Shown piece after piece: positions 1 through 64,000 of a stretch of 64,000 bases of DNA (its first letter is position 1; each line of letters opens with the position of its first letter). The translations under genes were made by a program, and so were the position numbers. The notes under the pieces were generated by a model, which saw only the letters and a list, made by a program, of their open reading frames with translations, was not told the DNA's origin and did no database searches. Location of the stretch: assembly GCA_035765895.1 (NCBI GenBank), contig DASTWL010000091.1, forward strand, positions 1 to 64,000, in the 5' to 3' direction. This DNA comes from Verrucomicrobiia bacterium (GTDB lineage Bacteria; Verrucomicrobiota; Verrucomicrobiia; Limisphaerales; DSYF01).

Positions 1-502
1 CACCGGCCGCTTCCATCAACCAGCGCCAGCGGGGTCCGAACGGCGCGGCCGGCTGGTCCGGCTCGACGTGGTTGATCTCCGCCGCGCGCAGCAGGGCGAA
101 CCCAAGGACGAGGGCCATCCCCAGCGACATGAGCCAGTGGACGCGCCAAAAGGCACCGTGACGCACCGCCGCCCACGTCATCACCCCGACGGCAACCAGC
201 AGCAACACCGCGACGAACAATTTCTGGAGCAACCGCCGCTCGCCATACCAGCCTTCGGCCGACAACCCCGCGCGCCCCACCGTGATCAGCAGCGTTTGCA
301 GATCGAGCTGTTTGTTGAGCCCAAACAAGCCCAGCACCCCGGCCAGCATCCGCCAGACGCCCGCGTCAGCGCCGGCGTTCCGCCGGCTCACGCGGGCCGC
401 GCGGAGGCAAAGCCCCATCGCCACGAAATAGCCCACGGTGATGAGCCACGCCTGCGGCGTGGGATCACCGGCAGATTTCAGCCACTGGAGGAAAGGAGTC
501 AT
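1..502 (-). CDS. Integral membrane protein of the exopolysaccharide locus, partial (3' end outside window)
   Basis: An open frame on the minus strand runs from an ATG at 502 to the left edge without a stop (about 167 codons). The visible protein has at least four hydrophobic segments: near residue 15 (ITVGYFVAMGLCL), near 45 (MLAGVLGLFGL), near 90 (LFVAVLLLVAVGVMTWAAV) and near 120 (WLMSLGMALVLGFALL). It follows the deacetylase/glycosyltransferase gene by 42 nt on the same strand, so it is probably co-transcribed with it. I do not recognise the family. A polymer-assembly or secretion accessory role is only a guess from position. The start is chosen as the first in-frame ATG after the upstream stop; no strong ribosome binding site is seen. 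Confidence 0.6.
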   Translation of the reverse strand, partial: MTPFLQWLKSAGDPTPQAWLITVGYFVAMGLCLRAARVSRRNAGADAGVWRMLAGVLGLFGLNKQLDLQTLLITVGRAGLSAEGWYGERRLLQKLFVAVLLLVAVGVMTWAAVRHGAFWRVHWLMSLGMALVLGFALLRAAEINHVEPDQPAAPFGPRWRWLMEAAG

Positions 503-544
503 GGGCAAAGGCGCGAGCCGCCTGCGCCGGCTTGACGGCGCCAT

Positions 545-2803
545 TCACGGCGCCACCGAGGGTTCGGCCGGCAGGGGTTGCGGCGGAGTGGCCAGCGGAC
601 GGTCCCCGACCGACGACGGTGCGGCCCCGGCCCCGGCCGGAAAGCCAACCTGGCGGTCGCCCGCGATGAGCGCATCCACCAGGCCGAGGTAGCTGCCCTG
701 ACGTCGCGCCCAACTGTTTTGGTCCGCGTATTTCAAGGCATTCTCGATCAACTGGCGGCGCAGCGGTTCCTCCTGAAGCACCTGAAGACACGCCGCGGCC
801 AGCGCGTCCGCGTTGCCGGACTCAAAAAACCGCACCACGGAGTCATTGAAATAAAACCGGTCGATCTTGGTGCTCGAAACCACCACGGGCACGCCCGAGG
901 ACATGAACTCCATGATCTTGGTGCTGTATGCCTCGTTGCCGAAACTGTCCGCCCGTTTGGGGACCACGCCCAGGTCCGCGTCAGCCATGATGCCCGCGAT
1001 CTGTTGCACGCGCAGCGGTTCAAAGAACCGGACGCTCCCGTCCAGTCCCAGTTCCCGGGCCAGCGCCACCAACTGCGGCTTCATGTTGCCGTCGCCGTAA
1101 ATGTGGAATTCCGCCTGCGGCAGTGACGCGCGAATGCGACGGAAGGCGCGGATGGCGATGTCCACGCCTTGATGCCATTGCAGGCCGCCGGGAAACAGAA
1201 TGACGATCCGGCCATCCTGACGGGCGCGGGCGCGGGGCGCAAACAAGCCGGCGTCCACATGGTTGATGAAGGCGTTGCACTTGCCGCGGGTGCCGGTCCG
1301 CGCGGTGTAACGGTCGAGCCACAGGTCATTCGCCACGATGACGTGGGTGGCAAAGGCCGCGGAGAGCCGCTCCATGAGCCGGAGCATCGGCCCGACCAGC
1401 GCCCATTTGCCCGCCTTGAACTTGCTGCCAAAAAATTCCGGCACCAGATCGTGGATGTCGAGGAGGACGGGGGTTCCCACCAGGCGGGGCAGGAAGGCGG
1501 TGAAGACGAGAAAATCCGGAATGTTGTGGATGTGAAACGCATCGTAACGCTCACCCCGCAGCCACTGGCGATGAATCCGCCACGCGCATTTCGCGCCAAA
1601 CCGGAGAATGGGCAGGAGCAGCGAGAGCGGCGTTTGTTCCGTCTTGCCATGGCGCGCCTGCACCCGCAATACGCGCACGCCATGGATGGTTTCAGCCACC
1701 GGCGTCGCCTCGCTGCGGCGCAGGGCCAGCACCTCCACCTGGTCACCCCGCGCGGCCAGCGCCTCGGCGTAACGGGTGACCCGCCCGTCGCTCTCGTAAA
1801 AAGAGTGGGTGACCATGCACACGCGCCGGGACGGATGCGGCGGCGCGAGCCGCAGCGGCGCCGCGAAGGCCGCCACCTCGCGCGGCAGGGCGGTCCAGGC
1901 TGCGTCGCGGTATTGGTCGCGGACATGCCGCAACAAGGCCGCGTAGTGTTCCACGGGAAAGGTGCGGGACGAGGAACGCTGGCCGTCAAACTGCACGTAA
2001 TCGGGGTGGACGTTGACCATGGCCATGCCGCCGTGGCGCGCCACCCAATCCAGTTTTTGCCGCCAGATGGCCGGGCCCTTTTCCCGAAACAACAGAAATA
2101 GTGTGGAGTCCTGCGGCAAGGTGTAGGGCAGCTCGACGTAACCCGGCCGGTGACGGGCCGCCGCTTCCCGTTCCTCCGCCATCCCGCCGGCCAGCGCGGG
2201 ATTGGCCACCCAGAACGGAAAGATGGTGCCCTGCCCCTGCGGCTGCGGCTCGAACGGATCCGTGTCGAAGGTGGAAGCATCATACAGCACTTCCAAATCA
2301 TGCAGCCAGTTCAACCGGTGCAGCATGAAGCCCGCCCGGAAACCGGCGGCGTTCCATTCGCGCAGGTAGGTGTTGATGCGCCGCGCCTGGGTGGCGAATG
2401 CCGCGCGACTTTGAAACAACTTGCCGTCGTGCCGCAGATCATGCACGCCCACTTCGAATCCGTTGGCCACCAGCCAGGCCCGCAGTTCGGCCGGCACGGC
2501 ATACTCGCCCTCGGGAACAAAGTTGAAGCTGGAGCGAAACCCCAGGCTCAGCTCCAGCTCGGCCAGCTGGCGGACCTTGCGCAGCCCTGCCACCCCCTCG
2601 ACATCATGCGACAGGACGAAGGCAAATTGTTTTCCGGCCGGCCAGCCCGGCCAGCCTTCGGGGGGGCGTTCCGAACCCGGCTTGACCGGCCACACGCCGG
2701 TCGTGCGCCGGCGTTTGGGCACGGCCAGCCAGCGGCGCACACCCATGCGCATGGACCAGGGAAGCAGCGGCTTCAGCGAGTAATAGAGGCGGTTGCGAAC
2801 CAT
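545..2803 (-). CDS. Polysaccharide deacetylase-like domain fused to GT4 glycosyltransferase
   Basis: This 752-residue protein appears to carry two enzymes. Residues about 60-325 resemble a NodB-type (CE4) polysaccharide deacetylase, with the metal-site HDVE near residue 66 and GVHDLRHDG near 140. Residues about 330-730 are a GT-B fold family 4 glycosyltransferase: an N-terminal Rossmann half starting VCMVTHSFYESDGRV, then GGLQWHQGVD, FHIYGDG and the E-x7-E motif (EAYSTKIME) that binds the nucleotide-sugar phosphates. There is no signal peptide, so both domains should face the cytoplasm. A plausible role is adding a sugar and removing an acetyl group during repeat-unit assembly. It sits downstream of the Wzz-like gene on the same strand, with a leader of about 300 nt. 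Confidence 0.85.
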   Translation of the reverse strand: MVRNRLYYSLKPLLPWSMRMGVRRWLAVPKRRRTTGVWPVKPGSERPPEGWPGWPAGKQFAFVLSHDVEGVAGLRKVRQLAELELSLGFRSSFNFVPEGEYAVPAELRAWLVANGFEVGVHDLRHDGKLFQSRAAFATQARRINTYLREWNAAGFRAGFMLHRLNWLHDLEVLYDASTFDTDPFEPQPQGQGTIFPFWVANPALAGGMAEEREAAARHRPGYVELPYTLPQDSTLFLLFREKGPAIWRQKLDWVARHGGMAMVNVHPDYVQFDGQRSSSRTFPVEHYAALLRHVRDQYRDAAWTALPREVAAFAAPLRLAPPHPSRRVCMVTHSFYESDGRVTRYAEALAARGDQVEVLALRRSEATPVAETIHGVRVLRVQARHGKTEQTPLSLLLPILRFGAKCAWRIHRQWLRGERYDAFHIHNIPDFLVFTAFLPRLVGTPVLLDIHDLVPEFFGSKFKAGKWALVGPMLRLMERLSAAFATHVIVANDLWLDRYTARTGTRGKCNAFINHVDAGLFAPRARARQDGRIVILFPGGLQWHQGVDIAIRAFRRIRASLPQAEFHIYGDGNMKPQLVALARELGLDGSVRFFEPLRVQQIAGIMADADLGVVPKRADSFGNEAYSTKIMEFMSSGVPVVVSSTKIDRFYFNDSVVRFFESGNADALAAACLQVLQEEPLRRQLIENALKYADQNSWARRQGSYLGLVDALIAGDRQVGFPAGAGAAPSSVGDRPLATPPQPLPAEPSVAP

Positions 2804-2842
2804 GAGCCGACGTCAGAAAACCCGGTGAGGTGATTCAACGGA

Positions 2843-2866
2843 CAGACTTCGTCCCCCTCCGTTCGC
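2843..2866 (-). promoter_or_regulatory. Repeated 24-nt leader motif, copy A (possible antiterminator recruitment site)
   Basis: This lies in the 299-nt gap (2804-3102) ahead of the deacetylase/glycosyltransferase gene. On the plus strand it reads CAGACTTCGTCCCC, then a variable base, TC, two variable bases and TTCGC. A second copy at 8891-8914 matches at 21 of 24 positions and also lies in the leader of a minus-strand exopolysaccharide gene. The rest of the gap holds no convincing gene. The link to the NusG-like protein encoded at 11845-12417 is inference. Confidence 0.45.
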
Positions 2867-3102
2867 GATGGCGAAAGGCGTGGGCGACCCCATGCGTTGA
2901 AGGTGTTTCATCGAAATTCCGCATTGCGAGCCCGGTCGCATGCGGACCGGCTGTTGAGCGCCAGGTGCGGCCGTTCCCCGCACTTCTGAATGGCGCCGGG
3001 CGGCTGCACTGTTTCGCGGAAGGAAGCCTGGCCGAACCCGAAAAGGCCTGCGTTTTCTGCCCACCCGCCGGACCAACCCACATTGACCTGCCGGCGGTTG
3101 GT

Positions 3103-5388
3103 TCAAAGTTCCTGCGCCAGCTTGGGCGGAACGTAGGCGCGATGCTTGTTCAAAATGGCCGCCATGTTGGGCCGGGACTCGTTCAGCAAATCATGCGCCC
3201 GCTTGAGGATGCCCTGGCCGGTCTTTTCGGATTCCACCACCAGCAGCACCATGTCCATGTAGCCTGCCAGCCGCGCGGTGAAGCTGGTTTGCGTGACCGG
3301 CGGCATGTCGAAGATGATGTAATCGTAGTCGCTGGCCTTCATCTTCGGCACCAGGTGCATGAAACGCTTGGGCAACACGCTCGGCAATTGCTGGTTCCTG
3401 GGTTCGTGCACACTGACGAGATACAAATTGTCCTGCACCATGGCCGGGTCGCGGGTGGCGCTCTCCAGCGCATCCGAGAGGATGCCGCCGGGCTTGCCCT
3501 GGAAAAATGGATGCGCCGCCCCGTGCTCGAGGTTCATGTCCACGAGGAGCACGTTGCCATCGCCCGTTTCAGAAAGGGCCGCCGCCAGACCGGCCGCCAT
3601 TGAGGTGACACCCGCGCCGTGCGCACAACTGGTGATGGCCACCATCTTCGGCTTGTGCCGCATGTTGCGGACCTCGAAAAAGGTGATCAACCGGTCGCGC
3701 AAGCCTTCGTAGTAGGGCCGCAGCTTGTGGGCCGGATCCCACGGGCCGACGGCCGCAGGCGACGGGTCACCGTTGGGACCGGGAGGTTTCACGGCCTCGG
3801 CATGCCCCGCCGCCGCGCCCTCACGGCCAAGGAATTTTTTCACCGAGCCACCGTTGCCCCACCCCAGGTCGGGCACCGAAACAAACAACGGAACCGGCAG
3901 CTGCCGTTCCACGTCCGCCACGCGATTGATGGTCGGGTTGAGCACCCGGTCGGAAACAAAGCCCCAGGCGAAACCGCCCACGCACCCAAAGACGAGGATC
4001 ATCAGCAGCGGCTTCATGAGCTTCCGGCCGTCCGGCAGGGGCGGCGTCGGGGATTGCACGATGCTGATGTTGGTGAATTTGTCGGCCCCGAGTGATTCAT
4101 CCGTGCGGGCCTGCTGCAACCGGATGGTGTAATAGCGGTAATTGGCCTCGTCCACGTCGCGGGCGCGTTCCAACTGCGCGATGGCCGGCTCGGCATCGGC
4201 CACCTTGGCGGCGCTGGCGCGGACCCGTTCGAGCTGCGCGCGCAGCACGTCAATCCGCGCCTGCAGCGTGTTCACCCGCAGCACTTCAGTGCCCAGATTC
4301 ACCGTTTGGTTGGTGCCGGCCGCAACGGGCGGCGCCAGGGCGACCAGCGACGGATGGTCCGCCTCCAGTTTCGCCTTCGCGGCCTCGGCGGTGGCGATCT
4401 CATCCTTCACACTGCGCACCAGAAAATACTGGTCGGTGTAGCGGGCGCGCAGGTCGAAGAGCTGGTTGCGCAACGACTCCAGGCGGGTCGCATTGCGGCG
4501 ATACTGTTCCAGCACATCGGGTGGCACACTGGCCGTGGCCGCCACGTTGGTCACCACCGGGCGGTTGGTCGGCAGCGCCTGCTGCAAGGCATCCAGCGCC
4601 GCGCGGCGTTCGGCCAGTTCGGCCTCGGCGGCCAGCAGCTCGCCCTGGATGCGCGTGGTTTCCTGGATGTAGGCGCGTTTGCTGTCGTCCACGGAAATGA
4701 TCTGCGCGTCGCCCTTGAGCTTCTTCAGATCCTCCTCCGTCTGGGCCAGCCGCGTGCGCAACTGATCGGCCTGCCGCAGGAAGAAATCGTCCATCGCCCC
4801 GCCGCCCTGATGGATCTCGACGCTGCGTTTGAGATACGTATCCACCAGCGTGCTGAGCACCGGCTGGACGACCGCGGGATCCGGATGACGGAACCGGACG
4901 GTAAGCACGCTGCTGCGCATCGGCGCTTCGACCGTCAGGCCGGCATCAATCATATTGGCGGCCCGGATGATGTCCTGCCCGTCCCCCTTGGCGCCGCCGG
5001 CGCGGGCGAGGATTTTTTCCGGCCCCACTTTCTCGGCCACCTGCTTGGCCAGGTCGAGGCTGGTGAGAATTTGAATCTCCGAGTTGATGATGCTGTCACC
5101 GCGTTCGTCCGGCGACTTGACCACGGGACTGGCGGGGCCGGCATTGGGCTGGGTGACGGCGGTGGAGGGCGACTCCAATATGTAGCGAATCAAAATCTTG
5201 GTTTCCGACGCGTAGAAATGCGGCATCCACAGGTAAAGTCCGGCCGCCACGCCCCAGCTGGCGAGCAAGACCAGGATGATCTTCCATTTGTGGCGGAACA
5301 AAATGTAATAGACGTCGCCCAGGTTGAAACTCGGGGCCGCTCCGGGCGGTGGCGGCGCGGACGCGGTTCGTTGCGGGGAATGATTCAT
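3103..5388 (-). CDS. Wzz/GumC-type chain-length determinant with degenerate BY-kinase domain
   Basis: This 761-residue inner-membrane protein is of the polysaccharide co-polymerase type. A Wzz N-domain starts with a membrane helix near residues 34-55, followed by a long periplasmic coiled-coil stretch (about 200-430) and a second helix near 475-495. The cytoplasmic C-terminus (about 575-750) resembles CpsD/Wzc tyrosine kinases, with a Walker A'-like VLLVDMNLE and a Walker B-like YIIFDMPPV. The P-loop reads SCAHGAGVTS, so the invariant lysine is replaced by Val594, and there is no C-terminal tyrosine cluster (one Tyr in the last 20 residues). It should set polymer length or couple export to the Wza-like protein, but ATP-dependent autophosphorylation is doubtful. 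Confidence 0.88.
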   Translation of the reverse strand: MNHSPQRTASAPPPPGAAPSFNLGDVYYILFRHKWKIILVLLASWGVAAGLYLWMPHFYASETKILIRYILESPSTAVTQPNAGPASPVVKSPDERGDSIINSEIQILTSLDLAKQVAEKVGPEKILARAGGAKGDGQDIIRAANMIDAGLTVEAPMRSSVLTVRFRHPDPAVVQPVLSTLVDTYLKRSVEIHQGGGAMDDFFLRQADQLRTRLAQTEEDLKKLKGDAQIISVDDSKRAYIQETTRIQGELLAAEAELAERRAALDALQQALPTNRPVVTNVAATASVPPDVLEQYRRNATRLESLRNQLFDLRARYTDQYFLVRSVKDEIATAEAAKAKLEADHPSLVALAPPVAAGTNQTVNLGTEVLRVNTLQARIDVLRAQLERVRASAAKVADAEPAIAQLERARDVDEANYRYYTIRLQQARTDESLGADKFTNISIVQSPTPPLPDGRKLMKPLLMILVFGCVGGFAWGFVSDRVLNPTINRVADVERQLPVPLFVSVPDLGWGNGGSVKKFLGREGAAAGHAEAVKPPGPNGDPSPAAVGPWDPAHKLRPYYEGLRDRLITFFEVRNMRHKPKMVAITSCAHGAGVTSMAAGLAAALSETGDGNVLLVDMNLEHGAAHPFFQGKPGGILSDALESATRDPAMVQDNLYLVSVHEPRNQQLPSVLPKRFMHLVPKMKASDYDYIIFDMPPVTQTSFTARLAGYMDMVLLVVESEKTGQGILKRAHDLLNESRPNMAAILNKHRAYVPPKLAQEL

Positions 5389-5430
5389 GTATGACCTTCG
5401 TTTTGCCTGTCGCTCACGAGCAGGCGGTAT

Positions 5431-6570
5431 TCAAGACGAATGTGGATATATCATGCGGCCCAACCAGCGCAGCAGCGGCAGCGGCACGCAGCGGAAAACC
5501 GGGGTGACCCAGCTTTCCGCATGATCGACGGCCGGCACGAACCGGTTGCGCGTGAAATGGAAGCGGAAATAATCAATGCGTTCTTCGCGGGCGCCGAATT
5601 CCAGCTTGAACCGCCGCAGCCCCGACGCCGAGGGCGAGGTCCGGCCAAGATGCAACGTCGCGTGCCCGTTCTGCGCGTGCCATTTGATGGCCTCCCACAT
5701 GAGCAGGTTGTTCGGCCGCAGCGCCTGGAAACGACGGTCGAAGGCGCCAAACTTGTAAATGGCCCGCCCGCGGTGCTGAAAGAACACGGCCGCCGCCACC
5801 ACCACGCCGGATGCCTGCCGCGCCGAGAAAATGCAGCCCCGCCCCGTCGCGAACACGTGCCGGACGATGCTTTCAAAAAAGGAAAACGGCTGCGGCGGCA
5901 CCCCGTGCCGCCGGCGGGTCAGGCAGTGCAGCGCGTAAAAGGCGCGCATCGCCTCCAGCGTGGCGCTCCGTTCAATTTTCAGACCGGCCCGTTCCGCCTT
6001 CCGCACGCCCCGCCGGATGGAATGGTGCAGGGCCGCATACAGCCTTTCCGGCCCCCGGCTCAGGTCCAGCGCATGGCCGTAGTAGGTGACCGAAGCCCGG
6101 GTTCCGGGGCGAACCCCTTCACCGCGGGTCTCCAAATATTTCCAACCCCGCTGGCGTCCCAACGCGACCGCCGCCTCGTGCAGGCGTCCCGCTCCATGCG
6201 TCACGCCCGCGCTCAACGCCGGACAATTATCCGTAAAGGGCAACGACACCCCCCGCCGCCCGGTCCACCGGCTGTCAACCTCCATGACGGGCAGCAGCTC
6301 CAGCATTCCGCCGGCTCCGCGGCGGCAAAAATAAAAGGGTTTGTGCCCGTAGGTTTCATGCAGAACCCGCGCCCAGGCCGCCGTGTGAAAAAACGATGCC
6401 TGCGGGTGGTTCGCCAACAATGCGTCCCACGCCGCCGGATCCTGCAACGGATCCAGCACCACCGGCTCATCCGGCATCCCGCCCGCAACAGCGCCGCCCG
6501 GCGAGCCCGTCAGGCGGGCCTGTTCAGGCACGAGTGCCATCATCAAGGAGAGCGGGAAGGCCATGATCAT
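5431..6570 (-). CDS. FemAB-like GNAT-fold protein of the exopolysaccharide locus
   Basis: This 379-residue protein has the two-part acyltransferase layout of FemAB-related proteins found in exopolysaccharide and exosortase loci. An N-terminal part contains NHPQASFFHTAAWARVL and a C-terminal part contains RPNNLLMWEAIKWHAQNG followed by HLGRTSPSASGLRRFK. Family members transfer amino acids or acyl groups to a surface polymer or lipid intermediate; the substrate here is unknown. It lies between the divergent outer-membrane barrel gene and the Wzz-like gene, 42 nt upstream of the latter on the same strand. Two start codons two residues apart (6570 and 6564) are possible. No exosortase gene is visible in the window. 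Confidence 0.8.
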   Translation of the reverse strand: MIMAFPLSLMMALVPEQARLTGSPGGAVAGGMPDEPVVLDPLQDPAAWDALLANHPQASFFHTAAWARVLHETYGHKPFYFCRRGAGGMLELLPVMEVDSRWTGRRGVSLPFTDNCPALSAGVTHGAGRLHEAAVALGRQRGWKYLETRGEGVRPGTRASVTYYGHALDLSRGPERLYAALHHSIRRGVRKAERAGLKIERSATLEAMRAFYALHCLTRRRHGVPPQPFSFFESIVRHVFATGRGCIFSARQASGVVVAAAVFFQHRGRAIYKFGAFDRRFQALRPNNLLMWEAIKWHAQNGHATLHLGRTSPSASGLRRFKLEFGAREERIDYFRFHFTRNRFVPAVDHAESWVTPVFRCVPLPLLRWLGRMIYPHSS

Positions 6571-6779
6571 TCAACCCGCAACCGGGTGCCGCCACCGGCG
6601 AACCGGCGCCCGGAACGTCGGCGGCCGGCCGGCTGGTCCGGCACCGTGACATTTGCATGGTTCGCCAAAGAACGATTTCCTCGCATTCGACCCGCCGGCG
6701 GCTGCGTGGCGGCCAGCCCGGTTAAGATTGACAACGGCGCCAGCCTGCGCCTACTCATGCCTACCCAGCGAGGAATAGC

Positions 6780-8060
6780 TTGAAAACCAAACGATTGTTA
6801 CCCGCGACCGGCTGGCAACTGGCCCCTGTTTTGGCCGGCCTCTTCACCGTTGTTCACCCCGGGCTGGCCCAGGACGCCCTTCGCACCGCCGTGGCCCAGG
6901 ACCAGGCCTACGAGACGCGCACCGCGCCCGAATTCATGTCCGCCGCACAAGGACTGCACGCCGGACCGGTTAACTTTCAAGTCGGCGCCACCTACGAACT
7001 GGAATGGAACGACAACGTTTCGCTCCGCCCGACGGATGGCGACGATGACTTCATTCATCGGCCCAGCCTGAATGTCCAGGCCCTCTGGCCGATCACCGAC
7101 GCCACCCGCCTCACGTTCGGCGCCGGCTTCGGTTACGAAGCCTACATGAACCATTCCGACCTGGGCGGCTTCACCCTCACGCCAACGTCGGTTTTTGCGT
7201 GGGACATCAAGGTGAAGGATTTTCTTTTCAGCCTCTCCGACAACTTCAGCTACTCGCGCGAAGTGGTGAGCCAGGCCACGATCGGCAGCGGCGTGGCGCA
7301 GTTCCCGCGCCTCGAAAACACCGCCGGACTCCGGGTGCGCTGGACGCCGTCGCGTTACGTGGTGGAGGCGGGTTACTCGCATTACAACTTTTTCTCCGAA
7401 TCGGGAGGCACGACCAATTTTGACTACCTCGATCGCAACTCCGAACAATTCCTGGGCCGGGCCGGCATCCGGTTTGCCGAAGCCACCACCGCAGGCGTCG
7501 AGGTTAGCGCGAGCCTGACGGATTATCAGTCAGACGTGCAGCGGGACAACTCGAGCTACAGCGTGGGACCGTTTGTCGCCTGGCAGATCACGAAGGCCAT
7601 TCAACTGAGTGCGCGTGGCGGTGCCAATTTCAATGCTTTCGACCCGAACCCCACGCATCCGACCAGCGAGAACCTGTCCTCCTACTATTTTGGATTCGAC
7701 GCGCAACAGCGTTTGACCGACTACATCCGGCACGGGCTTTCCGTCCAACGCGACATCCAGCAAGGCTTCAACGCGGGCAGTGATTACATCCAGCAACTGA
7801 CGGCCAGTTACTTTTTGAGCTGGAACTTTTACCGCACCGCGAGCGTGGACACCGACTTTTCCTACGGCAAGAGCGACGAGTTTCAGGGCGGCACGGGGAC
7901 CAGTTACGACCTTTACGGGTTCGGCGTCGGTTTGACCTTTGAACCTCTGGACCATGTCCGGACGAGCGTGCGGTATCATCTGACCACCCGCGATTCCCAG
8001 CTGGCGAACAGCGGCTACACGCAAAACACGGTCACACTGGACCTGTCGTATCAATTCTAA
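6780..8060 (+). CDS. Outer-membrane beta-barrel protein of the exopolysaccharide locus
   Basis: This 426-residue protein starts at a TTG preceded by GAGGAA at good spacing. A signal peptide ends near residue 31 (HPGLAQD). The rest is built of alternating polar/aromatic beta-strands and ends in LDLSYQF, the terminal phenylalanine typical of proteins inserted by the BAM complex. It resembles the long beta-barrel proteins found beside Wza/Wzz genes in exopolysaccharide and PEP-CTERM loci. A role in polymer passage or anchoring across the outer membrane is likely but not shown. It diverges from the FemAB-like gene over 209 bp that must hold both promoters, and converges on the Wza-like gene with 21 bp between their ends. 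Confidence 0.8.
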   Translation: MKTKRLLPATGWQLAPVLAGLFTVVHPGLAQDALRTAVAQDQAYETRTAPEFMSAAQGLHAGPVNFQVGATYELEWNDNVSLRPTDGDDDFIHRPSLNVQALWPITDATRLTFGAGFGYEAYMNHSDLGGFTLTPTSVFAWDIKVKDFLFSLSDNFSYSREVVSQATIGSGVAQFPRLENTAGLRVRWTPSRYVVEAGYSHYNFFSESGGTTNFDYLDRNSEQFLGRAGIRFAEATTAGVEVSASLTDYQSDVQRDNSSYSVGPFVAWQITKAIQLSARGGANFNAFDPNPTHPTSENLSSYYFGFDAQQRLTDYIRHGLSVQRDIQQGFNAGSDYIQQLTASYFLSWNFYRTASVDTDFSYGKSDEFQGGTGTSYDLYGFGVGLTFEPLDHVRTSVRYHLTTRDSQLANSGYTQNTVTLDLSYQF

Positions 8061-8081
8061 ACCGGCCACCGGCCGCGGTGT

Positions 8082-8816
8082 TTAGAAATTGAACGTCTTC
8101 ACCGGCACATAAACGATGTCGAACGGTTGCAGCTGGAACGGCTGGGTGTCGCCTTCCTGCAACGCGGATTTCAAATTCACGCGGTAATGTTTCTGCTGGC
8201 CGTTCTCGATGCGCAACACGGAGACATTGCTCGGCTTGGCCCGCGTCAGATCGAATCCGCCCGCTTCCATGATGGCCTCCATCGCCGTAAGGGGCCGGTC
8301 CATCGAAATGCGGCCCGGCTTCAAGACCGCCCCCGACACGTAAACGCAGGCCACGGAGGAGACGAGCGTGACCCGCAACTCGCTGTTCTTGACCAGCCGG
8401 CCGTAGTCTTGCTGCAAATCGGCCTGCAAGGCAGACAGCGTTTTGCCGGCCGCCGGCCGGCTGCCCAGGAGCGGCAGCACCACGGACCCGTCGAGTTGAA
8501 TTTTTGCGGTGGCGTTCAAATTGGTCTCCACATCGAAGGCCACCTGAATGACGTCGCCTTCGACCAGTTGCGTGGCGGGTGAAACCGGCACGGGCGGCAC
8601 GGCGCCGAGCGCGGCGTTGGTCGGCGCAACGCTGGGCCCGGGCACGCTGGTCCAGCCCGGTTCAACCTGCTTGCACCCGGCCACCCAGCCGAGGCAGAGC
8701 AGCAACAACACACCGGCAAACCGGCGGACCATCCATTTCCGATCAGTGTCAGGTGTTGTAACAGTCGCACCCGAAGGACGCGCCGCGGTTGGAACCAGAT
8801 TTGTATGAGCGTTCAT
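8082..8816 (-). CDS. Wza-type polysaccharide export lipoprotein
   Basis: The chosen ATG at 8816 gives a 244-residue protein. A hydrophobic signal (VRRFAGVLLLLCLGW) ends in the lipobox VAGC, so it should be an outer-membrane lipoprotein. The mature part has the polysaccharide-export (Poly_export) domain, visible as LVEGDVIQVAFDVE and DGSVVLPLLG, then an SLBB-like segment (VYVSGAVLKPG and RPLTAMEAIMEAGGF). This is the short form of Wza, about two thirds of the E. coli length, common where a separate barrel forms the outer-membrane pore. A longer reading frame from 8945 exists, but its extra 43 residues are Pro/Arg-rich and precede the signal peptide, so I rejected it. Confidence 0.88.
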   Translation of the reverse strand: MNAHTNLVPTAARPSGATVTTPDTDRKWMVRRFAGVLLLLCLGWVAGCKQVEPGWTSVPGPSVAPTNAALGAVPPVPVSPATQLVEGDVIQVAFDVETNLNATAKIQLDGSVVLPLLGSRPAAGKTLSALQADLQQDYGRLVKNSELRVTLVSSVACVYVSGAVLKPGRISMDRPLTAMEAIMEAGGFDLTRAKPSNVSVLRIENGQQKHYRVNLKSALQEGDTQPFQLQPFDIVYVPVKTFNF

Positions 8817-8890
8817 GGGCATTGAGTTTTGGTTGCGTAAACGGCGTGGGCGTGGCGTCGGGTGGCAGCGAGGCGGTGGAAAAATCCGGG

Positions 8891-8914
8891 CAGACTTCGT
8901 CCCCGTCAATTCGC
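8891..8914 (-). promoter_or_regulatory. Repeated 24-nt leader motif, copy B, within the 366-nt gap 8817-9182
   Basis: On the plus strand this copy reads CAGACTTCGTCCCC, then G, TC, AA and TTCGC, matching the copy at 2843-2866 at 21 of 24 positions. It lies about 75 nt upstream of the Wza-like start. It overlaps a potential hairpin: CCCCGT at 8901-8906 pairs with ACGGGG at 8915-8920. I see no gene in the surrounding 366-nt gap; the short frames there are biased shadows. Confidence 0.45.
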
Positions 8915-9182
8915 ACGGGGTGCGATTGATTGGCACAAGATCCAACTCTGCATGTATTCAGCGCGAGCAACCCTCAACCACGAGCTGATCTGCTGCTCGG
9001 CGGCAAACCAGCCTAAGACGGGCGGGCGACGGCGGAGCCGCGGGAAACGATGACCTTGGGCGTGGGGCGCAAACCGGCATGCCCCGCGGACGACGGCAGG
9101 GACGCGGACGTCGCCCGGCGCATCCGGGCCCGCACCAAGACCAGGAGCGATGCTCCCTTGCTCTGCTGTTTGGCTGTGCGAA

Positions 9183-9698
9183 TCATGACACACAGGCCGC
9201 TTCGGCCGCAGCTTCCACCCGGCGGAGCACCCGGGCCGGGTTCCCAGCAACGATGGTGCCAGCAGGCACATCGCGGGTGACCACGCTGCCGGCGCCCACA
9301 ATGGCCCCCTCGCCAATCGTGACCCCGCACAAGATGGTGGCGCCGGACCCGATGGACGCGCCCCGCTGCACCCGCGTGGGCACACAGGCCCAGTCCGCCT
9401 CGCTTTGCAGCTTCCCGTCGCCGTTGGTGGCGCGCGGGAACAAGTCGTTCACGAAGGTGACACCGTGACCGATGAAGACTTCATCTTCAAGCGTAACCCC
9501 TTCGCAAACAAAGCTATGGCTTGAAATCTTGCAGCGCTGTCCAATTTTCGCGCCTTTTTGAATCTCGACGAACGTGCCGATGCGCGTTTCGTCTCCAATC
9601 TCGCAGCCATAGAGGTTCACGAACGCGAACAGGCGGACATTGCGGCCCAGCTTCACGTCCGGGGCCACTCGTATCGTGGCGGCATCGTTGGGATTCAT
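9183..9698 (-). CDS. Left-handed beta-helix N-acetyltransferase, WbpD/WlbB-like
   Basis: This 171-residue protein is built almost entirely of hexapeptide repeats (for example IGDETRIGTFVEIQKGAKIGQ and VTIGEGAIVGAGSVVTRDV). It ends in GTIVAGNPARVLR, which is typical of sugar O/N-acetyltransferases. Its length and layout fit the WbpD/WlbB group, which acetylates the 3-amino group of UDP-2-acetamido-3-amino-glucuronate. Support comes from its neighbour: the upstream gene is the matching WlbA/WbpB-type dehydrogenase, and the two overlap by 4 nt (ATGA), so they should be translated together. The WbpE-type aminotransferase and WbpA dehydrogenase of that pathway are not in the window. Confidence 0.85.
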   Translation of the reverse strand: MNPNDAATIRVAPDVKLGRNVRLFAFVNLYGCEIGDETRIGTFVEIQKGAKIGQRCKISSHSFVCEGVTLEDEVFIGHGVTFVNDLFPRATNGDGKLQSEADWACVPTRVQRGASIGSGATILCGVTIGEGAIVGAGSVVTRDVPAGTIVAGNPARVLRRVEAAAEAACVS

Positions 9699-10813
9699 GC
9701 GGTCACCAGATTTTTGGCCGCCGGTTCCGCCACGGGTTCATCGCCATTGCCGTTGCCCTGCCCGTTCAAGCCGTGGGCAATGGCCCGGCGCGGCTGCACG
9801 AGTGAAACAGCCGTTCCGTTCTGGCGCAGGGACTGGTCCGCCCCTTCCAGAATGCGCACCACCTCCATGCCCTCCGGTCCGCCGGTGATCGGCTGGATGC
9901 CTTCGCGGATGCACTCCACAAAATGGCGCATCTCCATCTTCAAGGGCTCGTCCTGCTTGATGTAAGGCACGTAAACGTCGCCGTGATGATACGAATAGGT
10001 GAATTCAGCGAACGTGTCGTAATGGGGCGGCGTCTCGACGCGGACATCGTAAATCCGGAGCTTCTCCAGCGGTTCCGTGTCGTCGTAAACAATCATCCGC
10101 CGCGAGCCCACCACCGTCATCTGCCGGACCTTCTTCGGGTCCAGCCAGCTGTTGCGCACCATGGCGCAGCACTGGTGTTTGAAGGTGAGATACATGGCCG
10201 ACACATCCTCGATGCCGGGCGCCAGGTGGCAGCTGCCCTGGCAGGAAACCGCCAGCGGCGGCTGTTCGAGCAGGTGCAGGATAATGGACAAATCGTGCGG
10301 CGCCAGATCCCACGCCACGTTGATGTCCTTCTGGAACAGGCCGAGGTTCAGGCGCTGCGTGGAGATGTAACGAATCTTGCCGATGTCGCCCGAGTCGATG
10401 ATTTCCTTCATGCGGTTCACCGCCGGCGAGAACATGAACGTGTGACCGACCATGAGCACCAGACCGCGGCTTTCGGACAACGCGATGAGCTCCTCGCATT
10501 CAGCCACGGTGCGGGCCATCGGTTTCTCGATGAACACGTGCTTGCCGGCCTGGAGACAGGCCTTGGCCATGGCGTGGTGAAACCGCACGGGCGTTGCGAT
10601 CAGAACCGCGTCAACGTTGGGGTTGGCGAGCAACTCCTCGAAGCGCGTCGTGATCGCGGCTGCGGGATGGAGCCGCTTCATGTGGCGCAACCTCTGTTCC
10701 GAGGCATCGCACAGCACGGCCAGTTCACAGTCGGCCGTCTGCGAGATATTACGGGCCAGGTTCGGCCCCCAATAACCACATCCGGCAACACCAACTCTGA
10801 TTTTTTTGTTCAT
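9695..10813 (-). CDS. Gfo/Idh/MocA dehydrogenase, WlbA/WbpB-like
   Basis: This 372-residue oxidoreductase has an N-terminal NAD-binding fold starting IRVGVAGCGYWGPNLARN and the family motif EKPMARTVAECEEL. The WGPN variant with no export signal is typical of nucleotide-sugar dehydrogenases such as WlbA/WbpB, which oxidise C3 of UDP-N-acetylglucosaminuronate. The start at 10813 follows GGAGAA. A longer open frame reaches 11065 but would overlap the sugar transferase and adds a low-complexity tail, so it was rejected. The start lies 2 nt after the stop of the priming transferase, and the 3' end overlaps the acetyltransferase, forming one transcription unit for activated-sugar synthesis. Confidence 0.87.
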   Translation of the reverse strand: MNKKIRVGVAGCGYWGPNLARNISQTADCELAVLCDASEQRLRHMKRLHPAAAITTRFEELLANPNVDAVLIATPVRFHHAMAKACLQAGKHVFIEKPMARTVAECEELIALSESRGLVLMVGHTFMFSPAVNRMKEIIDSGDIGKIRYISTQRLNLGLFQKDINVAWDLAPHDLSIILHLLEQPPLAVSCQGSCHLAPGIEDVSAMYLTFKHQCCAMVRNSWLDPKKVRQMTVVGSRRMIVYDDTEPLEKLRIYDVRVETPPHYDTFAEFTYSYHHGDVYVPYIKQDEPLKMEMRHFVECIREGIQPITGGPEGMEVVRILEGADQSLRQNGTAVSLVQPRRAIAHGLNGQGNGNGDEPVAEPAAKNLVTA

Positions 10814-10815
10814 GA

Positions 10816-11625
10816 CTATTCTCCGCTTTGCGTTGAGACCGCAGTGGCTACTCCGGTCGGGATTTTTGACGCGGACTTCGGTGGGTTGCCCGCTCGTTTG
10901 GCGGCCCGCTTGGCGGCCCGCAGATCGCACACCTGCTGCACAATTGCCAGCGGCGTGCGTAAAAGTATCAACAGATCCAGCCCCGGGCTCATGCGCCGCG
11001 CGTATTCGATGTCCAGCTGGACCATCTGGGTGAACGTGGTGCGGTTCTTGCCGCTGACCTGCCACAGGCCGGTCAATCCGGGGGGCGCCGTGCAGCGCTG
11101 CCGCTGCCAGGGCTCATACATTTCGTATTCGTAGGGAATGCAGGGGCGTGGACCGACCAGGCTCATTTCGCCGCGCAGGATGTTGATGATTTGCGGCAAT
11201 TCATCGAGCCCGCTCACCCGGATCCACGAGCCGCCGCGAATGAGCCGCCCGTCGCGTCCGGCATCCAGCTTGACCATCGGGGCCTGCGAACGAATCAAGG
11301 CCTTGACGTGGTCCTGATGCGACCCCTGTTCGGCGTTCACTTGCATGGTGCGAAACTTGAAGCAGGTGAAGGTGCGGCCGTTTTGACCGACGCGGGGCTG
11401 GCGGAAGAAAATCGGACCGCGCGACCCGAGGCGGACCACCAACGCCACGAGCAGCGCCAGCGGCAGCCAGACCGGGAGGGCAACCAGCAACACCAAGGCA
11501 TCCAGCGTCCGCTTCCAGAGCGGCAGCCCCTGCCGCACCGCCGCCGCCGCGGCGCGCTCCGCCACCAGCGTCCCGGACGGGGAGGCAACCACTGTGGGTT
11601 CGTAATTTGTGTTCCCTGCGCTCAT
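10816..11625 (-). CDS. Undecaprenyl-phosphate sugar phosphotransferase (priming transferase)
   Basis: This is a bacterial sugar transferase of about 269 residues, which starts a polysaccharide repeat by moving sugar-1-phosphate from a UDP-sugar to undecaprenyl phosphate at the inner membrane. One hydrophobic segment (ALVLLVALPVWLPLALLVALVV) precedes the catalytic part, with FKFRTM, the SGLDELPQIINILRGEMSLVGPRP signature region and PGLTGLWQVSGK near the end. This is the short, single-helix (PglC-like) form lacking the WbaP N-terminal helices. ATG 11625 is chosen over GTG 11658 because GGGGTG precedes it. It follows the NusG-like gene with about 220 nt of leader between. Confidence 0.9.
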   Translation of the reverse strand: MSAGNTNYEPTVVASPSGTLVAERAAAAAVRQGLPLWKRTLDALVLLVALPVWLPLALLVALVVRLGSRGPIFFRQPRVGQNGRTFTCFKFRTMQVNAEQGSHQDHVKALIRSQAPMVKLDAGRDGRLIRGGSWIRVSGLDELPQIINILRGEMSLVGPRPCIPYEYEMYEPWQRQRCTAPPGLTGLWQVSGKNRTTFTQMVQLDIEYARRMSPGLDLLILLRTPLAIVQQVCDLRAAKRAAKRAGNPPKSASKIPTGVATAVSTQSGE

Positions 11626-11682
11626 GTTGTGAATCGCACCCCGTTGCGCGGCGGACACTGGTGGGCCGGCCGCGCTGCCCGG

Positions 11683-11756
11683 GCGTCACGCCGTTCGTGA
11701 CGCTCACAACAATGGACAAAGAGCCGTGAACTGCCTAGCCACACAAAAGTGGCAGG
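11683..11756 (-). promoter_or_regulatory. Leader with two potential hairpins between the NusG-like gene and the sugar transferase
   Basis: GCGTCACG (11683-11690) pairs perfectly with CGTGACGC (11696-11703) across a 5-nt loop. GCCAC (11738-11742) pairs with GTGGC (11749-11753), extended by CCT/AGG past a one-base bulge. Neither is followed by a T-run on the minus strand, so they are not standard intrinsic terminators. Their position just after the antiterminator gene makes a pause or recruitment role possible. Confidence 0.35.
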
Positions 11757-11844
11757 CCGCGGCTGACCGACGCCTCCGGAAGAAACCGCACGCAGGGAAC
11801 AATTTTTACGGGGGCAGCCCGGGGGAAATCCGTGGAGCGAACGC

Positions 11845-12417
11845 TCAAGTGGGCTCCAAAATCTCCGCCCCCACGCGGACGGCGGCGGCCTGACTGATGA
11901 ACTCCAATCGCAGCAGCACCGTATCCAGCCCGTAGCGCTTTTCGACCCAGCCCTCCACGCCGCGCAGGGGGCCGGACTTGATCCGCACCCGCATCCCTTC
12001 GCCGATGCTGGGCGCCAGGCGGACTTCCAGCCCGGCGGCGAGGGCCTGCAAGATTTCGTGCAACTGCCGTTCGAGGGTTTCCTGATCGTGCACCTCAAGC
12101 AGATTGGCCACGTAATCGTTCTGCCGCAGGAAATCCTTGCAGCGCGGCGGCACGTGCAGGAAGACGTAGCCGGGAAACAGCGGCTTCTGGAAGACAACCG
12201 TTTTGCCCCGGTATTTGTGGGCCGAGGGATGGCAGGGCAGCGTTGCGCTCAATCCTTCCCGCCCGCACGCGTCCACCAGCTTCTTTTCGCAGCGCGGCTT
12301 GGTGTGGGCCACAAACCAGCGCGGCGACGCGGATGGCGCATCGCCGGGGGTAACGGCACTGTGTTCAGGCTGGGTCACGGGTGATCGGGCAAGGGCGCCG
12401 GAAAGGTCGAGAATCAC
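11845..12417 (-). CDS. NusG-like specialised transcription antiterminator (RfaH/UpxY/LoaP class)
   Basis: This 190-residue protein has a NusG N-terminal (NGN) domain, visible as PRWFVAHTKPRCEKKL and PLFPGYVFLHV, and a C-terminal KOW segment (GEGMRVRIKSGPLRGVEGWVEKR). Specialised NusG paralogues at the head of capsule or exopolysaccharide operons let RNA polymerase read through the long operon. The position as first gene of this minus-strand cluster fits that role. The start at GTG 12417 is uncertain: the conserved domain begins about 32 residues later, and an in-frame GTG at codon 14 is also possible. The housekeeping nusG would normally lie with secE and rplK, which are absent here. Confidence 0.88.
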   Translation of the reverse strand: MILDLSGALARSPVTQPEHSAVTPGDAPSASPRWFVAHTKPRCEKKLVDACGREGLSATLPCHPSAHKYRGKTVVFQKPLFPGYVFLHVPPRCKDFLRQNDYVANLLEVHDQETLERQLHEILQALAAGLEVRLAPSIGEGMRVRIKSGPLRGVEGWVEKRYGLDTVLLRLEFISQAAAVRVGAEILEPT

Positions 12418-12541
12418 CGGCCCGCTTCCCGGAAGCTGCCCGGGAGGATTTTGATTGTATGTCCTTCATTTGTCCACCTTTGTCCCCCAAGAGCGGGCAT
12501 AATCCACTTGCCCGGCTGACGCCTTTGCCCGAATGTTCAGC

Positions 12542-12555
12542 GGGCATACCTCGTC
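12542..12555 (-). promoter_or_regulatory. Weak match to the repeated exopolysaccharide leader motif
   Basis: GGGCATACCTCGTC here matches GGGCAGACTTCGTC (8888-8901) at 12 of 14 positions. It lies in the 256-nt region between the divergent NusG-like and response-regulator genes, but the match stops at GTC. It is listed only because its position parallels the two better copies. Confidence 0.22.
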
Positions 12556-12673
12556 AAGGACGGAGCCGCGCCGGCGCACGGCGGGCAGTTGGTCCCGACG
12601 AGCCAGCGCAGGCCGAAGGCGGTCAACCGGCCGGGCGGACAACTCAACCATATCACTTGTGCAAGCGGAGAAT

Positions 12674-13354
12674 TTGAAACAACCGAATTCCGAAATCGGT
12701 GTGGCGATTGTCGATGATGAGCCGGTCGTCCGGATTGGTTTGGAGGGTCTCCTGAAGCGCTCGCCCGGGTTTCGCTGTGGCGGGGTCTATTCCGATGCCG
12801 AATCGGCGCTGACAAATCTCCCCAAAAATCCGCCGGATGTGCTGCTGATGGACATTCAGCTTCCCGGCATGGATGGCATTTCCGCCATCCGCTCGCTGCG
12901 CGGGAAGCTGCCGGACACGGAAATCATCATGCTCACCTCGATGGAGGACCACGACCGGATTTTCGCGTCCTTCGCCGCCGGCGCCTCGGGTTACCTGCTC
13001 AAGCACACCGCACCCAACAAAATTCTGGAGGCCATCCGCGAGGTGCATGGCGGTGGTTCGCCGATGAGTGCGCCCATCGCCCGGCGCCTGGTGAAGTTCT
13101 TTGACGGTGACGGCCCGGCTCCCGCCCCGCCCACACCCGCCGTGCAGAATGTGGAAAACAACCCCAACCTGACGAACCGCGAACAGGAAGTGCTCAGCCT
13201 CATGGCCGAGGGCCTGTTGTATAAGGAAGCGGCTGATCGTCTCGGGTTGAGCGTGGACACGATCCGCGCGCACTTGCGAAACATCTACAAGAAGCTCCGT
13301 GTGCGCAATCGCACCGAAGCGATCCTCAAACTGTCCGAAGCGAAACCGGAGTGA
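12674..13354 (+). CDS. NarL/FixJ-type response regulator with LuxR DNA-binding domain
   Basis: The TTG at 12674, just after GCGGAG, gives a 226-residue protein starting KQPNSEIGVAIVDDEP. The receiver domain (about 1-120) shows the acidic pair in VDDEP, the phospho-acceptor aspartate in LLMDIQLPGMDG and the switch residues in IIMLTSMEDHD and GYLLKH. The LuxR helix-turn-helix occupies the last 65 residues (LTNREQEVLSLMAEG, TIRAHLRNIYKKL). GTG 12659 is an alternative start; the ATG at 12533 would add a very basic, non-conserved tail. No cognate histidine kinase is nearby. It diverges from the exopolysaccharide cluster and may regulate it (inference). Its 3' end overlaps nagB by 29 bp tail to tail. 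Confidence 0.88.
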   Translation: MKQPNSEIGVAIVDDEPVVRIGLEGLLKRSPGFRCGGVYSDAESALTNLPKNPPDVLLMDIQLPGMDGISAIRSLRGKLPDTEIIMLTSMEDHDRIFASFAAGASGYLLKHTAPNKILEAIREVHGGGSPMSAPIARRLVKFFDGDGPAPAPPTPAVQNVENNPNLTNREQEVLSLMAEGLLYKEAADRLGLSVDTIRAHLRNIYKKLRVRNRTEAILKLSEAKPE

Positions 13355-14135
13355 CTCCGCGCGACGGCGCAGTTCCTTCCGCCGGCATCCGCCGGTGCCG
13401 GTCGGGTTCGCGGAGCCGGCCCGCGACCGTTTCGTCCAACACCACGGTGCAATCGTGATGCAATTGCAGAGCCGTGGCCGTGACCCGGCTGGTGAGCGGC
13501 CCTTCGATCGCCTGCGCCACGATGTGGGCCTTTTCCGCGCCGGTGGCCAGCAGCACGCACCGCCGGCAATCCAGAATGGTGCCCACACCCATCGTGATGG
13601 CGCGACATGGCACTTCATCGGGCGGGGTGAACAACGGGCCGTTCTGCTCCCGCGTCACCGGTGACAGCGCCTCGACGCGCGTCCGCGACCGCAGTGCTGA
13701 GAGCGGTTCGTTGAACCCCAGATGGCCGTTCCGACCAATGCCGAGCAATTGCAGATCGATGCCGCCGCACTGCTGGATGAGCTGCTCGTAGCGCGCACAT
13801 TCCGCCTCCAGATCGCGCGCCATGCCATCCGGCAGATGGGTGTTCCGCATGTCAATGTTCACCTGCTGGAACAGGTGATGATTCATGTAATGCCGGTAGG
13901 AGTTCCGGTGTGCGCCGGGCAGTCCCACGTATTCGTCGAGATTGAACGTCCGGCAGCCGGAGAAATCGAGACCCGCCTCCCGGTGCAATGCCACGAGCCG
14001 GGCGTAAACCGCCTCCATCGTGCGGCCCGTGGCCAGGCCCAAAACCAGTCGCGGGTTCGCCCGCAACGCTTCAGCGATGATTTGCGCCACCCAGTTGGTG
14101 GCCGCCGACACCGTCGGTTGAATGATGACGTCCAT
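13326..14135 (-). CDS. nagB: Glucosamine-6-phosphate deaminase
   Basis: NagB converts glucosamine-6-phosphate to fructose-6-phosphate and ammonia, the step that sends amino sugars into glycolysis. The 269-residue protein (ATG 14135) shows FNLDEYVGL with the proton-relay Asp, LLGIGRNGHLGFNEP with the catalytic His and Asn, and the GLATGRTMEAVY phosphate-binding segment. Length is normal for the family. The C-terminus runs about 10 codons past the end of the response-regulator gene on the other strand. It diverges from the PIG-L deacetylase gene across 231 bp, and nagA is not visible nearby. Confidence 0.93.
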   Translation of the reverse strand: MDVIIQPTVSAATNWVAQIIAEALRANPRLVLGLATGRTMEAVYARLVALHREAGLDFSGCRTFNLDEYVGLPGAHRNSYRHYMNHHLFQQVNIDMRNTHLPDGMARDLEAECARYEQLIQQCGGIDLQLLGIGRNGHLGFNEPLSALRSRTRVEALSPVTREQNGPLFTPPDEVPCRAITMGVGTILDCRRCVLLATGAEKAHIVAQAIEGPLTSRVTATALQLHHDCTVVLDETVAGRLREPDRHRRMPAEGTAPSRGVTPVSLRTV

Positions 14136-14245
14136 GAGATGTGCAACAGCCGGGCCGCGTCCGCACCCGGTCACTCATCCGACCACGGGCCCGATTTAAA
14201 CGCCGCCACATCCGAACAACGTAACGAAAATTCGCCCACCCCAAA

Positions 14246-14265
14246 ATCCCCCAAAAAGGGGGGAT
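14246..14265. other. Small hairpin in the nagB/PIG-L intergenic region
   Basis: ATCCCCC (14246-14252) and GGGGGAT (14259-14265) form a 7-bp inverted repeat around AAAAAG. It lies between divergent genes and has no adjacent T-run, so a terminator is unlikely. It could be an operator-like or leader structure. Confidence 0.25.
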
Positions 14266-14366
14266 GGATTGTGTGGTGCGCGCGCGGCCTCTCTGGCAAA
14301 GTGCCGGCAAGCTGACAGACCAGTCCTGAAGACGTTGCCGGGCGCTGGCCGGCAGCCTAAACCAAC

Positions 14367-15233
14367 ATGGCCATGAATCCTTATCACGACTTCGTCAACT
14401 CCTTCGCCCGCCTCGTCACCGACGGCAAAAGGCTGCCCCTGGGTGGCATCGCGCCGCATCACCGGCCCGCGCCTCCCGCCAGCGCCCCTGCAGCCCTGAT
14501 CTTTTCGCCCCATCCCGACGACGAATGCATCATCGGCGGACTCGCCCTGCGCCTGATGCGCGAAGCGGGATTGCGCGTCATCAACGTGGCCGTCACGCAG
14601 GGCAGCAACAAGGAACGCCAGCAGCCGCGCCTCGTGGAATTGCGCAACGCCTGCGGCTGGCTGGGCTTTGAGCTCGAGCAGACCGCGCCCAACGGCCTCG
14701 AAAAAATCAACCCCAAGACCCGCACTGGCGACCCGCAGCATTGGGCCGCCGCCGTCAAGGTCATCGCCGCCTCACTCGCGAAGCACCAGCCCCGCGTCAT
14801 TTTCTTCCCGCATGAACTGGACTGGAACAGCACCCACATCGGCACGCATCTGCTGGTGATGGACGCGCTGAAAACCCTGCCGGCGAGCTTCACGTGCTTC
14901 CTGGTCGAGACCGAGTTCTGGGGCCAGATGGCATCGCCCAATCTCATGGTGGAATCCAGCGCGGAAGACGTGGGCGACCTGCTCGCGGCGCTTTCGTTTC
15001 ACGTTGAGGAAGTGCGGCGCAACCCATATCACCTGCGGATGCCCGCGTGGCTGCAGGACAATGTCCGCCGCGGCGCGGAACTGGTCGGTGGCCAGGGTGG
15101 TGCCGCGCCCAATTTCATGTTTGCCACGCTCTATCACCTGCGGCGTTGGCGCCACGGCGCGGTGCAGGACGTGTATCCGGGCGGACGGCACCTGGGCGAA
15201 AAGGAGTCGCCTGCCGCCCTGTTTCAGGACTGA
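14367..15233 (+). CDS. PIG-L family (LmbE-like) N-acetylglucosamine deacetylase
   Basis: This 288-residue cytoplasmic protein has the PIG-L zinc-site motif FSPHPDDECIIGG near residue 50 and the later HELDWNSTHIGTH motif near 155. The family removes N-acetyl groups from GlcNAc-containing substrates (GlcNAc-PI, GlcNAc-malate, chitobiose). It diverges from nagB, which suggests it supplies a de-acetylated amino sugar to the same pathway. The exact substrate cannot be told from sequence. An in-frame ATG two codons downstream (14373) is an equally good start. Confidence 0.88.
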   Translation: MAMNPYHDFVNSFARLVTDGKRLPLGGIAPHHRPAPPASAPAALIFSPHPDDECIIGGLALRLMREAGLRVINVAVTQGSNKERQQPRLVELRNACGWLGFELEQTAPNGLEKINPKTRTGDPQHWAAAVKVIAASLAKHQPRVIFFPHELDWNSTHIGTHLLVMDALKTLPASFTCFLVETEFWGQMASPNLMVESSAEDVGDLLAALSFHVEEVRRNPYHLRMPAWLQDNVRRGAELVGGQGGAAPNFMFATLYHLRRWRHGAVQDVYPGGRHLGEKESPAALFQD

Positions 15234-15299
15234 CCGAGCCCGGCGGCAAGCGTCGTCTTGCGGCGGGCGACGGGTTTCCAGTATCAAGAGCGTCGTAAG

Positions 15300-16301
15300 A
15301 TGGTCACACAGGAACAAATCGCGCGGAAACTGGGGATTTCCCGCCAGCTCGTGACCTTTGCCCTCGCCGGCTATCCGCAGGTGGCGGCCAAATCGCGCCA
15401 GCGCATCCTGGAGGCGGCCCGGGAGATGGGCTATCGCCCCAACCCGCACGCCCGCGCCCTCAAACGCGAACGCACCGGCATCGTGGCCCTCTGGGTGCCG
15501 GACCAAATTTCCACCCATTACACGCACGTCGCCCGGGAACTGAACCGCCTCGTCAAGCAGGGCCAGCACGAATTGATCATCAGCGAAGTGCGCTCCGCCG
15601 AGGCCGAGGCGGTGTTGTCCCACGTGCCGGTGGATGGAATTTTCGCCGTGGACGCGGCCGCGCTGGTGAAGGCGCACCTGCGTTCCCCGGGCACGCGTTC
15701 CATTCCCGTCATCAGCATCGGGGCCGATGTGTGCGAGCAGACCGATCACGTGCGCGTGGATTTGCGCGCCGGCACGGAGGAACTCATGGCCCACCTGCTT
15801 GAATCGGGTTATCGACGCATCGCCCACGCCACGTTCATCCGCCAGGAGCGCGCCCGCCCGGGCCGGCGCTATGGCTACGCCCAGGCCATGCGCAAGGCCG
15901 GCCGGCCCACCGAGTTCATTTACTATCCTCTATCCGAGCAGCAACGTCCCATCACCCGCCAGCTCATCCGCGATTACGTCGCGGCCCATGGACATCCCGA
16001 AGCCATTTTTTGCCATTCGGATGATGCTGCGCTGGGGATTTACCGCGGCTTGTGCGACCTCGGGCTGCGGGTGCCGGCGGACGTGGCGCTCGCGGCGTGC
16101 GACGGCATTCAGGACACGGAATACCTGGAATGTCCGCTGACGACCCTGGTGCAGCCCGTGGCCGAAATGTGCGAACAGGCCTGGCAATTTTTGGTGCGGC
16201 GCCTCGCGCAGCCGAAGGCCCCCCGCCAGCAGGTGGTGCTCAAGCCCACGCTGGCCATCCGGGCATCGTCCCGACGCACTGATTTTCCCCCGCCGTCGTG
16301 A
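15300..16301 (+). CDS. LacI-family transcriptional regulator
   Basis: This 333-residue regulator starts with the LacI helix-turn-helix (TQEQIARKLGISRQLVTFALAGYPQVAAKSRQRI), followed by the hinge YRPNPHARALKR and a periplasmic-binding-protein-like sensor domain. ATG 15300 is preferred over 15258 because it places the helix-turn-helix at the N-terminus as usual. The gene follows the PIG-L deacetylase and precedes the sugar porter. Two near-identical 14-bp operators (16351-16364 and 18336-18349) upstream of the porter and of the GH109 operon are its likely targets, with an amino sugar or derivative as the likely effector (inference). Confidence 0.92.
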   Translation: MVTQEQIARKLGISRQLVTFALAGYPQVAAKSRQRILEAAREMGYRPNPHARALKRERTGIVALWVPDQISTHYTHVARELNRLVKQGQHELIISEVRSAEAEAVLSHVPVDGIFAVDAAALVKAHLRSPGTRSIPVISIGADVCEQTDHVRVDLRAGTEELMAHLLESGYRRIAHATFIRQERARPGRRYGYAQAMRKAGRPTEFIYYPLSEQQRPITRQLIRDYVAAHGHPEAIFCHSDDAALGIYRGLCDLGLRVPADVALAACDGIQDTEYLECPLTTLVQPVAEMCEQAWQFLVRRLAQPKAPRQQVVLKPTLAIRASSRRTDFPPPS

Positions 16302-16350
16302 CCGGATGAGCGCGGTGCGCCCCGGCCGGCGGCCGCGAATTGAATCATAC

Positions 16351-16399
16351 TTATCTCGTGATAATTAAGATTGGCAATCCAATTGTGCCGCGCTAAAGT
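16351..16399 (+). promoter_or_regulatory. LacI-type operator and promoter of the sugar porter gene
   Basis: The 14-bp TTATCTCGTGATAA (16351-16364) is an imperfect palindrome centred on CG, the usual plan of LacI-family operators. Seven bases on lies TTGGCA (16371-16376), then 17 bp to TAAAGT (16394-16399), a credible sigma-70 promoter. The operator recurs with one base changed at 18336. Confidence 0.6.
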
Positions 16400-16530
16400 C
16401 GCCCGCAACCTGCGCCATTCATGAATCCGCCGACCCAGTCCACGCTGGTCTGCCTCCCGGCCCGCCAAAGCCGGCTGATGGGCGGCGGCCTTCCTTCGGC
16501 GGCGGCCAGAATATTCCGGAGCATCCTCCC

Positions 16531-18330
16531 ATGAGCAACCATCCCAACCCTGCCGGGGGCAACCCCAAAACCGGCTACAACCGTTTCCTGCTGCTGGTCG
16601 CCGGCCTCGGTGGACTGCTTTACGGCGTGGACGTCGGCATCATCGCCGGCGCGCTGCCGTATCTGGAGGCGACGTCCGGTCTGAGCGCCAACCAGCTTTC
16701 GGTCATCGTGGCGGCGGTGCTGCTGGGCAGCGTGATCTCAACGCTGTTCGCCGGCCTGCTCGCGGATTTGCTGGGCCGCAAGAAATTGATGGCCGTAAGC
16801 GGCATCCTGTTTGTCGCGAGCATTCCGATGATTGCTCTCGCGCACGGCTACGGCGCGTTGGTGTTTGGCCGCTTGCTGCAAGGCATCAGCGCCGGGCTCA
16901 TTGGCGTGGTGGTTCCGTTGTATCTGGCGGAATGCCTCGGCGCCGCCCAACGCGGCAAGGGCACGGGCATGTTTCAATGGCTGCTGACCCTGGGCATCGT
17001 CGTCGCGGCGGTCATCGGCTACTGGTTCAGCCTGCGTGTGGCGACCATCGAGAAGCTGAACGATCCGGCGAAGCTTTTTGCGTTCAAGGACACCGCGTGG
17101 CGCAGCATTTTCTGGGTGTCGCTGCCGCCCGGACTGCTCTTCGTGCTGGGCAGCCTGTTCGTCGCAGAATCGCCGCGCTGGCTGTTCCGTCGCGGGCGCA
17201 CCGACGCCGCGCGCGCCGCGTTGCTGCGCTCGCGCACCAACGCGCAGGCGGAGATGGAACTGAAAGAAATGGAAGAAGCCGCCGCCGCGGAAAAGGCGAA
17301 GTCAGATTCCGCCGGCCAAAAGGTCAAGGAATCGCTGCTGCACCGGAAATACGTCCTGCCGTTCGTGCTGGCGTGCATCATTCTCGCCTGCAACCAGGCC
17401 ACCGGCGTCAACTCCATCATCGGCTACAACGCCACCATCCTGATTCAGGCCGGGCTGAGCGATGCGCACGCACACCTGGGCTACGTCATCCTCACGCTGG
17501 TCAACTTTCTCGTCACCATGATCGGCGTGGCGCTGGTGGACAAGAAGGGCCGCAAGTTCCTCCTGTCGCTCGGCAGCGCCGGCATCATCGCCTCGTTGAT
17601 CTGCGCCGGCCTGGTGTTTCAACGCACCGAAAAACAGCGCGTGGACGTGAAGGACCAGGTGCAGGCAATGGTCACCACCAACCAGACGGCGACCATCGAA
17701 TTCAACGCGGGAACGGCCGCCGCCTTGCTGGGCGGCCACGCCGGCTCCGAACCCGCCACGCTGGTGGTGATTTATTCCTATGGCGATTTCCACGCCGCCT
17801 CGAAGGTCGTGCGTTCAGACGACGTCGCGGCCAAGCTCGAAATCGACCGCGCCAGCTGCCTGCCGCCAAACCAGGTGGCCGCGTTCTTCCAGAATCCGTT
17901 TGCCGACCTGGAAAAATCCAAGACCGCGCCGCTGACCATCGACAACGCGCTGATTACGCCCGTGCCGCCGGAAAGCACGGGCTGGCTGACCGCGGTGTGC
18001 ATTTTCTGCTTCATGGCGTTTTTCGCCGTCGGGCCGGGCGTGTGCGTGTGGCTGGCGCTCTCCGAATTAATGCCCACGCGCATCCGCTCCAACGGCATGA
18101 GCGTCGCGCTGCTCATCAACCAGGCGGTCTCGACGACCATCGCGGCCATCTTCCTCCCCAGCGTGGGCAAGCACGGTTACGCGACGATGTTCTTCATCTT
18201 CGCCGGCTGCACGGTGGTTTACTTCATCACCGCCACCTTCTTCCTGCCGGAAACCAAGGGCAAGACATTGGAGGAAATCGAGGAACATTTTGAAGGCCGG
18301 CAGCGCAAGCCGGCCGATGCCACCGCTTGA
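16531..18330 (+). CDS. Sugar-porter family MFS transporter with extracytoplasmic insertion
   Basis: This 599-residue transporter of the sugar porter family carries the hallmark motifs: GVDVGIIAGALPYL in helix 1, GRKK after helix 2, GRLLQGISAGLIGVVVPLYLAE in helices 4-5, ESPRWLFRRGR after helix 6, and PETKGKTLEEIEEHF at the C-terminus. Usual length is about 460-480. The excess is a hydrophilic block of about 115 residues (about 363-480) between the ninth and tenth helices, predicted to face the periplasm. The substrate is probably an N-acetylhexosamine or related sugar, judged from the amino-sugar genes on both sides and the shared LacI-type operator. Confidence 0.9.
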   Translation: MSNHPNPAGGNPKTGYNRFLLLVAGLGGLLYGVDVGIIAGALPYLEATSGLSANQLSVIVAAVLLGSVISTLFAGLLADLLGRKKLMAVSGILFVASIPMIALAHGYGALVFGRLLQGISAGLIGVVVPLYLAECLGAAQRGKGTGMFQWLLTLGIVVAAVIGYWFSLRVATIEKLNDPAKLFAFKDTAWRSIFWVSLPPGLLFVLGSLFVAESPRWLFRRGRTDAARAALLRSRTNAQAEMELKEMEEAAAAEKAKSDSAGQKVKESLLHRKYVLPFVLACIILACNQATGVNSIIGYNATILIQAGLSDAHAHLGYVILTLVNFLVTMIGVALVDKKGRKFLLSLGSAGIIASLICAGLVFQRTEKQRVDVKDQVQAMVTTNQTATIEFNAGTAAALLGGHAGSEPATLVVIYSYGDFHAASKVVRSDDVAAKLEIDRASCLPPNQVAAFFQNPFADLEKSKTAPLTIDNALITPVPPESTGWLTAVCIFCFMAFFAVGPGVCVWLALSELMPTRIRSNGMSVALLINQAVSTTIAAIFLPSVGKHGYATMFFIFAGCTVVYFITATFFLPETKGKTLEEIEEHFEGRQRKPADATA

Positions 18331-18335
18331 ACTGA

Positions 18336-18384
18336 TTATCTCGTGCTAAATATCACTTGATCGAGGTGGACCTTGCGCTAGGCT
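18336..18384 (+). promoter_or_regulatory. LacI-type operator and promoter of the GH109-NahK operon
   Basis: TTATCTCGTGCTAA (18336-18349) repeats the operator at 16351 with one change. TTGATC (18357-18362) and TAGGCT (18379-18384), 16 bp apart, form a possible promoter at nearly the same offset from the operator as at the porter gene. It begins 6 nt after the porter stop and lies about 160 bp upstream of the GH109 start. Confidence 0.55.
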
Positions 18385-18542
18385 GAGCGCTGTAATACCA
18401 AAAAATCGATTTCCATTTCCGTATCCGTATGCAACTGCGTTCAAGGGCCGGCAGAGGCGGGGCGGCGTTTGTGCGCCCCGCCAGACACTTGTCCTTTGGC
18501 TGATCGCAACCCGCTACGGCAACACCTGATTCAATCTGCACC

Positions 18543-19982
18543 ATGAACAACGCCAGCACCTCCCGTCGGGATTTTCTCAAGCAGTCCGCCCTCGCCGGCG
18601 TGGCCGCGTCGCTGACCGGCCTGGCCAGCGGTTGCGCCAGCCCTGGCCCGGACGGCAACTCGAACACAAGCGCCCACAACGACGATTATCCGCCACGCCC
18701 GGCGGGCCAGAAGCCGGTGCATGATTTGACCACCAAGCCGCGGGAACGCATTCGCGTGGCGCACATCGGGCTGCATCGCGGCATGACGCACGTGCACAAC
18801 TGCCTCAAGCTCGATTACGTGGACGTGGTGGCCGTTTGCGACCTGATCGACGACCGGGCCCAGGCTGCGGCCAAGGCCTGCACCGACGCCGGCCGGCCGC
18901 GGCCAGCCATTTACAGCGGCACCGAACACATCTGGGAAATGATGGTGGACCGCAATGATCTCGACGCCGTTTACATTGCGACGCCGTGGGCCTGGCACGT
19001 GCCGATGGCGTTGCGCACGATGGAGCAGGGCAAACACGCCTTCATCGAGGTCGCGGCAGCGGTGACGATCGAGGACTGCTGGCGGCTGGTGAACACCAGC
19101 GAACGGGTGCAAAAGCACTGTGTGATGCTGGAGAACTGCTGCTACGGTGAGAATGAATTGTTCGTGCTGAACATGGCGCGCGAAGGTGTGTTTGGCGACC
19201 TGGTGCATGCCGAATGCGCCTACCTCCACGATCTGCGGTCCATGCTCTTCAGCCTGGGCACGGAAGGCGACTGGCGGCGCGATTATCACTGGCAATACAA
19301 CGGCAATTTGTATCCGACGCACGGCCTCGGCCCGGTGGCGCAATATCTCGGCGTGGGCCGTGGCGACCAGTTCAAGTTCCTCGTCTCCATGAGTTCGCCC
19401 GAACGCTCGCTGACCCAGTATCGCAACGAGCACCAGCCCAACGGCGGCCGGCACAAGAACGAGAAATACCTCTGCGGCGACATGAACACCTCGCTCATCA
19501 AGACAGAGCAGGGGCGCAGCATCATGGTGCAGCACGACGTGGTGCTGCCCCGTCCCTACAGCCGCATCAACGCCCTGTGCGGCACCGATGCGACGTTCTT
19601 CGACTACCCGGCCCGGCTGGCCATCGACAAGCCCAAGCAATACGGGCTGGCCGCCGGCGGTTCCGAAGAGTGGCTCGACGATGCGGACCTCGCGAAAATG
19701 CGGGCGCAATTCACGCACCCGCTCTGGCGCAAACTGCAGGAAAGCGCCAAGGGCGGCGGACACGGCGGCATGGATTTCGTCATGAACTGGCGGTTGATCG
19801 ATTGTCTCCGCACCGGCCGGACGCCCGACAGCGTCGTTTACGATGCGGCCGCCTGGAGCAGCATCATCGAACTTTCGGTCCGGTCGGTGGCCGGCGGCAG
19901 CGTGCCGGTGGACATTCCCGATTTCACCCGCGGCCTGTGGCGCGACCTGAAACCGCTGGGCATCGCCGGCAAAAACATTTGA
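18543..19982 (+). CDS. GH109 family glycosidase (alpha-N-acetylgalactosaminidase type), Tat lipoprotein
   Basis: This 479-residue member of the Gfo/Idh/MocA superfamily belongs to GH109, whose members use NAD in a redox-type mechanism to release alpha-linked GalNAc. An N-terminal Tat signal (SRRDFLKQS) ends in LASGC, so it should be an exported lipoprotein. After the dinucleotide-binding part come DAVYIATPWAWHVPMAL and the family-typical NGNLYPTHGLGPVAQYL, holding the conserved Tyr/His pair. It is the first gene of an operon with GH20, a ROK-like kinase and NahK, so released GalNAc can be phosphorylated after uptake. A simple sugar dehydrogenase is the main alternative. Confidence 0.88.
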   Translation: MNNASTSRRDFLKQSALAGVAASLTGLASGCASPGPDGNSNTSAHNDDYPPRPAGQKPVHDLTTKPRERIRVAHIGLHRGMTHVHNCLKLDYVDVVAVCDLIDDRAQAAAKACTDAGRPRPAIYSGTEHIWEMMVDRNDLDAVYIATPWAWHVPMALRTMEQGKHAFIEVAAAVTIEDCWRLVNTSERVQKHCVMLENCCYGENELFVLNMAREGVFGDLVHAECAYLHDLRSMLFSLGTEGDWRRDYHWQYNGNLYPTHGLGPVAQYLGVGRGDQFKFLVSMSSPERSLTQYRNEHQPNGGRHKNEKYLCGDMNTSLIKTEQGRSIMVQHDVVLPRPYSRINALCGTDATFFDYPARLAIDKPKQYGLAAGGSEEWLDDADLAKMRAQFTHPLWRKLQESAKGGGHGGMDFVMNWRLIDCLRTGRTPDSVVYDAAAWSSIIELSVRSVAGGSVPVDIPDFTRGLWRDLKPLGIAGKNI

Positions 19983-19989
19983 TGACATT

Positions 19990-21966
19990 ATGAAACACCT
20001 GAAACTTGGCCTCGGCCTCACCGTGATCTCGGTCCTGTCGGCCACGGCCGCCAATTCCCCCGCCCCGGCATTGATCCCGGCGCCCGCACACCTCGAAACG
20101 CATGGCGGCACCTTTCAAATTGATAAATCCACGGTCATCCTGGCCGATGCGCCGTCCCGCGACACCGCCATCATGCTGGCCGCAATGCTGCGGACCGCGA
20201 CGGGCTATCCGCTGCCGGTGCGGACGACGGACAACGCAACGCCCGCAACCCATTCCATCCTTCTGACCACCGAGGGCGCGGACGCACAGCTCGGCCGCGA
20301 AGGCTACGCGCTCGACGTCACCGCACAGGCGGCGGTCATCCGAGCAACGGATCAGGCCGGCCTGTTCTATGGCGCACAAACGCTGCGGCAGTTGCTGCCG
20401 CCGGAGGTGTTTGCCACCCACCGCGTGAGCGGCGTGGCCTGGACGATGCCGGGCGTGACGATCACCGACCAGCCGCGCTTCCCGTGGCGCGGGTTGATGC
20501 TCGACGTCAGCCGGCATTTCTTCACCAAGCCGGAAATCAAGCGGCTGCTCGACGAAATGGCGCTGCACAAGATCAACACCTTTCACTGGCATCTCGTGGA
20601 TGACCAGGGCTGGCGCATCGAAATCAAAAAGTATCCCCGCCTGACGCAGGAGGCGGCGTGGCGCGCGGACGTCGGCTTCGGCTTCCCGCACGACGCGACC
20701 ACGGCCTACGGTCCGGATGGGCGTTACGGTGGATTCTACACGCAGGATGACATCCGCGAGATCGTGGCCTACGCCGCCGCCCGGCACATCACCATCGTGC
20801 CCGAGATTGAAATGCCCGGCCACTCGACCGCCGCGCTGTCGGTCTTTCCGGAACTCAGTTGCGCCGGCGAGGCGTCCGGCGTGCCGACAAACGGAGGGGT
20901 GATGCACGGCATTTATTGCGCCGGCAACGACGCGAGCTTCACCTTCCTCCAGAACGTGCTGACCGAGGTGTTCCAGTTGTTCCCCGGCCAATACATCCAC
21001 ATCGGCGGCGACGAGGTGCCGAAGGACAACTGGAAGAAATGCCCGCGCTGCCAGGCGCGCATCAAGGCCGAAGGACTCAAGAACGAGCACGAGCTGCAAA
21101 GCTGGTTCATCCGGCGCATGGAAAAATTCATCACCGCGCACGGCAAGAATCTCATCGGCTGGAGTGAAATCCGTGAGGGCGGCCTCGCGCAGAACGCCGC
21201 CGTGATGGACTGGATTGGCGGCGGGCTCGAAGCGGCGCGTGAAGGCCACGACGTGGTCATGACGCCGACAAGCTTCTGCTACTTCGATTATTACCAGTCC
21301 CGCGATCACGGCGCGGAGCCCCGGGCGATCGGCGGCTACCTGCCGTTGAGCAAGGTTTACAGTTTTGAGCCGGTGCCCGCCGGATTGGATGCCGCCCAGG
21401 TCCACCACATCCTCGGTGGCCAGGGCAACATCTGGACCGAATACATTCCCAACTTCAAGCAGGTCGAATACATGGCGTTCCCGCGGCTGTGCGCGATGGC
21501 CGAAGTCACCTGGTCGCCGAAGGCGGCCCGCAACTGGACGGACTTCACGAACCGGCTCGCCACGGATGAACAGCGCCTCGACCAGCTTGGCGTGAACTAC
21601 CGCCGCGACACCTCCGTGGCTTTGGGTGAATGGACGCCGGCGCAAATCAAAACGGAAAGCTCGACGCTCAGCTGGGACGTGACCCCGCACGTCACCGCCG
21701 CGGGACAGTATCGCGTGACGTTGAATTACACGACGGGCCAGCACGGCATCGACATCACGACAGTTAAGTTGCTGGCGAACGGCCAGGAGGTCGCGCACGA
21801 CACGCACGCCGGATTTGCCGGCGGACAGCCGCGCAGCCCGGTGTATGTGCTCGACCTCCCGGTCCGCAACGCGGACGCGCACTACACGCTGCAGGCCACG
21901 GTCAAAGGCAGCGGCGGCACCGATTCGCTGGGCGCCGTGTCGTGGGTGTTCAAACCGGCCAAATGA
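19990..21966 (+). CDS. GH20 beta-N-acetylhexosaminidase, secreted
   Basis: This 658-residue enzyme removes terminal beta-linked GlcNAc or GalNAc. A signal peptide ends near residue 21. A GH20b alpha/beta domain follows (about 25-140), then the TIM-barrel catalytic domain (about 150-500) with WRGLMLDVSRHF, TFHWHLVDDQGWRIEI, VPEIEMPGHS and the catalytic pair Asp341-Glu342 in HIGGDE. The last 120 residues form a beta-rich accessory domain. It starts 7 nt after the GH109 stop and its own stop overlaps the next start (ATGA). With GH109 it covers both alpha- and beta-linked N-acetylhexosamines, as on mucin-type glycans or glycosaminoglycans. Confidence 0.94.
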   Translation: MKHLKLGLGLTVISVLSATAANSPAPALIPAPAHLETHGGTFQIDKSTVILADAPSRDTAIMLAAMLRTATGYPLPVRTTDNATPATHSILLTTEGADAQLGREGYALDVTAQAAVIRATDQAGLFYGAQTLRQLLPPEVFATHRVSGVAWTMPGVTITDQPRFPWRGLMLDVSRHFFTKPEIKRLLDEMALHKINTFHWHLVDDQGWRIEIKKYPRLTQEAAWRADVGFGFPHDATTAYGPDGRYGGFYTQDDIREIVAYAAARHITIVPEIEMPGHSTAALSVFPELSCAGEASGVPTNGGVMHGIYCAGNDASFTFLQNVLTEVFQLFPGQYIHIGGDEVPKDNWKKCPRCQARIKAEGLKNEHELQSWFIRRMEKFITAHGKNLIGWSEIREGGLAQNAAVMDWIGGGLEAAREGHDVVMTPTSFCYFDYYQSRDHGAEPRAIGGYLPLSKVYSFEPVPAGLDAAQVHHILGGQGNIWTEYIPNFKQVEYMAFPRLCAMAEVTWSPKAARNWTDFTNRLATDEQRLDQLGVNYRRDTSVALGEWTPAQIKTESSTLSWDVTPHVTAAGQYRVTLNYTTGQHGIDITTVKLLANGQEVAHDTHAGFAGGQPRSPVYVLDLPVRNADAHYTLQATVKGSGGTDSLGAVSWVFKPAK

Positions 21967-23363
21967 TTTCCACCATGAACGTGAAACCGAAGATCATCCC
22001 GCCGCTCGACCCGCAGTTTCAGCCGGCGGTTTTGTTCAACCAGCAATACGTCCGCACCGCCCACCAATCCGGGCGCGCCGTGCCGCTTGTGCTCGGCGTC
22101 GAACGCGAGAATGGCCACGTGTCCCGTTATGCCACCGTCGTGCTGCCCGAGCCGGACGCCGACACGGTCCTTTATCTTGACCGGCTGGTGAAATTTCTGC
22201 TCTGGGCGCGGGGCGGCTGGCGGGTCTGGTTCGGCGGCCCGCGGGCGCTGGGCGAAAAAGTGGCGCAGGTTTATTCCCGCACCGGTGCGCGGGCGTTTGA
22301 CGTGGACCTGATGAGCCGCGTTTACGAACGCCCGTTCGAAGTGGTGCTCACCGAGGCCGCCGCCGTGCCGGCGGAAAAGGAAATGCACTCGACCATTGGC
22401 GGTCATCTCGACGGCTGCCGCATCGGGTTCGACCTCGGCGCGAGCGACTACAAGGTGGCCGCGGTAAAGGAAGGCGAGGTGGTTTACAGCGACGAATTCC
22501 CGTGGAACCCCAAGGACCAGGCCGACCCGCAATACCATTACGAGCACCTCCAGAGCGGCCTGAAAAAGGCCGCCGCGCATCTGCCGCGCGTGGATGCCAT
22601 CGGCGGCAGCTCGGCCGGCGTGATTGTGGACAACAAGATCATGGTGGCGTCGCTGCTGCGGGCCCTCCCACCCGAAAAGTTCGCGCAGGCCAAGAACACC
22701 TTCCTGCGCATTCGCGAGGAATGGGGCGTGCCGCTCGAAGTCGCCAACGACGGTGACGTCACCGCGCTCGCGGGCGCAATGTCGCTCAAGGAAAACGGCA
22801 TGCTCGGCGTGGCGATGGGCTCCAGCGAAGCAGCCGGCTATTTGAACCAGGCGGGCGGCATGACCGGCTGGCTCAGCGAACTGGCCTTCGCTCCCGTGGA
22901 TTACAACCCCCAGGCCGCGTGCGACGAGTGGTCCGGTGACTACGGCGTGGGTGTGATGTATTTCTCCCAGCAAGCCGTCGGCAAACTGCTGCCGGCCGCC
23001 GGCATTGAACTGCCCAAGGAAATGGGCCTGCCCGAGCGCTTGAAGGAAGTTCAGGCGCTCATGGCCAAGGGCGATCCGTGCGCCGCGAAGATTTACGAAA
23101 CGATCGGCGTGTATCTCGGCTACGCGATTCCCCACTACGCGGATTTTTACGCATTCAATCACATGCTGATTCTGGGGCGCGTCACCACCGGCAAGGGCGG
23201 CGACATTGTCCTCGCCCGGGCGCGCGAAGTGTTGGGCCAGGAATTCCCCGAACTGGCCGCCCGGGTGCAACTGCATGTGCCGGACGAAAAGAGCCGCCGC
23301 GTCGGCCAGGCCGTGGCGGCCGCCAGCCTGCCCGCACTGCGCCAGCCGTCCGCACCCGTTTGA
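21963..23363 (+). CDS. ROK-fold sugar kinase-like protein with extra N-terminal domain and no ROK zinc motif
   Basis: The 466-residue protein has an actin-like ROK core beginning near residue 136 with GFDLGASDYKVAAV (ATP site). This is followed by GGSSAGV and VANDGDVTALAG, which keeps the catalytic Asp, and it extends to about residue 455. ROK kinases are usually about 300-330 residues; here some 130 unassigned residues precede the core. The C-x-C-x-x-x-x-C zinc-binding segment typical of the family is absent. The start at 21963 overlaps the GH20 stop (ATGA), so translation is coupled; ATG 21975 is an alternative. The likely role is phosphorylating GlcNAc/GalNAc freed by the two upstream enzymes, but a non-catalytic sensor is possible. 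Confidence 0.78.
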   Translation: MISTMNVKPKIIPPLDPQFQPAVLFNQQYVRTAHQSGRAVPLVLGVERENGHVSRYATVVLPEPDADTVLYLDRLVKFLLWARGGWRVWFGGPRALGEKVAQVYSRTGARAFDVDLMSRVYERPFEVVLTEAAAVPAEKEMHSTIGGHLDGCRIGFDLGASDYKVAAVKEGEVVYSDEFPWNPKDQADPQYHYEHLQSGLKKAAAHLPRVDAIGGSSAGVIVDNKIMVASLLRALPPEKFAQAKNTFLRIREEWGVPLEVANDGDVTALAGAMSLKENGMLGVAMGSSEAAGYLNQAGGMTGWLSELAFAPVDYNPQAACDEWSGDYGVGVMYFSQQAVGKLLPAAGIELPKEMGLPERLKEVQALMAKGDPCAAKIYETIGVYLGYAIPHYADFYAFNHMLILGRVTTGKGGDIVLARAREVLGQEFPELAARVQLHVPDEKSRRVGQAVAAASLPALRQPSAPV

Positions 23364-23385
23364 AACTGAACCGCCTTCCTTCACC

Positions 23386-24120
23386 GTGACGTTTCAAGGG
23401 CACAACGCAACGCTCATCCCGCCGCGGGTTCCAGCGGTCGGCGGGCCGCTGCCGCTGCCCTGCCCCGCCCTGCCGCCGTTCGCCTCCGACGATTTGACGG
23501 CGGTGCGGCACGCCTTCCGCGACGCGCCTGCGTGCCGGCTGCGGCAGGCATGGCGGCCGCAGGCGGAGGCGGACTTTGCGCCCGGCGTGGTCTGGACCGG
23601 CTGGCGCGCGGACCGTCTGCTCGTGCTGGCGGAGTTGACCGATGCGGACATTGTCAGCCCGGCGAACACCACCAGCGAACGATTGTGGGAGCAAGGCGAC
23701 ACGTTCGAGATTTTTTTGCAGGCGGCCGGCCGGCCGGCGTATGTGGAACTGCACATTGCGCCGAACCATCGCCGGCTGCAATTGCGTTACGATGAATCCG
23801 TCACGGTGGACACCGTGCGCATCAGTGGGTCGCTCGCCGCCGCCCGGCAGGACGTGGCGTTCGACGCGGCGGTCTGGTCCGAACCCGCCGCCCGGCGCTG
23901 GTTCGTCCACGCGGCGATTCCCGCCCCGCTCGTCACGGACCGGCCAGGCTCCCTCGCCGGAACGTGCTGGCGGTTTTCCTTCGGCCGCTACGATTACACG
24001 CGCGGCCGGTCCGAACCGGTCATCTCCTCGACGTCCCCGCACGCCGCGCCCGATTTTCACCGATGCCACGAATGGGGCACGCTCCAGTTTCACGATTCGC
24101 CCACTGCACCAAGCCAATGA
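23386..24120 (+). CDS. CBM9-like carbohydrate-binding protein
   Basis: This 244-residue protein starts at GTG 23386, 22 nt after the upstream stop. The longer frame from 23206 overlaps the kinase gene and was rejected. It resembles the stand-alone family 9 carbohydrate-binding (DOMON-like) proteins: WTGWRADRLLVLAELTD, LWEQGDTFEIFLQAAGRPAYVELHI and WRFSFGRYDYTRG mark the beta-sandwich. It has no signal peptide, which is unusual for a carbohydrate-binding protein and suggests a cytoplasmic sensing or delivery role. It overlaps nahK by 4 nt and is enclosed by sugar kinase genes. Confidence 0.7.
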   Translation: MTFQGHNATLIPPRVPAVGGPLPLPCPALPPFASDDLTAVRHAFRDAPACRLRQAWRPQAEADFAPGVVWTGWRADRLLVLAELTDADIVSPANTTSERLWEQGDTFEIFLQAAGRPAYVELHIAPNHRRLQLRYDESVTVDTVRISGSLAAARQDVAFDAAVWSEPAARRWFVHAAIPAPLVTDRPGSLAGTCWRFSFGRYDYTRGRSEPVISSTSPHAAPDFHRCHEWGTLQFHDSPTAPSQ

Positions 24121-25208
24121 ATTCTCCATCCTACGATCTCCGCGCCGTGGCCGGACAGTTTACGATTCACGGGGAATATGTTTCGGCCGCCCCCTACGGC
24201 AGCGGCCACATCAACGACACGTTTTGCGCGGTGTTCCAGCAGGCCGGCGTGCCGGTGCGCTACATCCTCCAGCGAATCAACCACCACATCTTCAAGCGGC
24301 CGGCGGCCCTGATGGAAAACGTGCAACGCGTCACCGCGCACCTGGCCCGCAAGGTCGCCGGCGAACCGGACGCCAGCCGCCGGGTGCTGACGCTCATCCC
24401 GGCGCGCGACGGCCGGGCGTGGCACGTGGATGCCGCCGGCAACCACTGGCGCGCGTATCTCTTCATCGAACGCGCCCGCACCTACGACGCCGTGGAAAGC
24501 GCCGAACAGGCGTTCAAGGCCGCGCGCGCGTTTGGCGAATTCCAGCGGCAACTGGCCGATTTGCCCGCCCCGCGGCTGCACGACACGATTCCGGACTTCC
24601 ATCACACGCCCAAACGCTTTGCCGCGCTGGAAAAGGCGATCGCCGCGGACGTGGCGGGGCGCGCGCAACTGGCCCGGGCGGAAATTAATTTCGCCCTCGC
24701 CCACCAGCCGATGACCCGCGTGCTGCTCGACGCGAACCTGCCGGAACGCGTCACCCACAACGACACCAAGTTCAACAACGTCATGCTGGACGAAGCCACC
24801 GGCGAGGGCATTTGCGTCATTGACCTCGACACGGTGATGCCCGGGCTGGCGCTTTATGATTTCGGCGACATGGTCCGCACCACGACGAGCCCGGCCAAAG
24901 AGGATGAGCGCGACCTGACGAAAGTGGCGATGCAGTTCCCGATGTTCGAGGCGCTCGTGCGCGGCTACCTCGCCGCCGCAGGCGGTTTCCTGACACCGGC
25001 TGAAAAACAACTGCTCGCCTGCGCGGGCAAGTTGATCACCTTTGAAATCGGCATCCGTTTCCTGACCGATTACCTGGCCGGCGACGTGTATTTCAAGGTG
25101 CACCGCGACGGGCACAATCTGGACCGTTGCCGGACGCAGTTCAAACTGGTCGAATCCATCGCGCAGCAGGAAGATGCAATGAACAAATTGGTGGAGAAAT
25201 TGGGATGA
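24117..25208 (+). CDS. nahK: N-acetylhexosamine 1-kinase
   Basis: The 363-residue protein (ATG 24117, overlapping the previous stop) belongs to the aminoglycoside-phosphotransferase fold and matches NahK in length and motifs. These are SGHINDTF near the N-terminus, RVTHNDTKFNNVML with the catalytic Asp and metal-binding Asn, and CVIDLDTVMPGLALYDFGD with the DFG-like metal site. NahK phosphorylates GlcNAc and GalNAc at the anomeric carbon. In the galacto-N-biose/lacto-N-biose pathway it works with a uridylyltransferase, a phosphorylase and a UDP-hexose 4-epimerase. Here the 4-epimerase follows directly (ATGA overlap), but no phosphorylase or uridylyltransferase is in the operon. Confidence 0.92.
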   Translation: MNSPSYDLRAVAGQFTIHGEYVSAAPYGSGHINDTFCAVFQQAGVPVRYILQRINHHIFKRPAALMENVQRVTAHLARKVAGEPDASRRVLTLIPARDGRAWHVDAAGNHWRAYLFIERARTYDAVESAEQAFKAARAFGEFQRQLADLPAPRLHDTIPDFHHTPKRFAALEKAIAADVAGRAQLARAEINFALAHQPMTRVLLDANLPERVTHNDTKFNNVMLDEATGEGICVIDLDTVMPGLALYDFGDMVRTTTSPAKEDERDLTKVAMQFPMFEALVRGYLAAAGGFLTPAEKQLLACAGKLITFEIGIRFLTDYLAGDVYFKVHRDGHNLDRCRTQFKLVESIAQQEDAMNKLVEKLG

Positions 25209-26128
25209 GAATTCTGGTCACCGGCGGCGCCGGCTTCATCGGCAGCCACATCGTCGAACATTTTCAAGGCCACGCCGAGGTGCGCGTGCTGGACAACCTG
25301 CGCTCCGGCTTCAAACACAACCTGGCCGGGCTGCCGCATGAATTCATCGAGGCTTCCATTCTCGACCGCGGCGCCGTGCGCCGCGCCATGGCCGGCGTCG
25401 ATTACGTGTTCCACCTGGCCGCCATGATCAGCGTGCCCGAGTCGATGCAGCAGCCGATTGAGTGCAGCGAAATCAACACGCACGGCACGCTGATTGTGCT
25501 CGAGGAAGCGGCGCGCGCCGGCGTGAAGAAGCTCGCCCTCAGCAGCTCGGCGGCCATCTACGGCGACAACCCGGTCGTGCCGAAGGTGGAAACGATGTTT
25601 CCCGAACCGAAAAGTCCCTACGCCATCACCAAGCTCGACGGCGAATACTACTGCCGCATGTTCGCGGCCGAGGGCCGGCTGGCAACCGTGTGCCTGCGCT
25701 ACTTCAACGTCTTCGGGCCGCGGCAGGATCCCAAAAGCCAGTATGCGGCGGCCGTGCCCATTTTCATTCATCGCGCCCTGCGCCACGAGCCGATCACGAT
25801 TTATGGTGACGGCGGGCAGACGCGGGACTTCATCTACGTGAAGGACATCGCCAAGGCGAACGCCTTCCTCGCCACCGAATCGCCGGCCACCGGCGTGTTC
25901 AACGTGGCCTACGGCGGGCGCATCACGATCAAGGAACTGGCCCAAACCCTCTGCCAGCTGACGGGTTCGCGCTCGGAAATCAGGCACGCACCCGAGCGGG
26001 CCGGCGACGTGAAGCATTCCCAGGCTGCCATCGACAGATTGCGCTCCACGGGCTTCGTTCCCGGCGGCAGCCTCGCAAGCGGGCTCGAAACCACGGTGGA
26101 ATTCTTCCGGCAAAAACTGACCGCCTGA
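25205..26128 (+). CDS. UDP-hexose / UDP-N-acetylhexosamine 4-epimerase-like SDR
   Basis: This 307-residue extended SDR shows VTGGAGFIGSHIVEHF for NAD binding, HLAAMISVPES, the serine of SSSAAIYGD, the Tyr-x3-Lys pair in SPYAITKLDGEYYC and FNVFGPRQDPKSQYAAAVP typical of UDP-sugar 4-epimerases. The last motif resembles epimerases that accept UDP-GlcNAc/UDP-GalNAc. As the last gene of the operon it would interconvert UDP-GalNAc and UDP-GlcNAc made from the NahK product. The start overlaps the nahK stop. A nucleotide-sugar epimerase serving the envelope is the alternative. Confidence 0.85.
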   Translation: MRILVTGGAGFIGSHIVEHFQGHAEVRVLDNLRSGFKHNLAGLPHEFIEASILDRGAVRRAMAGVDYVFHLAAMISVPESMQQPIECSEINTHGTLIVLEEAARAGVKKLALSSSAAIYGDNPVVPKVETMFPEPKSPYAITKLDGEYYCRMFAAEGRLATVCLRYFNVFGPRQDPKSQYAAAVPIFIHRALRHEPITIYGDGGQTRDFIYVKDIAKANAFLATESPATGVFNVAYGGRITIKELAQTLCQLTGSRSEIRHAPERAGDVKHSQAAIDRLRSTGFVPGGSLASGLETTVEFFRQKLTA

Positions 26129-26172
26129 ACGCGCGCGCGCGGGTGGCCCATCCCGAAAACGGAAGTTCAAAG

Positions 26173-26199
26173 TTGTAGCAATTCTTCAGGTTTTGTAAC
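26173..26199 (+). promoter_or_regulatory. Conserved direct-repeat box TTGTAGC-N13-TTGTAAC, copy 1
   Basis: Two heptamers, TTGTAGC (26173-26179) and TTGTAAC (26193-26199), start exactly 20 bp apart, preceded by AAAG and followed by AG. The spacer also resembles the other copies at 40392 (reverse), 56172 and 63661. This copy lies 90 bp upstream of the dipeptide epimerase gene and in the same orientation. It could be a two-site activator box or a promoter for an alternative sigma factor. Confidence 0.55.
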
Positions 26200-26288
26200 A
26201 GCCGCCGCGTTCGCCTGCCGTGCGATTTTTTGCGGCCGCGCGCAGAAAAGCGTTGCCAACTCTGGCGGACCGCCGGTTTGATGGAACC

Positions 26289-27329
26289 ATGAAGCTTAAG
26301 CTGCATGCCTGCGAACTGAAGCTCGTGAATCCGTGGCGCATCGCCAGCTCGATGGGTTCCGGCGCCCACATCGTGGTTCTCTTCGAGCTGACCGACCGCG
26401 ACGGCGTGACTGGCCTGGGCGAAGCTGCGCCCGCCAGCACGTATCAGGAAACCGCCGCCGGCGTGATGGAGTTTTGTCAGGGCCTCGACGCGGGCCGCCT
26501 CAGCTTCGCCGACATTCCCGGCTCGATGGCCTGGGTGAATTCCCTGCCCGGCATGCCGTCCGCGGCGCGGTGCGGCTTGAACCTCGCGCTGCTGGACGGC
26601 GCCGCGAAACGTGCCGGCCAGCCGGTCCATGATTTTCTCAAACTGGGCTTCCGCGAGAACCATCACCTCACGTCGTTCAGCATCGGCATTGACTCGCCGG
26701 AGGTGGTCGCCAAAAAGGTGGCCGACGCGGCGGCCTTTCCGGTGCTCAAGCTCAAGGTGGGCGATCCGCGCGACCGCGAAAACTTCGCGGCCCTGCGTTC
26801 CGTGGCGCCGCGCAAGCCGGTGCGCGTGGATGCCAACGAGGGCTGGAAGACGAAGGAGCAGGCGTTGACGATGCTGGAAACGCTGGCGCAGGACGGGCAC
26901 GTGCAATTCGTCGAACAGCCGATGCCGCGCAATGCCGCGCCCGAGGATCTGATCTGGCTGAAGGAACGTTCCCCCCTGCCGCTCTACGCCGATGAATCGT
27001 GCCACAACATGCGCGACATTCCGCACTGCGCGGAATGTTTCCACGGCGTGAATGTGAAGCTGGTGAAAACGGGCGGGATCAGCATGGCCTACGAAACCCT
27101 GCAGGCGGCGCGCCAGACCGGATTGCAAACCATGATCGGCTGCATGATTGAGACCAGTGTGCTCATCAGCGCCGCCGCGCACCTCGCCGAACTGGCTGAT
27201 CACCTCGACATCGACGGGAATCTCCTCATCAACAACGACCCGTTCCGGGGCGCCACGGCCGTCAACGGTGTGATTTCCTTCGCCGATGCGCCGGCCAAAA
27301 CCGGCCTGTGCGTGGCGCCGCGCGCCTGA
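26289..27329 (+). CDS. Dipeptide epimerase (L-Ala-D/L-Glu type), enolase superfamily
   Basis: The 346-residue protein starts at ATG 26289. It has the muconate-lactonizing subgroup layout: an N-terminal capping domain, then a barrel with the K-x-K pair (Lys154, Lys156 in LKLKVGD), metal ligands Asp181 (VDAN), Glu209 (FVEQP) and Asp235 (ADES), and NVKLVKTGG with the opposing lysine. Members epimerise L-Ala-D-Glu from peptidoglycan to L-Ala-L-Glu so that ordinary peptidases can cut it. The location beside an LD-carboxypeptidase, NamZ and D-Ala carboxypeptidase supports that use. Specificity for other dipeptides cannot be excluded. Confidence 0.87.
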   Translation: MKLKLHACELKLVNPWRIASSMGSGAHIVVLFELTDRDGVTGLGEAAPASTYQETAAGVMEFCQGLDAGRLSFADIPGSMAWVNSLPGMPSAARCGLNLALLDGAAKRAGQPVHDFLKLGFRENHHLTSFSIGIDSPEVVAKKVADAAAFPVLKLKVGDPRDRENFAALRSVAPRKPVRVDANEGWKTKEQALTMLETLAQDGHVQFVEQPMPRNAAPEDLIWLKERSPLPLYADESCHNMRDIPHCAECFHGVNVKLVKTGGISMAYETLQAARQTGLQTMIGCMIETSVLISAAAHLAELADHLDIDGNLLINNDPFRGATAVNGVISFADAPAKTGLCVAPRA

Positions 27330-27330
27330 T

Positions 27331-28311
27331 TCAACGGACGGCCGCCTCGGTCACGATCAAGTCGCCCCGCACGGCATCCAGGCGTGCCCGGGCGCCGCTG
27401 GGCAGCGTGGCATTGTAGGGCTGATGGCCGAAGGGCAGTTCCGTCACCACGGGCACGCCGAGCGGCGTGAGGCGTTCCCGCACCACGTCGGCCGAGGACT
27501 GACGGTATTCGATCTTCTTGGCGGCCCGCGGATCTTCGCAATCGCGGTTCACGCCCACGGCCACGCCGGCAACCTGCTGCAACACGCCGGCGTTGAGCAG
27601 ATGCGTCAGCAGGCGATCCAGCCGATACGGTTCTTCGTTGATGTCTTCGAGAAACAGGAGCCGGTTCTTGAACACGGGCTGCCAGGGCGTGCCCACCGTG
27701 GTCACCAGGATCGACAGGTTGCCGCCCACCAGCCGGCCCTCCGCCACGCCGCGCCGCAAAATCGTGATGTCGCCACGGTTGGGATAGCCTTCGGCGATGC
27801 TGCCCGCCGCCGCCGGCTGGCAGATGGCGCGCAAAAACGCGTCGTTGGAAAAGGCCGGATAGTCTGCGCTGCCGAGTCCCTCGTTCAACATCGGCGAGTG
27901 AAACGTGACCAGGCCGGCCTTTTCGTTGATCGCACAATGCAGCGTGGTGAGATCGCTGTAACCGGCGAACACCTTGGGGTTTTTCCGGAGCACGGCATAA
28001 TCAAGCCGCCCCACGATGCGCGCCGCGCCGTAACCGCCACGCAGGCAGATGAGGCCCTTGACCTTGCGGTCGCGAAACATCGCCATCATATCCGCCGCCC
28101 GGTCGCGATCGCTCCCGGCGAGAAACCCGTGCCGGGCGCGCGCATGGCGTCCGAGCTTCGCCTTGAAACCCATCCGCTCCACCTGGTTGACCGCGCGGTC
28201 CACGGCCTTCGGATTGGGCGGCGGGCTGCAGGGTGCGATGATGCCCACCACATCGCCGGGTTGCAGGCGTTCGGGCTTCACGAGAGTTCTCACGGCGCGT
28301 GTCTGGCTCAT
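27331..28311 (-). CDS. ldcA: Muramoyltetrapeptide LD-carboxypeptidase (peptidase S66)
   Basis: LdcA removes the terminal D-Ala from muropeptide tetrapeptides in the cytoplasm. The 326-residue protein (ATG 28311) shows LQPGDVVGIIAPCSP at the N-terminus, LRGGYGAARI, the nucleophile Ser119 in FAGYSDLTTL, the Glu of FLEDINEEPYRLDR and the His of ELPFGHQPYN, the expected S66 triad. No signal peptide is seen. It lies 13 nt downstream of the class A beta-lactamase-like gene on the same strand and converges on the dipeptide epimerase gene with only 1 nt between the two stops. Confidence 0.93.
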   Translation of the reverse strand: MSQTRAVRTLVKPERLQPGDVVGIIAPCSPPPNPKAVDRAVNQVERMGFKAKLGRHARARHGFLAGSDRDRAADMMAMFRDRKVKGLICLRGGYGAARIVGRLDYAVLRKNPKVFAGYSDLTTLHCAINEKAGLVTFHSPMLNEGLGSADYPAFSNDAFLRAICQPAAAGSIAEGYPNRGDITILRRGVAEGRLVGGNLSILVTTVGTPWQPVFKNRLLFLEDINEEPYRLDRLLTHLLNAGVLQQVAGVAVGVNRDCEDPRAAKKIEYRQSSADVVRERLTPLGVPVVTELPFGHQPYNATLPSGARARLDAVRGDLIVTEAAVR

Positions 28312-28324
28312 GTAACGAAGGGCA

Positions 28325-29746
28325 TTACTGTTTATCCGGCTCCGGCGCAAGCGTGGCCTGCGGCGACGCGGCCGACAATCGCTTCACCGCCTCATCAATC
28401 GCCTTCCCCAACGCCGGAATGCGCTGGGTGTAGCTCACCGGACTGACCGGATCGGCATACGGACCGCGCGTGCGGCCGGCAAACGCCTCGTCCGTGTAGC
28501 GGTAACCGAGATTGCTCAGGAATGCGATGATGTAGTGGCGGAACGGCTGCCCCGGCAACGAGCGCACGATGCCGGCATCCGAGCCGTAATTATAGGTCAG
28601 GCCCGTCTTGTGCGCGAACCTCACCTCGGCCTGCGCGTTGCTCGCGCGCACGTCCACGCCAAAGTTGATGCCGTCCACGTTCACAATGCCGTTGCTGGAA
28701 TTGATCCAGCGCGGGGCGATTTGGGACGGGATGCCCGGGCGCACGTGCGGGGCGCCGGCGAGATTGGCGGTGGACAGCGCCTCGTTCAGGCCCTGTTCAC
28801 CGAGCAGGTGTTTCAAAAAGGCCCGCGACGCGTCGGAAAGAAACCGGGCCGTGACCGGCCGGCCGTCGGGCCGCCGCCACAACTCGCCCGGCGCGCCGTC
28901 AATCAGCCAGAGCAGCCGCGCCGTGTCGAACGCCGTCATGTGAATGCGGTCGGTCTGCCAGCCGTAACCGTCGGACGCACGGGTGCCGTTGATCTGGAGC
29001 GTGCCCAGGCCCAGCTCGCGGAATTCGCGGTTGAGCACTTCGATGTGGTCGTGCCGGTGCAGCATTTGCAGCAGCGCGTGGGTGGCGTGGTTGTCGGAAA
29101 CCGTAATCATCGGCTCCAGCCACGCGCGGACGGCACGGGTTTCGTCCGCCGCGCCGGGGGCCGAATACGTGTAGGGCGTGTCCAACGTGAGCACGCCCGC
29201 ATCCACCATGCGCATCACGTGAAAGGCCACCATCAGTTTGAACAACGACGCGGGATACGGCGCCATAAATTCATACGGCGCGTGGGCGCGGCCCGGCACG
29301 ATGTCATCCGCCTCCGTCAACGGCGGCCGGTTCGTCCAACCCTTCTCGTGGAGCGGCGACCAGGAGGCCGGCGCGAAGGTGCCGCCGTTCCACCGGTCAA
29401 TGTCCCAACGCCGGAAGCGCACGCTGTCCGCGCCGCTGTTCACGTCCACCGGCACCACCAGGCCGTTCGGATAATCACGCGACAGCAACACATCCGCACC
29501 GGCCACGAGCTGCCCTTCGGCGTCCAGTTGCAGCACCGCCACGTCCACGTTCGGCACGTGCGCAATGGGCCGTGGAAAGCCGGGCGGCACGGATTTGTCC
29601 TCGTTGCCCGGGCCGAAATCGATCACGCCATCGAACTTCGCCGCCCGCACCGCCGCGAGCACGGCGTCGGCCAGCGGCGCGGCGGGCAGCGGGGAGAACG
29701 GGGTGGAAAGCATGAGCACACACATCCAGAAACGGCGTTGCAACAT
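28325..29746 (-). CDS. Secreted class A beta-lactamase-like serine hydrolase
   Basis: The 473-residue protein (ATG 29746) starts with a signal peptide ending near PLPAAP. The active-site set of the penicillin-recognising family is complete: Ser167-x-x-Lys170 (SLFK), Ser217-Asp218-Asn219 and Lys380-Thr381-Gly382. The catalytic domain spans about 150-450, preceded by about 120 residues with no clear family. In a peptidoglycan context it is more likely a D,D-peptidase or muropeptide hydrolase than an antibiotic-resistance enzyme, but a true beta-lactamase cannot be ruled out. The open frame continues to 31138 on this strand, but that upstream part is the shadow of the acyltransferase gene. Confidence 0.87.
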   Translation of the reverse strand: MLQRRFWMCVLMLSTPFSPLPAAPLADAVLAAVRAAKFDGVIDFGPGNEDKSVPPGFPRPIAHVPNVDVAVLQLDAEGQLVAGADVLLSRDYPNGLVVPVDVNSGADSVRFRRWDIDRWNGGTFAPASWSPLHEKGWTNRPPLTEADDIVPGRAHAPYEFMAPYPASLFKLMVAFHVMRMVDAGVLTLDTPYTYSAPGAADETRAVRAWLEPMITVSDNHATHALLQMLHRHDHIEVLNREFRELGLGTLQINGTRASDGYGWQTDRIHMTAFDTARLLWLIDGAPGELWRRPDGRPVTARFLSDASRAFLKHLLGEQGLNEALSTANLAGAPHVRPGIPSQIAPRWINSSNGIVNVDGINFGVDVRASNAQAEVRFAHKTGLTYNYGSDAGIVRSLPGQPFRHYIIAFLSNLGYRYTDEAFAGRTRGPYADPVSPVSYTQRIPALGKAIDEAVKRLSAASPQATLAPEPDKQ

Positions 29747-29851
29747 AAACGACACGGTGGGCCTTTCACCGGCGAGTGTAGCGGCGAATTGACGGTTGCC
29801 AAGCCTCGCTGGCCTTGACCTGGACCCGCCTTTCGCGCCACGTTGCGCGGC

Positions 29852-31162
29852 ATGAATCCCGCCCCCGTCGCCGCCGCGCCCGAACCCCAGCGCCTCATGT
29901 CGCTCGACATGCTGCGCGGTTTCGACATGTTCTGGATTCTCGGCGCCGACGCGTTCGTCTATGCGCTCAACCGGCTGAGCCAGACCGCGCCGACGCGCTT
30001 TCTGGCCACGCAACTCGACCACGCCGAATGGGAGGGCTTTCACTTCTACGACCTCATCTTCCCGCTGTTCGTGTTCATCATGGGCGTCTCGACGGTGTAT
30101 TCGCTCACCAAAATCATCGCCCGCGAGGGCCGGGCGGCGGCCGTGAAGCGCGTGGTCCTTCGCGGTGTGCTGCTGTTCGTCATCGGCATTCTTTACTCGG
30201 GCGGCTTCACCAATCCGTGGCCCGACCTGCGCCTGATGGGCGTGCTGAACCGCATTGCGCTCTGTTACCTCGCCGGCGGCCTGCTGTTCTGCTGGTGCCG
30301 GCCGCGCGTGCTGGTCGGTCTGGCCGTGGCGCTTCTGCTCGGCTACTGGGCGCTGCTGCGGTGCGTGCCGATCCGTGACATTCAACTCGAGAAAACGCAC
30401 CTCGCCGAACGGGCCGGGCAGGCGGGCGACACCGCACTGGCCGCGGAATTTCGCGCCGCGGGCGGGAGTTCCTCGGTCAATCCTTCGGCCATTCCCAACA
30501 GCCCGGTCTGGGCCGCGACCGAAAAAATGTTCGCCGCCACGACCAATCGCGTGACCGGCCGTTACGACATGGGCCTGAACGTTGCGAATCATTTCGACTT
30601 CGAATACCTGCCCGCGCGCAAATACGACCTGTTCTGGGATCCGGAGGGCCTCTTGAGCACGCTGCCCGCCATCGTCACGGGCCTGCTGGGCATCTTTGCC
30701 GGCCTGTTCATCCGCCATCCCGGTTTTAACGACCAGCAGAAAGTGCGCGGCCTGCTGATCGCCGGTGCGGTGAGCGTCGTGCTCGGCTTCCTGTGGGGCA
30801 CGCAGTTTCCCGTCATCAAAAAAATCTGGACCTCCTCCTACGTGCTGGTGGCCGGTGGTTACAGCGCGCTGCTGCTGGGCACGTTTTACTGGATCGTGGA
30901 CGTGAAAAAGTGGCAGGCGTGGGGCCGGCCGTTTCTGTGGATCGGCATGAACCCCATCACGCTCTACCTCGCGAGCAACCTGATGGGCGGCGGCGGTTTT
31001 CTGAAGCTGGCCAACCGCTTCGCCGGCGGGAGCGTGCGGCAGTTCCTGAACGCCCACGTGGCCACCGGCTGCGGCGATCTGGTCGTGTGCGTGATTGGAA
31101 TTTCCCTGTTCGTGTGGTTCGCGCGCTTCCTTTACCACCGGAAAATTTTCCTGCGCTTGTAA
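29852..31162 (+). CDS. HGSNAT/NagX-like membrane acyltransferase (DUF5009 type)
   Basis: This is a polytopic membrane protein of about 436 residues, starting with RLMSLDMLRGFDMFWI and FYDLIFPLFVFIMGVSTVYS. That pattern fits the family of heparan-alpha-glucosaminide N-acetyltransferase and bacterial NagX. About ten hydrophobic segments are visible, with a soluble loop near residues 170-250. Relatives move acetyl groups across the membrane onto the amino group of glucosamine, or are linked with amino-sugar uptake. Here it diverges from the beta-lactamase-like gene within a cell-wall salvage island. A TTG start at 29843 is possible. Confidence 0.78.
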   Translation: MNPAPVAAAPEPQRLMSLDMLRGFDMFWILGADAFVYALNRLSQTAPTRFLATQLDHAEWEGFHFYDLIFPLFVFIMGVSTVYSLTKIIAREGRAAAVKRVVLRGVLLFVIGILYSGGFTNPWPDLRLMGVLNRIALCYLAGGLLFCWCRPRVLVGLAVALLLGYWALLRCVPIRDIQLEKTHLAERAGQAGDTALAAEFRAAGGSSSVNPSAIPNSPVWAATEKMFAATTNRVTGRYDMGLNVANHFDFEYLPARKYDLFWDPEGLLSTLPAIVTGLLGIFAGLFIRHPGFNDQQKVRGLLIAGAVSVVLGFLWGTQFPVIKKIWTSSYVLVAGGYSALLLGTFYWIVDVKKWQAWGRPFLWIGMNPITLYLASNLMGGGGFLKLANRFAGGSVRQFLNAHVATGCGDLVVCVIGISLFVWFARFLYHRKIFLRL

Positions 31163-31177
31163 ACGCGCCGGCGCCGG

Positions 31178-32275
31178 TCAACGCACGGCTGCGTCCGCCA
31201 GCACCTGCACCAGCAAGTCCAGCTGCGCCCGCGTGTGCTCGCTCGAAATGACGAAGCGGAAAAACCCCGCGGGCGAGCCGGCGTATTTCAGAAACGGCGG
31301 ATAGATGCCCGCCGCCAGCAACTGCCGGCGCACGGAGTTCCTTTGCGCCACGGAACGCGGATGCAGCACAAGGATGGGTCCGGGCGCGGCGGGAATCGTC
31401 CAGCCGGCGGCGCGCAAGGCCGCCTTCACATATTCCGCGTTGCGCCGCAGGCGTGCCCGGCGGCGGCCGTCGCGGCGCAGAATTTTCACCGCCTGCAACG
31501 CGGCATTGGCCAGCGGCGGCGGCAGTGGCGTGCAGCCGATGAACGCCCGGCTGCGGGCGAGAATTTTTTCCCGCAGCGCCCGCGCACCCAGCACGGCGCC
31601 GCCGTAGGAACCAAAGGCCTTGCTCAGGGTCACGCACTGGATGATGCGCCGCCGCGGGACGCCCGCGTGCTCCGGCGCGCCGCGGCCGTGGGCGCCCAGC
31701 ACACCCGCGCCGTGGGCGTCGTCCACGAGCAGTTGCGCGGTGCGCGGGAGCACGGCGAGATACGCAGCCAACGGCGCGGCCGAACCGTCGTGGGAAAACA
31801 ATCCGTCCGTCAGCACGATGATCCGCGCCCGCCGGCCGCAGCGCGCCGCGACCCGGGCGAGGTCGGCCGGGTCGGCGTGTTTGAACGGCCGCACCGGGCA
31901 ACCAAAATGCAGGGCCGCATCGCGCAGCGCCGGATGAGCCCGGGCATCCAGCAGCACGTGCGTGAATTCGCCTGCCAACGCCTGCGCCACGACGGTGCTG
32001 GTGGCGTAACCGCCCGGCAGCAGCAGCGCCTCCGGCGCGCCGAAAAATTTTGCGAGTTCGGTTTCGAGCCGGGCGTAGATGCGGTGATGGCCGGTGGTGA
32101 GCCGCGAGGCGGAGACGTTCAAACCGAACCGGTGCAGCCCGGCCGCCGCCGCGCGCAACACCGCGTGATGGCGCGTGAGCCGGAAATAATCGCAGCCCGA
32201 GAAGCCCAGCCAGGTGCGGCCCCGCCAGCGGATGAGATTGCCGTCCAGTTGTTGCAACGGTTCCAGCCGGTTCAT
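31178..32275 (-). CDS. PLP-dependent alpha-oxoamine synthase-like enzyme (BioF/KBL fold)
   Basis: This 365-residue aminotransferase class I/II protein shows LGFSGCDYFRLTRH, SRLTTGHHRIYARLETELAKFFG, LLVDDAHGAGVLG with the Asp that holds the cofactor, and the PLP lysine in VTLSKAFGSYGG. These are the features of the BioF/glycine C-acetyltransferase group, which join an acyl-CoA to an amino acid. Which amino acid is used cannot be told. It converges on the acyltransferase gene (15 bp apart) and diverges from the D-Ala carboxypeptidase fusion gene. The frame extends to 33277 but that part is a shadow. A biotin-pathway BioF is less likely without other bio genes. Confidence 0.82.
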   Translation of the reverse strand: MNRLEPLQQLDGNLIRWRGRTWLGFSGCDYFRLTRHHAVLRAAAAGLHRFGLNVSASRLTTGHHRIYARLETELAKFFGAPEALLLPGGYATSTVVAQALAGEFTHVLLDARAHPALRDAALHFGCPVRPFKHADPADLARVAARCGRRARIIVLTDGLFSHDGSAAPLAAYLAVLPRTAQLLVDDAHGAGVLGAHGRGAPEHAGVPRRRIIQCVTLSKAFGSYGGAVLGARALREKILARSRAFIGCTPLPPPLANAALQAVKILRRDGRRRARLRRNAEYVKAALRAAGWTIPAAPGPILVLHPRSVAQRNSVRRQLLAAGIYPPFLKYAGSPAGFFRFVISSEHTRAQLDLLVQVLADAAVR

Positions 32276-32392
32276 GCTCCGGATATAATGGAAGCCACGC
32301 CCGACCGCACGCGCGAAAGCACGAGGGACCCGGAACGCGCGGTTGCGCCCGCGCGGCGTGCGGACTACTGTGCCCGCAACTTGCGCTGCGTC

Positions 32393-34762
32393 ATGAGACT
32401 TTTGTTCCTGTCCCCCCCGGCCCGGCTGGCGTTCACGCTGCTCGTTTTGTTTTTCCGCACCGTTCCCGCGTTCGCGCAGTCCACCAACGGCGCGCACTCG
32501 CTGGAGGAACTGGGCGCACAGATCGAGGCGCACGTGACCGCGCCGCGGTTCAACGCCGCGCTCTGGGGCGTGCAGGTCGATTCGCTCGACACGGGCCGCA
32601 CGGTGTTTGCGCATCACGCCGACCGGCTGATGAGCCCGGCCTCGAACAGCAAACTCTACATGGCGGCGCTGGCACTGGATCGTCTTGGCGGCGATTACCG
32701 CTTCGTCACGCCGCTCTACGCCACGGCCAAACCGAACCGCGCCGGCCGCGTGCACGGCGATGTCATCCTGTTCGGCCAGGGCGACCCAAGCTGGAACCTG
32801 CCCGTCGGGGCGACAAATTTTTACGACCTGTTTGAACCGTTCGTCGCCGTGTTGACGAACGCCGGCGTGCGCCGCATCAGCGGCGACATCGTGGCGGACG
32901 CGACGTTTTTTCACGGCCCGCCCAACGGCGGCAGCTGGACCGTGGAGGATCTCGAAAACACGGAGGGCGCCGAGGTTTCGGCCATCACGCTGGCGGAAAA
33001 CTGCGCGCAGCTGCGCATCACCCCGGCCGCCCGGGAAGGCGAGCCATGCCGGGTGGAATGGTTGCAGCCGCACACCGGCCTCACGCTGGACAACCGCACC
33101 ACCACCAGCGCGACGAACGGCGTCCGGCACCTCGAAACCCACCGCAGCTACGGAGAAACCGTGGTGCGCGTGTTCGGCGCGCTGCCGCTCGGCAGCGAAG
33201 CCGACATTGAGGATGCGCCCGTGCCCCGGCCGGCGGACTGGTTTGCCGCCGGTTTCAAGGCCGCCCTCGCGCGGCACGGCATCCGCGTGGACGGCCGGGC
33301 GCGCAGCGTGCGCTGGCCCGAGGCTTCAGTCGTCCGGCCCACGTGCGTCAAGCTGGGGGAAGTCACTTCGCCGCCGTTGCGCGATTTGGTCCGCGCCTGT
33401 TTGAAGCCGTCGCAAAATCTGTTTGCCGACCTGCTGTTCGATCACGTGGGTGAATTGACCCGCACGCCGGCCACGCCGGCATGGCGCACTTCCGAAGGTC
33501 TGGCGCTCGACGCGCTGGAGGCGTTTTTGCGCACGAACAACCTGCCGGCCGGCGATCTGCATTTCGACGAGGGCTCCGGGCTGTCGCGCAACAATCTGAC
33601 GAGCGCACGGCTGACACTGGCGTTGGTGGAGTTGATGGCACACCACCGCAGTGCCAACGACTTTGCCAATGCCCTGCCCATTGCCGGCGTGGACGGCACG
33701 TTGCGCCGCCGCATGAAAGGCACGCCGGCCGAGGGGAACGTGCGCGCCAAGACGGGCACGTTGCGCTGGGCCAATTCCCTGTCCGGCTATGTGACCTCCG
33801 CCGCCGGCGAGCGGCTGGCGTTCAGCCTGATGCTCAATCGCTACGTGCCAATGCCGGACCACAGCGGCCGCCTCGAACTCGATGCGATTGCCGAAATGCT
33901 GGCCCGCCTCGCCAGTCGCTCGGACACCACACTGGAATCACTTTACGCACCGGCGGGCCGGCTGATCCTCGCGTCGTTCGGCAGCGCGCCGTTTCCGCAT
34001 CCCGCGCGAGCGGCCGGCCACACGTATCATGACGCATTCTATCCGGCCGCGACGCACTACGCCGACAGCACGGTGGCGTTGTTCGTGCCACGCGGGTTCC
34101 GCGAAACGCCGGCGGTGGACTTTGTGATGTTCGTCCACGGCTGGAATAATTCTGTGGCGGGCGCGCTGGGGAAATATCAACTGGTCGAGCAGTTCGCCGC
34201 CAGCGGCAAGAACGCCGTGCTGGTCGTGCCGGAAGGCCCGCACAACGCGCCGGATTCGTTTGGCGGCAAGTTTGAAGACCCCGGCGGCGGCCGGCGGTTC
34301 TTCGGGGAGGCGCTCGCCAAGTTGCAGGCGCGCGGCGTGCTGACCAACGCGGCGCCCGTTTTGGGCCGCGTGATTCTGGCGGGCCACAGCGGCGGCTACC
34401 ATGCCCTGGCGGGATTGCTCGACCGTGGCGGCATTGCGGCCAACGTGCAGGAGGTCTGGCTCTTCGACGCGCTTTACGGCGGGACGGACACCTTTCAATC
34501 CTGGCAACAAAAGCAACATGGACGCTGGTTGAATCTTTACACCGACCACGGCGGCACGAAGGACGAGTCGTTGCGCGAGCAGGCGGCGCTGGCGCAGCAG
34601 TCCGTTCCCGTGCTGACCGGCGAAGACAACGCAATTTCGTCCGCCGCGTTTCAGACCAACTCGGTGGCGTTTCTGCACACCGACCTGGCGCATGATGCCG
34701 TGGTCAATCAACGCAAGGCTTTTGAATTGTTTCTGAAAACGAGTCGTCTGGAGAACCAATGA
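32393..34762 (+). CDS. D-Ala-D-Ala carboxypeptidase (PBP4/S13) fused to alpha/beta hydrolase domain
   Basis: This 789-residue exported protein has a signal peptide ending near AFAQS. Residues about 30-510 are a complete peptidase S13/PBP4 unit: Ser84-Asn85-Ser86-Lys87, the SGLSRNN motif and the KTG of RAKTGTLRW. S13 enzymes end near here. This protein adds about 270 residues with an alpha/beta hydrolase pattern: an HGWNN oxyanion region, GHSGG with nucleophile Ser666, a candidate Asp in LFDALYG and a C-terminal candidate His in LAHDAV. Both parts are in one uninterrupted frame. It overlaps namZ by 4 nt, so cutting cross-bridges or stem peptides and removing MurNAc are co-expressed. Confidence 0.88.
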   Translation: MRLLFLSPPARLAFTLLVLFFRTVPAFAQSTNGAHSLEELGAQIEAHVTAPRFNAALWGVQVDSLDTGRTVFAHHADRLMSPASNSKLYMAALALDRLGGDYRFVTPLYATAKPNRAGRVHGDVILFGQGDPSWNLPVGATNFYDLFEPFVAVLTNAGVRRISGDIVADATFFHGPPNGGSWTVEDLENTEGAEVSAITLAENCAQLRITPAAREGEPCRVEWLQPHTGLTLDNRTTTSATNGVRHLETHRSYGETVVRVFGALPLGSEADIEDAPVPRPADWFAAGFKAALARHGIRVDGRARSVRWPEASVVRPTCVKLGEVTSPPLRDLVRACLKPSQNLFADLLFDHVGELTRTPATPAWRTSEGLALDALEAFLRTNNLPAGDLHFDEGSGLSRNNLTSARLTLALVELMAHHRSANDFANALPIAGVDGTLRRRMKGTPAEGNVRAKTGTLRWANSLSGYVTSAAGERLAFSLMLNRYVPMPDHSGRLELDAIAEMLARLASRSDTTLESLYAPAGRLILASFGSAPFPHPARAAGHTYHDAFYPAATHYADSTVALFVPRGFRETPAVDFVMFVHGWNNSVAGALGKYQLVEQFAASGKNAVLVVPEGPHNAPDSFGGKFEDPGGGRRFFGEALAKLQARGVLTNAAPVLGRVILAGHSGGYHALAGLLDRGGIAANVQEVWLFDALYGGTDTFQSWQQKQHGRWLNLYTDHGGTKDESLREQAALAQQSVPVLTGEDNAISSAAFQTNSVAFLHTDLAHDAVVNQRKAFELFLKTSRLENQ

Positions 34763-36075
34763 ACCCGCACCGTTTGCTTTCTTTTCTCGGCCTCGCCAGC
34801 ATGTTGTTGGCCGGCTGTCACACCATGCCCAACACCCACTCTTCCGCGGCCCGGACGCCGGTCAAACTCGGCGTCGAAGTTTTGTTTGCCAAACATCTGG
34901 ACCTGTTGAAGGGCAAACGCGTCGGCCTGATCACCAATCCCACCGGCGTGGACGGCCACCTCAACAGCATCGTCGAGGCGTTCCGCGCCCGGACGGACTT
35001 CAAGCTGGTGGCGCTCTATGGTCCCGAGCACGGCGTGCGCGGCAACGCCCAGGCCGGCGAATACGTGCCGTTTTATTACGACGAGCAGCTGCAACTGCCC
35101 GTGTTCAGCCTTTACGGCCAGTCGCACAAGCCGCCGCCGGACATGCTGACGAACATCGACGAATACATGCGCACATTCGACACGCAGCACACCGGCAAGC
35201 AGGTCGAGTCCGGCATGCTGTCGGCGGTGGACGTGATGGTGTTCGACCTGCAGGACGTCGGCACGCGCGTTTACACCTACATCGCCACGATGGCCTACGC
35301 GATGCAGGCCTGCGCCGAGTGCGGCATCCCGTTCGTGGTGCTCGACCGGCCCAATCCCATCAATGGCGTCGCGATGGAAGGACCGATTCTCGAACATCCC
35401 AGTCACAGTTCGTTCATCGGGCTGTATCCCATTCCCCTGCGGCACGGCATGACGGTGGGCGAACTGGCACGGCTGTTCAACGACCAGTTCCTGGCCAAAA
35501 AGGCGCGGCTCACCGTGGTGTCCATGGAACACTGGCAACGCGACGAATGGTTTGATGAAACCTCGCTGCCGTGGGTGCTGCCGTCGCCCAACCTGCCCAC
35601 GCTCGACGCGACGACGGTTTATCCGGGGCAGGTGCTGCTGGAAGGCACCAACCTTTCCGAAGGCCGCGGAACGACCAAGCCGTTTGAATTTTTCGGCGCG
35701 CCGTGGATTGACGGCTACGCCCTGGCCCGCGAACTGAACGCGCTGAACCTGCCGGGCGTGAAATACCGCGAAGTCTGGTTCACGCCGACGTTTTCCAAGT
35801 TCAAGGGCGAACGCTGCGGCGGCTGCCAGTTGCACGTGACGGATCGCACGGCGTTCCAGCCCATCCGCACCGTGCTGGCCGAGCTGGAAGTCATCCGCAG
35901 GCTCTACGGCGACAAACTGGAACTGCACGATTCCTATTTCGACAAGGTGATGGGCACGGCGCGCGTGCGCGAAGCGTTGTTGCGCGGCGAACCCGTTGAA
36001 AAGATCGTGGCGGACTTCGAACCCGGCCTGGCGGCATTCGCCCGGCTGCGTGAACCCTACCTGCTCTACCCATGA
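34759..36075 (+). CDS. namZ: Exo-beta-N-acetylmuramidase NamZ (GH171, DUF1343), lipoprotein
   Basis: NamZ removes MurNAc from the non-reducing end of peptidoglycan chains. This 438-residue protein begins with a signal peptide ending in the lipobox LLAGC. It then shows KGKRVGLITNPTGVD, LVALYGPEHGVRG, VFDLQDVGTRVYTYIATM, VLDRPNPING and EGTNLSEGRGTTKPFE, the conserved DUF1343 motifs. Length is typical. Its start overlaps the carboxypeptidase-hydrolase fusion and its stop overlaps the AmiE-like gene, giving a three-gene coupled unit. In Bacillus subtilis namZ likewise sits with amiE and nagZ; a nagZ is not in this window, but GH20 enzymes are. Confidence 0.94.
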   Translation: MNPHRLLSFLGLASMLLAGCHTMPNTHSSAARTPVKLGVEVLFAKHLDLLKGKRVGLITNPTGVDGHLNSIVEAFRARTDFKLVALYGPEHGVRGNAQAGEYVPFYYDEQLQLPVFSLYGQSHKPPPDMLTNIDEYMRTFDTQHTGKQVESGMLSAVDVMVFDLQDVGTRVYTYIATMAYAMQACAECGIPFVVLDRPNPINGVAMEGPILEHPSHSSFIGLYPIPLRHGMTVGELARLFNDQFLAKKARLTVVSMEHWQRDEWFDETSLPWVLPSPNLPTLDATTVYPGQVLLEGTNLSEGRGTTKPFEFFGAPWIDGYALARELNALNLPGVKYREVWFTPTFSKFKGERCGGCQLHVTDRTAFQPIRTVLAELEVIRRLYGDKLELHDSYFDKVMGTARVREALLRGEPVEKIVADFEPGLAAFARLREPYLLYP

Positions 36076-37301
36076 AACCGCACCTTCGCGCCCGGCCGGG
36101 CTTTTGTTCGACGATGCGCTGCCTCGCCGCGCTGGCCGTCGTTTTGACCACCTTCGGCTGCGCCACTTCGAAACCGCGGGCCGGGGTGTTCCGCCCCGAA
36201 AAACTGGCCGCGATGGATGCCGCTATCGAACAGGCCATCGCCGAACACAAATGCCCCGGCGGCGTGCTGTGGCTGGAACACGAGGGGCACACGTATCACC
36301 GGGCGTATGGCCAGCGCGCCCTCGTGCCGGCGCGCGAGCCGATGACGGAGGACACCATTTTCGACGCGGCCTCGCTGACCAAGGTTGTGGCGTGCACACC
36401 AGCCGTGATGTTGCTGGTGGAACGCGGCCAGGTGGACCTTGACGCGCCGGCACAGCGGTATCTCCCGGAGTTCACCGGCGGTGGCAAGGAACAGGTCACC
36501 GTGCGCGAGCTGCTCACGCACACGTCCGGCCTGCGCCCCGACATCGAAACCAAATCAGACTGGCACGGCCAGGCCGAGGCCATTCGCAAGGCCTGCGTGG
36601 ATGAAAAACTCGCCGCGCCGCCCGGCACCGTGTGCAAATACAGCGACATCAATTTTTTCCTGCTCGGCGAAATCGTCCAGCGCGTCAGCCACACGCCGCT
36701 GGAAGTGTTTGTGCAGCGGGAAATTTTCGGACCGTTGCAGATGCGCGACACCGGCTACCTGCCGTCGCCCGCCAGGCTGGGCCGCATCGCGCCCACGGAA
36801 GTCGAGAACGGCCGGCCGCCGTGGCGCGGTGTGGTGCATGATCCGACAGCGCGCAAAATGGGCGGCGTCGCCGGGCATGCCGGGCTGTTCACGACGGCGG
36901 CGGATCTGGCACGCTACGCGCGGATGCTGCTGCACGGGGGCGAACTCGACGGCGTGCGCATCCTCAAACCGGGCACCGTCCGGCTGATGACCAGCGTCCA
37001 AACGCCGCCCGGCCTCAGCGACAAACGCGGCCTTGGCTGGGACATCGACACGGCTTACAGCGGCCCGCGCGGCGCGATTTTTCCGGTCGGCAGCTACGGC
37101 CACACCGGCTGGACGGGCGGATCGTTGTGGATTGATCCGTTTTCCCGAACATTCGTGATCTTCCTGTGCAACCGGAATCATCCGAGCGGCGGCAACGTGA
37201 TTCCCCTGCGGCGCGAACTGGGAACCCTGGCCGCGGAAGCCATCACAGACTTCGACTTCACCACGCTGACGCGCCACGGCGAACCGGCCGGGGCGAAGTA
37301 G
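36072..37301 (+). CDS. AmiE-like / class C beta-lactamase-family serine hydrolase, lipoprotein
   Basis: The 409-residue protein has a hydrophobic N-terminus ending at Cys30 (TTFGC, probable lipoprotein). It carries the class C active-site set Ser101-x-x-Lys104 (SLTK), Tyr190-Ser191-Asp192 and His344-Thr345-Gly346. HTSGLRPD and AGHAGLFTTAADLARYARM are typical of the beta-lactamase/esterase family to which B. subtilis AmiE (YbbE) belongs. AmiE is encoded beside NamZ there, as here. The expected role is trimming peptides from MurNAc or GlcNAc-MurNAc fragments at the cell surface; an esterase or D-aminopeptidase is possible. Confidence 0.86.
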   Translation: MKPHLRARPGFCSTMRCLAALAVVLTTFGCATSKPRAGVFRPEKLAAMDAAIEQAIAEHKCPGGVLWLEHEGHTYHRAYGQRALVPAREPMTEDTIFDAASLTKVVACTPAVMLLVERGQVDLDAPAQRYLPEFTGGGKEQVTVRELLTHTSGLRPDIETKSDWHGQAEAIRKACVDEKLAAPPGTVCKYSDINFFLLGEIVQRVSHTPLEVFVQREIFGPLQMRDTGYLPSPARLGRIAPTEVENGRPPWRGVVHDPTARKMGGVAGHAGLFTTAADLARYARMLLHGGELDGVRILKPGTVRLMTSVQTPPGLSDKRGLGWDIDTAYSGPRGAIFPVGSYGHTGWTGGSLWIDPFSRTFVIFLCNRNHPSGGNVIPLRRELGTLAAEAITDFDFTTLTRHGEPAGAK

Positions 37302-37324
37302 GCCGGATGAGCGGACGGCCCAAG

Positions 37325-38887
37325 TCAGCCAGCCCGGCTGGCTGCTGAAGCGGCGGCCGTTTCCGGCCAGAGCCGGCGGGTAATTGCGGCGGTGGCCAGT
37401 GTGACGATGGTGCCGATCAGCGTGAACCACGGCCAAAAAATTTCGACGCCCACCGTGCGCTGCCACCAGTCGTGCAGCGCGGGCACATTCGCCGGCCAGT
37501 AAATCACGTTCATCACGGCGAGCGACGCCAGCATGCCCGCCATCGCGGCCCGCGGCCCCACGCGGCGCCAGAACAGCGCCAGCAACAGGCCGCCCAGCAA
37601 CGCGCCGCTGGCCAGTCCGCGTAATGAGAAGGCAACGTTCAACACGAACTGCACCTGCCGCGTCACCCACGCCACGCCGACCAGCGCCACGGCCCAGCCC
37701 AGGCTCGAGTATTTGCTGAAGCGCAGGAAATACGCCTCGGTCCGGTCGCGCAAAACCTGACGCACAAAATCCATGGTCGAAACCGAGGCCAGCGCCGAGA
37801 TGCTGGAGCTGATGGACGACATGGCGGCCGCGAGAATCGCCACGATCAGGAACCCGCGCATCACGTGCGGGACCTCGGTCATCATGAAAATGGGAAAGAT
37901 GAAGTCATTGGCCGCAATGCCGGGCCGGCTTTCCGGCAGGGGAATTTGAAACGGATGCGTCTGATAAAAGACCCAGAGCATCACGCCCACCAGCAGAAAG
38001 ATGACGAACAGCGGAAAAATCAGCACCGCGCTGAAGAGGAGCGCCTTTCTCCCCTCGGCCACGCTCGGACACGACAACACGCGTTGCACGATGAGCTGGT
38101 CCGCACCGTGCGACGACATGACCAGCGCCGTGCCGCCGAGAAGGCCCATCCAGAGATTGAACGGCGCGGCCAGCGTGAAGTTGCAGTTCAACCACGCGAG
38201 CTTGCCCGCGGCGGCCGCGTGCGACAGCGCGGCGGACCAGCCGCCGTCCAGCAGGGTCGGCACGTAAACCAGCGCAAACACGCCGCCGCCCACGAACAAC
38301 AGCATCTGCACCGCATCCGTCCACACCACCGCCTTCACCCCGCCCACGTAGGTGTAAGTGACCGACAGCCCCACGAAGAGCAGGATCGCGCCCAGGATCG
38401 GGTCCACCAGGCCGCCCAGACCGCAGACTTTTTCGCCCAGCATCAAACGCACGGGAATGCACGCCACATACACGCGCACACCGGCGGACAGCGTTTCGAT
38501 CAGCAGAAAAAACGCGCCCGCCAGCCGGCGCGGGCCGCGGCCGAGATGTTGTTCGAGCAGCTGGTAGGGGGAGTAAATTTCCCCGCGCATGTAGTGCGGC
38601 ACCATCACGACCGCAAGAATGACGCGGGCGATGACATAGCCGAAAATCATTTGCAGAAACAGCAGGTTGCCGCCGTAGGCGATGGCCGGCACGCCGATGA
38701 TGGTGAGCGCGCTGGTCTCCGTGGCCACGATGGAGGCGCCGATGCCCCACCACGGGAGGTTGCGGCTGCCGAGGAAATAATCGCGCGTGTTGTGCTGGTC
38801 TTTGCCAAAGGCGACGCCCAGCGCAATGATGCCGCCGAGATACCCCACGATCACCGACCAATCCGCGAGATTGAAATAACTGTTCAT
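37325..38887 (-). CDS. Sodium:solute symporter (SSS family)
   Basis: This 520-residue membrane protein starts at ATG 38887 (NSYFNLADWSVIVGYLGGIIALGVAF). It shows the SSS features DYFLGSRNLPWWGIGASIVATETSALTIIGVP in helices 1-2, the sodium-site region VRVYVACIP and about 13 helices. Relatives in peptidoglycan and sialic-acid salvage loci import sugars, amino acids or anhydro-muropeptide sugars with sodium. The substrate here is unknown, but the neighbouring namZ/AmiE-like unit suggests MurNAc or a muropeptide. The gene converges on the AmiE-like gene with 23 bp between and diverges from the aminotransferase gene at 39038. Confidence 0.9.
   Translation of the reverse strand: MNSYFNLADWSVIVGYLGGIIALGVAFGKDQHNTRDYFLGSRNLPWWGIGASIVATETSALTIIGVPAIAYGGNLLFLQMIFGYVIARVILAVVMVPHYMRGEIYSPYQLLEQHLGRGPRRLAGAFFLLIETLSAGVRVYVACIPVRLMLGEKVCGLGGLVDPILGAILLFVGLSVTYTYVGGVKAVVWTDAVQMLLFVGGGVFALVYVPTLLDGGWSAALSHAAAAGKLAWLNCNFTLAAPFNLWMGLLGGTALVMSSHGADQLIVQRVLSCPSVAEGRKALLFSAVLIFPLFVIFLLVGVMLWVFYQTHPFQIPLPESRPGIAANDFIFPIFMMTEVPHVMRGFLIVAILAAAMSSISSSISALASVSTMDFVRQVLRDRTEAYFLRFSKYSSLGWAVALVGVAWVTRQVQFVLNVAFSLRGLASGALLGGLLLALFWRRVGPRAAMAGMLASLAVMNVIYWPANVPALHDWWQRTVGVEIFWPWFTLIGTIVTLATAAITRRLWPETAAASAASRAG
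37326..37344. terminator. Palindrome at the convergent end of the AmiE-like and symporter genes
   Basis: CAGCCAGCCCGGCTGGCTG is self-complementary around one central base. It starts within the symporter stop codon and covers its last codons. It could fold as an 8-bp stem on either strand and end transcription from both convergent genes, though no T-run follows. Chance coding symmetry is an alternative. Confidence 0.35.
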
Positions 38888-39037
38888 GGCTGGGGAGCGC
38901 CTTGTAACGGAATCGGGATTTGCTTGGCGAGGCAATTCGCCGCCGGCGCCGGCTTGACATTCGGTCGCGCGACGGTGAAAGCTGGCCTCCAATCCAAATC
39001 AATTTTCGCCACCCGCCAAGTCAACCCCCGCCGCCGC

Positions 39038-40378
39038 ATGAGCCAGCCGCCCGCCGAATCCGCCTTCCCCGGCCCCGTCAGCGCGGCGATGATTGCGGAG
39101 TTGCAGCGTTACGTCGTAGCGGACGTGCATCCGTTCGTGATCGACCTCGCGCGGTGCGAGGGCATGTGGCTGATGACCGTGGACGGCCAGCGCCTGTTCG
39201 ACTGGTCGGGCTATTACGCCTCCAAACTGATCGGGCACAACCACCCCGGCCTGCAGGAGCCGGATTACCGGCAACGCCTCGCGCTCGCCGCGAACAACAA
39301 GGTCGCCAACCCGGACTTTCTCACGCCGGAATGTCTCACCTACTACCGGACGCTGCACCGGCTCGCGCCGCGCTGCATGCGCAACCCACACCTGGAGGTT
39401 TACGCCGTCAATTCGGGCGCGGAAGCCGTCGAGAACATGATGAAATACTTCATCAACCTCTATCACCAACGGCGCGGCGGCCGGCGGCAGGAGGGCGAGA
39501 AGTCGCGGTTTCTCTACTTCGAGAAGGCATTCCACGGCCGGACGGTGTTCGCCTTGAACGTCACGCAGACCGGCGATCCCGTGGCAACGAAGGATTTTCA
39601 CGGGCTGATTCCCGGCAACATTCAGGTGCCCTTCCCGGCCGTGAACAACTCCGAATCCGCGACGCAAAACCGCGCCCGGACGCACGACGCATTGCACACC
39701 ATCGAACGGCTGCTCCGCCAATATGCGGGCGAAATCGTCGGCGTCGTGGTGGAACCCATCCAGGGCGCGGGCGGCCATCGCGCGGCCGAGCCGGAATTCT
39801 TTCGCGGCCTCAGCGAGCTGACGCATCAACACGGCGTGTTTCTCGGCTTTGACGAAGTGCAGACCGCGGGCGGCCCGACTGGCGATCTGTTCATGGTCGA
39901 TCAACTCGACCTGCCGCATCCCCCGCAGGCCGTGGCCACGGCCAAAAAATTTGGCAACGGCGCCGTTTACATGCTTTACCCGATGGCAGACCACGGCGTG
40001 CTGGATTCAACCTGGGGCGGCGCGCTGGTGGACATGGTGCGGTTCGTGCAGGAGATGAGCATTGTCGAACGCGAAGGGTTGATTCCGGCGGCCCAACAGA
40101 ACGGCGCGCGGCTGGCGGACGGCTTGCGCCGGCTGGCCGCGGCATTTCCGCAGCTCGTCGCGAACGTCCGCGGGCTGGGGCTGTATCAAGGTTTCTCGCT
40201 CGCCACGCCCGCGCTGCGCGACCAACTGGCGGACGACGCCTTGCAAAAGGAAAACCTGCTGCTGTTGCCCGCCGGCGCAAACAGCATCCGCACCCGGCCC
40301 AATCTGAGCGTGACCGCGGCGGACGTGGATTTGTTTCTGGAAATGCTCGCGCGCCGTCTCCAGGGGCTGCCGGGGTAA
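39038..40378 (+). CDS. Class III PLP aminotransferase, L-lysine 6-transaminase-like
   Basis: This 446-residue enzyme follows the class III (fold I) plan with a start at ATG 39038. It has LFDWSGYYASKLIGHNHP, VNSGAEAVENMMK for phosphate binding, EKAFHGRTVFALNVT, VVEPIQGAGGHR, the cofactor Asp in LGFDEVQTAGG and the likely PLP lysine in ATAKKFGNGA. The overall pattern, including FMVDQLDLP and LDSTWGGALVDMVR, resembles lysine epsilon-aminotransferase. In this setting it could use diaminopimelate- or lysine-derived stem-peptide amino acids, but that is inference. The longer frame from 37865 is a shadow of the symporter gene. Confidence 0.82.
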   Translation: MSQPPAESAFPGPVSAAMIAELQRYVVADVHPFVIDLARCEGMWLMTVDGQRLFDWSGYYASKLIGHNHPGLQEPDYRQRLALAANNKVANPDFLTPECLTYYRTLHRLAPRCMRNPHLEVYAVNSGAEAVENMMKYFINLYHQRRGGRRQEGEKSRFLYFEKAFHGRTVFALNVTQTGDPVATKDFHGLIPGNIQVPFPAVNNSESATQNRARTHDALHTIERLLRQYAGEIVGVVVEPIQGAGGHRAAEPEFFRGLSELTHQHGVFLGFDEVQTAGGPTGDLFMVDQLDLPHPPQAVATAKKFGNGAVYMLYPMADHGVLDSTWGGALVDMVRFVQEMSIVEREGLIPAAQQNGARLADGLRRLAAAFPQLVANVRGLGLYQGFSLATPALRDQLADDALQKENLLLLPAGANSIRTRPNLSVTAADVDLFLEMLARRLQGLPG

Positions 40379-40692
40379 ACATTTTCCATCCGTTACAAAA
40401 CCGCAATAATTGTTACAACTTTCAGGTTTCAGTGCGGGTGATACGTGTCATTATTCGGCTGGATGGCAGCCAAAGGGCCAGCCAGCGGAACGTCATGAAG
40501 TCGTCCCTTGAACTTCAGCAATTCAACGCGACCCACGGTGCCGGAACCCGGAGGCATCTCCGGCACGGCCCGCGCGACGATTGCCCCGTTATCCCCGTTT
40601 CCCGGCTTCGCCTCTCCCCACCTCGCCTGCCTGGACGTTGAGCCTTTCCAAACAACGCAAACCCGGAATCCAAACAACGAACCCAGAACGCC
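40379..40692. other. Non-coding gap upstream of the Calx-beta/prepilin operon
   Basis: These 314 nt hold no convincing gene. They contain one copy of the direct-repeat box (40392-40418, reverse orientation). The short frames present have no recognisable domains and overlap one another. The promoter of the downstream operon should lie here. Confidence 0.6.
40392..40418 (-). promoter_or_regulatory. Conserved direct-repeat box TTGTAAC-N13-TTGTAAC, copy 2 (reverse)
   Basis: On the minus strand, TTGTAAC (40418-40412) and TTGTAAC (40398-40392) are exactly 20 bp apart, preceded by AAAG. Both heptamers are perfect, and the spacer AATTATTGCGGTT is close to that of copy 1. It begins 14 bp after the aminotransferase stop and lies 275 bp upstream of the Calx-beta gene, pointing away from it. 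Confidence 0.55.
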
Positions 40693-43600
40693 ATGAACAA
40701 CCCGACTATCCAACGAAAACCCGTCTGTCCGGTCTTGCTGCCGCTGGCCGCGGCGGCACTGCTGCTGCCCGCCGCGCTGCAGGCCACACCGTATGCCTCC
40801 CAGCTCGCCAATGATGCCGGCACGGTTTCGTTCCGGCTGAATGAATCGGCCGATTCCGTGCTGGTGGTTTACACGAATTTGAGCGCCACCTTGGTGACCA
40901 ACGACCTGGGAGCACTTCCTGCTGGACCGGTGACGAACGCCTTGGGTGTGCCGGGAACGTTTTCGGTGGTCGTGTCCAAGCAAGCCGGGGCCGGATATGC
41001 GTCCGGAACGGCGCTGCAAATCAGCAGCGACGCCAACAACACCATGCGGTTCAACAGCCCGCGCGGCGTGGCTGTAAATCAAAATCCGGCCAGCCCCTAC
41101 TTTGGGCGCATTTACGTGGCCAATTCCGCGGCCGGATCCGCGGGCACCCGCACCTCAGTGGGCGATGGCATTTATGTGATCAACCCCGATTTTACCGATG
41201 CAGTCGGGCAGGGCAACGATCCGCGCACCGGCGGCATCACCACGTTCGACAGTGCCGACGGCACCGACAGCACACTGTCCCCGTGGCGGCTGGAAGTCGG
41301 CCAGGACGACCAGCTTTACATCGCGGATTACAGCTCCACGAACGGGACCATCTACGTGACCGATCCTGACGTGACCACCGGCACGAACATCCTCGCCGGC
41401 CTGGGTGCACCGGGTTCCGCCACCGCCTCCCCCAACCACGGTCGCATTGGCAGTTCAGTCATTGCCACCGGATCGCTGGGAACCGGCGATTTGACGCTCT
41501 ACGCCATCGACACCGACACCACCACGACCAGTGACAACAGTCCCAATCACATCATGCGCTGGAACATTGGCTCGGGACCAGTGCCCGTGGACTTGACAGT
41601 GACGAATGTGGACAACCGCACCCTTTTGATTGACTCCGGCATCACGATGGACCTGGCCAAGGGACCGGACGGAAAATTCTACACATTGCAAAATCGCAGT
41701 GACGGATTCGAAGGCGGCATCTTTGTGGTGGATCCCTCTGTGGACGGCGGCCTGTTTGATCCGACTCCCGACGGCCTGTGGGACGAAGTCTATGATTCGC
41801 ACGCCGACAGCGTCGGGGTTTACGGTCAAACGGTTGACATTCTTCGTCAATCGCGGGCGGTGGCCATCTCTCCGGACGGCCGATACATGGCTGTCGTGCG
41901 CGACTCGAGCGACACTTGGATTATTCCCCTGGTGGATGGCATCCCCAATCTGGCGGAACGCAAACTGGTCCCCACTGGCTCGGTGAATCTGGGGCGTGAC
42001 GTTGCTTTTGATGCCGCAGGCAACCTCTACGTCGCCACGAGCGGCCACGCAGCGGTGCGCGTATTCTCGCCCGGCTACAAAACGATCGCCATCACGGGTT
42101 CTGCCGGCACATTCATCTACACCAACATTATCCCGGATACCACGGTGACCATCACGGGCAACATCACCAATGCCGCTGAACCGAACGTGAACGGCGAAAT
42201 CGCATTCACCCGCACGGGCGGTGACACCACCCAGCCGTTGACCGTCAACTTCACCATCTCCGGCACCGCCAAACTGGGGGTGGATTACAGCACCAACAAT
42301 CTCGCGACCTCGACCAACGCCAGCATCACCTTCCCGGCCAATGTTTCCTACCTGACCGTCCCCATCGTGGTGATCGACGACAACATCGGCGAGCCGACCG
42401 AAACCGCCATCTTTACCCTCGTTGGCACCACCAACTACATTGTCGGCGACAGCTCCAGCACCACGGTGTTCATCGACGACGATGGCGACCTCCCCAGTGT
42501 GAGCGTGGCCAGCGTGGGTCTGGGGTCAAACGAATTGCTGCCGGGCCGGCCGGCCAAGTTCAAGGTTTCCATCCCCGTGGCCAACGGCGTGGACATCTCC
42601 GTGAACATCGGGCTGAGCGGCACGGCCGTGAGCGGCGTGGATTACACCAATCCCGCCACCTTCTCCGTTCTGTTGCCGGCGGGCGCGACCACCACCAACT
42701 TCACGGTGACGCCCATCGACAATTCCACCATTGCGCCCGACAAGCTGATCATCGCCAGCGTGCTTGCCGGTTCCGGCTACACCAATGGCGGCGGCAGCAT
42801 CAGCGCGACCAACACCCTGCGCAACGACGACCTGCCCTCCACTGGCGCTCCGTTGTTCTCGGACGACTTTGACACCGACACGTCGGGCAGCTGGACAGTG
42901 AAGACCTCCAACGGCGACAGCGACGCGGCCTTTGCCTTCGACTACAGCACGCTGGGCGTGCCCGCCGCCCCCCACAGCACAGGCACCACCAAGGGGCTGC
43001 GTTTGCGCGCCCACCTGGGCGCAGTGTCCTCGGCATCGGGCGTCGGGGCATCGCCCACCGGCCTGAACCTCCCCGGTGATTACCGGCTGCGTTTCGACCT
43101 GTGGATGAATTACAACGGCCCGATGCCCGGCGGTGGTTCCGGCAGCAGCGAATACTTCACGACAGGCCTTGGCGTGGACCCGAACCGGACCAATGTGGTT
43201 CTGGCCGCTTCCACCACGCTGCCGGGATCCACGGTCTTCTTCTCCGTGGACGGCGACGGCGGATTTGCCGAGGGAACCGGCGACTTCATCGCCCACACCA
43301 ACGGCGTTCGCATCGCCGCCAGCGGCACGAACATTTATCCGGCTGGCGCGCGTGACAACTTCAATGCCTACTACGCTGAGTTCGGTGAACTCCCGGCCCC
43401 CGCGGAACAGCTCGCGCTGTATTCCAGCCAGACCGGGCTGGGCCAGATTGGTTCACTCTCGTTCTCCTGGCATGATGTGGTGATGACGAAGCAGGGCACG
43501 AATTATACGTGGACGGTCGATGGCTTGCGGATCGCCAACCTGGGCTATGTGAACGCAACGATTGGCAACAACTTCTCGCTCGGCTACCAGGACGTCAACA

Positions 43601-43902
43601 CGAGCCTGGCCAATCCGTTGGACATGAACTTCGCCCTCGTGGACAACCTGCGCGTGGAACCGCTGGCCGCCCCGGCTCCGGTCATCACCGCAGTGTCGCT
43701 CATCGATGGCGGCGCCAATGTGCAAATTGACTTCACGGGCAGCACCTCCGACGTTGACACGGCGTTCGGGGTGCAGAGCGGCGCCGTGGTCACCGGCGTG
43801 ACCAATGACGTCGCCGCCACCATCACCACCGTCAATCCGGGCCAGTTCCGGGCGGTGCTGCCGACCTCCGGTCCCATCCAGTTCTATCGCATCAAACGTT
43901 AA
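40693..43902 (+). CDS. Large secreted beta-propeller / Calx-beta protein
   Basis: This 1069-residue protein has a signal peptide ending near LQATPYA. Residues about 100-470 hold NHL/propeller-like repeats (RFNSPRGVAV, GRIYVANSA, GNLYVATSGHAAVRVFSPG). Two Calx-beta modules follow, about 485-595 (PLTVNFTISGTAKLGVDYS, IPIVVIDDNIGEPTETAIFTL region) and 605-715. Residues about 720-990 form a concanavalin-like domain also found in the GH25 muramidase two genes downstream. The last 75 residues are a short beta module. It is probably a surface or extracellular adhesin or binding protein; no enzyme motif is visible. It is first in the operon that includes a prepilin-like protein. Confidence 0.82.
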   Translation: MNNPTIQRKPVCPVLLPLAAAALLLPAALQATPYASQLANDAGTVSFRLNESADSVLVVYTNLSATLVTNDLGALPAGPVTNALGVPGTFSVVVSKQAGAGYASGTALQISSDANNTMRFNSPRGVAVNQNPASPYFGRIYVANSAAGSAGTRTSVGDGIYVINPDFTDAVGQGNDPRTGGITTFDSADGTDSTLSPWRLEVGQDDQLYIADYSSTNGTIYVTDPDVTTGTNILAGLGAPGSATASPNHGRIGSSVIATGSLGTGDLTLYAIDTDTTTTSDNSPNHIMRWNIGSGPVPVDLTVTNVDNRTLLIDSGITMDLAKGPDGKFYTLQNRSDGFEGGIFVVDPSVDGGLFDPTPDGLWDEVYDSHADSVGVYGQTVDILRQSRAVAISPDGRYMAVVRDSSDTWIIPLVDGIPNLAERKLVPTGSVNLGRDVAFDAAGNLYVATSGHAAVRVFSPGYKTIAITGSAGTFIYTNIIPDTTVTITGNITNAAEPNVNGEIAFTRTGGDTTQPLTVNFTISGTAKLGVDYSTNNLATSTNASITFPANVSYLTVPIVVIDDNIGEPTETAIFTLVGTTNYIVGDSSSTTVFIDDDGDLPSVSVASVGLGSNELLPGRPAKFKVSIPVANGVDISVNIGLSGTAVSGVDYTNPATFSVLLPAGATTTNFTVTPIDNSTIAPDKLIIASVLAGSGYTNGGGSISATNTLRNDDLPSTGAPLFSDDFDTDTSGSWTVKTSNGDSDAAFAFDYSTLGVPAAPHSTGTTKGLRLRAHLGAVSSASGVGASPTGLNLPGDYRLRFDLWMNYNGPMPGGGSGSSEYFTTGLGVDPNRTNVVLAASTTLPGSTVFFSVDGDGGFAEGTGDFIAHTNGVRIAASGTNIYPAGARDNFNAYYAEFGELPAPAEQLALYSSQTGLGQIGSLSFSWHDVVMTKQGTNYTWTVDGLRIANLGYVNATIGNNFSLGYQDVNTSLANPLDMNFALVDNLRVEPLAAPAPVITAVSLIDGGANVQIDFTGSTSDVDTAFGVQSGAVVTGVTNDVAATITTVNPGQFRAVLPTSGPIQFYRIKR

Positions 43903-43911
43903 TCAAACAGC

Positions 43912-43943
43912 GCGGCCCGGCCCCACAAAAGGGGCCGGGCCGC
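43912..43943 (+). terminator. Strong GC hairpin between the Calx-beta and prepilin genes
   Basis: GCGGCCCGGCCCC (43912-43924) pairs perfectly over 13 bp with GGGGCCGGGCCGC (43931-43943), loop ACAAAA. It starts 9 nt after the Calx-beta stop and ends 10 nt before the prepilin start. There is no T-run. It may stop or attenuate transcription, or protect the upstream mRNA 3' end, and would strongly affect access to the prepilin ribosome binding site. Confidence 0.6.
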
Positions 43944-43953
43944 CGACCCCAAT

Positions 43954-44808
43954 ATGACTGTTCCAACCCTGTTCCGCCGTCGCGCCGCTCCCGCAAGAGG
44001 CTTCACTCTGATCGAGCTGCTGGTCGTCATCGCCATCATCGCCATTCTGGCCGCCATGCTCCTGCCGGCCTTGAGCAAGGCCAAAGTCAAAGCCGAGGGC
44101 ATACGTTGTGTTTCCAATCTCAAGCAAATGCAATTGGGTTGGTTGCTTTACGCCGACGACAATAGTGAAAAAATGGTCGGCAATGCCCCTTCAGGGCTGC
44201 CAGCGGGCTTGGCAACGACTTATCCTTGGGTTAATACCGCCACGCTTGGGTGGGCAGGGGAAACCGCCAACACGAACTACGACATATTGAAGGTCGGTTT
44301 GTTATCGCCTTACATCAATGCAGGAGTTGCAATCTACCATTGTCCGAGCGACAAGGTTCCGTCCGACAACGGCCTTCGAGTGCGTAGTGTATCCATGAAT
44401 GGACAAATGGGTATCTATTCGACTGGCGCACCATTTTTTTATTCTCCCCCGAATTATGGTTCGGGATATTTGACCTTTAAAAAGGTGACCGATTTGGGCA
44501 ACGGATTTCCTGCGTCCGATGCGTTTGTATTCGCGGATGAGCATATCTACACAATCAATGACGCCTACATGCAAGTGTTCGGCCCGAGCAGCGGAAGTGT
44601 TTATGATTTCCCGGCCGACTATCACGGCGGAAGCGGTTGTTTTTCCTTTGCTGATGGACACGCGGAATTGCACAAGTGGAAAACGCCAGACTTCAATTTG
44701 CCCGTGGTGAAAGGATCTCGCGGTTCAGCAACCGGCACGGCCGTATCTGGCGGGGCCAACAATGTGGACCTGGTCTGGCTGTTATCACACGCTTCCATAA
44801 AGAAGTAG
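43954..44808 (+). CDS. Prepilin-like protein with H-x9-DG C-terminal signature (operon 1)
   Basis: This 284-residue protein begins with a short leader and the type IV/type II secretion prepilin site: [30 protein letters not shown], cleaved after Gly with the Phe methylated in the family. The C-terminal half is a globular domain with [19 protein letters not shown], that is H-x9-DG, seen in the large Verrucomicrobia/Planctomycetes prepilin families. From about 44080 the gene is visibly richer in A/T than its neighbours (about 45 percent GC in sampled lines versus about 65 percent), hinting at separate origin. It follows a strong hairpin by 10 nt and precedes the GH25 gene by 10 nt. Confidence 0.9.
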
Positions 44809-44818
44809 GTGAGCAGGC

Positions 44819-47185
44819 TTGGTTTTTGGAGTCACGACGCAAACCTCCGTTTTGAGGGTCAAAGGATCATTTTTATCGGGTGCGCTGATCATTTCTTTGG
44901 GTGTATCTTCCACCTTCGCCCAGCGCCCCCTGGGCATCGACGTTTCCAGCTATCAGGGTTCCAGCATTGACTGGGTGAGCGTCAAAACGTCGGGGGTTTC
45001 CTTTGCGTGGTGCAAGGCCACCGAGGGCGTCACCTTCGTTGACTCCACGTTCACCATCAACATGGCGAACGCCCGGGCCGCCGGGGTGCTGATTGGCGCG
45101 TATCATTTCGCCCGGCCGGATTTGCATCTCGGCCCGGCCGGCGCCGCGCAGGAGGCCACGAATTGCTGGAACGTCGTCAGCAACTACCTCAAGGGCGGCA
45201 ACGCCTACCTCATGCCGGTGCTGGACATCGAGCAAAACCTGTCCGGCGCCACGCCCGCCTACACGAAGGCCACCCTGTCGCAGTGGGTGAACGCCTGGTG
45301 TTCGAACATCCTTCAGCGCGCAGCGGCGAACGGGGTGACGGTGACGCCGGTGGTTTACACCTACGTCTCCTACGCCTCCACCTGGCTGGATGGTTCCGTA
45401 ACGCAGTGGCCGTTGTGGATGGCGCAATACCCGGCCAGCCCGAATCCGCAGACCGGCGCGCCGAGCAGCATCGCCCCGTGGAGTTCGTGGCGCGCGTGGC
45501 AATACAGTTCCACCGGCACCGTTCCGGGCGTGCCCGGCAATTGCGATCTGGATGTGTTCAACGGCACGATGGGAAGCCTCGCCGCGCTGGTCATCGGCGG
45601 CATCGCCCCGCCCGCCATCACGTCCGAACCGTCGGATCGTTTTGCCGATCCGGGCGGCACGCTCGCCTTGAGCGTCACGGCCGAAGGTGTCGCGCCGCTC
45701 CACTACCAGTGGCGCGCCCACGGCACGAACCTGCCCGGCGCGACGAATCGCGTGCTGACGCTCACCCCTCTGCAGCCGGCCGATGCCGGCCTGTATGCGG
45801 TCGTCGTCACCAACGCCGGCGGCAGCGTCACCAGCCGCCTCGCGCAGGTGACCATCAATCCGCCCTACGCGCCGGTGTTTGCCGATGATTTCGACGTGAA
45901 CTCGGCGGCCAACTGGCGGCTGAACCGCGCTTCGACGGACAATCGCGCCACGTTCGCCTACAATTACGCGCCGCTCGGCATCCCTGCCGCCCCGCACGCC
46001 ACCAACGGCAGCACGAAGGGCCTGCGCCTGGAGGCCAACCTCACGGCGGGCAACCCGGACGCACTGAGCCTCTCGCCCGTTGGACAGGCCTTTCCGCCGG
46101 TGTGCCGGCTGCGCTTCGATGTGTGGCTGAACGTCAACGGCCCGTTGCCGAACGGCGGCGCCGGCTCCACGCAGGCCATCACCGCGGGCGTGGGCACTTC
46201 GGGCGACCACGTCCAGTGGAATGCCGCCGCGTCCGGCGCCGACGGCGTGTGGTTCGCCGTGGATGGCGAAGGCGGCGTGGCCGACACCTCGACCGGCGTG
46301 GGAGATTTTCTGGCCGGCACCGGCACCAACACGCTGGGAGTGGCGAGCGGCGTTTATGCCGCCGGCACCGGCAGCACCGCCCGCGGCAATTTTGACGCGT
46401 ATTACGGAAATGTCTTCCCCGGCGGCCAAACCGCGCCCGGCTGGCAGCAGACGAATTACCCGCAGCAAAGCGGCGCGCTCAGCGTGGGGACGATCGGATT
46501 TGCCTGGCGCGAGCTGATTGTCAGTCGCCATGGCGCAACGGTGGACTGGTTCATCGACGGCCTGCGGATGGCCAGCGTGACCAACGCGGCCCTGACGGCC
46601 AGCAACGTCTTCGTTGGTTACTGGGACCCGTTTGCCTCGCTCTCGGACAACACGAACCTCAGCTTTGGCCTGGTGGACAATCTGCGCGTCGAAGTGCCCG
46701 CGGTGGCGCCGCAATTCGTCACCCAGCCCGCGAACCAATGGGCGCAACCCGGCAGCAGCGCCACCTTCATCGCCAGCGCCACAGGTTTGCCGGCTCCCGC
46801 CTACCAATGGCGGCTGAACGGCACCAATCTCGCCGGCGCCACCGCCGCCACGCTGGTCGTGACCCATCTGACGGCTGCAAGCATCGGCAATTACTCGGTC
46901 GTCGTCAGCAACCTGGCGGGCGGGCAGGCGAGCACCAACGCTGCGCTCGCGCTCCAGGCCAGCACCCCGCCGCAACTGGAAGTGGCCGAAGCACCCGCGA
47001 CCGACACGTTGCCGCTCCTCGCCGCCGCGGAAGTGGGTGTCACTTACACGTTGGAAACCTCCACCAATCTGATCACGTGGGAGACCGTGACCAACGTCGT
47101 GGCGACGGGCCCGACGCTTTCGTTCACGCCGCCGTTCGCCCCAAGCGATGCACAACGATTTTACCGCCTCCGTTCCGGACCATGA
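44819..47185 (+). CDS. Secreted GH25 muramidase with Ig-like and concanavalin-like domains
   Basis: This 788-residue protein starts at TTG 44819. A signal peptide ends near TFAQRPLG. Residues about 38-240 are a GH25 (Chalaropsis-type) lysozyme: LGIDVSSYQGSSIDW, FAWCKATEG, IGAYHFARP and the catalytic D-x-E in VLDIEQ. An Ig-like module (about 258-345) follows, then the concanavalin-like domain shared with the Calx-beta protein (about 352-625), a second Ig-like module (about 630-715) and a C-terminal beta segment. GH25 enzymes cut the MurNAc-GlcNAc backbone of peptidoglycan. The stop overlaps the next start (ATGA), coupling it to the C39-like protein. Confidence 0.9.
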   Translation: MVFGVTTQTSVLRVKGSFLSGALIISLGVSSTFAQRPLGIDVSSYQGSSIDWVSVKTSGVSFAWCKATEGVTFVDSTFTINMANARAAGVLIGAYHFARPDLHLGPAGAAQEATNCWNVVSNYLKGGNAYLMPVLDIEQNLSGATPAYTKATLSQWVNAWCSNILQRAAANGVTVTPVVYTYVSYASTWLDGSVTQWPLWMAQYPASPNPQTGAPSSIAPWSSWRAWQYSSTGTVPGVPGNCDLDVFNGTMGSLAALVIGGIAPPAITSEPSDRFADPGGTLALSVTAEGVAPLHYQWRAHGTNLPGATNRVLTLTPLQPADAGLYAVVVTNAGGSVTSRLAQVTINPPYAPVFADDFDVNSAANWRLNRASTDNRATFAYNYAPLGIPAAPHATNGSTKGLRLEANLTAGNPDALSLSPVGQAFPPVCRLRFDVWLNVNGPLPNGGAGSTQAITAGVGTSGDHVQWNAAASGADGVWFAVDGEGGVADTSTGVGDFLAGTGTNTLGVASGVYAAGTGSTARGNFDAYYGNVFPGGQTAPGWQQTNYPQQSGALSVGTIGFAWRELIVSRHGATVDWFIDGLRMASVTNAALTASNVFVGYWDPFASLSDNTNLSFGLVDNLRVEVPAVAPQFVTQPANQWAQPGSSATFIASATGLPAPAYQWRLNGTNLAGATAATLVVTHLTAASIGNYSVVVSNLAGGQASTNAALALQASTPPQLEVAEAPATDTLPLLAAAEVGVTYTLETSTNLITWETVTNVVATGPTLSFTPPFAPSDAQRFYRLRSGP

Positions 47186-48246
47186 AACATCGCCTGATTA
47201 CCCTGCTCGGCTTGTGCCCGCTTTTGCTGGGCGCGGCCGAATCGCCGCGCCAGTTTGTCGGCTGGACGCACTTTGAAGCCTTCGAACGCGGCACCAACGC
47301 CGCCGGAGAAGTGACGTGGCTGTCTCCCCGCACGACCTGCCGGCCCGCGGATGAATTCGTCAGTTCGTGGAACGCCAGTCTCCCCAGCAACGGCTGGCTG
47401 AACGTCGAGCTGCGGGCATTTCACAATGACACGCCCACCAGGTTTTACGCCCTTGGCCATTGGTCGTTGAATCCGGCACAGCACCCGCGCGAAAGCATCC
47501 CCGGCCAGCAGGACGCGGACGGCGACGTGGACACGGACACGCTGCAGCTCCGGGCACCGGCGAACGCCTTCCAGTTCCGGCTCACCTTCGGCGCAACCAC
47601 CAACGTAGCGCCGTTGAAACTGCTGGCGGTGTCGCTTATCAACACCCGGCTGACGGTCAAGCCGCGGGCGTCGTTGCGTTCCGTATGGGGCCAATACCTC
47701 ACGGTCCCCGAACGGTCGCAGCATGATTACGCCGAAGGCGGCGGCTGGTGCAGTCCCACCACGGTCACGATGTTGCTGGGGTTCTGGGCGGCGAAACTGC
47801 ACCGGTCCGACCTGTTGTTCACCGTGCCGGACGTGGCCCACGCCATTTACGACGCCACGTGGAAGGGCACGGGCAACTGGTCGTTCAACATGGCGTTCGC
47901 CGGCGAACCCGCCGGCCTGCGCGCCTGCGTGACGCGGTTCGACGACGTGCGTGAGCTGGAGGAATGGATCGCCCACGGCTACCCCGTCGGCGTTTCCATC
48001 TGCTACGACCGCCTGCGCGATGTCGGCCCCGGCCCGAACGGACATCTCATGGTGGTGGCGGGCTTCACGAAGACTGGCGACGTGGTGTTCAACGACCCGG
48101 CGGGGCGGAAGGATGTTCGCCGGGTGTTTTCACGCGAACGATTCCTCTACGCGTGGAACTATTCCAAGAACACGGTGTATCTCGTCTATCCGGAAGGCGC
48201 GGTCCTGCCGCCCGATCGATTCGGCCACTGGAGCTTGAACCCGTGA
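47182..48246 (+). CDS. Secreted C39-like cysteine peptidase family protein
   Basis: The 354-residue protein has a signal peptide ending near LLGAAESP. An N-terminal beta domain (about 25-165) precedes a papain-like C39_2 domain. Its active-site set is visible: Cys190 in GGGWCSPTTVTMLLGFW, His288 in GPNGHLMVVAGF and Asn/Asp in VVFNDPAG. Such proteins cut peptides, and some act on peptidoglycan stem peptides or bacteriocin leaders. Its translational coupling to a GH25 muramidase suggests joint attack on cell walls (inference). It converges on the frameshifted oxidoreductase gene with 34 bp between. Confidence 0.82.
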   Translation: MKHRLITLLGLCPLLLGAAESPRQFVGWTHFEAFERGTNAAGEVTWLSPRTTCRPADEFVSSWNASLPSNGWLNVELRAFHNDTPTRFYALGHWSLNPAQHPRESIPGQQDADGDVDTDTLQLRAPANAFQFRLTFGATTNVAPLKLLAVSLINTRLTVKPRASLRSVWGQYLTVPERSQHDYAEGGGWCSPTTVTMLLGFWAAKLHRSDLLFTVPDVAHAIYDATWKGTGNWSFNMAFAGEPAGLRACVTRFDDVRELEEWIAHGYPVGVSICYDRLRDVGPGPNGHLMVVAGFTKTGDVVFNDPAGRKDVRRVFSRERFLYAWNYSKNTVYLVYPEGAVLPPDRFGHWSLNP

Positions 48247-48280
48247 CCGCGCCGCGCGAAAAGCCGACGAACACCAACCG

Positions 48281-51042
48281 TCATTCCCGTTGCGCCACGC
48301 CGCGCAGAAAACCGCGCGCGGAGGTTGTTGCCGGCCCCAGGCGCGCCGTGATCCACTGCACCGTGCCGGCCTCGTTCGTTCCCAGCGGTTCGATGTAGTT
48401 CGTGCCGCTGAACCACTGCTGCAAATCTGGCGACCATTCGAGTTGGAAGCTGACATCCGTTGCCGTCTTGGCACGCGGGCAGGTGACCTGCAAGGAGCTG
48501 TTGGTGAGAGTGAGACGCAGCGGGTTGGAGCCGGCCGCCTTGGGCGAGGAACCCAGCGCGTATTCCAACAGATTGGGCAGGCCATCGTGGTCCGGATCGG
48601 CGTCGTCGCCACCGACGGCGGGATCGCTGGTTTCACCGGCGGTAAAATTGGCAAAACGCCAGGCGTCCACCGGCCGGTCATGAATCACTACGGTGGCATT
48701 CGACAGCGAGGTGAGCGTGGAGCCCGCCGCCGGCACGAGTGAGAGCGCAACGGTTTCATCCCCTTCCACCAGCGTGTCCACCAGCGGCGTGATGAAAAGA
48801 TTGGTGGCCCCGGCCCCGGCCGCCAGCGTGACACTCCCCGGCAGCGGCAGATAATCCAGGCCCGCCGCGGCCGAACCGCCGACGGCATAATTCACGGTAA
48901 GCGCGGCGCTCGTGTCGCCGCTGCGCACGATGGCCAAACGACCCGGATCATCGCCGAATTCGCCGGCGTTCGAGTCGCTGGCCATGAGGTCCACTGCCGG
49001 CAGGGCATTCGTGGGCGCCGCCGCGCCCAGCCCGAGGAAGCGAATGCCGTCCGCAATGCAATAGCTGCCCGCGGCGGTGTTGTCGTTGCGGATGATCACC
49101 TTCCCGCTCGTGCCGGCGTTGAAGTTGGTGGTGAGCAGCTTAAACCAGCCGCCGCTGGAAACGCGCTGGTTGACCAGAATGCGGTTCGTGCCGGCGGCAT
49201 GGATGATGTCGTAGGGCGTGTTCGTGGCGCGGTTGGAGGCTTCGACCCACCAGGCATAAACCTCATAAACTCCGTTCGTCGGCAACGTCGGCGTGTAGCT
49301 GATCCACTTCGTGCCCTTGCCCGCCGCGCCGTCGTGCCAGTAGTCGCCGTTCCAACCGCCGGCGTTCGCGCCCGCCGTCCAACCGCCGGAATTCACCGTG
49401 CCGGGACCGCCCTGGTCCAGGATGATGCCATTCGTGGACGAGGCCGCGCTGCTCCAGGTCAACAACTGCCCGTCGGCCCGCAATTGCGCGGCAAGGCGGG
49501 CGTAGTCGAGCTGCTGCACCGGCACATGATCGTCAATCGCCAGCGCCGCCGCCACGCCTGCGGCATGGCTGGTCATCATGAACACCGGTTCCATGCGGCA
49601 CGAGGCAAAGGCCACGTGGCTGGCGGAGAGCGCAAACGTGCAGAACACGTTCTGGCACTCGTTGCTGCGCGGGACGATGGCGCGGTAGCTGATGGGATAA
49701 GGAAACGGCGGCGTGCCGCCGATGCTGCCTTCCCAGCGGGAGAAGCCACTGGCCGCCACACGTTGCACGCCGTGCGAATCAATGTTGTAACGCGCCAGAC
49801 AGATGCCGTCAGGCGCCGTGAGGCGCGCCTCGCAGTTGGACTGGGTCATCACGTAGTCGCCGAACATGCGGCGCGCCTCGCGCACGTAAATCTGCCAGGG
49901 CCAGCCGCCGTTGTCCGTGAATTCATCCGCCGCCAGGCCCCACGACTGCATCTCCGCGTTGAGATTGAAGGGGATGTTGGTGCTCGTGGCGAAGAAGTAG
50001 AGCAATCCGCGCACGTAATTCTCGTGCGCGGCCCGCAACGTCTCCCGGCCCGCGTAGGTGTTTGTGGCCCACGTGTAATTGTAGCCCACGTAGTCGGGGA
50101 GATTTCGCCGTTTGCATTGACGTCGGTTTTGCCGTTGGGAATAAGGGTCTGGAGGTCGAGCAACTGGTTGAGCGACACCGCGCCATCCGCCGCGACGCGC
50201 GCCGCCACGTAGCGCCGGACGAGCTCGTAATCCGCCTCGGCGTAGCCCGGCGGCGGCGCGATTGGAATTTTGTTCGTGGGATTTTGCGTCAGGCACAGGC
50301 GGTAATTGTAAGCCTGCAACCGGCGATCGCCCTGGCCGAAGCCCGCCGCGACGTTTGTGTTCACGAGCGGCAGGAGTCCGCTCGCCGGATTGCCCGGCAC
50401 CACATACGGGTCGTAATTGTAAGTGCCGCCCGGCGGGCGCACGCCGGCCAGTGATTCGTTATACACGTTGGTGCCCTCGCGGCCCCAGGTGAACGTCACC
50501 CCCGCCGCCGCCATCAGGTCGCCTTCGTAGGTCGTATCAATGAATTCCTGCGCGCGAAAAATGGTCCCGTCGGCCATCGTGATCTGCGTGAGCCGGTTGC
50601 TCGTGAGCGTCGCCCCGGCCAGCGATTCGTCCCAGTAAACCGGAACCCCCGCCTCGCCGAGCATCTGGTTGAAGACGTTCTCCGCGACATGCGGTTCGAA
50701 CCAGATGACGAGATTGGTCGAGCCGTAGGCCGCGCCGACGCGCTGATAAAACTCCCGCGCAATCCCGCCGAGGTAACGTGTGTCATTGCCCGGGCCAATG
50801 TCCGTCACCCCCAGCCCGCTGGCGCTCATGCCGCCGACGTGATGGTTGAGCGACACGAGCACGACGGATTTTCCGAGGCGCGCCGCCGCCACAGCCGCGG
50901 CCACCCCGCCGGACGTGCCGCCGTAAACGCAGACGTCACTTTCCACCACCGGCGCTGCCGCCGCCGCGACGGCCCACGCTGCGCCCAGCACCAGCGACAT
51001 CAGGAACCGCAGCCGGTTCCTGCGCTGGACAAGGCGGTTCAA
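48281..51042 (-). pseudogene. FAD-dependent oxidoreductase with golvesin-like and Calx-beta tail, frameshifted
   Basis: Two overlapping frames together make one exported protein of about 920 residues. The N-terminal part (start TTG 51042 or ATG 51000, signal peptide ending AAAAAP) has a FAD-binding DVCVYGGTSGGVAAAVAA motif and runs to NANGEIS. The homologous sequence then continues in another frame from PDYVGYNYTWATN. The switch falls in a run of four G on the plus strand (50096-50099); one extra base would restore the frame. The C-terminal part carries a golvesin/xanthan-lyase-type module (about 49020-49400) and a Calx-beta module (about 48660-48990). The TTG start overlaps the previous stop. 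It is either a true frameshift or a sequencing/assembly error. Confidence 0.82.
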
Positions 51043-52757
51043 ATCGCCCCCGCCTCGGCCGGCCACTCCAGCCGCACGCCGTCCTCGCGCAGCAACTTTT
51101 GAAAGTCACCGCGCAAGGCGGCCTGGCGCCAGACTTCGCGGGGCATCTTCCGGCGCGCAACGCAGAAGGCTGCCAACGCGCCGGCCGCTTCGCCAACATT
51201 CCATTCGATGGGATGCAGCCGGAAACAGCCATTGGTCAGGTGCGTGACGCCGAGATTTTTGCAGGCGGGCAGCAGGTTTTCGACCCGGCGCGGCAGCAGG
51301 CTGCCCAGCGGAATCTGGAACGGCAACGTGCTGCCGAAATGGCCATGGTCACCGGTCGTCGTGATGTGCAGGTCCATCCAGTAACTGCCGATGCCGACGG
51401 AATCAGGAAACGGGGTGGCGTGCACTTCCGTTTTGCTCAGGCCTGTTTCCTTCATGCGCGCCTCGGTGGTGACGTGCTGTTCGAGCACGGTGAACTCGGC
51501 CTTGATGCGCCGGCCTTCGCGGATGTAGGGATACTTGGCCAGGCCGTCCTCGGTGCCCACGATGTCGGGGCGCAGACGCAGGCCCTTCCAGCCCGTGCCG
51601 CCGTCCGGGCGCGGCGCCTCGGTTTGCAGCCAGTAGATGAGCGACCGGCTGAGCTGCCTGGCCGCAGCCAGTTGTTGCGCCGCCGCTTCCGGGCTGACAT
51701 CCGTGATCAAGCCAAACGCGTAGTCATTCTGCGGCCAGTTCACGATGGTCATGTCGCCGCGATAAAAACCGGGCTTGAACAAATCGCGGTCGGCAATGCG
51801 GCGATAGGTCCAGAAGCCCTTGCGTTGTTCGGGATCAAAGCCGAATTTGCGCGTGTCCGCCGCCTCGAAACTGACGAGATGATACGGCGTGCCGTCCTTG
51901 TCCTTCAGCGTGAAGTCCCGCCAGTGCGCGTAATCCGCCGGCCGGTCAATCGTGTGATCCTCGCCCGCCACGTAATCGAGCACAAAACAATACGTGAACC
52001 CCTGAAGATTGTCGGGCTCAGCCTTCGCCTTGGCGTGCGGCTCGCCGGTTTCCGCCTGCGCCTCGGCGCCGAGCGCATACTCCGTCCCGGTCAGGGGCAG
52101 CAAATCGCCCTGCTCCGTGGCGTCGGCAAAATACGGCGCGCGCAACACCCGTTCCTGCCCGGACACCGCGCTGACCACGCGAATCGCCCGCACGTAATCG
52201 CCGTCCACTTCGGCGGCCACGGCACGGTGGCGGAGGAGGATTTGCACCTGGCCGTTGCCCAGATACGGCGCGAGCATTTCGTAAAGGACGGCCAGCCCGA
52301 CGCGGGGTTCGCAGCCAATGCGCGACACCCAGCAGTTGCCGGGATTCAGAAATTTTTCCGCCCGGGCCTTGTCCGTCAGCGGGTAATTGCGGCGATAGTA
52401 TTCACGCATGCCGGTGCGCAGTGCCTGATAACTGCGCGTGCCGCCGAACGTTTCAATCCACTTGTTCTCGTCCGGCGGAACCACCTGCTGCGTGAGCTGG
52501 CCGCCAATCCAATCGGTTTCCTCGGTCATGATGACCCGCAGGCCGTTGCGCGCGGCCGCCAGGGCCGCGGCGCAACCGCCAAAGCCGCCGCCGATGATGA
52601 CCAGGTCCGCCGCCATTTCCGCAACGCGACGCGCCGGGCGGGCAACGCGCGGCGGGGCGGTCTCCTCCGCGCGCAGCACCGGTGCGACGACCAGCGCCAC
52701 GGGTGCCGCGAGCCCGAGGGTTTTGAGAAAGTCGCGCCGGACAAGTTTGTTTGCCAT
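51039..52757 (-). CDS. Tat-exported FAD-dependent oxidoreductase
   Basis: The 572-residue protein begins with a Tat signal (VRRDFLKTLGLAAPVALVVAP) and a classic FAD dinucleotide fold, DLVIIGGGFGGCAAALAAARNGLRVIMTEE, followed by DWIGGQLTQQ. It belongs to the FAD_oxidored family common in Verrucomicrobia and Planctomycetes, often beside Gfo/Idh enzymes. Its substrate is unknown; an exported carbohydrate oxidation role is plausible. The downstream frameshifted gene is a second member of the same family, and the 4-nt overlap couples them. Confidence 0.88.
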   Translation of the reverse strand: MANKLVRRDFLKTLGLAAPVALVVAPVLRAEETAPPRVARPARRVAEMAADLVIIGGGFGGCAAALAAARNGLRVIMTEETDWIGGQLTQQVVPPDENKWIETFGGTRSYQALRTGMREYYRRNYPLTDKARAEKFLNPGNCWVSRIGCEPRVGLAVLYEMLAPYLGNGQVQILLRHRAVAAEVDGDYVRAIRVVSAVSGQERVLRAPYFADATEQGDLLPLTGTEYALGAEAQAETGEPHAKAKAEPDNLQGFTYCFVLDYVAGEDHTIDRPADYAHWRDFTLKDKDGTPYHLVSFEAADTRKFGFDPEQRKGFWTYRRIADRDLFKPGFYRGDMTIVNWPQNDYAFGLITDVSPEAAAQQLAAARQLSRSLIYWLQTEAPRPDGGTGWKGLRLRPDIVGTEDGLAKYPYIREGRRIKAEFTVLEQHVTTEARMKETGLSKTEVHATPFPDSVGIGSYWMDLHITTTGDHGHFGSTLPFQIPLGSLLPRRVENLLPACKNLGVTHLTNGCFRLHPIEWNVGEAAGALAAFCVARRKMPREVWRQAALRGDFQKLLREDGVRLEWPAEAGAI

Positions 52758-52881
52758 AGCTTTTGTTCGGTCTGGTTCGCTTGGGAATGTCTGCCCACGA
52801 AGGGCGGCCGGGGGCCGGGCATTAGGCCGCGCCAGGCGAATGGAGCCAGGGCATCCGGCGGAGCCTCAGAACATCACGGAT

Positions 52882-53745
52882 TCAGGCCTTGCCCATGGTG
52901 CGCAAGGCGTCGAGCGTGCGACGCACCGTGTCGAGCGGCGCGCGGCTGCTTTCATGTTCGACGACATACCATTGCGTGCCGCCCTTGGTTTCGCACCAGG
53001 CGAAAACGGCGGGCCAGTTGATTTTGTCCTCGCCGATGATGGCTTCGGGTCCGCCCCCGTTGGGCTTGAGGTGGATGGACAGGCAGCGACCGGGGTAACG
53101 GTGCAGGACGGCGACGGGATCCGCCCCGCCGTCGCAGCAGTTGCTGGTGTCGAGCTGCATCACCACGTCGCGGTTCGTGTTGCCGAAGAAAATGTCCCAC
53201 GCGGGCTCGCCTTCGACCGGCTTGAAGTCATTCGCGTGCGCGTGATAGCCGATGTGCATGCCGAGCGGCTTGAGCCGGGCCGCGAGTTCGTTGAACTGCC
53301 GCACGTGGGCGAGCCATTCCTGCCGCGTCCGGCCGCTCATGTTCGGCACGATGAGGAACCGGTTGCCGAGGATCTGGTTGAACTCGATGGTGGCCTCGAG
53401 TTTGTCCGGTAGAATCGTGTCATAAGGCGTGTGCGTGCCGCACGCCACGAGCCCGTGGTCGTCGAGCATCTTGCGGATTTCCGGCGCCGAATAATTCCAG
53501 TAGCCTGCGAACTCCACGCCCCGGTAACCCATCTGCCCCGCCGCGGCGAGGGTGCCGGGAAAGTCCGCCTTGCAGGCCTCGCGCACGGAGTAAAGCTGCA
53601 AGCCCACGGGGATTTTTGCGGACCGCCGCGCCGGGGCTGCGCAACCGGCCAGCCCCGCGCCCAGCGCGAGGCCGGCGGTGCCCGCGGCCGTGCGGGCGAT
53701 AAATTCACGGCGGTTCAAATGCGACGGCAAGTTGTCTTCGTTCAT
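52882..53745 (-). CDS. Xylose isomerase-like TIM-barrel sugar isomerase/epimerase, exported
   Basis: This 287-residue protein has an N-terminal Tat-type signal (NRREFIARTAAGTAGLALGAGLAGC) that also ends in a lipobox cysteine. The rest is an AP-endonuclease-2/xylose-isomerase barrel: PVGLQLYSVREACKADF, GYRGVEFAGYW, IGYHAHANDFKP, MQLDTSNC and SIHLKPNGG with metal-binding Glu/Asp/His positions. Members isomerise or cleave sugars, including 3-keto sugars made by Gfo/Idh partners. It lies 32 nt downstream of such a Gfo/Idh gene. Confidence 0.88.
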   Translation of the reverse strand: MNEDNLPSHLNRREFIARTAAGTAGLALGAGLAGCAAPARRSAKIPVGLQLYSVREACKADFPGTLAAAGQMGYRGVEFAGYWNYSAPEIRKMLDDHGLVACGTHTPYDTILPDKLEATIEFNQILGNRFLIVPNMSGRTRQEWLAHVRQFNELAARLKPLGMHIGYHAHANDFKPVEGEPAWDIFFGNTNRDVVMQLDTSNCCDGGADPVAVLHRYPGRCLSIHLKPNGGGPEAIIGEDKINWPAVFAWCETKGGTQWYVVEHESSRAPLDTVRRTLDALRTMGKA

Positions 53746-53777
53746 GGCGTGTCAGGGGACGAGGTTAATTGGAATGT

Positions 53778-55100
53778 TCAGGCGTGCCGCAGGTAGGGCA
53801 ACTGCCACGGTTTGCGATACTGCACGCTGACCAGGTGTTCGGCCGCGTGATCACCCACCACTTTTTCCGCGGTGGCATCCCACACGACCTTGTGGCCGGT
53901 GCGATACGCGATGTTGCCCAGATGCGCCAGCGTGGAAACGCGATGGCCGAGCTCGAGATTCAACACGGGTTGCTGGCGGGACTTCACGCAATCGAGAAAA
54001 TTCCGCACGTGCAGCGGATGCGGGTCGCCGCTGCCGGGATGTTTGGCCGACTCAAGCTTCTCGCTCTTGCGCTCGGCAATCAGCTCCCAGCCCTGGTCAT
54101 TCAGGATGATGGTGCCTTCCTTGCCCACCCACTCGATGCCCCAGGAACGCCCGTTCAGGCCGTTGTTCAAACCGGCGCGATGCTCCCACACCATCTGGCA
54201 GGTCGGGAATTCATAGACGGTGACCTGCGAATCCGGCGTTTCCGAATCATCGTCGAACACAAATTTGCCGCCGGCGGAAAACACCCCCTTGGGCGCGTCA
54301 TCGTTCATGCCCATCTGCATCATGTTGATGAGGTGCACGCCCCAGTCGGTCATGAGGCCGCCCGCGTAATCCCAGAACCAGCGGAAGTTGAAGTGAAACC
54401 GGTTCGGATTGAAGGGGCGTTTGGGCGCCGGACCGAGCCAGAAGTCGTAATCCACGCCGGCGGGCGGCGGACAGTCCGGCTTGTGCCCGATGGACGGCAG
54501 CCAGTCGAGGTAGGCCCAGCCGCGCACGAGGCTGACGTTGCCGAGCTGGCCCGAACGCGCCATGGCGGCCGCCTCGATGATGTGCTTGCAACTGCGCCAC
54601 TGCGAACCCATCTGCACGATGCGATTGTGGCGCCGGGAGGCTTCGAGCATCGCGCGGCCCTCGGCAATGGTCTTGGCGAGGGGCTTTTCCACATAGACAT
54701 CCTTGCCGGCCTGGCACGCCAGCACCATGGGCAGCGCGTGCCAGTGATCCGGCGTGGCGACGAGCACGGCGTCCACGTCCTTGCGGTCCAGCACCCGCCG
54801 GAAATCCTTCACCGTTTCGGGCGCCTTGCGGTTGGCCTTGGCGCACAACTCACGGCCCTTGGCCAGTCGCTCGTCATCCAGGTCGCAAATCACCACGCAC
54901 TCGACCTCGGAGTTCGAGAGGAAGTCCCGCAAATCCACCTGCCCCATGCCACCGCAGCCGATGACGCCGAGGTGGATTTTCTCGCTCGCGGCGGGTTCAT
55001 CCGCGCGGGCGGAACGAATGAAAGGAAACGTGGCGCCCGTGGCAGCCACGGTGGCCAGGGCGGTTTGGCCGAGGAATCTTCTGCGGGTGATTTCAGACAT
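53778..55100 (-). CDS. Tat-exported Gfo/Idh/MocA oxidoreductase
   Basis: The 440-residue protein starts with ITRRRFLGQTALATVAATGATFPF (Tat signal, cleavage near SARAD). It has a Rossmann half with HLGVIGCGGMGQVDLRD and DAVLVATPDHWHALP, the EKPLAKT catalytic motif, and the C-terminal YAGGLMTDWGVHLINMMQ and GIEWVGKEGTIILND segments typical of Verrucomicrobia/Planctomycetes exported members. It is likely an oxidoreductase of sugars or glycosides in the periplasm. Substrate not known. It lies between a prepilin-like gene and the sugar-isomerase-like gene on the same strand. Confidence 0.9.
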   Translation of the reverse strand: MSEITRRRFLGQTALATVAATGATFPFIRSARADEPAASEKIHLGVIGCGGMGQVDLRDFLSNSEVECVVICDLDDERLAKGRELCAKANRKAPETVKDFRRVLDRKDVDAVLVATPDHWHALPMVLACQAGKDVYVEKPLAKTIAEGRAMLEASRRHNRIVQMGSQWRSCKHIIEAAAMARSGQLGNVSLVRGWAYLDWLPSIGHKPDCPPPAGVDYDFWLGPAPKRPFNPNRFHFNFRWFWDYAGGLMTDWGVHLINMMQMGMNDDAPKGVFSAGGKFVFDDDSETPDSQVTVYEFPTCQMVWEHRAGLNNGLNGRSWGIEWVGKEGTIILNDQGWELIAERKSEKLESAKHPGSGDPHPLHVRNFLDCVKSRQQPVLNLELGHRVSTLAHLGNIAYRTGHKVVWDATAEKVVGDHAAEHLVSVQYRKPWQLPYLRHA

Positions 55101-55195
55101 ATAGTTTTCTCTCCACTGGTTGACTGCACCAAAACCAACTTCTGTGAGGCCGGGAATTTGCCTCGCGTTTGTGAACCCCCGCGCCAGACGGCGGG

Positions 55196-56032
55196 TTAGT
55201 TTGTCGGGGGCGCGAGGGTCATCAGGTAAGCGTAGTCCTTGTCCTGTGCCGCGCCGCCGGAAGGGGCATTGAAGGCCGGGCCGGTGGAGCCGCCGCCGTT
55301 ATCGGCGATCTGATTGGCGGCCGGAAGCCAGCGAGACTGCCACCGGTGCGCCTCGGCGTGCCCGTCGGCAAATCCGATCGTGCCGCTGTTATTGTGCCGG
55401 TTGCTCGGCACGTTCCAGTAGATTGTCGAGTCCTGCACAAACACCCCGATCACGTTGTTGTCGATGCTGTTGGCCGCCTCCTCAAAGAACATGGCCGCGC
55501 GGACGGGCGTGGGGTTGAGCATGGCGGAGAATTTCTTGTAGCTGGCCTTTGCGTAGGGATTACTGTAGTCGCCTGAGTCGGCCCAGTTCATTCCGGTGGA
55601 AATGGAATAACTGCGGTAACGGGGCACCTTCGTAAAGGCACCAATCAAAGTTTTATCTCCCGGGCATCGATAAATGGCCGTCGATTTGTTGTATTGGAAC
55701 AGGACGCCGTTCTGGGCCGCCAGGTCCGTTGTATCCATGCGCGCATTGCCCGAATACCCGGCCCCGGCGCTGACCCACGCTTTGGGACCGCAGGCAGCGT
55801 TGCCCTGCGACTCGTTGTTCACGACCTGATCTTCGTTGTCTCCGGCATACATCACCGCGCACAACATCAACTGCTTCATATTGCTGACACAGTTGATCGT
55901 GTAAGCCTTTTCTTTGGCCTTTGACAGCGCCGGCAACAACATCGCCGCCAGGATGGCAATGATGGCGATGACGACGAGAAGTTCGATCAACGTAAAAGCT
56001 TTTCGGGGGCGTTCAGGGTTCGGAATGTGCAT
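55196..56032 (-). CDS. Prepilin-like protein with H-x9-DG C-terminal signature (operon 2)
   Basis: From ATG 56032 the 278-residue protein has a short basic leader and [33 protein letters not shown], then [21 protein letters not shown]. The C-terminal signature is [18 protein letters not shown] (H-x9-DG). The residue before the Phe is Ala rather than the usual Gly, which may slow prepilin-peptidase cleavage. It heads a minus-strand set with Gfo/Idh, isomerase and FAD enzymes (95 nt to the next gene). An upstream ATG at 56098 would add a 22-residue basic stretch. Confidence 0.88.
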
Positions 56033-56171
56033 GGGTCGGGGGAGACAGTGTCCGGGAATGCGGGACCTGATCGCAATAGATTGACGCGGGGTTCTCATGG
56101 TTGCGTTCGGTCTGGGTTGTTTGATTTACGGACGCATCATTCCACACGCCACTTCTGCTTAAAGGGAAAAG

Positions 56172-56198
56172 TTGTAGCTTTTATTTCGATTTTGTAAC
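56172..56198 (+). promoter_or_regulatory. Conserved direct-repeat box TTGTAGC-N13-TTGTAAC, copy 3
   Basis: TTGTAGC (56172-56178) and TTGTAAC (56192-56198) are exactly 20 bp apart, preceded by AAAAG and followed by AG as in copy 1. It lies between divergent genes: 76 bp upstream of the GH20-like gene in the same orientation, and 140 bp upstream of the prepilin start in the opposite orientation. Confidence 0.55.
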
Positions 56199-56273
56199 AG
56201 TCCATCTGAGGTCGTTTCTCATGGACGCCCGGTAAATGCAGAAGGCATCCTGAAGTTCGTTGCAAAATTCACC

Positions 56274-57314
56274 ATGCGGCTCCTTTTCCATCAACCCTTT
56301 GGACGCGCCACCCTCTGCGGGCTGGCCGCGCTGGTCGTGCTCCTGCCCGGACTGACCGCCGGCGCCCCCGCAGGCACGCCGTGGCGCGGCGTCCACTTCT
56401 GGCTGGACAGCAATGCGCACGCGCAGGAGCTGTTGCACGCCTTGCCAGCGCTGGCGACGAACGGCGTGAACCGCCTGGTGCTGGAGGTCAATTACAGCTA
56501 CGAATTCAAGGCCCATCCCGAGCTGCGCCAGCCCCACTACATCCGGCAGGCGACCGCCCGGCAGCTCAGCCAGGCCGCGGCCACACTCGGCATCGAGCTC
56601 ATCCCGGAGTTGAACTGCCTGGGGCACCAGTCCTTCGGCCGCCGGGTGGAGCCGCTGCTGCGCGTGCATCCGGAATTCAACGAAACTCCCGGGCTCACGC
56701 CCACCAATCACGGTGTTTACTGCCTGAGCTGGTGCCCGCGCGCTCCGGGACTCGACGCCATTGTGTTTTCGCTGCTGGATGATCTGGCGGACGGCTTTCA
56801 AGCCCGGGCCCTGCACGTGGGCCTGGATGAAGTTTATCTGATCGGCGCCGCCGAATGCCCGCGTTGCCGCGGCCGGGATCCGGCCCGGCTTTTTGCGGAC
56901 CAGGTGCAACGGCTCCACGACCACCTCGTCCGCGACCGCAAGCTGACCATGCTCATGTGGGCGGATCGCGTCATTGGCCCGAAGTATCAAGGCTGGTCGG
57001 AGTATGACCGCGCGGAGAATGATCTGAGCCCGGCGATTGATTGGATTCCGAAGGACATCATCCAATGTGACTGGCATTACGCCCAGCGGGCAACGTATCC
57101 CTCAATTCCGTTCCTGGCCGGCAAGGGATTCCGGGTCTGGCCGGCCGGCCTTCAGCCCGTGGCAGCCGCCCAGGCGCTGAGCGGCTACGCGCGGAGCCTC
57201 AATGAACCGCAGGTGCTCGGTTATCTCGCCACGACGTGGAATGAAACGAGCATCACCAACGCCGCCAACTGGCCGCCCATTCGCGAGGTCTTGCCGGCGT
57301 GGCGGACGCAATGA
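56274..57314 (+). CDS. GH20-like TIM-barrel glycosidase, secreted
   Basis: This 346-residue protein has a signal peptide ending near GLTAGAPAG and a single TIM-barrel domain. RGVHFWLDSN, LVLEVNYSYEF, GIELIPELNCLGHQSFG and LHVGLDEVYLIGAAECPRC parallel the GH20 landmarks; the Asp-Glu of GLDEV matches the catalytic pair. It lacks the usual N-terminal GH20b domain and is about half the length of the GH20 enzyme at 19990. Beta-N-acetylhexosaminidase activity is likely but the substrate may differ. It converges on a prepilin-like gene with 18 bp between. Confidence 0.8.
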   Translation: MRLLFHQPFGRATLCGLAALVVLLPGLTAGAPAGTPWRGVHFWLDSNAHAQELLHALPALATNGVNRLVLEVNYSYEFKAHPELRQPHYIRQATARQLSQAAATLGIELIPELNCLGHQSFGRRVEPLLRVHPEFNETPGLTPTNHGVYCLSWCPRAPGLDAIVFSLLDDLADGFQARALHVGLDEVYLIGAAECPRCRGRDPARLFADQVQRLHDHLVRDRKLTMLMWADRVIGPKYQGWSEYDRAENDLSPAIDWIPKDIIQCDWHYAQRATYPSIPFLAGKGFRVWPAGLQPVAAAQALSGYARSLNEPQVLGYLATTWNETSITNAANWPPIREVLPAWRTQ

Positions 57315-57332
57315 AACCGGACCGCGCCGGCC

Positions 57333-58058
57333 TCACAAATCGTTCCGTTTGCGAATCCCGGCGGCATGGCCATCGAGGTAAAGCCGGTTCCAATAGGAAT
57401 CGCCATGAACGGGCTTGGCCGGCAGCCCATAGCTCGGCAGATAGGCCACCGTCTGGTCCAGATCCATTGACATCCACGCATCGGAGGGCCGGGGAATGGC
57501 GCTCAATTTCGACGGCGCCACGGCCTGCGCAATCGGCGCCGCGCTCGAATTCCAGCGGCCAAACGGATACAGCAGGACATCCGTCGGCGAGTTGGTGATG
57601 GCCTGGTTGATGGCGTAGCTGAAAATGTTCGTGCCGCGGGTGGCCTGGGCGAAGGAGGCGCATATCGCGACTTCGCCGGTGCTGTATTGACCCGAGTTCG
57701 GCGCCGGCTGCGGAATGGACAGATACGGCGCCAGATACCCCACGAGTTCGACCGGGCCCTTCTCGATGGAACCGCCAATGTTCCGGTCGGTGACGTAAAA
57801 TCGCTTGCTGATGACCAGTCCGCACGGGCCGGGCAGACGGTCATCGTGGTCGCCCAGATACATCTGCGTGGCGAGGCCGATTTGCTTCAGGTTGTTGATG
57901 CACTTGATGCGGTAGGCCTTCTCCTTGGCCGCCGCCAGCGCGGGCAGCAGCAGGGCGGCCAGGATGGCGATGATGGCAATGACGACCAGCAGTTCAATCA
58001 GCGTGAACGCCAGCCGGCGCGCACGAATGTTGGCCGAAAGAGGCAGCAGGGCTTTCAT
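57333..58058 (-). CDS. Prepilin-like protein (operon 3)
   Basis: From ATG 58058 this 241-residue protein carries a prepilin N-terminus, [34 protein letters not shown], followed by [21 protein letters not shown]. The C-terminal signature is [16 protein letters not shown], with ten rather than nine residues between His and Asp-Gly. As in operon 2, Ala replaces Gly before the processed Phe. It is the last gene of a minus-strand set after the propeller/Ig protein and the GHL10-type hydrolase, 27 nt from the latter. Confidence 0.87.
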
Positions 58059-58085
58059 GACAGGTTTGGTTGAAATTAACATGGG

Positions 58086-61040
58086 TCATTGACGGACGCG
58101 ATAGAAGCCCCGGCCGCTGTTCGTCGCTGCCGCGTCGATGAATTCCAGCGCGCCGTTCGTGTTGAATAAATTCGTGCGCTCCTCCCAGAACGGCAGGCTC
58201 GGGGCGAAATCCAGCCACACCAACCGCCCCGCCTCGCCCACGATGGCCAGCTGCATCCGGCCGTCCGGCAGGCGGGTGATGGCCCGGATTTGCGGCGGGG
58301 CGGGCGGCAGAATCCGCAGCGCCAGCAGGCCGTTGTTGGAATCAAGCGCATAGACGCAATCGCCGTTGAAATCCACGGCGCCGGTGGCATTCGCGTTAGC
58401 GTTGTCGGTGGCGAACGGTTGCGTGGCCAGCAGCACCGGCACGTTGTTGGACAATTCGTAAAGTTGAAAGGTGTCCGGCGTGTCGACGGCCACCCCACCG
58501 ACCAGTCCGGCCGCCGGCTCGACGCCAATGGCCGTCACGGTGCCGGCCACCGCCGGGCTGCCGGTCGTTTGCACGACGGTTCCCGTGCCGGCCGCGAGGT
58601 CAAAGGCGATTTGACGCAGGGGCTGGCCGCTGGCCTTGCCCCAAAAGGTATCGCCTGCGCCAAAGGCGATGCCCAGACCGAACATGCCGTTGGTGCCACC
58701 GCTGACGGTCAGCGGATGCGGGACAAACGTGGTTCCGTCCGCTGTCGTGAACAACCCGGCGTTGGTGCCGTTGCGCGAGCCGATCAGAATCTGGGTGTTG
58801 GTTCCCGCCCCGCGCACCGCGAACGTGTCGCCCCAGCGTTCGACCAAAGCCGGCACCGGGTTTCCCGAAAACGCCACCGTGGGCGCCGTCCCGGGCGCGT
58901 CATCCGCCCAACGGTAAAGGCGAAACGCCGTGGTCGAGCCGTCCAGCGTCAGGTTCCCGACATACACGGCGCCGTCATCCGCCGCCCCGATCATGTTCAC
59001 CGCAAACGTGCCGCCCGCGATGAGTCCAACACCGTTGTCGAGCACGTGCAGATCCACACCGTTGGCGGCGTCCAAAACGTGCACGGTGTTTGACCCCGTC
59101 CGGCTCACGAGCAACAGCCGGCCGCTGACCGGATTGCCGGCGAGGCCGCGCTGGCTGCTGTCGGTCGAGCTCAAATAAGGTCGCGCCCCAGGCGCCACCG
59201 TCCACAACGGCAGCAGGCGGGCCGCAGGCGGCGGCACGAGCACCACCAAGGTGGCCACCTGGCTGGTCACCGCGCCGAATGGATTGGAGACGGCCACGGA
59301 GTAATCACCCGCGTCCTCCCCGCTCACCGCCGCCAGGCTGAAGCTGCTGTTCGTGGCGCCGGGCAGGGTGTTGTCCGCCTTGCGCCACTGGTAACTGAGC
59401 GGCGCCGGACCGGAAGCGGACACGCTGAACGTGGCGGGCGTGCCGGCGTAATTCGTCCGGCTCTCGGGCTGACCGACAATCGCCGGCAAATTTTGCAATG
59501 TCAGTTCCAGGTCGCGAGTAGCCACGACGCCGGCGGTGACCGTAACCTGATTGGAAGCCGGGGCATAACCGGAAAACGCCGCCTGCACCGTGTAAGTTCC
59601 CGGCGGCAAATCCACGAAGCCATAAAAGCCCGTGGCGTCGTTCGTCTGCACGCGTGTCACCGGTCCGGTCACGGTAACCACCGCGCCGTCGAGGCCGTTG
59701 GTCAGATTGTCGTTGTAAATGGTGCCTTTCAGATGACCGGTCGTGGGCGCGGTTTTCCACGGCATGACCGGGATCGTCGCGGTTTGCGCGTAGAGCGGCG
59801 GGGTCACCGGATCGTAGGCTGACGGATTGACAAGCGCGTCGAGAAAGGCGGCGCGCGCGACGCCGTCCTTGTTGGTGACGCGATACGAATAGCCCGCGCT
59901 GCCGCTGGCCGAATGGCCCGCCGACGAGGCGGTCCGCGTGAAGCGCAGTTGCGCAATCGCATCAACCGCGGCGTTCAGGTAGAGGCCCGGGCCGATCAAC
60001 GCCTGGCGGTTGTATTGGTTGTCCTTGGTGAAGTTGTTCCAGTTCGTCCATGCCTGCGTGTAGGCGCCGGCCTGGTCGAAATACGTCATCGGGACGTTGA
60101 GATCCAAAATTCCCTCCTCCAGCCAGCCACGCCAATCCTGCAACACGGTGTTCCACGCGGCGGATGAGGCATACCACGTGGCGACGCTGGTGGGGCCCGG
60201 CGACCACGTGATCGTGTCGGCGGAAATCTTCAGTCCGGGCTTCAACGCGATGGCGTTCAAATAGATTTTGCGCAGCAGGCCGGTGACCTGGTCGCGGCGA
60301 AACTGCTGCCACACCGGATCGGCGGGCGCCGGTTGCCCGGTGCGGCCAAAGCGCTGGTTGAAACGCGCCACGGTGACGGGATTGTAGCCTTCGTCCAGGC
60401 TGGAATAGCGGATGTAATCGAAGTTCAACCCGTCCACGTCGTAGTTGCTGACGATGTCCATGCAGACGTTGAACGTGTGACGCTGCACTTCTGGATGTCC
60501 CGGATCGAACGTGTATTCGTTTCCAATCAGCGTGTTGCCATTTACATCGCGCAACAGCCAGTCGGGATGCAGATTCAACGGATGCGTCGGATCGGCCGGC
60601 AGGTTCGTGCCCTGCCAGATGTGGTAGGTGACGATCCACGCATGCACTTCGAGACGCTGGCCGAAATTCGGGTTGTGACACTTGGCAATCAAATCCGCCA
60701 GCGGGTCAAAACTGGCGGGCGTCACACTCGCATTCTTGGGTTCAAAGTGACTGTTGTAAAACGCGTCGCCCCGCCGGCGCACCTGCGCGAACACCGTGTT
60801 CAGATGGCCCCGGCGAAAGTCGTTGGTCAGCGTGTTGACCTCGGTCGCCGAGCGAAATCCAGCGCCCCAGGCATCGACCCACAACGCCCGGTATTCGTTC
60901 GTTTGCGCACGCAGACCCGGCGCAGCAAAATGCACCGCGAGACCGAGCGCGGCCGCGAACAGCCTTGCTCCACCAGCCCGGACGGCGCCCGAAGCGCTGC
61001 GGCCTGGCGGCCGCAGCGCTTCGGGTTGCACTTGGTTCAT
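58086..61040 (-). CDS. Secreted GHL10-type glycoside hydrolase with Ig-like and propeller domains
   Basis: The protein of about 984 residues has a signal peptide ending near GLRAQ. Residues about 50-400 are a GHL10 (DUF187, GH10-like) TIM barrel: EYRALWVDAWGAGF, HLNTVFAQVRRRGDAFYNS, EVHAWIVTYH and VDGLNFDYIRYSS. Then come a carboxypeptidase-regulatory-like module (about 450-530), an Ig-like module (about 535-620) and a C-terminal beta-propeller-like region (about 625-960) that resembles the two repeats of the protein encoded next to it at 61058-63544. A perfect 17-bp inverted repeat lies in the first codons. It starts 17 nt after the upstream stop. Relatives cleave polysaccharides; the substrate is unknown. 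Confidence 0.83.
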   Translation of the reverse strand: MNQVQPEALRPPGRSASGAVRAGGARLFAAALGLAVHFAAPGLRAQTNEYRALWVDAWGAGFRSATEVNTLTNDFRRGHLNTVFAQVRRRGDAFYNSHFEPKNASVTPASFDPLADLIAKCHNPNFGQRLEVHAWIVTYHIWQGTNLPADPTHPLNLHPDWLLRDVNGNTLIGNEYTFDPGHPEVQRHTFNVCMDIVSNYDVDGLNFDYIRYSSLDEGYNPVTVARFNQRFGRTGQPAPADPVWQQFRRDQVTGLLRKIYLNAIALKPGLKISADTITWSPGPTSVATWYASSAAWNTVLQDWRGWLEEGILDLNVPMTYFDQAGAYTQAWTNWNNFTKDNQYNRQALIGPGLYLNAAVDAIAQLRFTRTASSAGHSASGSAGYSYRVTNKDGVARAAFLDALVNPSAYDPVTPPLYAQTATIPVMPWKTAPTTGHLKGTIYNDNLTNGLDGAVVTVTGPVTRVQTNDATGFYGFVDLPPGTYTVQAAFSGYAPASNQVTVTAGVVATRDLELTLQNLPAIVGQPESRTNYAGTPATFSVSASGPAPLSYQWRKADNTLPGATNSSFSLAAVSGEDAGDYSVAVSNPFGAVTSQVATLVVLVPPPAARLLPLWTVAPGARPYLSSTDSSQRGLAGNPVSGRLLLVSRTGSNTVHVLDAANGVDLHVLDNGVGLIAGGTFAVNMIGAADDGAVYVGNLTLDGSTTAFRLYRWADDAPGTAPTVAFSGNPVPALVERWGDTFAVRGAGTNTQILIGSRNGTNAGLFTTADGTTFVPHPLTVSGGTNGMFGLGIAFGAGDTFWGKASGQPLRQIAFDLAAGTGTVVQTTGSPAVAGTVTAIGVEPAAGLVGGVAVDTPDTFQLYELSNNVPVLLATQPFATDNANANATGAVDFNGDCVYALDSNNGLLALRILPPAPPQIRAITRLPDGRMQLAIVGEAGRLVWLDFAPSLPFWEERTNLFNTNGALEFIDAAATNSGRGFYRVRQ
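60988..61025 (-). repeat. Perfect 17-bp inverted repeat at the start of the GHL10 gene
   Basis: CCCGAAGCGCTGCGGCC (60988-61004) and its exact complement (61009-61025) flank a 4-nt loop, TGGC. In mRNA this would be a very stable hairpin about 15 nt after the proposed ATG, within codons for the n-region of the signal peptide. It could be a repeat element, a leftover terminator of the upstream gene, or a translation brake. Confidence 0.75.
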
Positions 61041-61057
61041 CCGCCGACGCACACCGT

Positions 61058-63544
61058 TTACCGGCGGAGGCGGAAGAAGATCTGGCTGGCGCCGGAGTTC
61101 GTATAAGGACTCGTGGCGCCCAGCACGTCATTGTAGGGACCGGTAACGGCCGTCGCAGATTGCAGCACGCCCGGACCGTTCCACGACACCACGCCGCCCT
61201 GCACCGTGGAATCAATGAACAGCCGCGGGCCATACGACAGCGCAATCAGACCGTTGTTGGAGTCGAGCGCGAAGATGCGGCCGCGGGCCGTATCCACGGC
61301 GACCGCGCCGGTGCCATTGGCATTCGCGTTGTTGGAGCCGAAGACCTCGCGGTCCACCTGCACCGCCACCGGTTCGCCGGCGCTCACGTCCCACAGCGAA
61401 AGGTTCTGCGGCGTTTCGCCATAACCCACGGTGACCACCAGCCCGTTGGCGCTGTCCACGCCGAGCGGCGCCTGGGTGGTGGGCAGGTTGGTGTAAGTCG
61501 CCACGACCTGCGCCGTCCAGGTGTTCGTGTCAAACGCCACCTGACGCAGGTTGAAGCCGGACGATTTCGCCCAGAAGGTGTTGCCGGCGCCAAAGGCCAG
61601 GCCCAGGCCCGCAAAGCCGTTGGCCTGCGCGTCGGGAGGCAGGTTTTCCACCGCGATGACGTTGGGCGAGAAGTAATAGCCATCCGCGGTTGTGAACAAC
61701 ACCAGATTGGTGCCCGTGCGGACCGAACAAAGGATTTCCGTGTCCACGCCCGCACCGCGCACGGCCATCGTGTCGCCCAGCCGGCCGATACCGGGGTTCC
61801 CCAAGTAAGCCTGGGTCACGAAGGAGAGCGGATCGGCATTCTGCCACCGATAGATGGTGAAGGAATCCGAGGTGCCGTTCAGCAGCAGGTTGCCGACATA
61901 CACGGCGCCGTCGTCTGCCACGCCGCACATGTTGATCGGCAGAATTCCGGGCGGCGGCGGATTGGGCGGATACAGGAAGCTGACGTCCAGCACGCCGACA
62001 TCGGCGCCGGTATCCGCGTCCAGCAGGTAAACGGCGTTTGAGGGTGAACGGCTCACCACCACCACCACGTTGGAAACCGCGTCGTAGGCAATGCCCCGCT
62101 GCGTGTCACCGGTGGTCAGGTAATCCCGGCTCCCGGGCGCGAGCGTCCAGAGATTTGACGCCACATTCGAGTAATTGCCCGGCAGGATGTTCAATGCGGC
62201 CACGCCGCTGGTGGCGGAACCGTAGGCGTTGGTGACGATGACGAAGTAGTTGCCGGCGTTACTGGTCTGCAAGGCCGGAATCGCGTAGCTGTTGGTCGTG
62301 GCCCCGCCGATGACGTTGGTGGTGCCGTTGTCGAAATACCACTGGTAGGACAACGGATCGGTGCCGCTGGCCACGACGCTCAGATTGACCGGATAACCGG
62401 CCACGTAAGTTCCCCCCCCGGAGGCGCTGCCCACGGTAGGCGGCGTATTCGTGACAATGCCGGTGAGTTGAAAGACCGACAGGCCGTTGTTGGGTTCGCC
62501 GAACACCCAGCGATCATTGTTCATGTCCACCAGTCCAAGGGCGTTGCCATTCGCGGAATACGGCGTGGGCAGCGGCTGATCGAGCACCACAAGGGCGGAA
62601 TTGGCCGGCAGCAGCTGCAGGATTTTGGCGCGATGCGTCAGGTTGTTGGTGGCGGAACTGGTTGACGTGGTCACGGTCGCAATCAGTTTGAGGCCGTTGG
62701 TTTCGTAATACTTCAGGCCGTTGTTTGCCGACTGGTCCATGTCAAACGCGCGGGCGATGCTTGACGTCTGCGCCACAGGATCATAAGCCACCCGATAAAC
62801 GCTCTTGCCGTTTGCGGCCTTGACGTAGAGCGCGTCATTGGTCGCTTCAAAAGTCACTCCGCCGCCCACAACGTTCGCGTTGGTCACATAAATGGACGTC
62901 GGCGTGAAATTGGTGGCCATGGCATCGGTGGCCTTGAACAGGACGAAATTAGTGGTGATGGCCGTGCCGGAGCCGTTGCCCACCAGCACAATCTCGGTGC
63001 CGGCGCCGCTGCCGCGCAAATCCATGTAGTCGCCCAGCCGGGCCGGGAACGACGTGCCGGCACCGCTGTCATACACCACCAACGGCGGTGTGCTGAAATC
63101 TGTGTCCGACTCCCAACGGTAGATCAACAAACGCGAGGCTGCTGAGCCCGACAGGTTGCAGGCGTAAACATGCCCGTCATCCGAGACCCGCGTGCCGATC
63201 AAGGCCAGGGTGCCGCCCGAAACGGTTGGCGCCGCGCCCGAGCCCAGCTTGTTGTAACCGTTGGCGCCATCAAGCGTGGAGACGTGATTCGAACCGCCCG
63301 CGCGGCTGGCGTAAACGACATTGGCCGTCACGGGACTGATGGCGACGCCGCGCACCGAGTCGCCGGACGCCGGCAGATCGGGATAGGAATTATTTGTAAT
63401 GCTCCAGACGCTCGTGAATTCCGGTGTCTGTGCGCGTGCCGCGATGGTCACTAGAGCGAGCGCCAATACGGTTAGACCGCTCATGATCGCTGGCGCCCGG
63501 CGGCACCAACACCGGCGAATATTGAGGGTGATATGTGTCTTCAT
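61058..63544 (-). CDS. Secreted protein with two propeller-like repeats and an Ig-like module (DUF4623-like)
   Basis: This 828-residue protein has a long basic leader and a signal peptide ending near IAARAQ. Two related regions of about 350 residues flank an Ig-like module (about 375-455). The first contains SVWSITNNSYPDLPASGDSVRGVA, the second NLWTLAPGSRDYLTTGDTQRGIA. Both continue with HVYACNL / AVYVGNL, GDYMDLRGSGAGTEI / GDTMAVRGAGVDTEI and ANNGLKYYETNG or DSNNGLIAL segments. The pattern resembles what is annotated as DUF4623, which I am not certain of. A related third copy ends the neighbouring GHL10 protein. No catalytic motif is visible; a binding role is likely. Confidence 0.78.
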   Translation of the reverse strand: MKTHITLNIRRCWCRRAPAIMSGLTVLALALVTIAARAQTPEFTSVWSITNNSYPDLPASGDSVRGVAISPVTANVVYASRAGGSNHVSTLDGANGYNKLGSGAAPTVSGGTLALIGTRVSDDGHVYACNLSGSAASRLLIYRWESDTDFSTPPLVVYDSGAGTSFPARLGDYMDLRGSGAGTEIVLVGNGSGTAITTNFVLFKATDAMATNFTPTSIYVTNANVVGGGVTFEATNDALYVKAANGKSVYRVAYDPVAQTSSIARAFDMDQSANNGLKYYETNGLKLIATVTTSTSSATNNLTHRAKILQLLPANSALVVLDQPLPTPYSANGNALGLVDMNNDRWVFGEPNNGLSVFQLTGIVTNTPPTVGSASGGGTYVAGYPVNLSVVASGTDPLSYQWYFDNGTTNVIGGATTNSYAIPALQTSNAGNYFVIVTNAYGSATSGVAALNILPGNYSNVASNLWTLAPGSRDYLTTGDTQRGIAYDAVSNVVVVVSRSPSNAVYLLDADTGADVGVLDVSFLYPPNPPPPGILPINMCGVADDGAVYVGNLLLNGTSDSFTIYRWQNADPLSFVTQAYLGNPGIGRLGDTMAVRGAGVDTEILCSVRTGTNLVLFTTADGYYFSPNVIAVENLPPDAQANGFAGLGLAFGAGNTFWAKSSGFNLRQVAFDTNTWTAQVVATYTNLPTTQAPLGVDSANGLVVTVGYGETPQNLSLWDVSAGEPVAVQVDREVFGSNNANANGTGAVAVDTARGRIFALDSNNGLIALSYGPRLFIDSTVQGGVVSWNGPGVLQSATAVTGPYNDVLGATSPYTNSGASQIFFRLRR

Positions 63545-63872
63545 GGTCGGATTGATCCTGAGTTGATTGGTTCTGTGGATTGGGGTTTGTGATGGTCCAA
63601 GTTTTTAATTCGGGGTCAGCTTCCAATGTAATGGGCGGCTTCCGGTGTCGAAGCACAAAATTGTATCACTTCTTGCAGATACGTAACAGCGCAACACCGG
63701 CGACAGCGAAAGCCGGCGCGCCAACAAATGGAGAATTTGCATCGTGCCGGAACCCGCGCCGCAACCACGTCCGGCGCGCCAAGATCGATTGAGAAAATCA
63801 AACGCCCCGCGCCTCAACCGCCTCACCAGCGGCACAGAATATTTGACTGCAATAATTTGCTGCGGCTGAAGA
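63545..63872. other. Non-coding gap upstream of the propeller/GHL10/prepilin operon
   Basis: No convincing gene is seen in these 328 nt; the small frames present lack domains. It holds the fourth direct-repeat box (63661-63687) and should hold the promoter for the minus-strand gene starting at 63544. Confidence 0.6.
63661..63687 (+). promoter_or_regulatory. Conserved direct-repeat box TTGTATC-N13-ACGTAAC, copy 4
   Basis: TTGTATC (63661-63667) and ACGTAAC (63681-63687) keep the exact 20-bp period, the preceding A-run and the following AG. The second heptamer has two mismatches, and the spacer keeps TTCTTGC. It lies 117 bp upstream of the minus-strand propeller-protein gene, in opposite orientation to it. 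Confidence 0.45.
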
Positions 63873-64000
63873 CTAAAACATCACGAGGTTGTCCGTGCGG
63901 ATGGATCGCTCTTCCGCCTCGCAGATTTCCAGGGCCGTGACGCCATCCTGCGCGGTGACCAGGCTGGGCGCTGTGTGGTGCGCGACGCATTCCACGAAGT
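63873..64000 (-). CDS. Gfo/Idh/MocA oxidoreductase, C-terminal fragment (5' part outside window)
   Basis: The last 42 codons of a minus-strand gene are present, ending at TAG 63873. The residues FVECVAHHTAPSLVTAQDG, then VTALEICEAEERSIRTD, match the C-terminal helix of Gfo/Idh dehydrogenases (compare HFVECIREGIQPITGGPEG in the gene at 9695). Nothing more can be said about substrate or export. Confidence 0.75.
   Translation of the reverse strand, partial: FVECVAHHTAPSLVTAQDGVTALEICEAEERSIRTDNLVMF

Follow-up and report, generated by a model that had tools for sequence, protein, structure and literature searches.

The window analysed here, a 64-kb stretch of DNA, contains six co-directional genes on the plus strand (18543–26128) that constitute a real operon, in agreement with a preliminary description of six packed genes. 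The operon is probably co-regulated and serves sugar scavenging in a Verrucomicrobia-type bacterium, most likely converting two amino sugars, GalNAc and GlcNAc, into nutrients or precursors of the wall. On balance, we favour the view that it belongs to a LacI-regulated N-acetylhexosamine utilisation locus with a GlcNAc core and a GalNAc branch. More tentatively, a ROK kinase devoid of the zinc motif and a PIG-L deacetylase could make up an undescribed NagA-independent module leading from GlcNAc (or GlcNAc-6-P) to glucosamine-6-P, onto which a GalNAc branch of NahK, a PF00483 nucleotidyltransferase and an epimerase has been grafted; we regard this as a nearly even call.

Organisation of the operon

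The intergenic gaps from the GH109 gene to the epimerase gene are, in order, 7, −4 (or +8), 22, −4 and −4 nt, so that two ATGA overlaps are certain (CBM9/NahK and NahK/epimerase) and one is possible (GH20/ROK), not four as counted earlier. When the operon was sought in related genomes, the GH109, GH20, ROK, NahK and epimerase genes were found together again, and the arrangement is therefore beyond chance. Relatives also have fuller versions than the window, as exemplified by the gene orders porter-GH109-GH20-ROK-PIG-L-NagB-NahK-epimerase (L125) and porter-ROK-PIG-L-NagB-CBM9-nucleotidyltransferase-NahK-epimerase (G075, L040).

The earlier family assignments stood for GH109, GH20, the CBM9 fold, NahK and the epimerase, as judged by profiles, solved relatives or fold, while the ROK protein proved divergent and recognisable at fold level only. 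The first gene (18543–19982) encodes a homologue of GH109 alpha-N-acetylgalactosaminidases with a Tat signal (TIGR01409). It matches the GH109_C profile PF21252 (E = 6.7e-50; 169 bits, cut-off 27), the Rossmann domain PF01408 (34.1 bits, cut-off 24) and the solved structures 6t2b (E = 2e-115) and 2ixa (E = 1.5e-72), and it retains the motifs YPTHG.GP and GHGGMD. The second gene (19990–21966) encodes a GH20 beta-N-acetylhexosaminidase homologue (PF00728, E = 5.3e-122) in which the catalytic Asp-Glu pair is present (GGDE from residue 339). The product of the fourth gene (23386–24120), which has no obvious signal peptide, stayed below the Pfam cut-off in the profile search (PF06452, E = 0.0051); its AF2 model (pLDDT 70) resembles 7nwn (Z 19.2, 2.5 Å, 176 residues) and 1i82 (Z 19.0), and the predicted fold is that of CBM9.

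Regulator, porter and operator-like sites

The genes flanking the operon, which the preliminary description did not mention, encode a LacI-family regulator, a sugar porter, a PIG-L deacetylase and a NagB homologue. The regulator (15300–16301, plus strand; PF13377, E = 4.8e-31; PF00356, E = 4e-6) is followed by a transporter of the MFS sugar-porter family (16531–18330, plus strand; TIGR00879 above cut-off; PF00083, E = 1.6e-88). Between these two genes lies an operator-like palindrome, TTATCTCGTGATAA (16351–16364, plus strand), and a second site with one mismatch to it, TTATCTCGTGCTAA (18336–18349, plus strand), lies 193 nt before the GH109 start. A motif scan of the 64 kb allowing up to three mismatches to TTATCTCGTGATAA returned only these two sites and none ahead of the PIG-L gene. 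A 14-mer identical to TTATCTCGTGATAA occurs between LacI and porter genes in two relatives (L104 and L123), and the LacI protein is predicted to bind such sites. A promoter and terminator scan of 13.2–26.4 kb was uninformative, promoter-like sites being at the level of shuffled sequence. In the proposed pathway, the exported GH109 and the GH20 enzyme would free GalNAc and GlcNAc, both of which the porter may then import.

The ROK kinase and its PIG-L partner

The third gene (21963 or 21975 to 23363) encodes a divergent ROK-fold sugar kinase that misses the Pfam ROK gathering score (PF00480, E = 0.0055; 16.7 vs 22.9 bits). It has an additional N-terminal domain of some 147 aa and has lost the zinc-binding His/Cys motif, SELAF and DEWSGDYGVG replacing GE(I/V)GH and CxCGxxGC. 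Its AF2 model (pLDDT 88.7) matches the folds of both glucokinases and GlcNAc/ManNAc kinases, as seen with E. faecalis glucokinase 2qm1 (Z 25.9, rmsd 3.4, 295 residues aligned) and P. shigelloides GlcNAc kinase (Z 25.2). The two kinase-like proteins reported earlier were both recovered, NahK by profile and PDB matches and the second by its modelled ROK fold.

Nearly every genome of the order carries the ROK-like gene (55 of 62 good genomes; 78 of 97 genomes in all). NahK, by contrast, turned up in 46 of the 78 genomes searched, and the two lie mostly on separate contigs. This distribution, together with PIG-L being the partner that constantly accompanies ROK, argues against the original reading of the six genes as one GalNAc-to-GlcNAc UDP-sugar pathway with ROK as an accessory HexNAc kinase. 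Although NahK, epimerase and GH109 share one operon and the genome has a nucleotidyltransferase, we consider that reading very improbable. The ROK-like protein was rejected as a second NahK or a member of the UDP-sugar route and assigned to a conserved ROK/PIG-L/NagB module.

PIG-L lies within 6 kb of ROK in 58 of 80 loci. In 50 of 78 loci, which come from several phyla, it is immediately downstream of ROK (at most 250 bp away), and NagB is often present as well; PIG-L is absent from the 13 NahK loci without ROK (L046–L058). Adjacent ROK and PIG-L genes occur in many genomes of Verrucomicrobia, Chloroflexi, Acidobacteria, Aminicenantes and Hydrogenedentes. In the window, the PIG-L gene (14367–15233, plus strand; PF02585, E = 5e-13) is located upstream of LacI, which breaks the direct ROK-PIG-L-NagB adjacency. 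Its product has the HPDDE and THIGTH motifs, with H49, D51, D52 and H157 invariant, and close relatives are encoded directly 3' of ROK in other genomes of the order; the usual ROK-linked PIG-L subfamily was not found in the window. The NagB-type glucosamine-6-phosphate deaminase homologue (13326–14135, minus strand; PF01182, E = 3.7e-22) is oriented divergently from the locus and has Asn at the position of Asp141 in an alignment with E. coli NagB; an intact NagB copy is present in the same genome (C91:68497–69267).

With regard to the textbook enzyme, NagA (TIGR00221) was not above cut-off in this genome (G000, 96% complete), which yielded fragments only (best E = 8.8e-5). Across the order, NagA was above cut-off in 1 of 44 genomes with ROK-linked PIG-L vs 7 of 28 without (n = 72; p = 0.0046 in a Fisher test that ignores phylogeny), and the two thus tend toward mutual exclusion. 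ROK occurs with neither linked PIG-L nor NagA in 21 of these 72 genomes, or in 14 by a looser NagA threshold. The ROK/PIG-L pair is widespread and seemingly undescribed, and it might stand in for a textbook step in the breakdown of GlcNAc. Searches for papers on ROK with PIG-L, on PIG-L with NagA/NagB or glucosamine-6-phosphate deaminase, and on LmbE with this deaminase found none in literature that leaves out most subscription journals.

We propose that the ROK kinase and the PIG-L deacetylase jointly yield glucosamine-6-phosphate, which NagB would convert to fructose-6-P. The most likely order is phosphorylation of GlcNAc to GlcNAc-6-P followed by deacetylation, with PIG-L in place of NagA. 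The scheme would resemble NagK-NagA-NagB catabolism in its ROK-fold kinase and NagB deaminase, but here NagA is not above threshold, PIG-L is linked instead, and the kinase is divergent in that its zinc ligands are lost and an N-terminal domain is added. The archaeal Dac deacetylase, which functions in GlcNAc use, belongs to the same PIG-L/LmbE family. The steps could be reversed, PIG-L deacetylating free GlcNAc as Dac does and ROK phosphorylating glucosamine or hexoses in general. Glucokinase and GlcNAc kinase resemble the ROK fold to the same degree, and the only PDB-level matches of PIG-L include diacetylchitobiose deacetylase 8bgo; however, this similarity is not significant (E = 0.12), the present PIG-L is bacterial, its gene being linked to those of a ROK kinase and of NagB, and gene adjacency is compatible with both orders. 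We regard the reversed order as rather unlikely, though far from negligible.

A single NCBIfam model, PRK02122, spans a NagB part (positions 31–284) and a PIG-L-matching part (from 373); a search of 58 genomes with it gave matches to the NagB part only. Long PIG-L proteins in the order were rejected as NagB-PIG-L fusions, the one example inspected (G085) consisting by eye of PIG-L and a CBM9-like region. If correct, the proposed scheme would give a gene-level account of GlcNAc use in some genomes without NagA, and a conserved family of ROK-like proteins below the Pfam cut-off would gain a function. Points against the proposed pathway as a whole are the broken ROK-PIG-L-NagB adjacency, the Asn in NagB, the off-contig nucleotidyltransferase, the lack of an operator-like site ahead of PIG-L, the genomes that have ROK with neither linked PIG-L nor NagA, and the wide range of substrates on which PIG-L deacetylases act.

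The proposed GalNAc branch

The fifth gene (24117–25208) encodes a NahK-type protein (PF01636, E = 1.2e-20; PDB 4wh1, E = 6.1e-80 over residues 8–354) with intact motifs THNDxKxNN at residue 213 and DLDTxMPG at residue 236, and is a predicted N-acetylhexosamine 1-kinase of GlcNAc/GalNAc. The last gene (25205–26128) encodes an SDR 4-epimerase of the UDP-HexNAc type (PF01370, E = 1.5e-61), with GGAGFIG from residue 7 (GxxGxxG), YAITK at 139–143 (YxxxK) and the solved relatives 6dnt, 6wjb, 4zrm, WbgU and WbpP. Alignment places Ser at the gatekeeper position of E. coli GalE Tyr299 (GDVKHS vs GDLPAY); such a small residue would be permissive, as expected of a UDP-HexNAc epimerase. WbpP and WbgU are O-antigen enzymes, and NahK and the epimerase might accordingly be chance neighbours of the catabolic genes that make UDP-GalNAc for a surface polysaccharide. 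That the NahK-epimerase module lies together with GH109, GH20 or porter genes in several genomes, and has an operator-like site in common with the porter, makes this distinctly unlikely.

The preliminary description had stated that lacto-N-biose phosphorylase and uridylyltransferase are absent. No uridylyltransferase was indeed found beside NahK among the window genes, but a candidate exists elsewhere. A PF00483 nucleotidyltransferase directly adjoins NahK in five related genomes of the order and in one Chloroflexi record, and its homologue on contig C34 of the present genome is a candidate for the missing enzyme. The absence of the phosphorylase is weakly shown, PF09508 (GLNBP) having no match in this genome and none in the control genomes either. 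A PF01704 protein on C14, considered as a UDP-HexNAc pyrophosphorylase, was rejected as being of the UDP-glucose pyrophosphorylase type (2oef, E = 8.8e-136). Nothing in this genome exceeded the GlmU cut-off, so GlmU offers no sure uridylyltransferase here. An APH-family kinase on C85 was rejected as AmgK, by eye having no MurU-like neighbour.

In the GalNAc branch, NahK would yield GalNAc-1-P, the unlinked nucleotidyltransferase may convert this to UDP-GalNAc, and the epimerase would produce UDP-GlcNAc, destined for wall synthesis or, via reversed nucleotidyltransferase and a phosphomutase, for the GlcNAc route. The originally suggested GalNAc-to-GlcNAc route via UDP-sugars thus survives in part: the NahK motifs, the Ser gatekeeper and GH109 in the operon fit, while its partner is not wholly unknown (PF00483) and the second kinase stands outside it. 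The branch resembles the bifidobacterial lacto-N-biose/galacto-N-biose pathway (GLNBP-LnpC-NahK-GalE) in combining a NahK-type 1-kinase with a 4-epimerase that has UDP-HexNAc features. It differs in that neither phosphorylase nor GalT-type uridylyltransferase is near NahK, that PF00483 fills the uridylyltransferase place in relatives and that glycosidases would free the HexNAc. A PF00483 protein of Verrucomicrobia, galY (Amuc_0031), clusters with a galE-type gene and has been predicted to replace GalT (PMC5583593). The likeness covers the family, the clustering with a galE-type gene and the verrucomicrobial origin; here the position beside NahK points toward HexNAc-1-P, not Gal-1-P. If correct, our assignment would provide GalNAc salvage by way of NahK outside bifidobacteria with a candidate uridylyltransferase. 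No papers treating NahK and GH109 together were found in the literature searched, which leaves out most subscription journals.

Genes downstream of the operon

Another reading is peptidoglycan recycling, in which GH20 and ROK process wall-derived GlcNAc and NahK and the epimerase supply UDP-sugars for reuse. We think this unlikely, since the target of GH109, alpha-GalNAc, is no wall sugar, the 1-kinase is of the NahK type and no MurU-like neighbour of NahK was noticed. It is nevertheless consistent with the genes directly downstream (26.3–37.3 kb), which encode an L-Ala-D/L-Glu-epimerase-like protein, an LD-carboxypeptidase S66, an S13 carboxypeptidase and NamZ; the L-Ala-D/L-Glu-epimerase-like gene also adjoins ROK or its porter in three other genomes (G001, G045 and G093).

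Organisation of the operon and its upstream region

The locus is best read as a GlcNAc core combined with a GalNAc branch. Its operon (18543-26128) comprises, as the preliminary description had stated, six genes; all run in the same direction, and they encode a GH109 protein, a GH20 protein, a divergent ROK-fold sugar kinase-like protein (ROK), a CBM9-like protein, NahK and an epimerase. Of the four ATGA overlaps claimed between them, those at the CBM9/NahK and NahK/epimerase junctions (-4 each) are certain and one more is possible: the GH20/ROK junction is -4 or +8 depending on whether ROK starts at 21963 or 21975, the latter being favoured by the alignment of homologues. Gaps of 7 nt and 22 nt separate GH109 from GH20 and ROK from the CBM9 gene, respectively, and the CBM9 gene starts with GTG.

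Upstream of the operon lie a divergent NagB homologue (13326-14135) and a PIG-L deacetylase gene (14367-15233), and between the latter and the operon a LacI regulator gene is followed by one for an MFS sugar porter. An operator-like palindrome, TTATCTCGTGATAA, precedes the porter gene (16351-16364), and a site with one mismatch to it precedes GH109 (18336-18349). Scanning the 64 kb with up to three mismatches revealed the motif nowhere beyond these two upstream sites. The same palindrome occurs between LacI and the porter in two loci from relatives (L104 and L123), and a degenerate form is present in a third (L041). TTATCTCGTGATAA is read as a putative operator of the LacI protein.

Predicted functions of the encoded proteins

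The ROK-like protein gave no Pfam match at 1e-3, and PF00480 was detected at E<0.1 in 14 of 18 homologues from the order. Its AF2 model (pLDDT 88.7) superposes over residues 150-462 on the glucokinase of E. faecalis (Z 25.9), on the GlcNAc kinase of P. shigelloides (Z 25.2) and also on ManNAc kinases. The motifs DLGASD.K, NDGDVTALA and MGSS.AAG are kept, and the protein is without the His/Cys zinc motif.

The GH109 protein carries a Tat signal, matches Pfam GH109_C (6.7e-50) and is closest among solved structures to 6t2b (2e-115), itself a family 109 glycosyl hydrolase. The GH20 assignment comes from a profile match (5.3e-122), that of NahK from a match to 4wh1 (6.1e-80) and that of the CBM9-like protein from a model with the CBM9 fold (Z 19). 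The epimerase belongs to PF01370, its closest solved relatives including 6dnt, 6wjb, 4zrm, WbgU and WbpP, and in the alignment it has Ser at the position of Tyr299 in E. coli GalE. This is the gatekeeper position; WbpP, an enzyme for UDP-HexNAc, likewise has Ser there.

Linkage of ROK to PIG-L and NagB

ROK, essentially a single-copy gene, occurs in 78 of the order's 97 genomes (55 of the 62 good ones). NahK turned up in 46 of 78 genomes searched, mostly on contigs other than that of ROK. Linkage was assessed in 80 named ROK loci from several phyla, which are the best 80 of at least 558 and therefore skewed to close relatives; those that match best belong to Limisphaerales / Verrucomicrobia subdivision 3. 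Within these best 80, PIG-L lies no more than 6 kb from ROK in 58 loci, directly downstream in 50 of the 78 loci with room, and NagB lies within the same distance in 22. From this linkage we infer the function of PIG-L in the ROK-linked pair. No PIG-L of the usual or the second ROK-neighbouring subfamily was seen in 13 NahK loci without ROK (L046-L058).

NagA, the GlcNAc-6-P deacetylase of the textbook route, exceeded the NCBIfam cut-off in only 1 of 44 order genomes with a ROK-linked PIG-L, compared to 7 of 28 without (p=0.0046, and p=0.0012 at a looser NagA threshold, both ignoring kinship). The source genome of the window yielded nothing beyond NagA fragments (E 8.8e-5). In G023, a genome of the order without PIG-L near ROK, NagA adjoins ROK on the opposite strand.

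The window carries a rearranged version of the locus. The usual ROK-linked PIG-L subfamily was not found in the source genome, and the PIG-L encoded ahead of the operon is from a second subfamily, which neighbours ROK in other genomes. The nearby NagB has a catalytic-site Asp to Asn change at the position of E. coli Asp141 (GIGRNGHLGFNEP), shared with locus L105 and with Aminicenantes and Acidobacteria records, and an intact NagB is encoded at C91:68497-69267. On these grounds, the deacetylase and deaminase serving the operon here are ones that we infer. GIGTNGH variants of NagB also occur in L131, L137 and L143.

A candidate uridylyltransferase and the proposed pathway

The preliminary description had proposed a UDP-sugar salvage route from GalNAc to GlcNAc in which the uridylyltransferase was missing. 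It is true that none neighbours NahK in the operon, but a candidate partner exists. A PF00483 nucleotidyltransferase of about 286 aa directly adjoins NahK in five genomes of the order, at six loci in all (G075 has two of them, L040 and L041; the others are L044, L045, L048/L094 and L099), and also in a Chloroflexi record (L140), and the source genome encodes a homologue with 57% identity (C34:92775-93617), around which no recognisable amino-sugar gene was found. The protein is close to 3pnn (4.5e-91), a structure whose deposited name is simply "conserved domain protein". A 2017 comparative study (PMC5583593) predicted that Amuc_0031 (galY) of Akkermansia, a galE-linked gene, takes the place of GalT; compared here at family level, it shares PF00483 with the nucleotidyltransferase. 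A PF01704 protein on contig C14 was rejected as a UDP-HexNAc pyrophosphorylase, being of the UDP-glucose pyrophosphorylase type, and GlmU had no match above cut-off in the source genome. In G075 the nucleotidyltransferase-NahK-epimerase set occurs twice (L040 and L041), and a separate porter gene lies close to each copy.

In the proposed pathway, ROK, PIG-L and NagB would form the GlcNAc core and NahK, the nucleotidyltransferase and the epimerase the GalNAc branch, with GH20 and GH109 supplying both via the porter.

Neighbouring and other gene clusters

Directly downstream of the operon (26289-37301) is a peptidoglycan-turnover gene cluster with L-Ala-D/L-Glu-epimerase-like, LD-carboxypeptidase S66, serine hydrolase, HGSNAT-like, S13 carboxypeptidase and NamZ exo-muramidase genes. 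An L-Ala-D/L-Glu-epimerase-like gene adjoins ROK or its porter in three other genomes of the order (G001, G045 and G093). Elsewhere in the source genome (contig C85, L083:6038-11830), sugar-kinase-like, aldolase-like, aldehyde-dehydrogenase-like, APH-family kinase and enolase-like genes, identified by eye except for the APH match, possibly constitute an unrelated sugar pathway. Finally, L101:1403-3307 encodes a 634-aa protein combining a PIG-L domain with a C-terminal region that is CBM9-like by eye.
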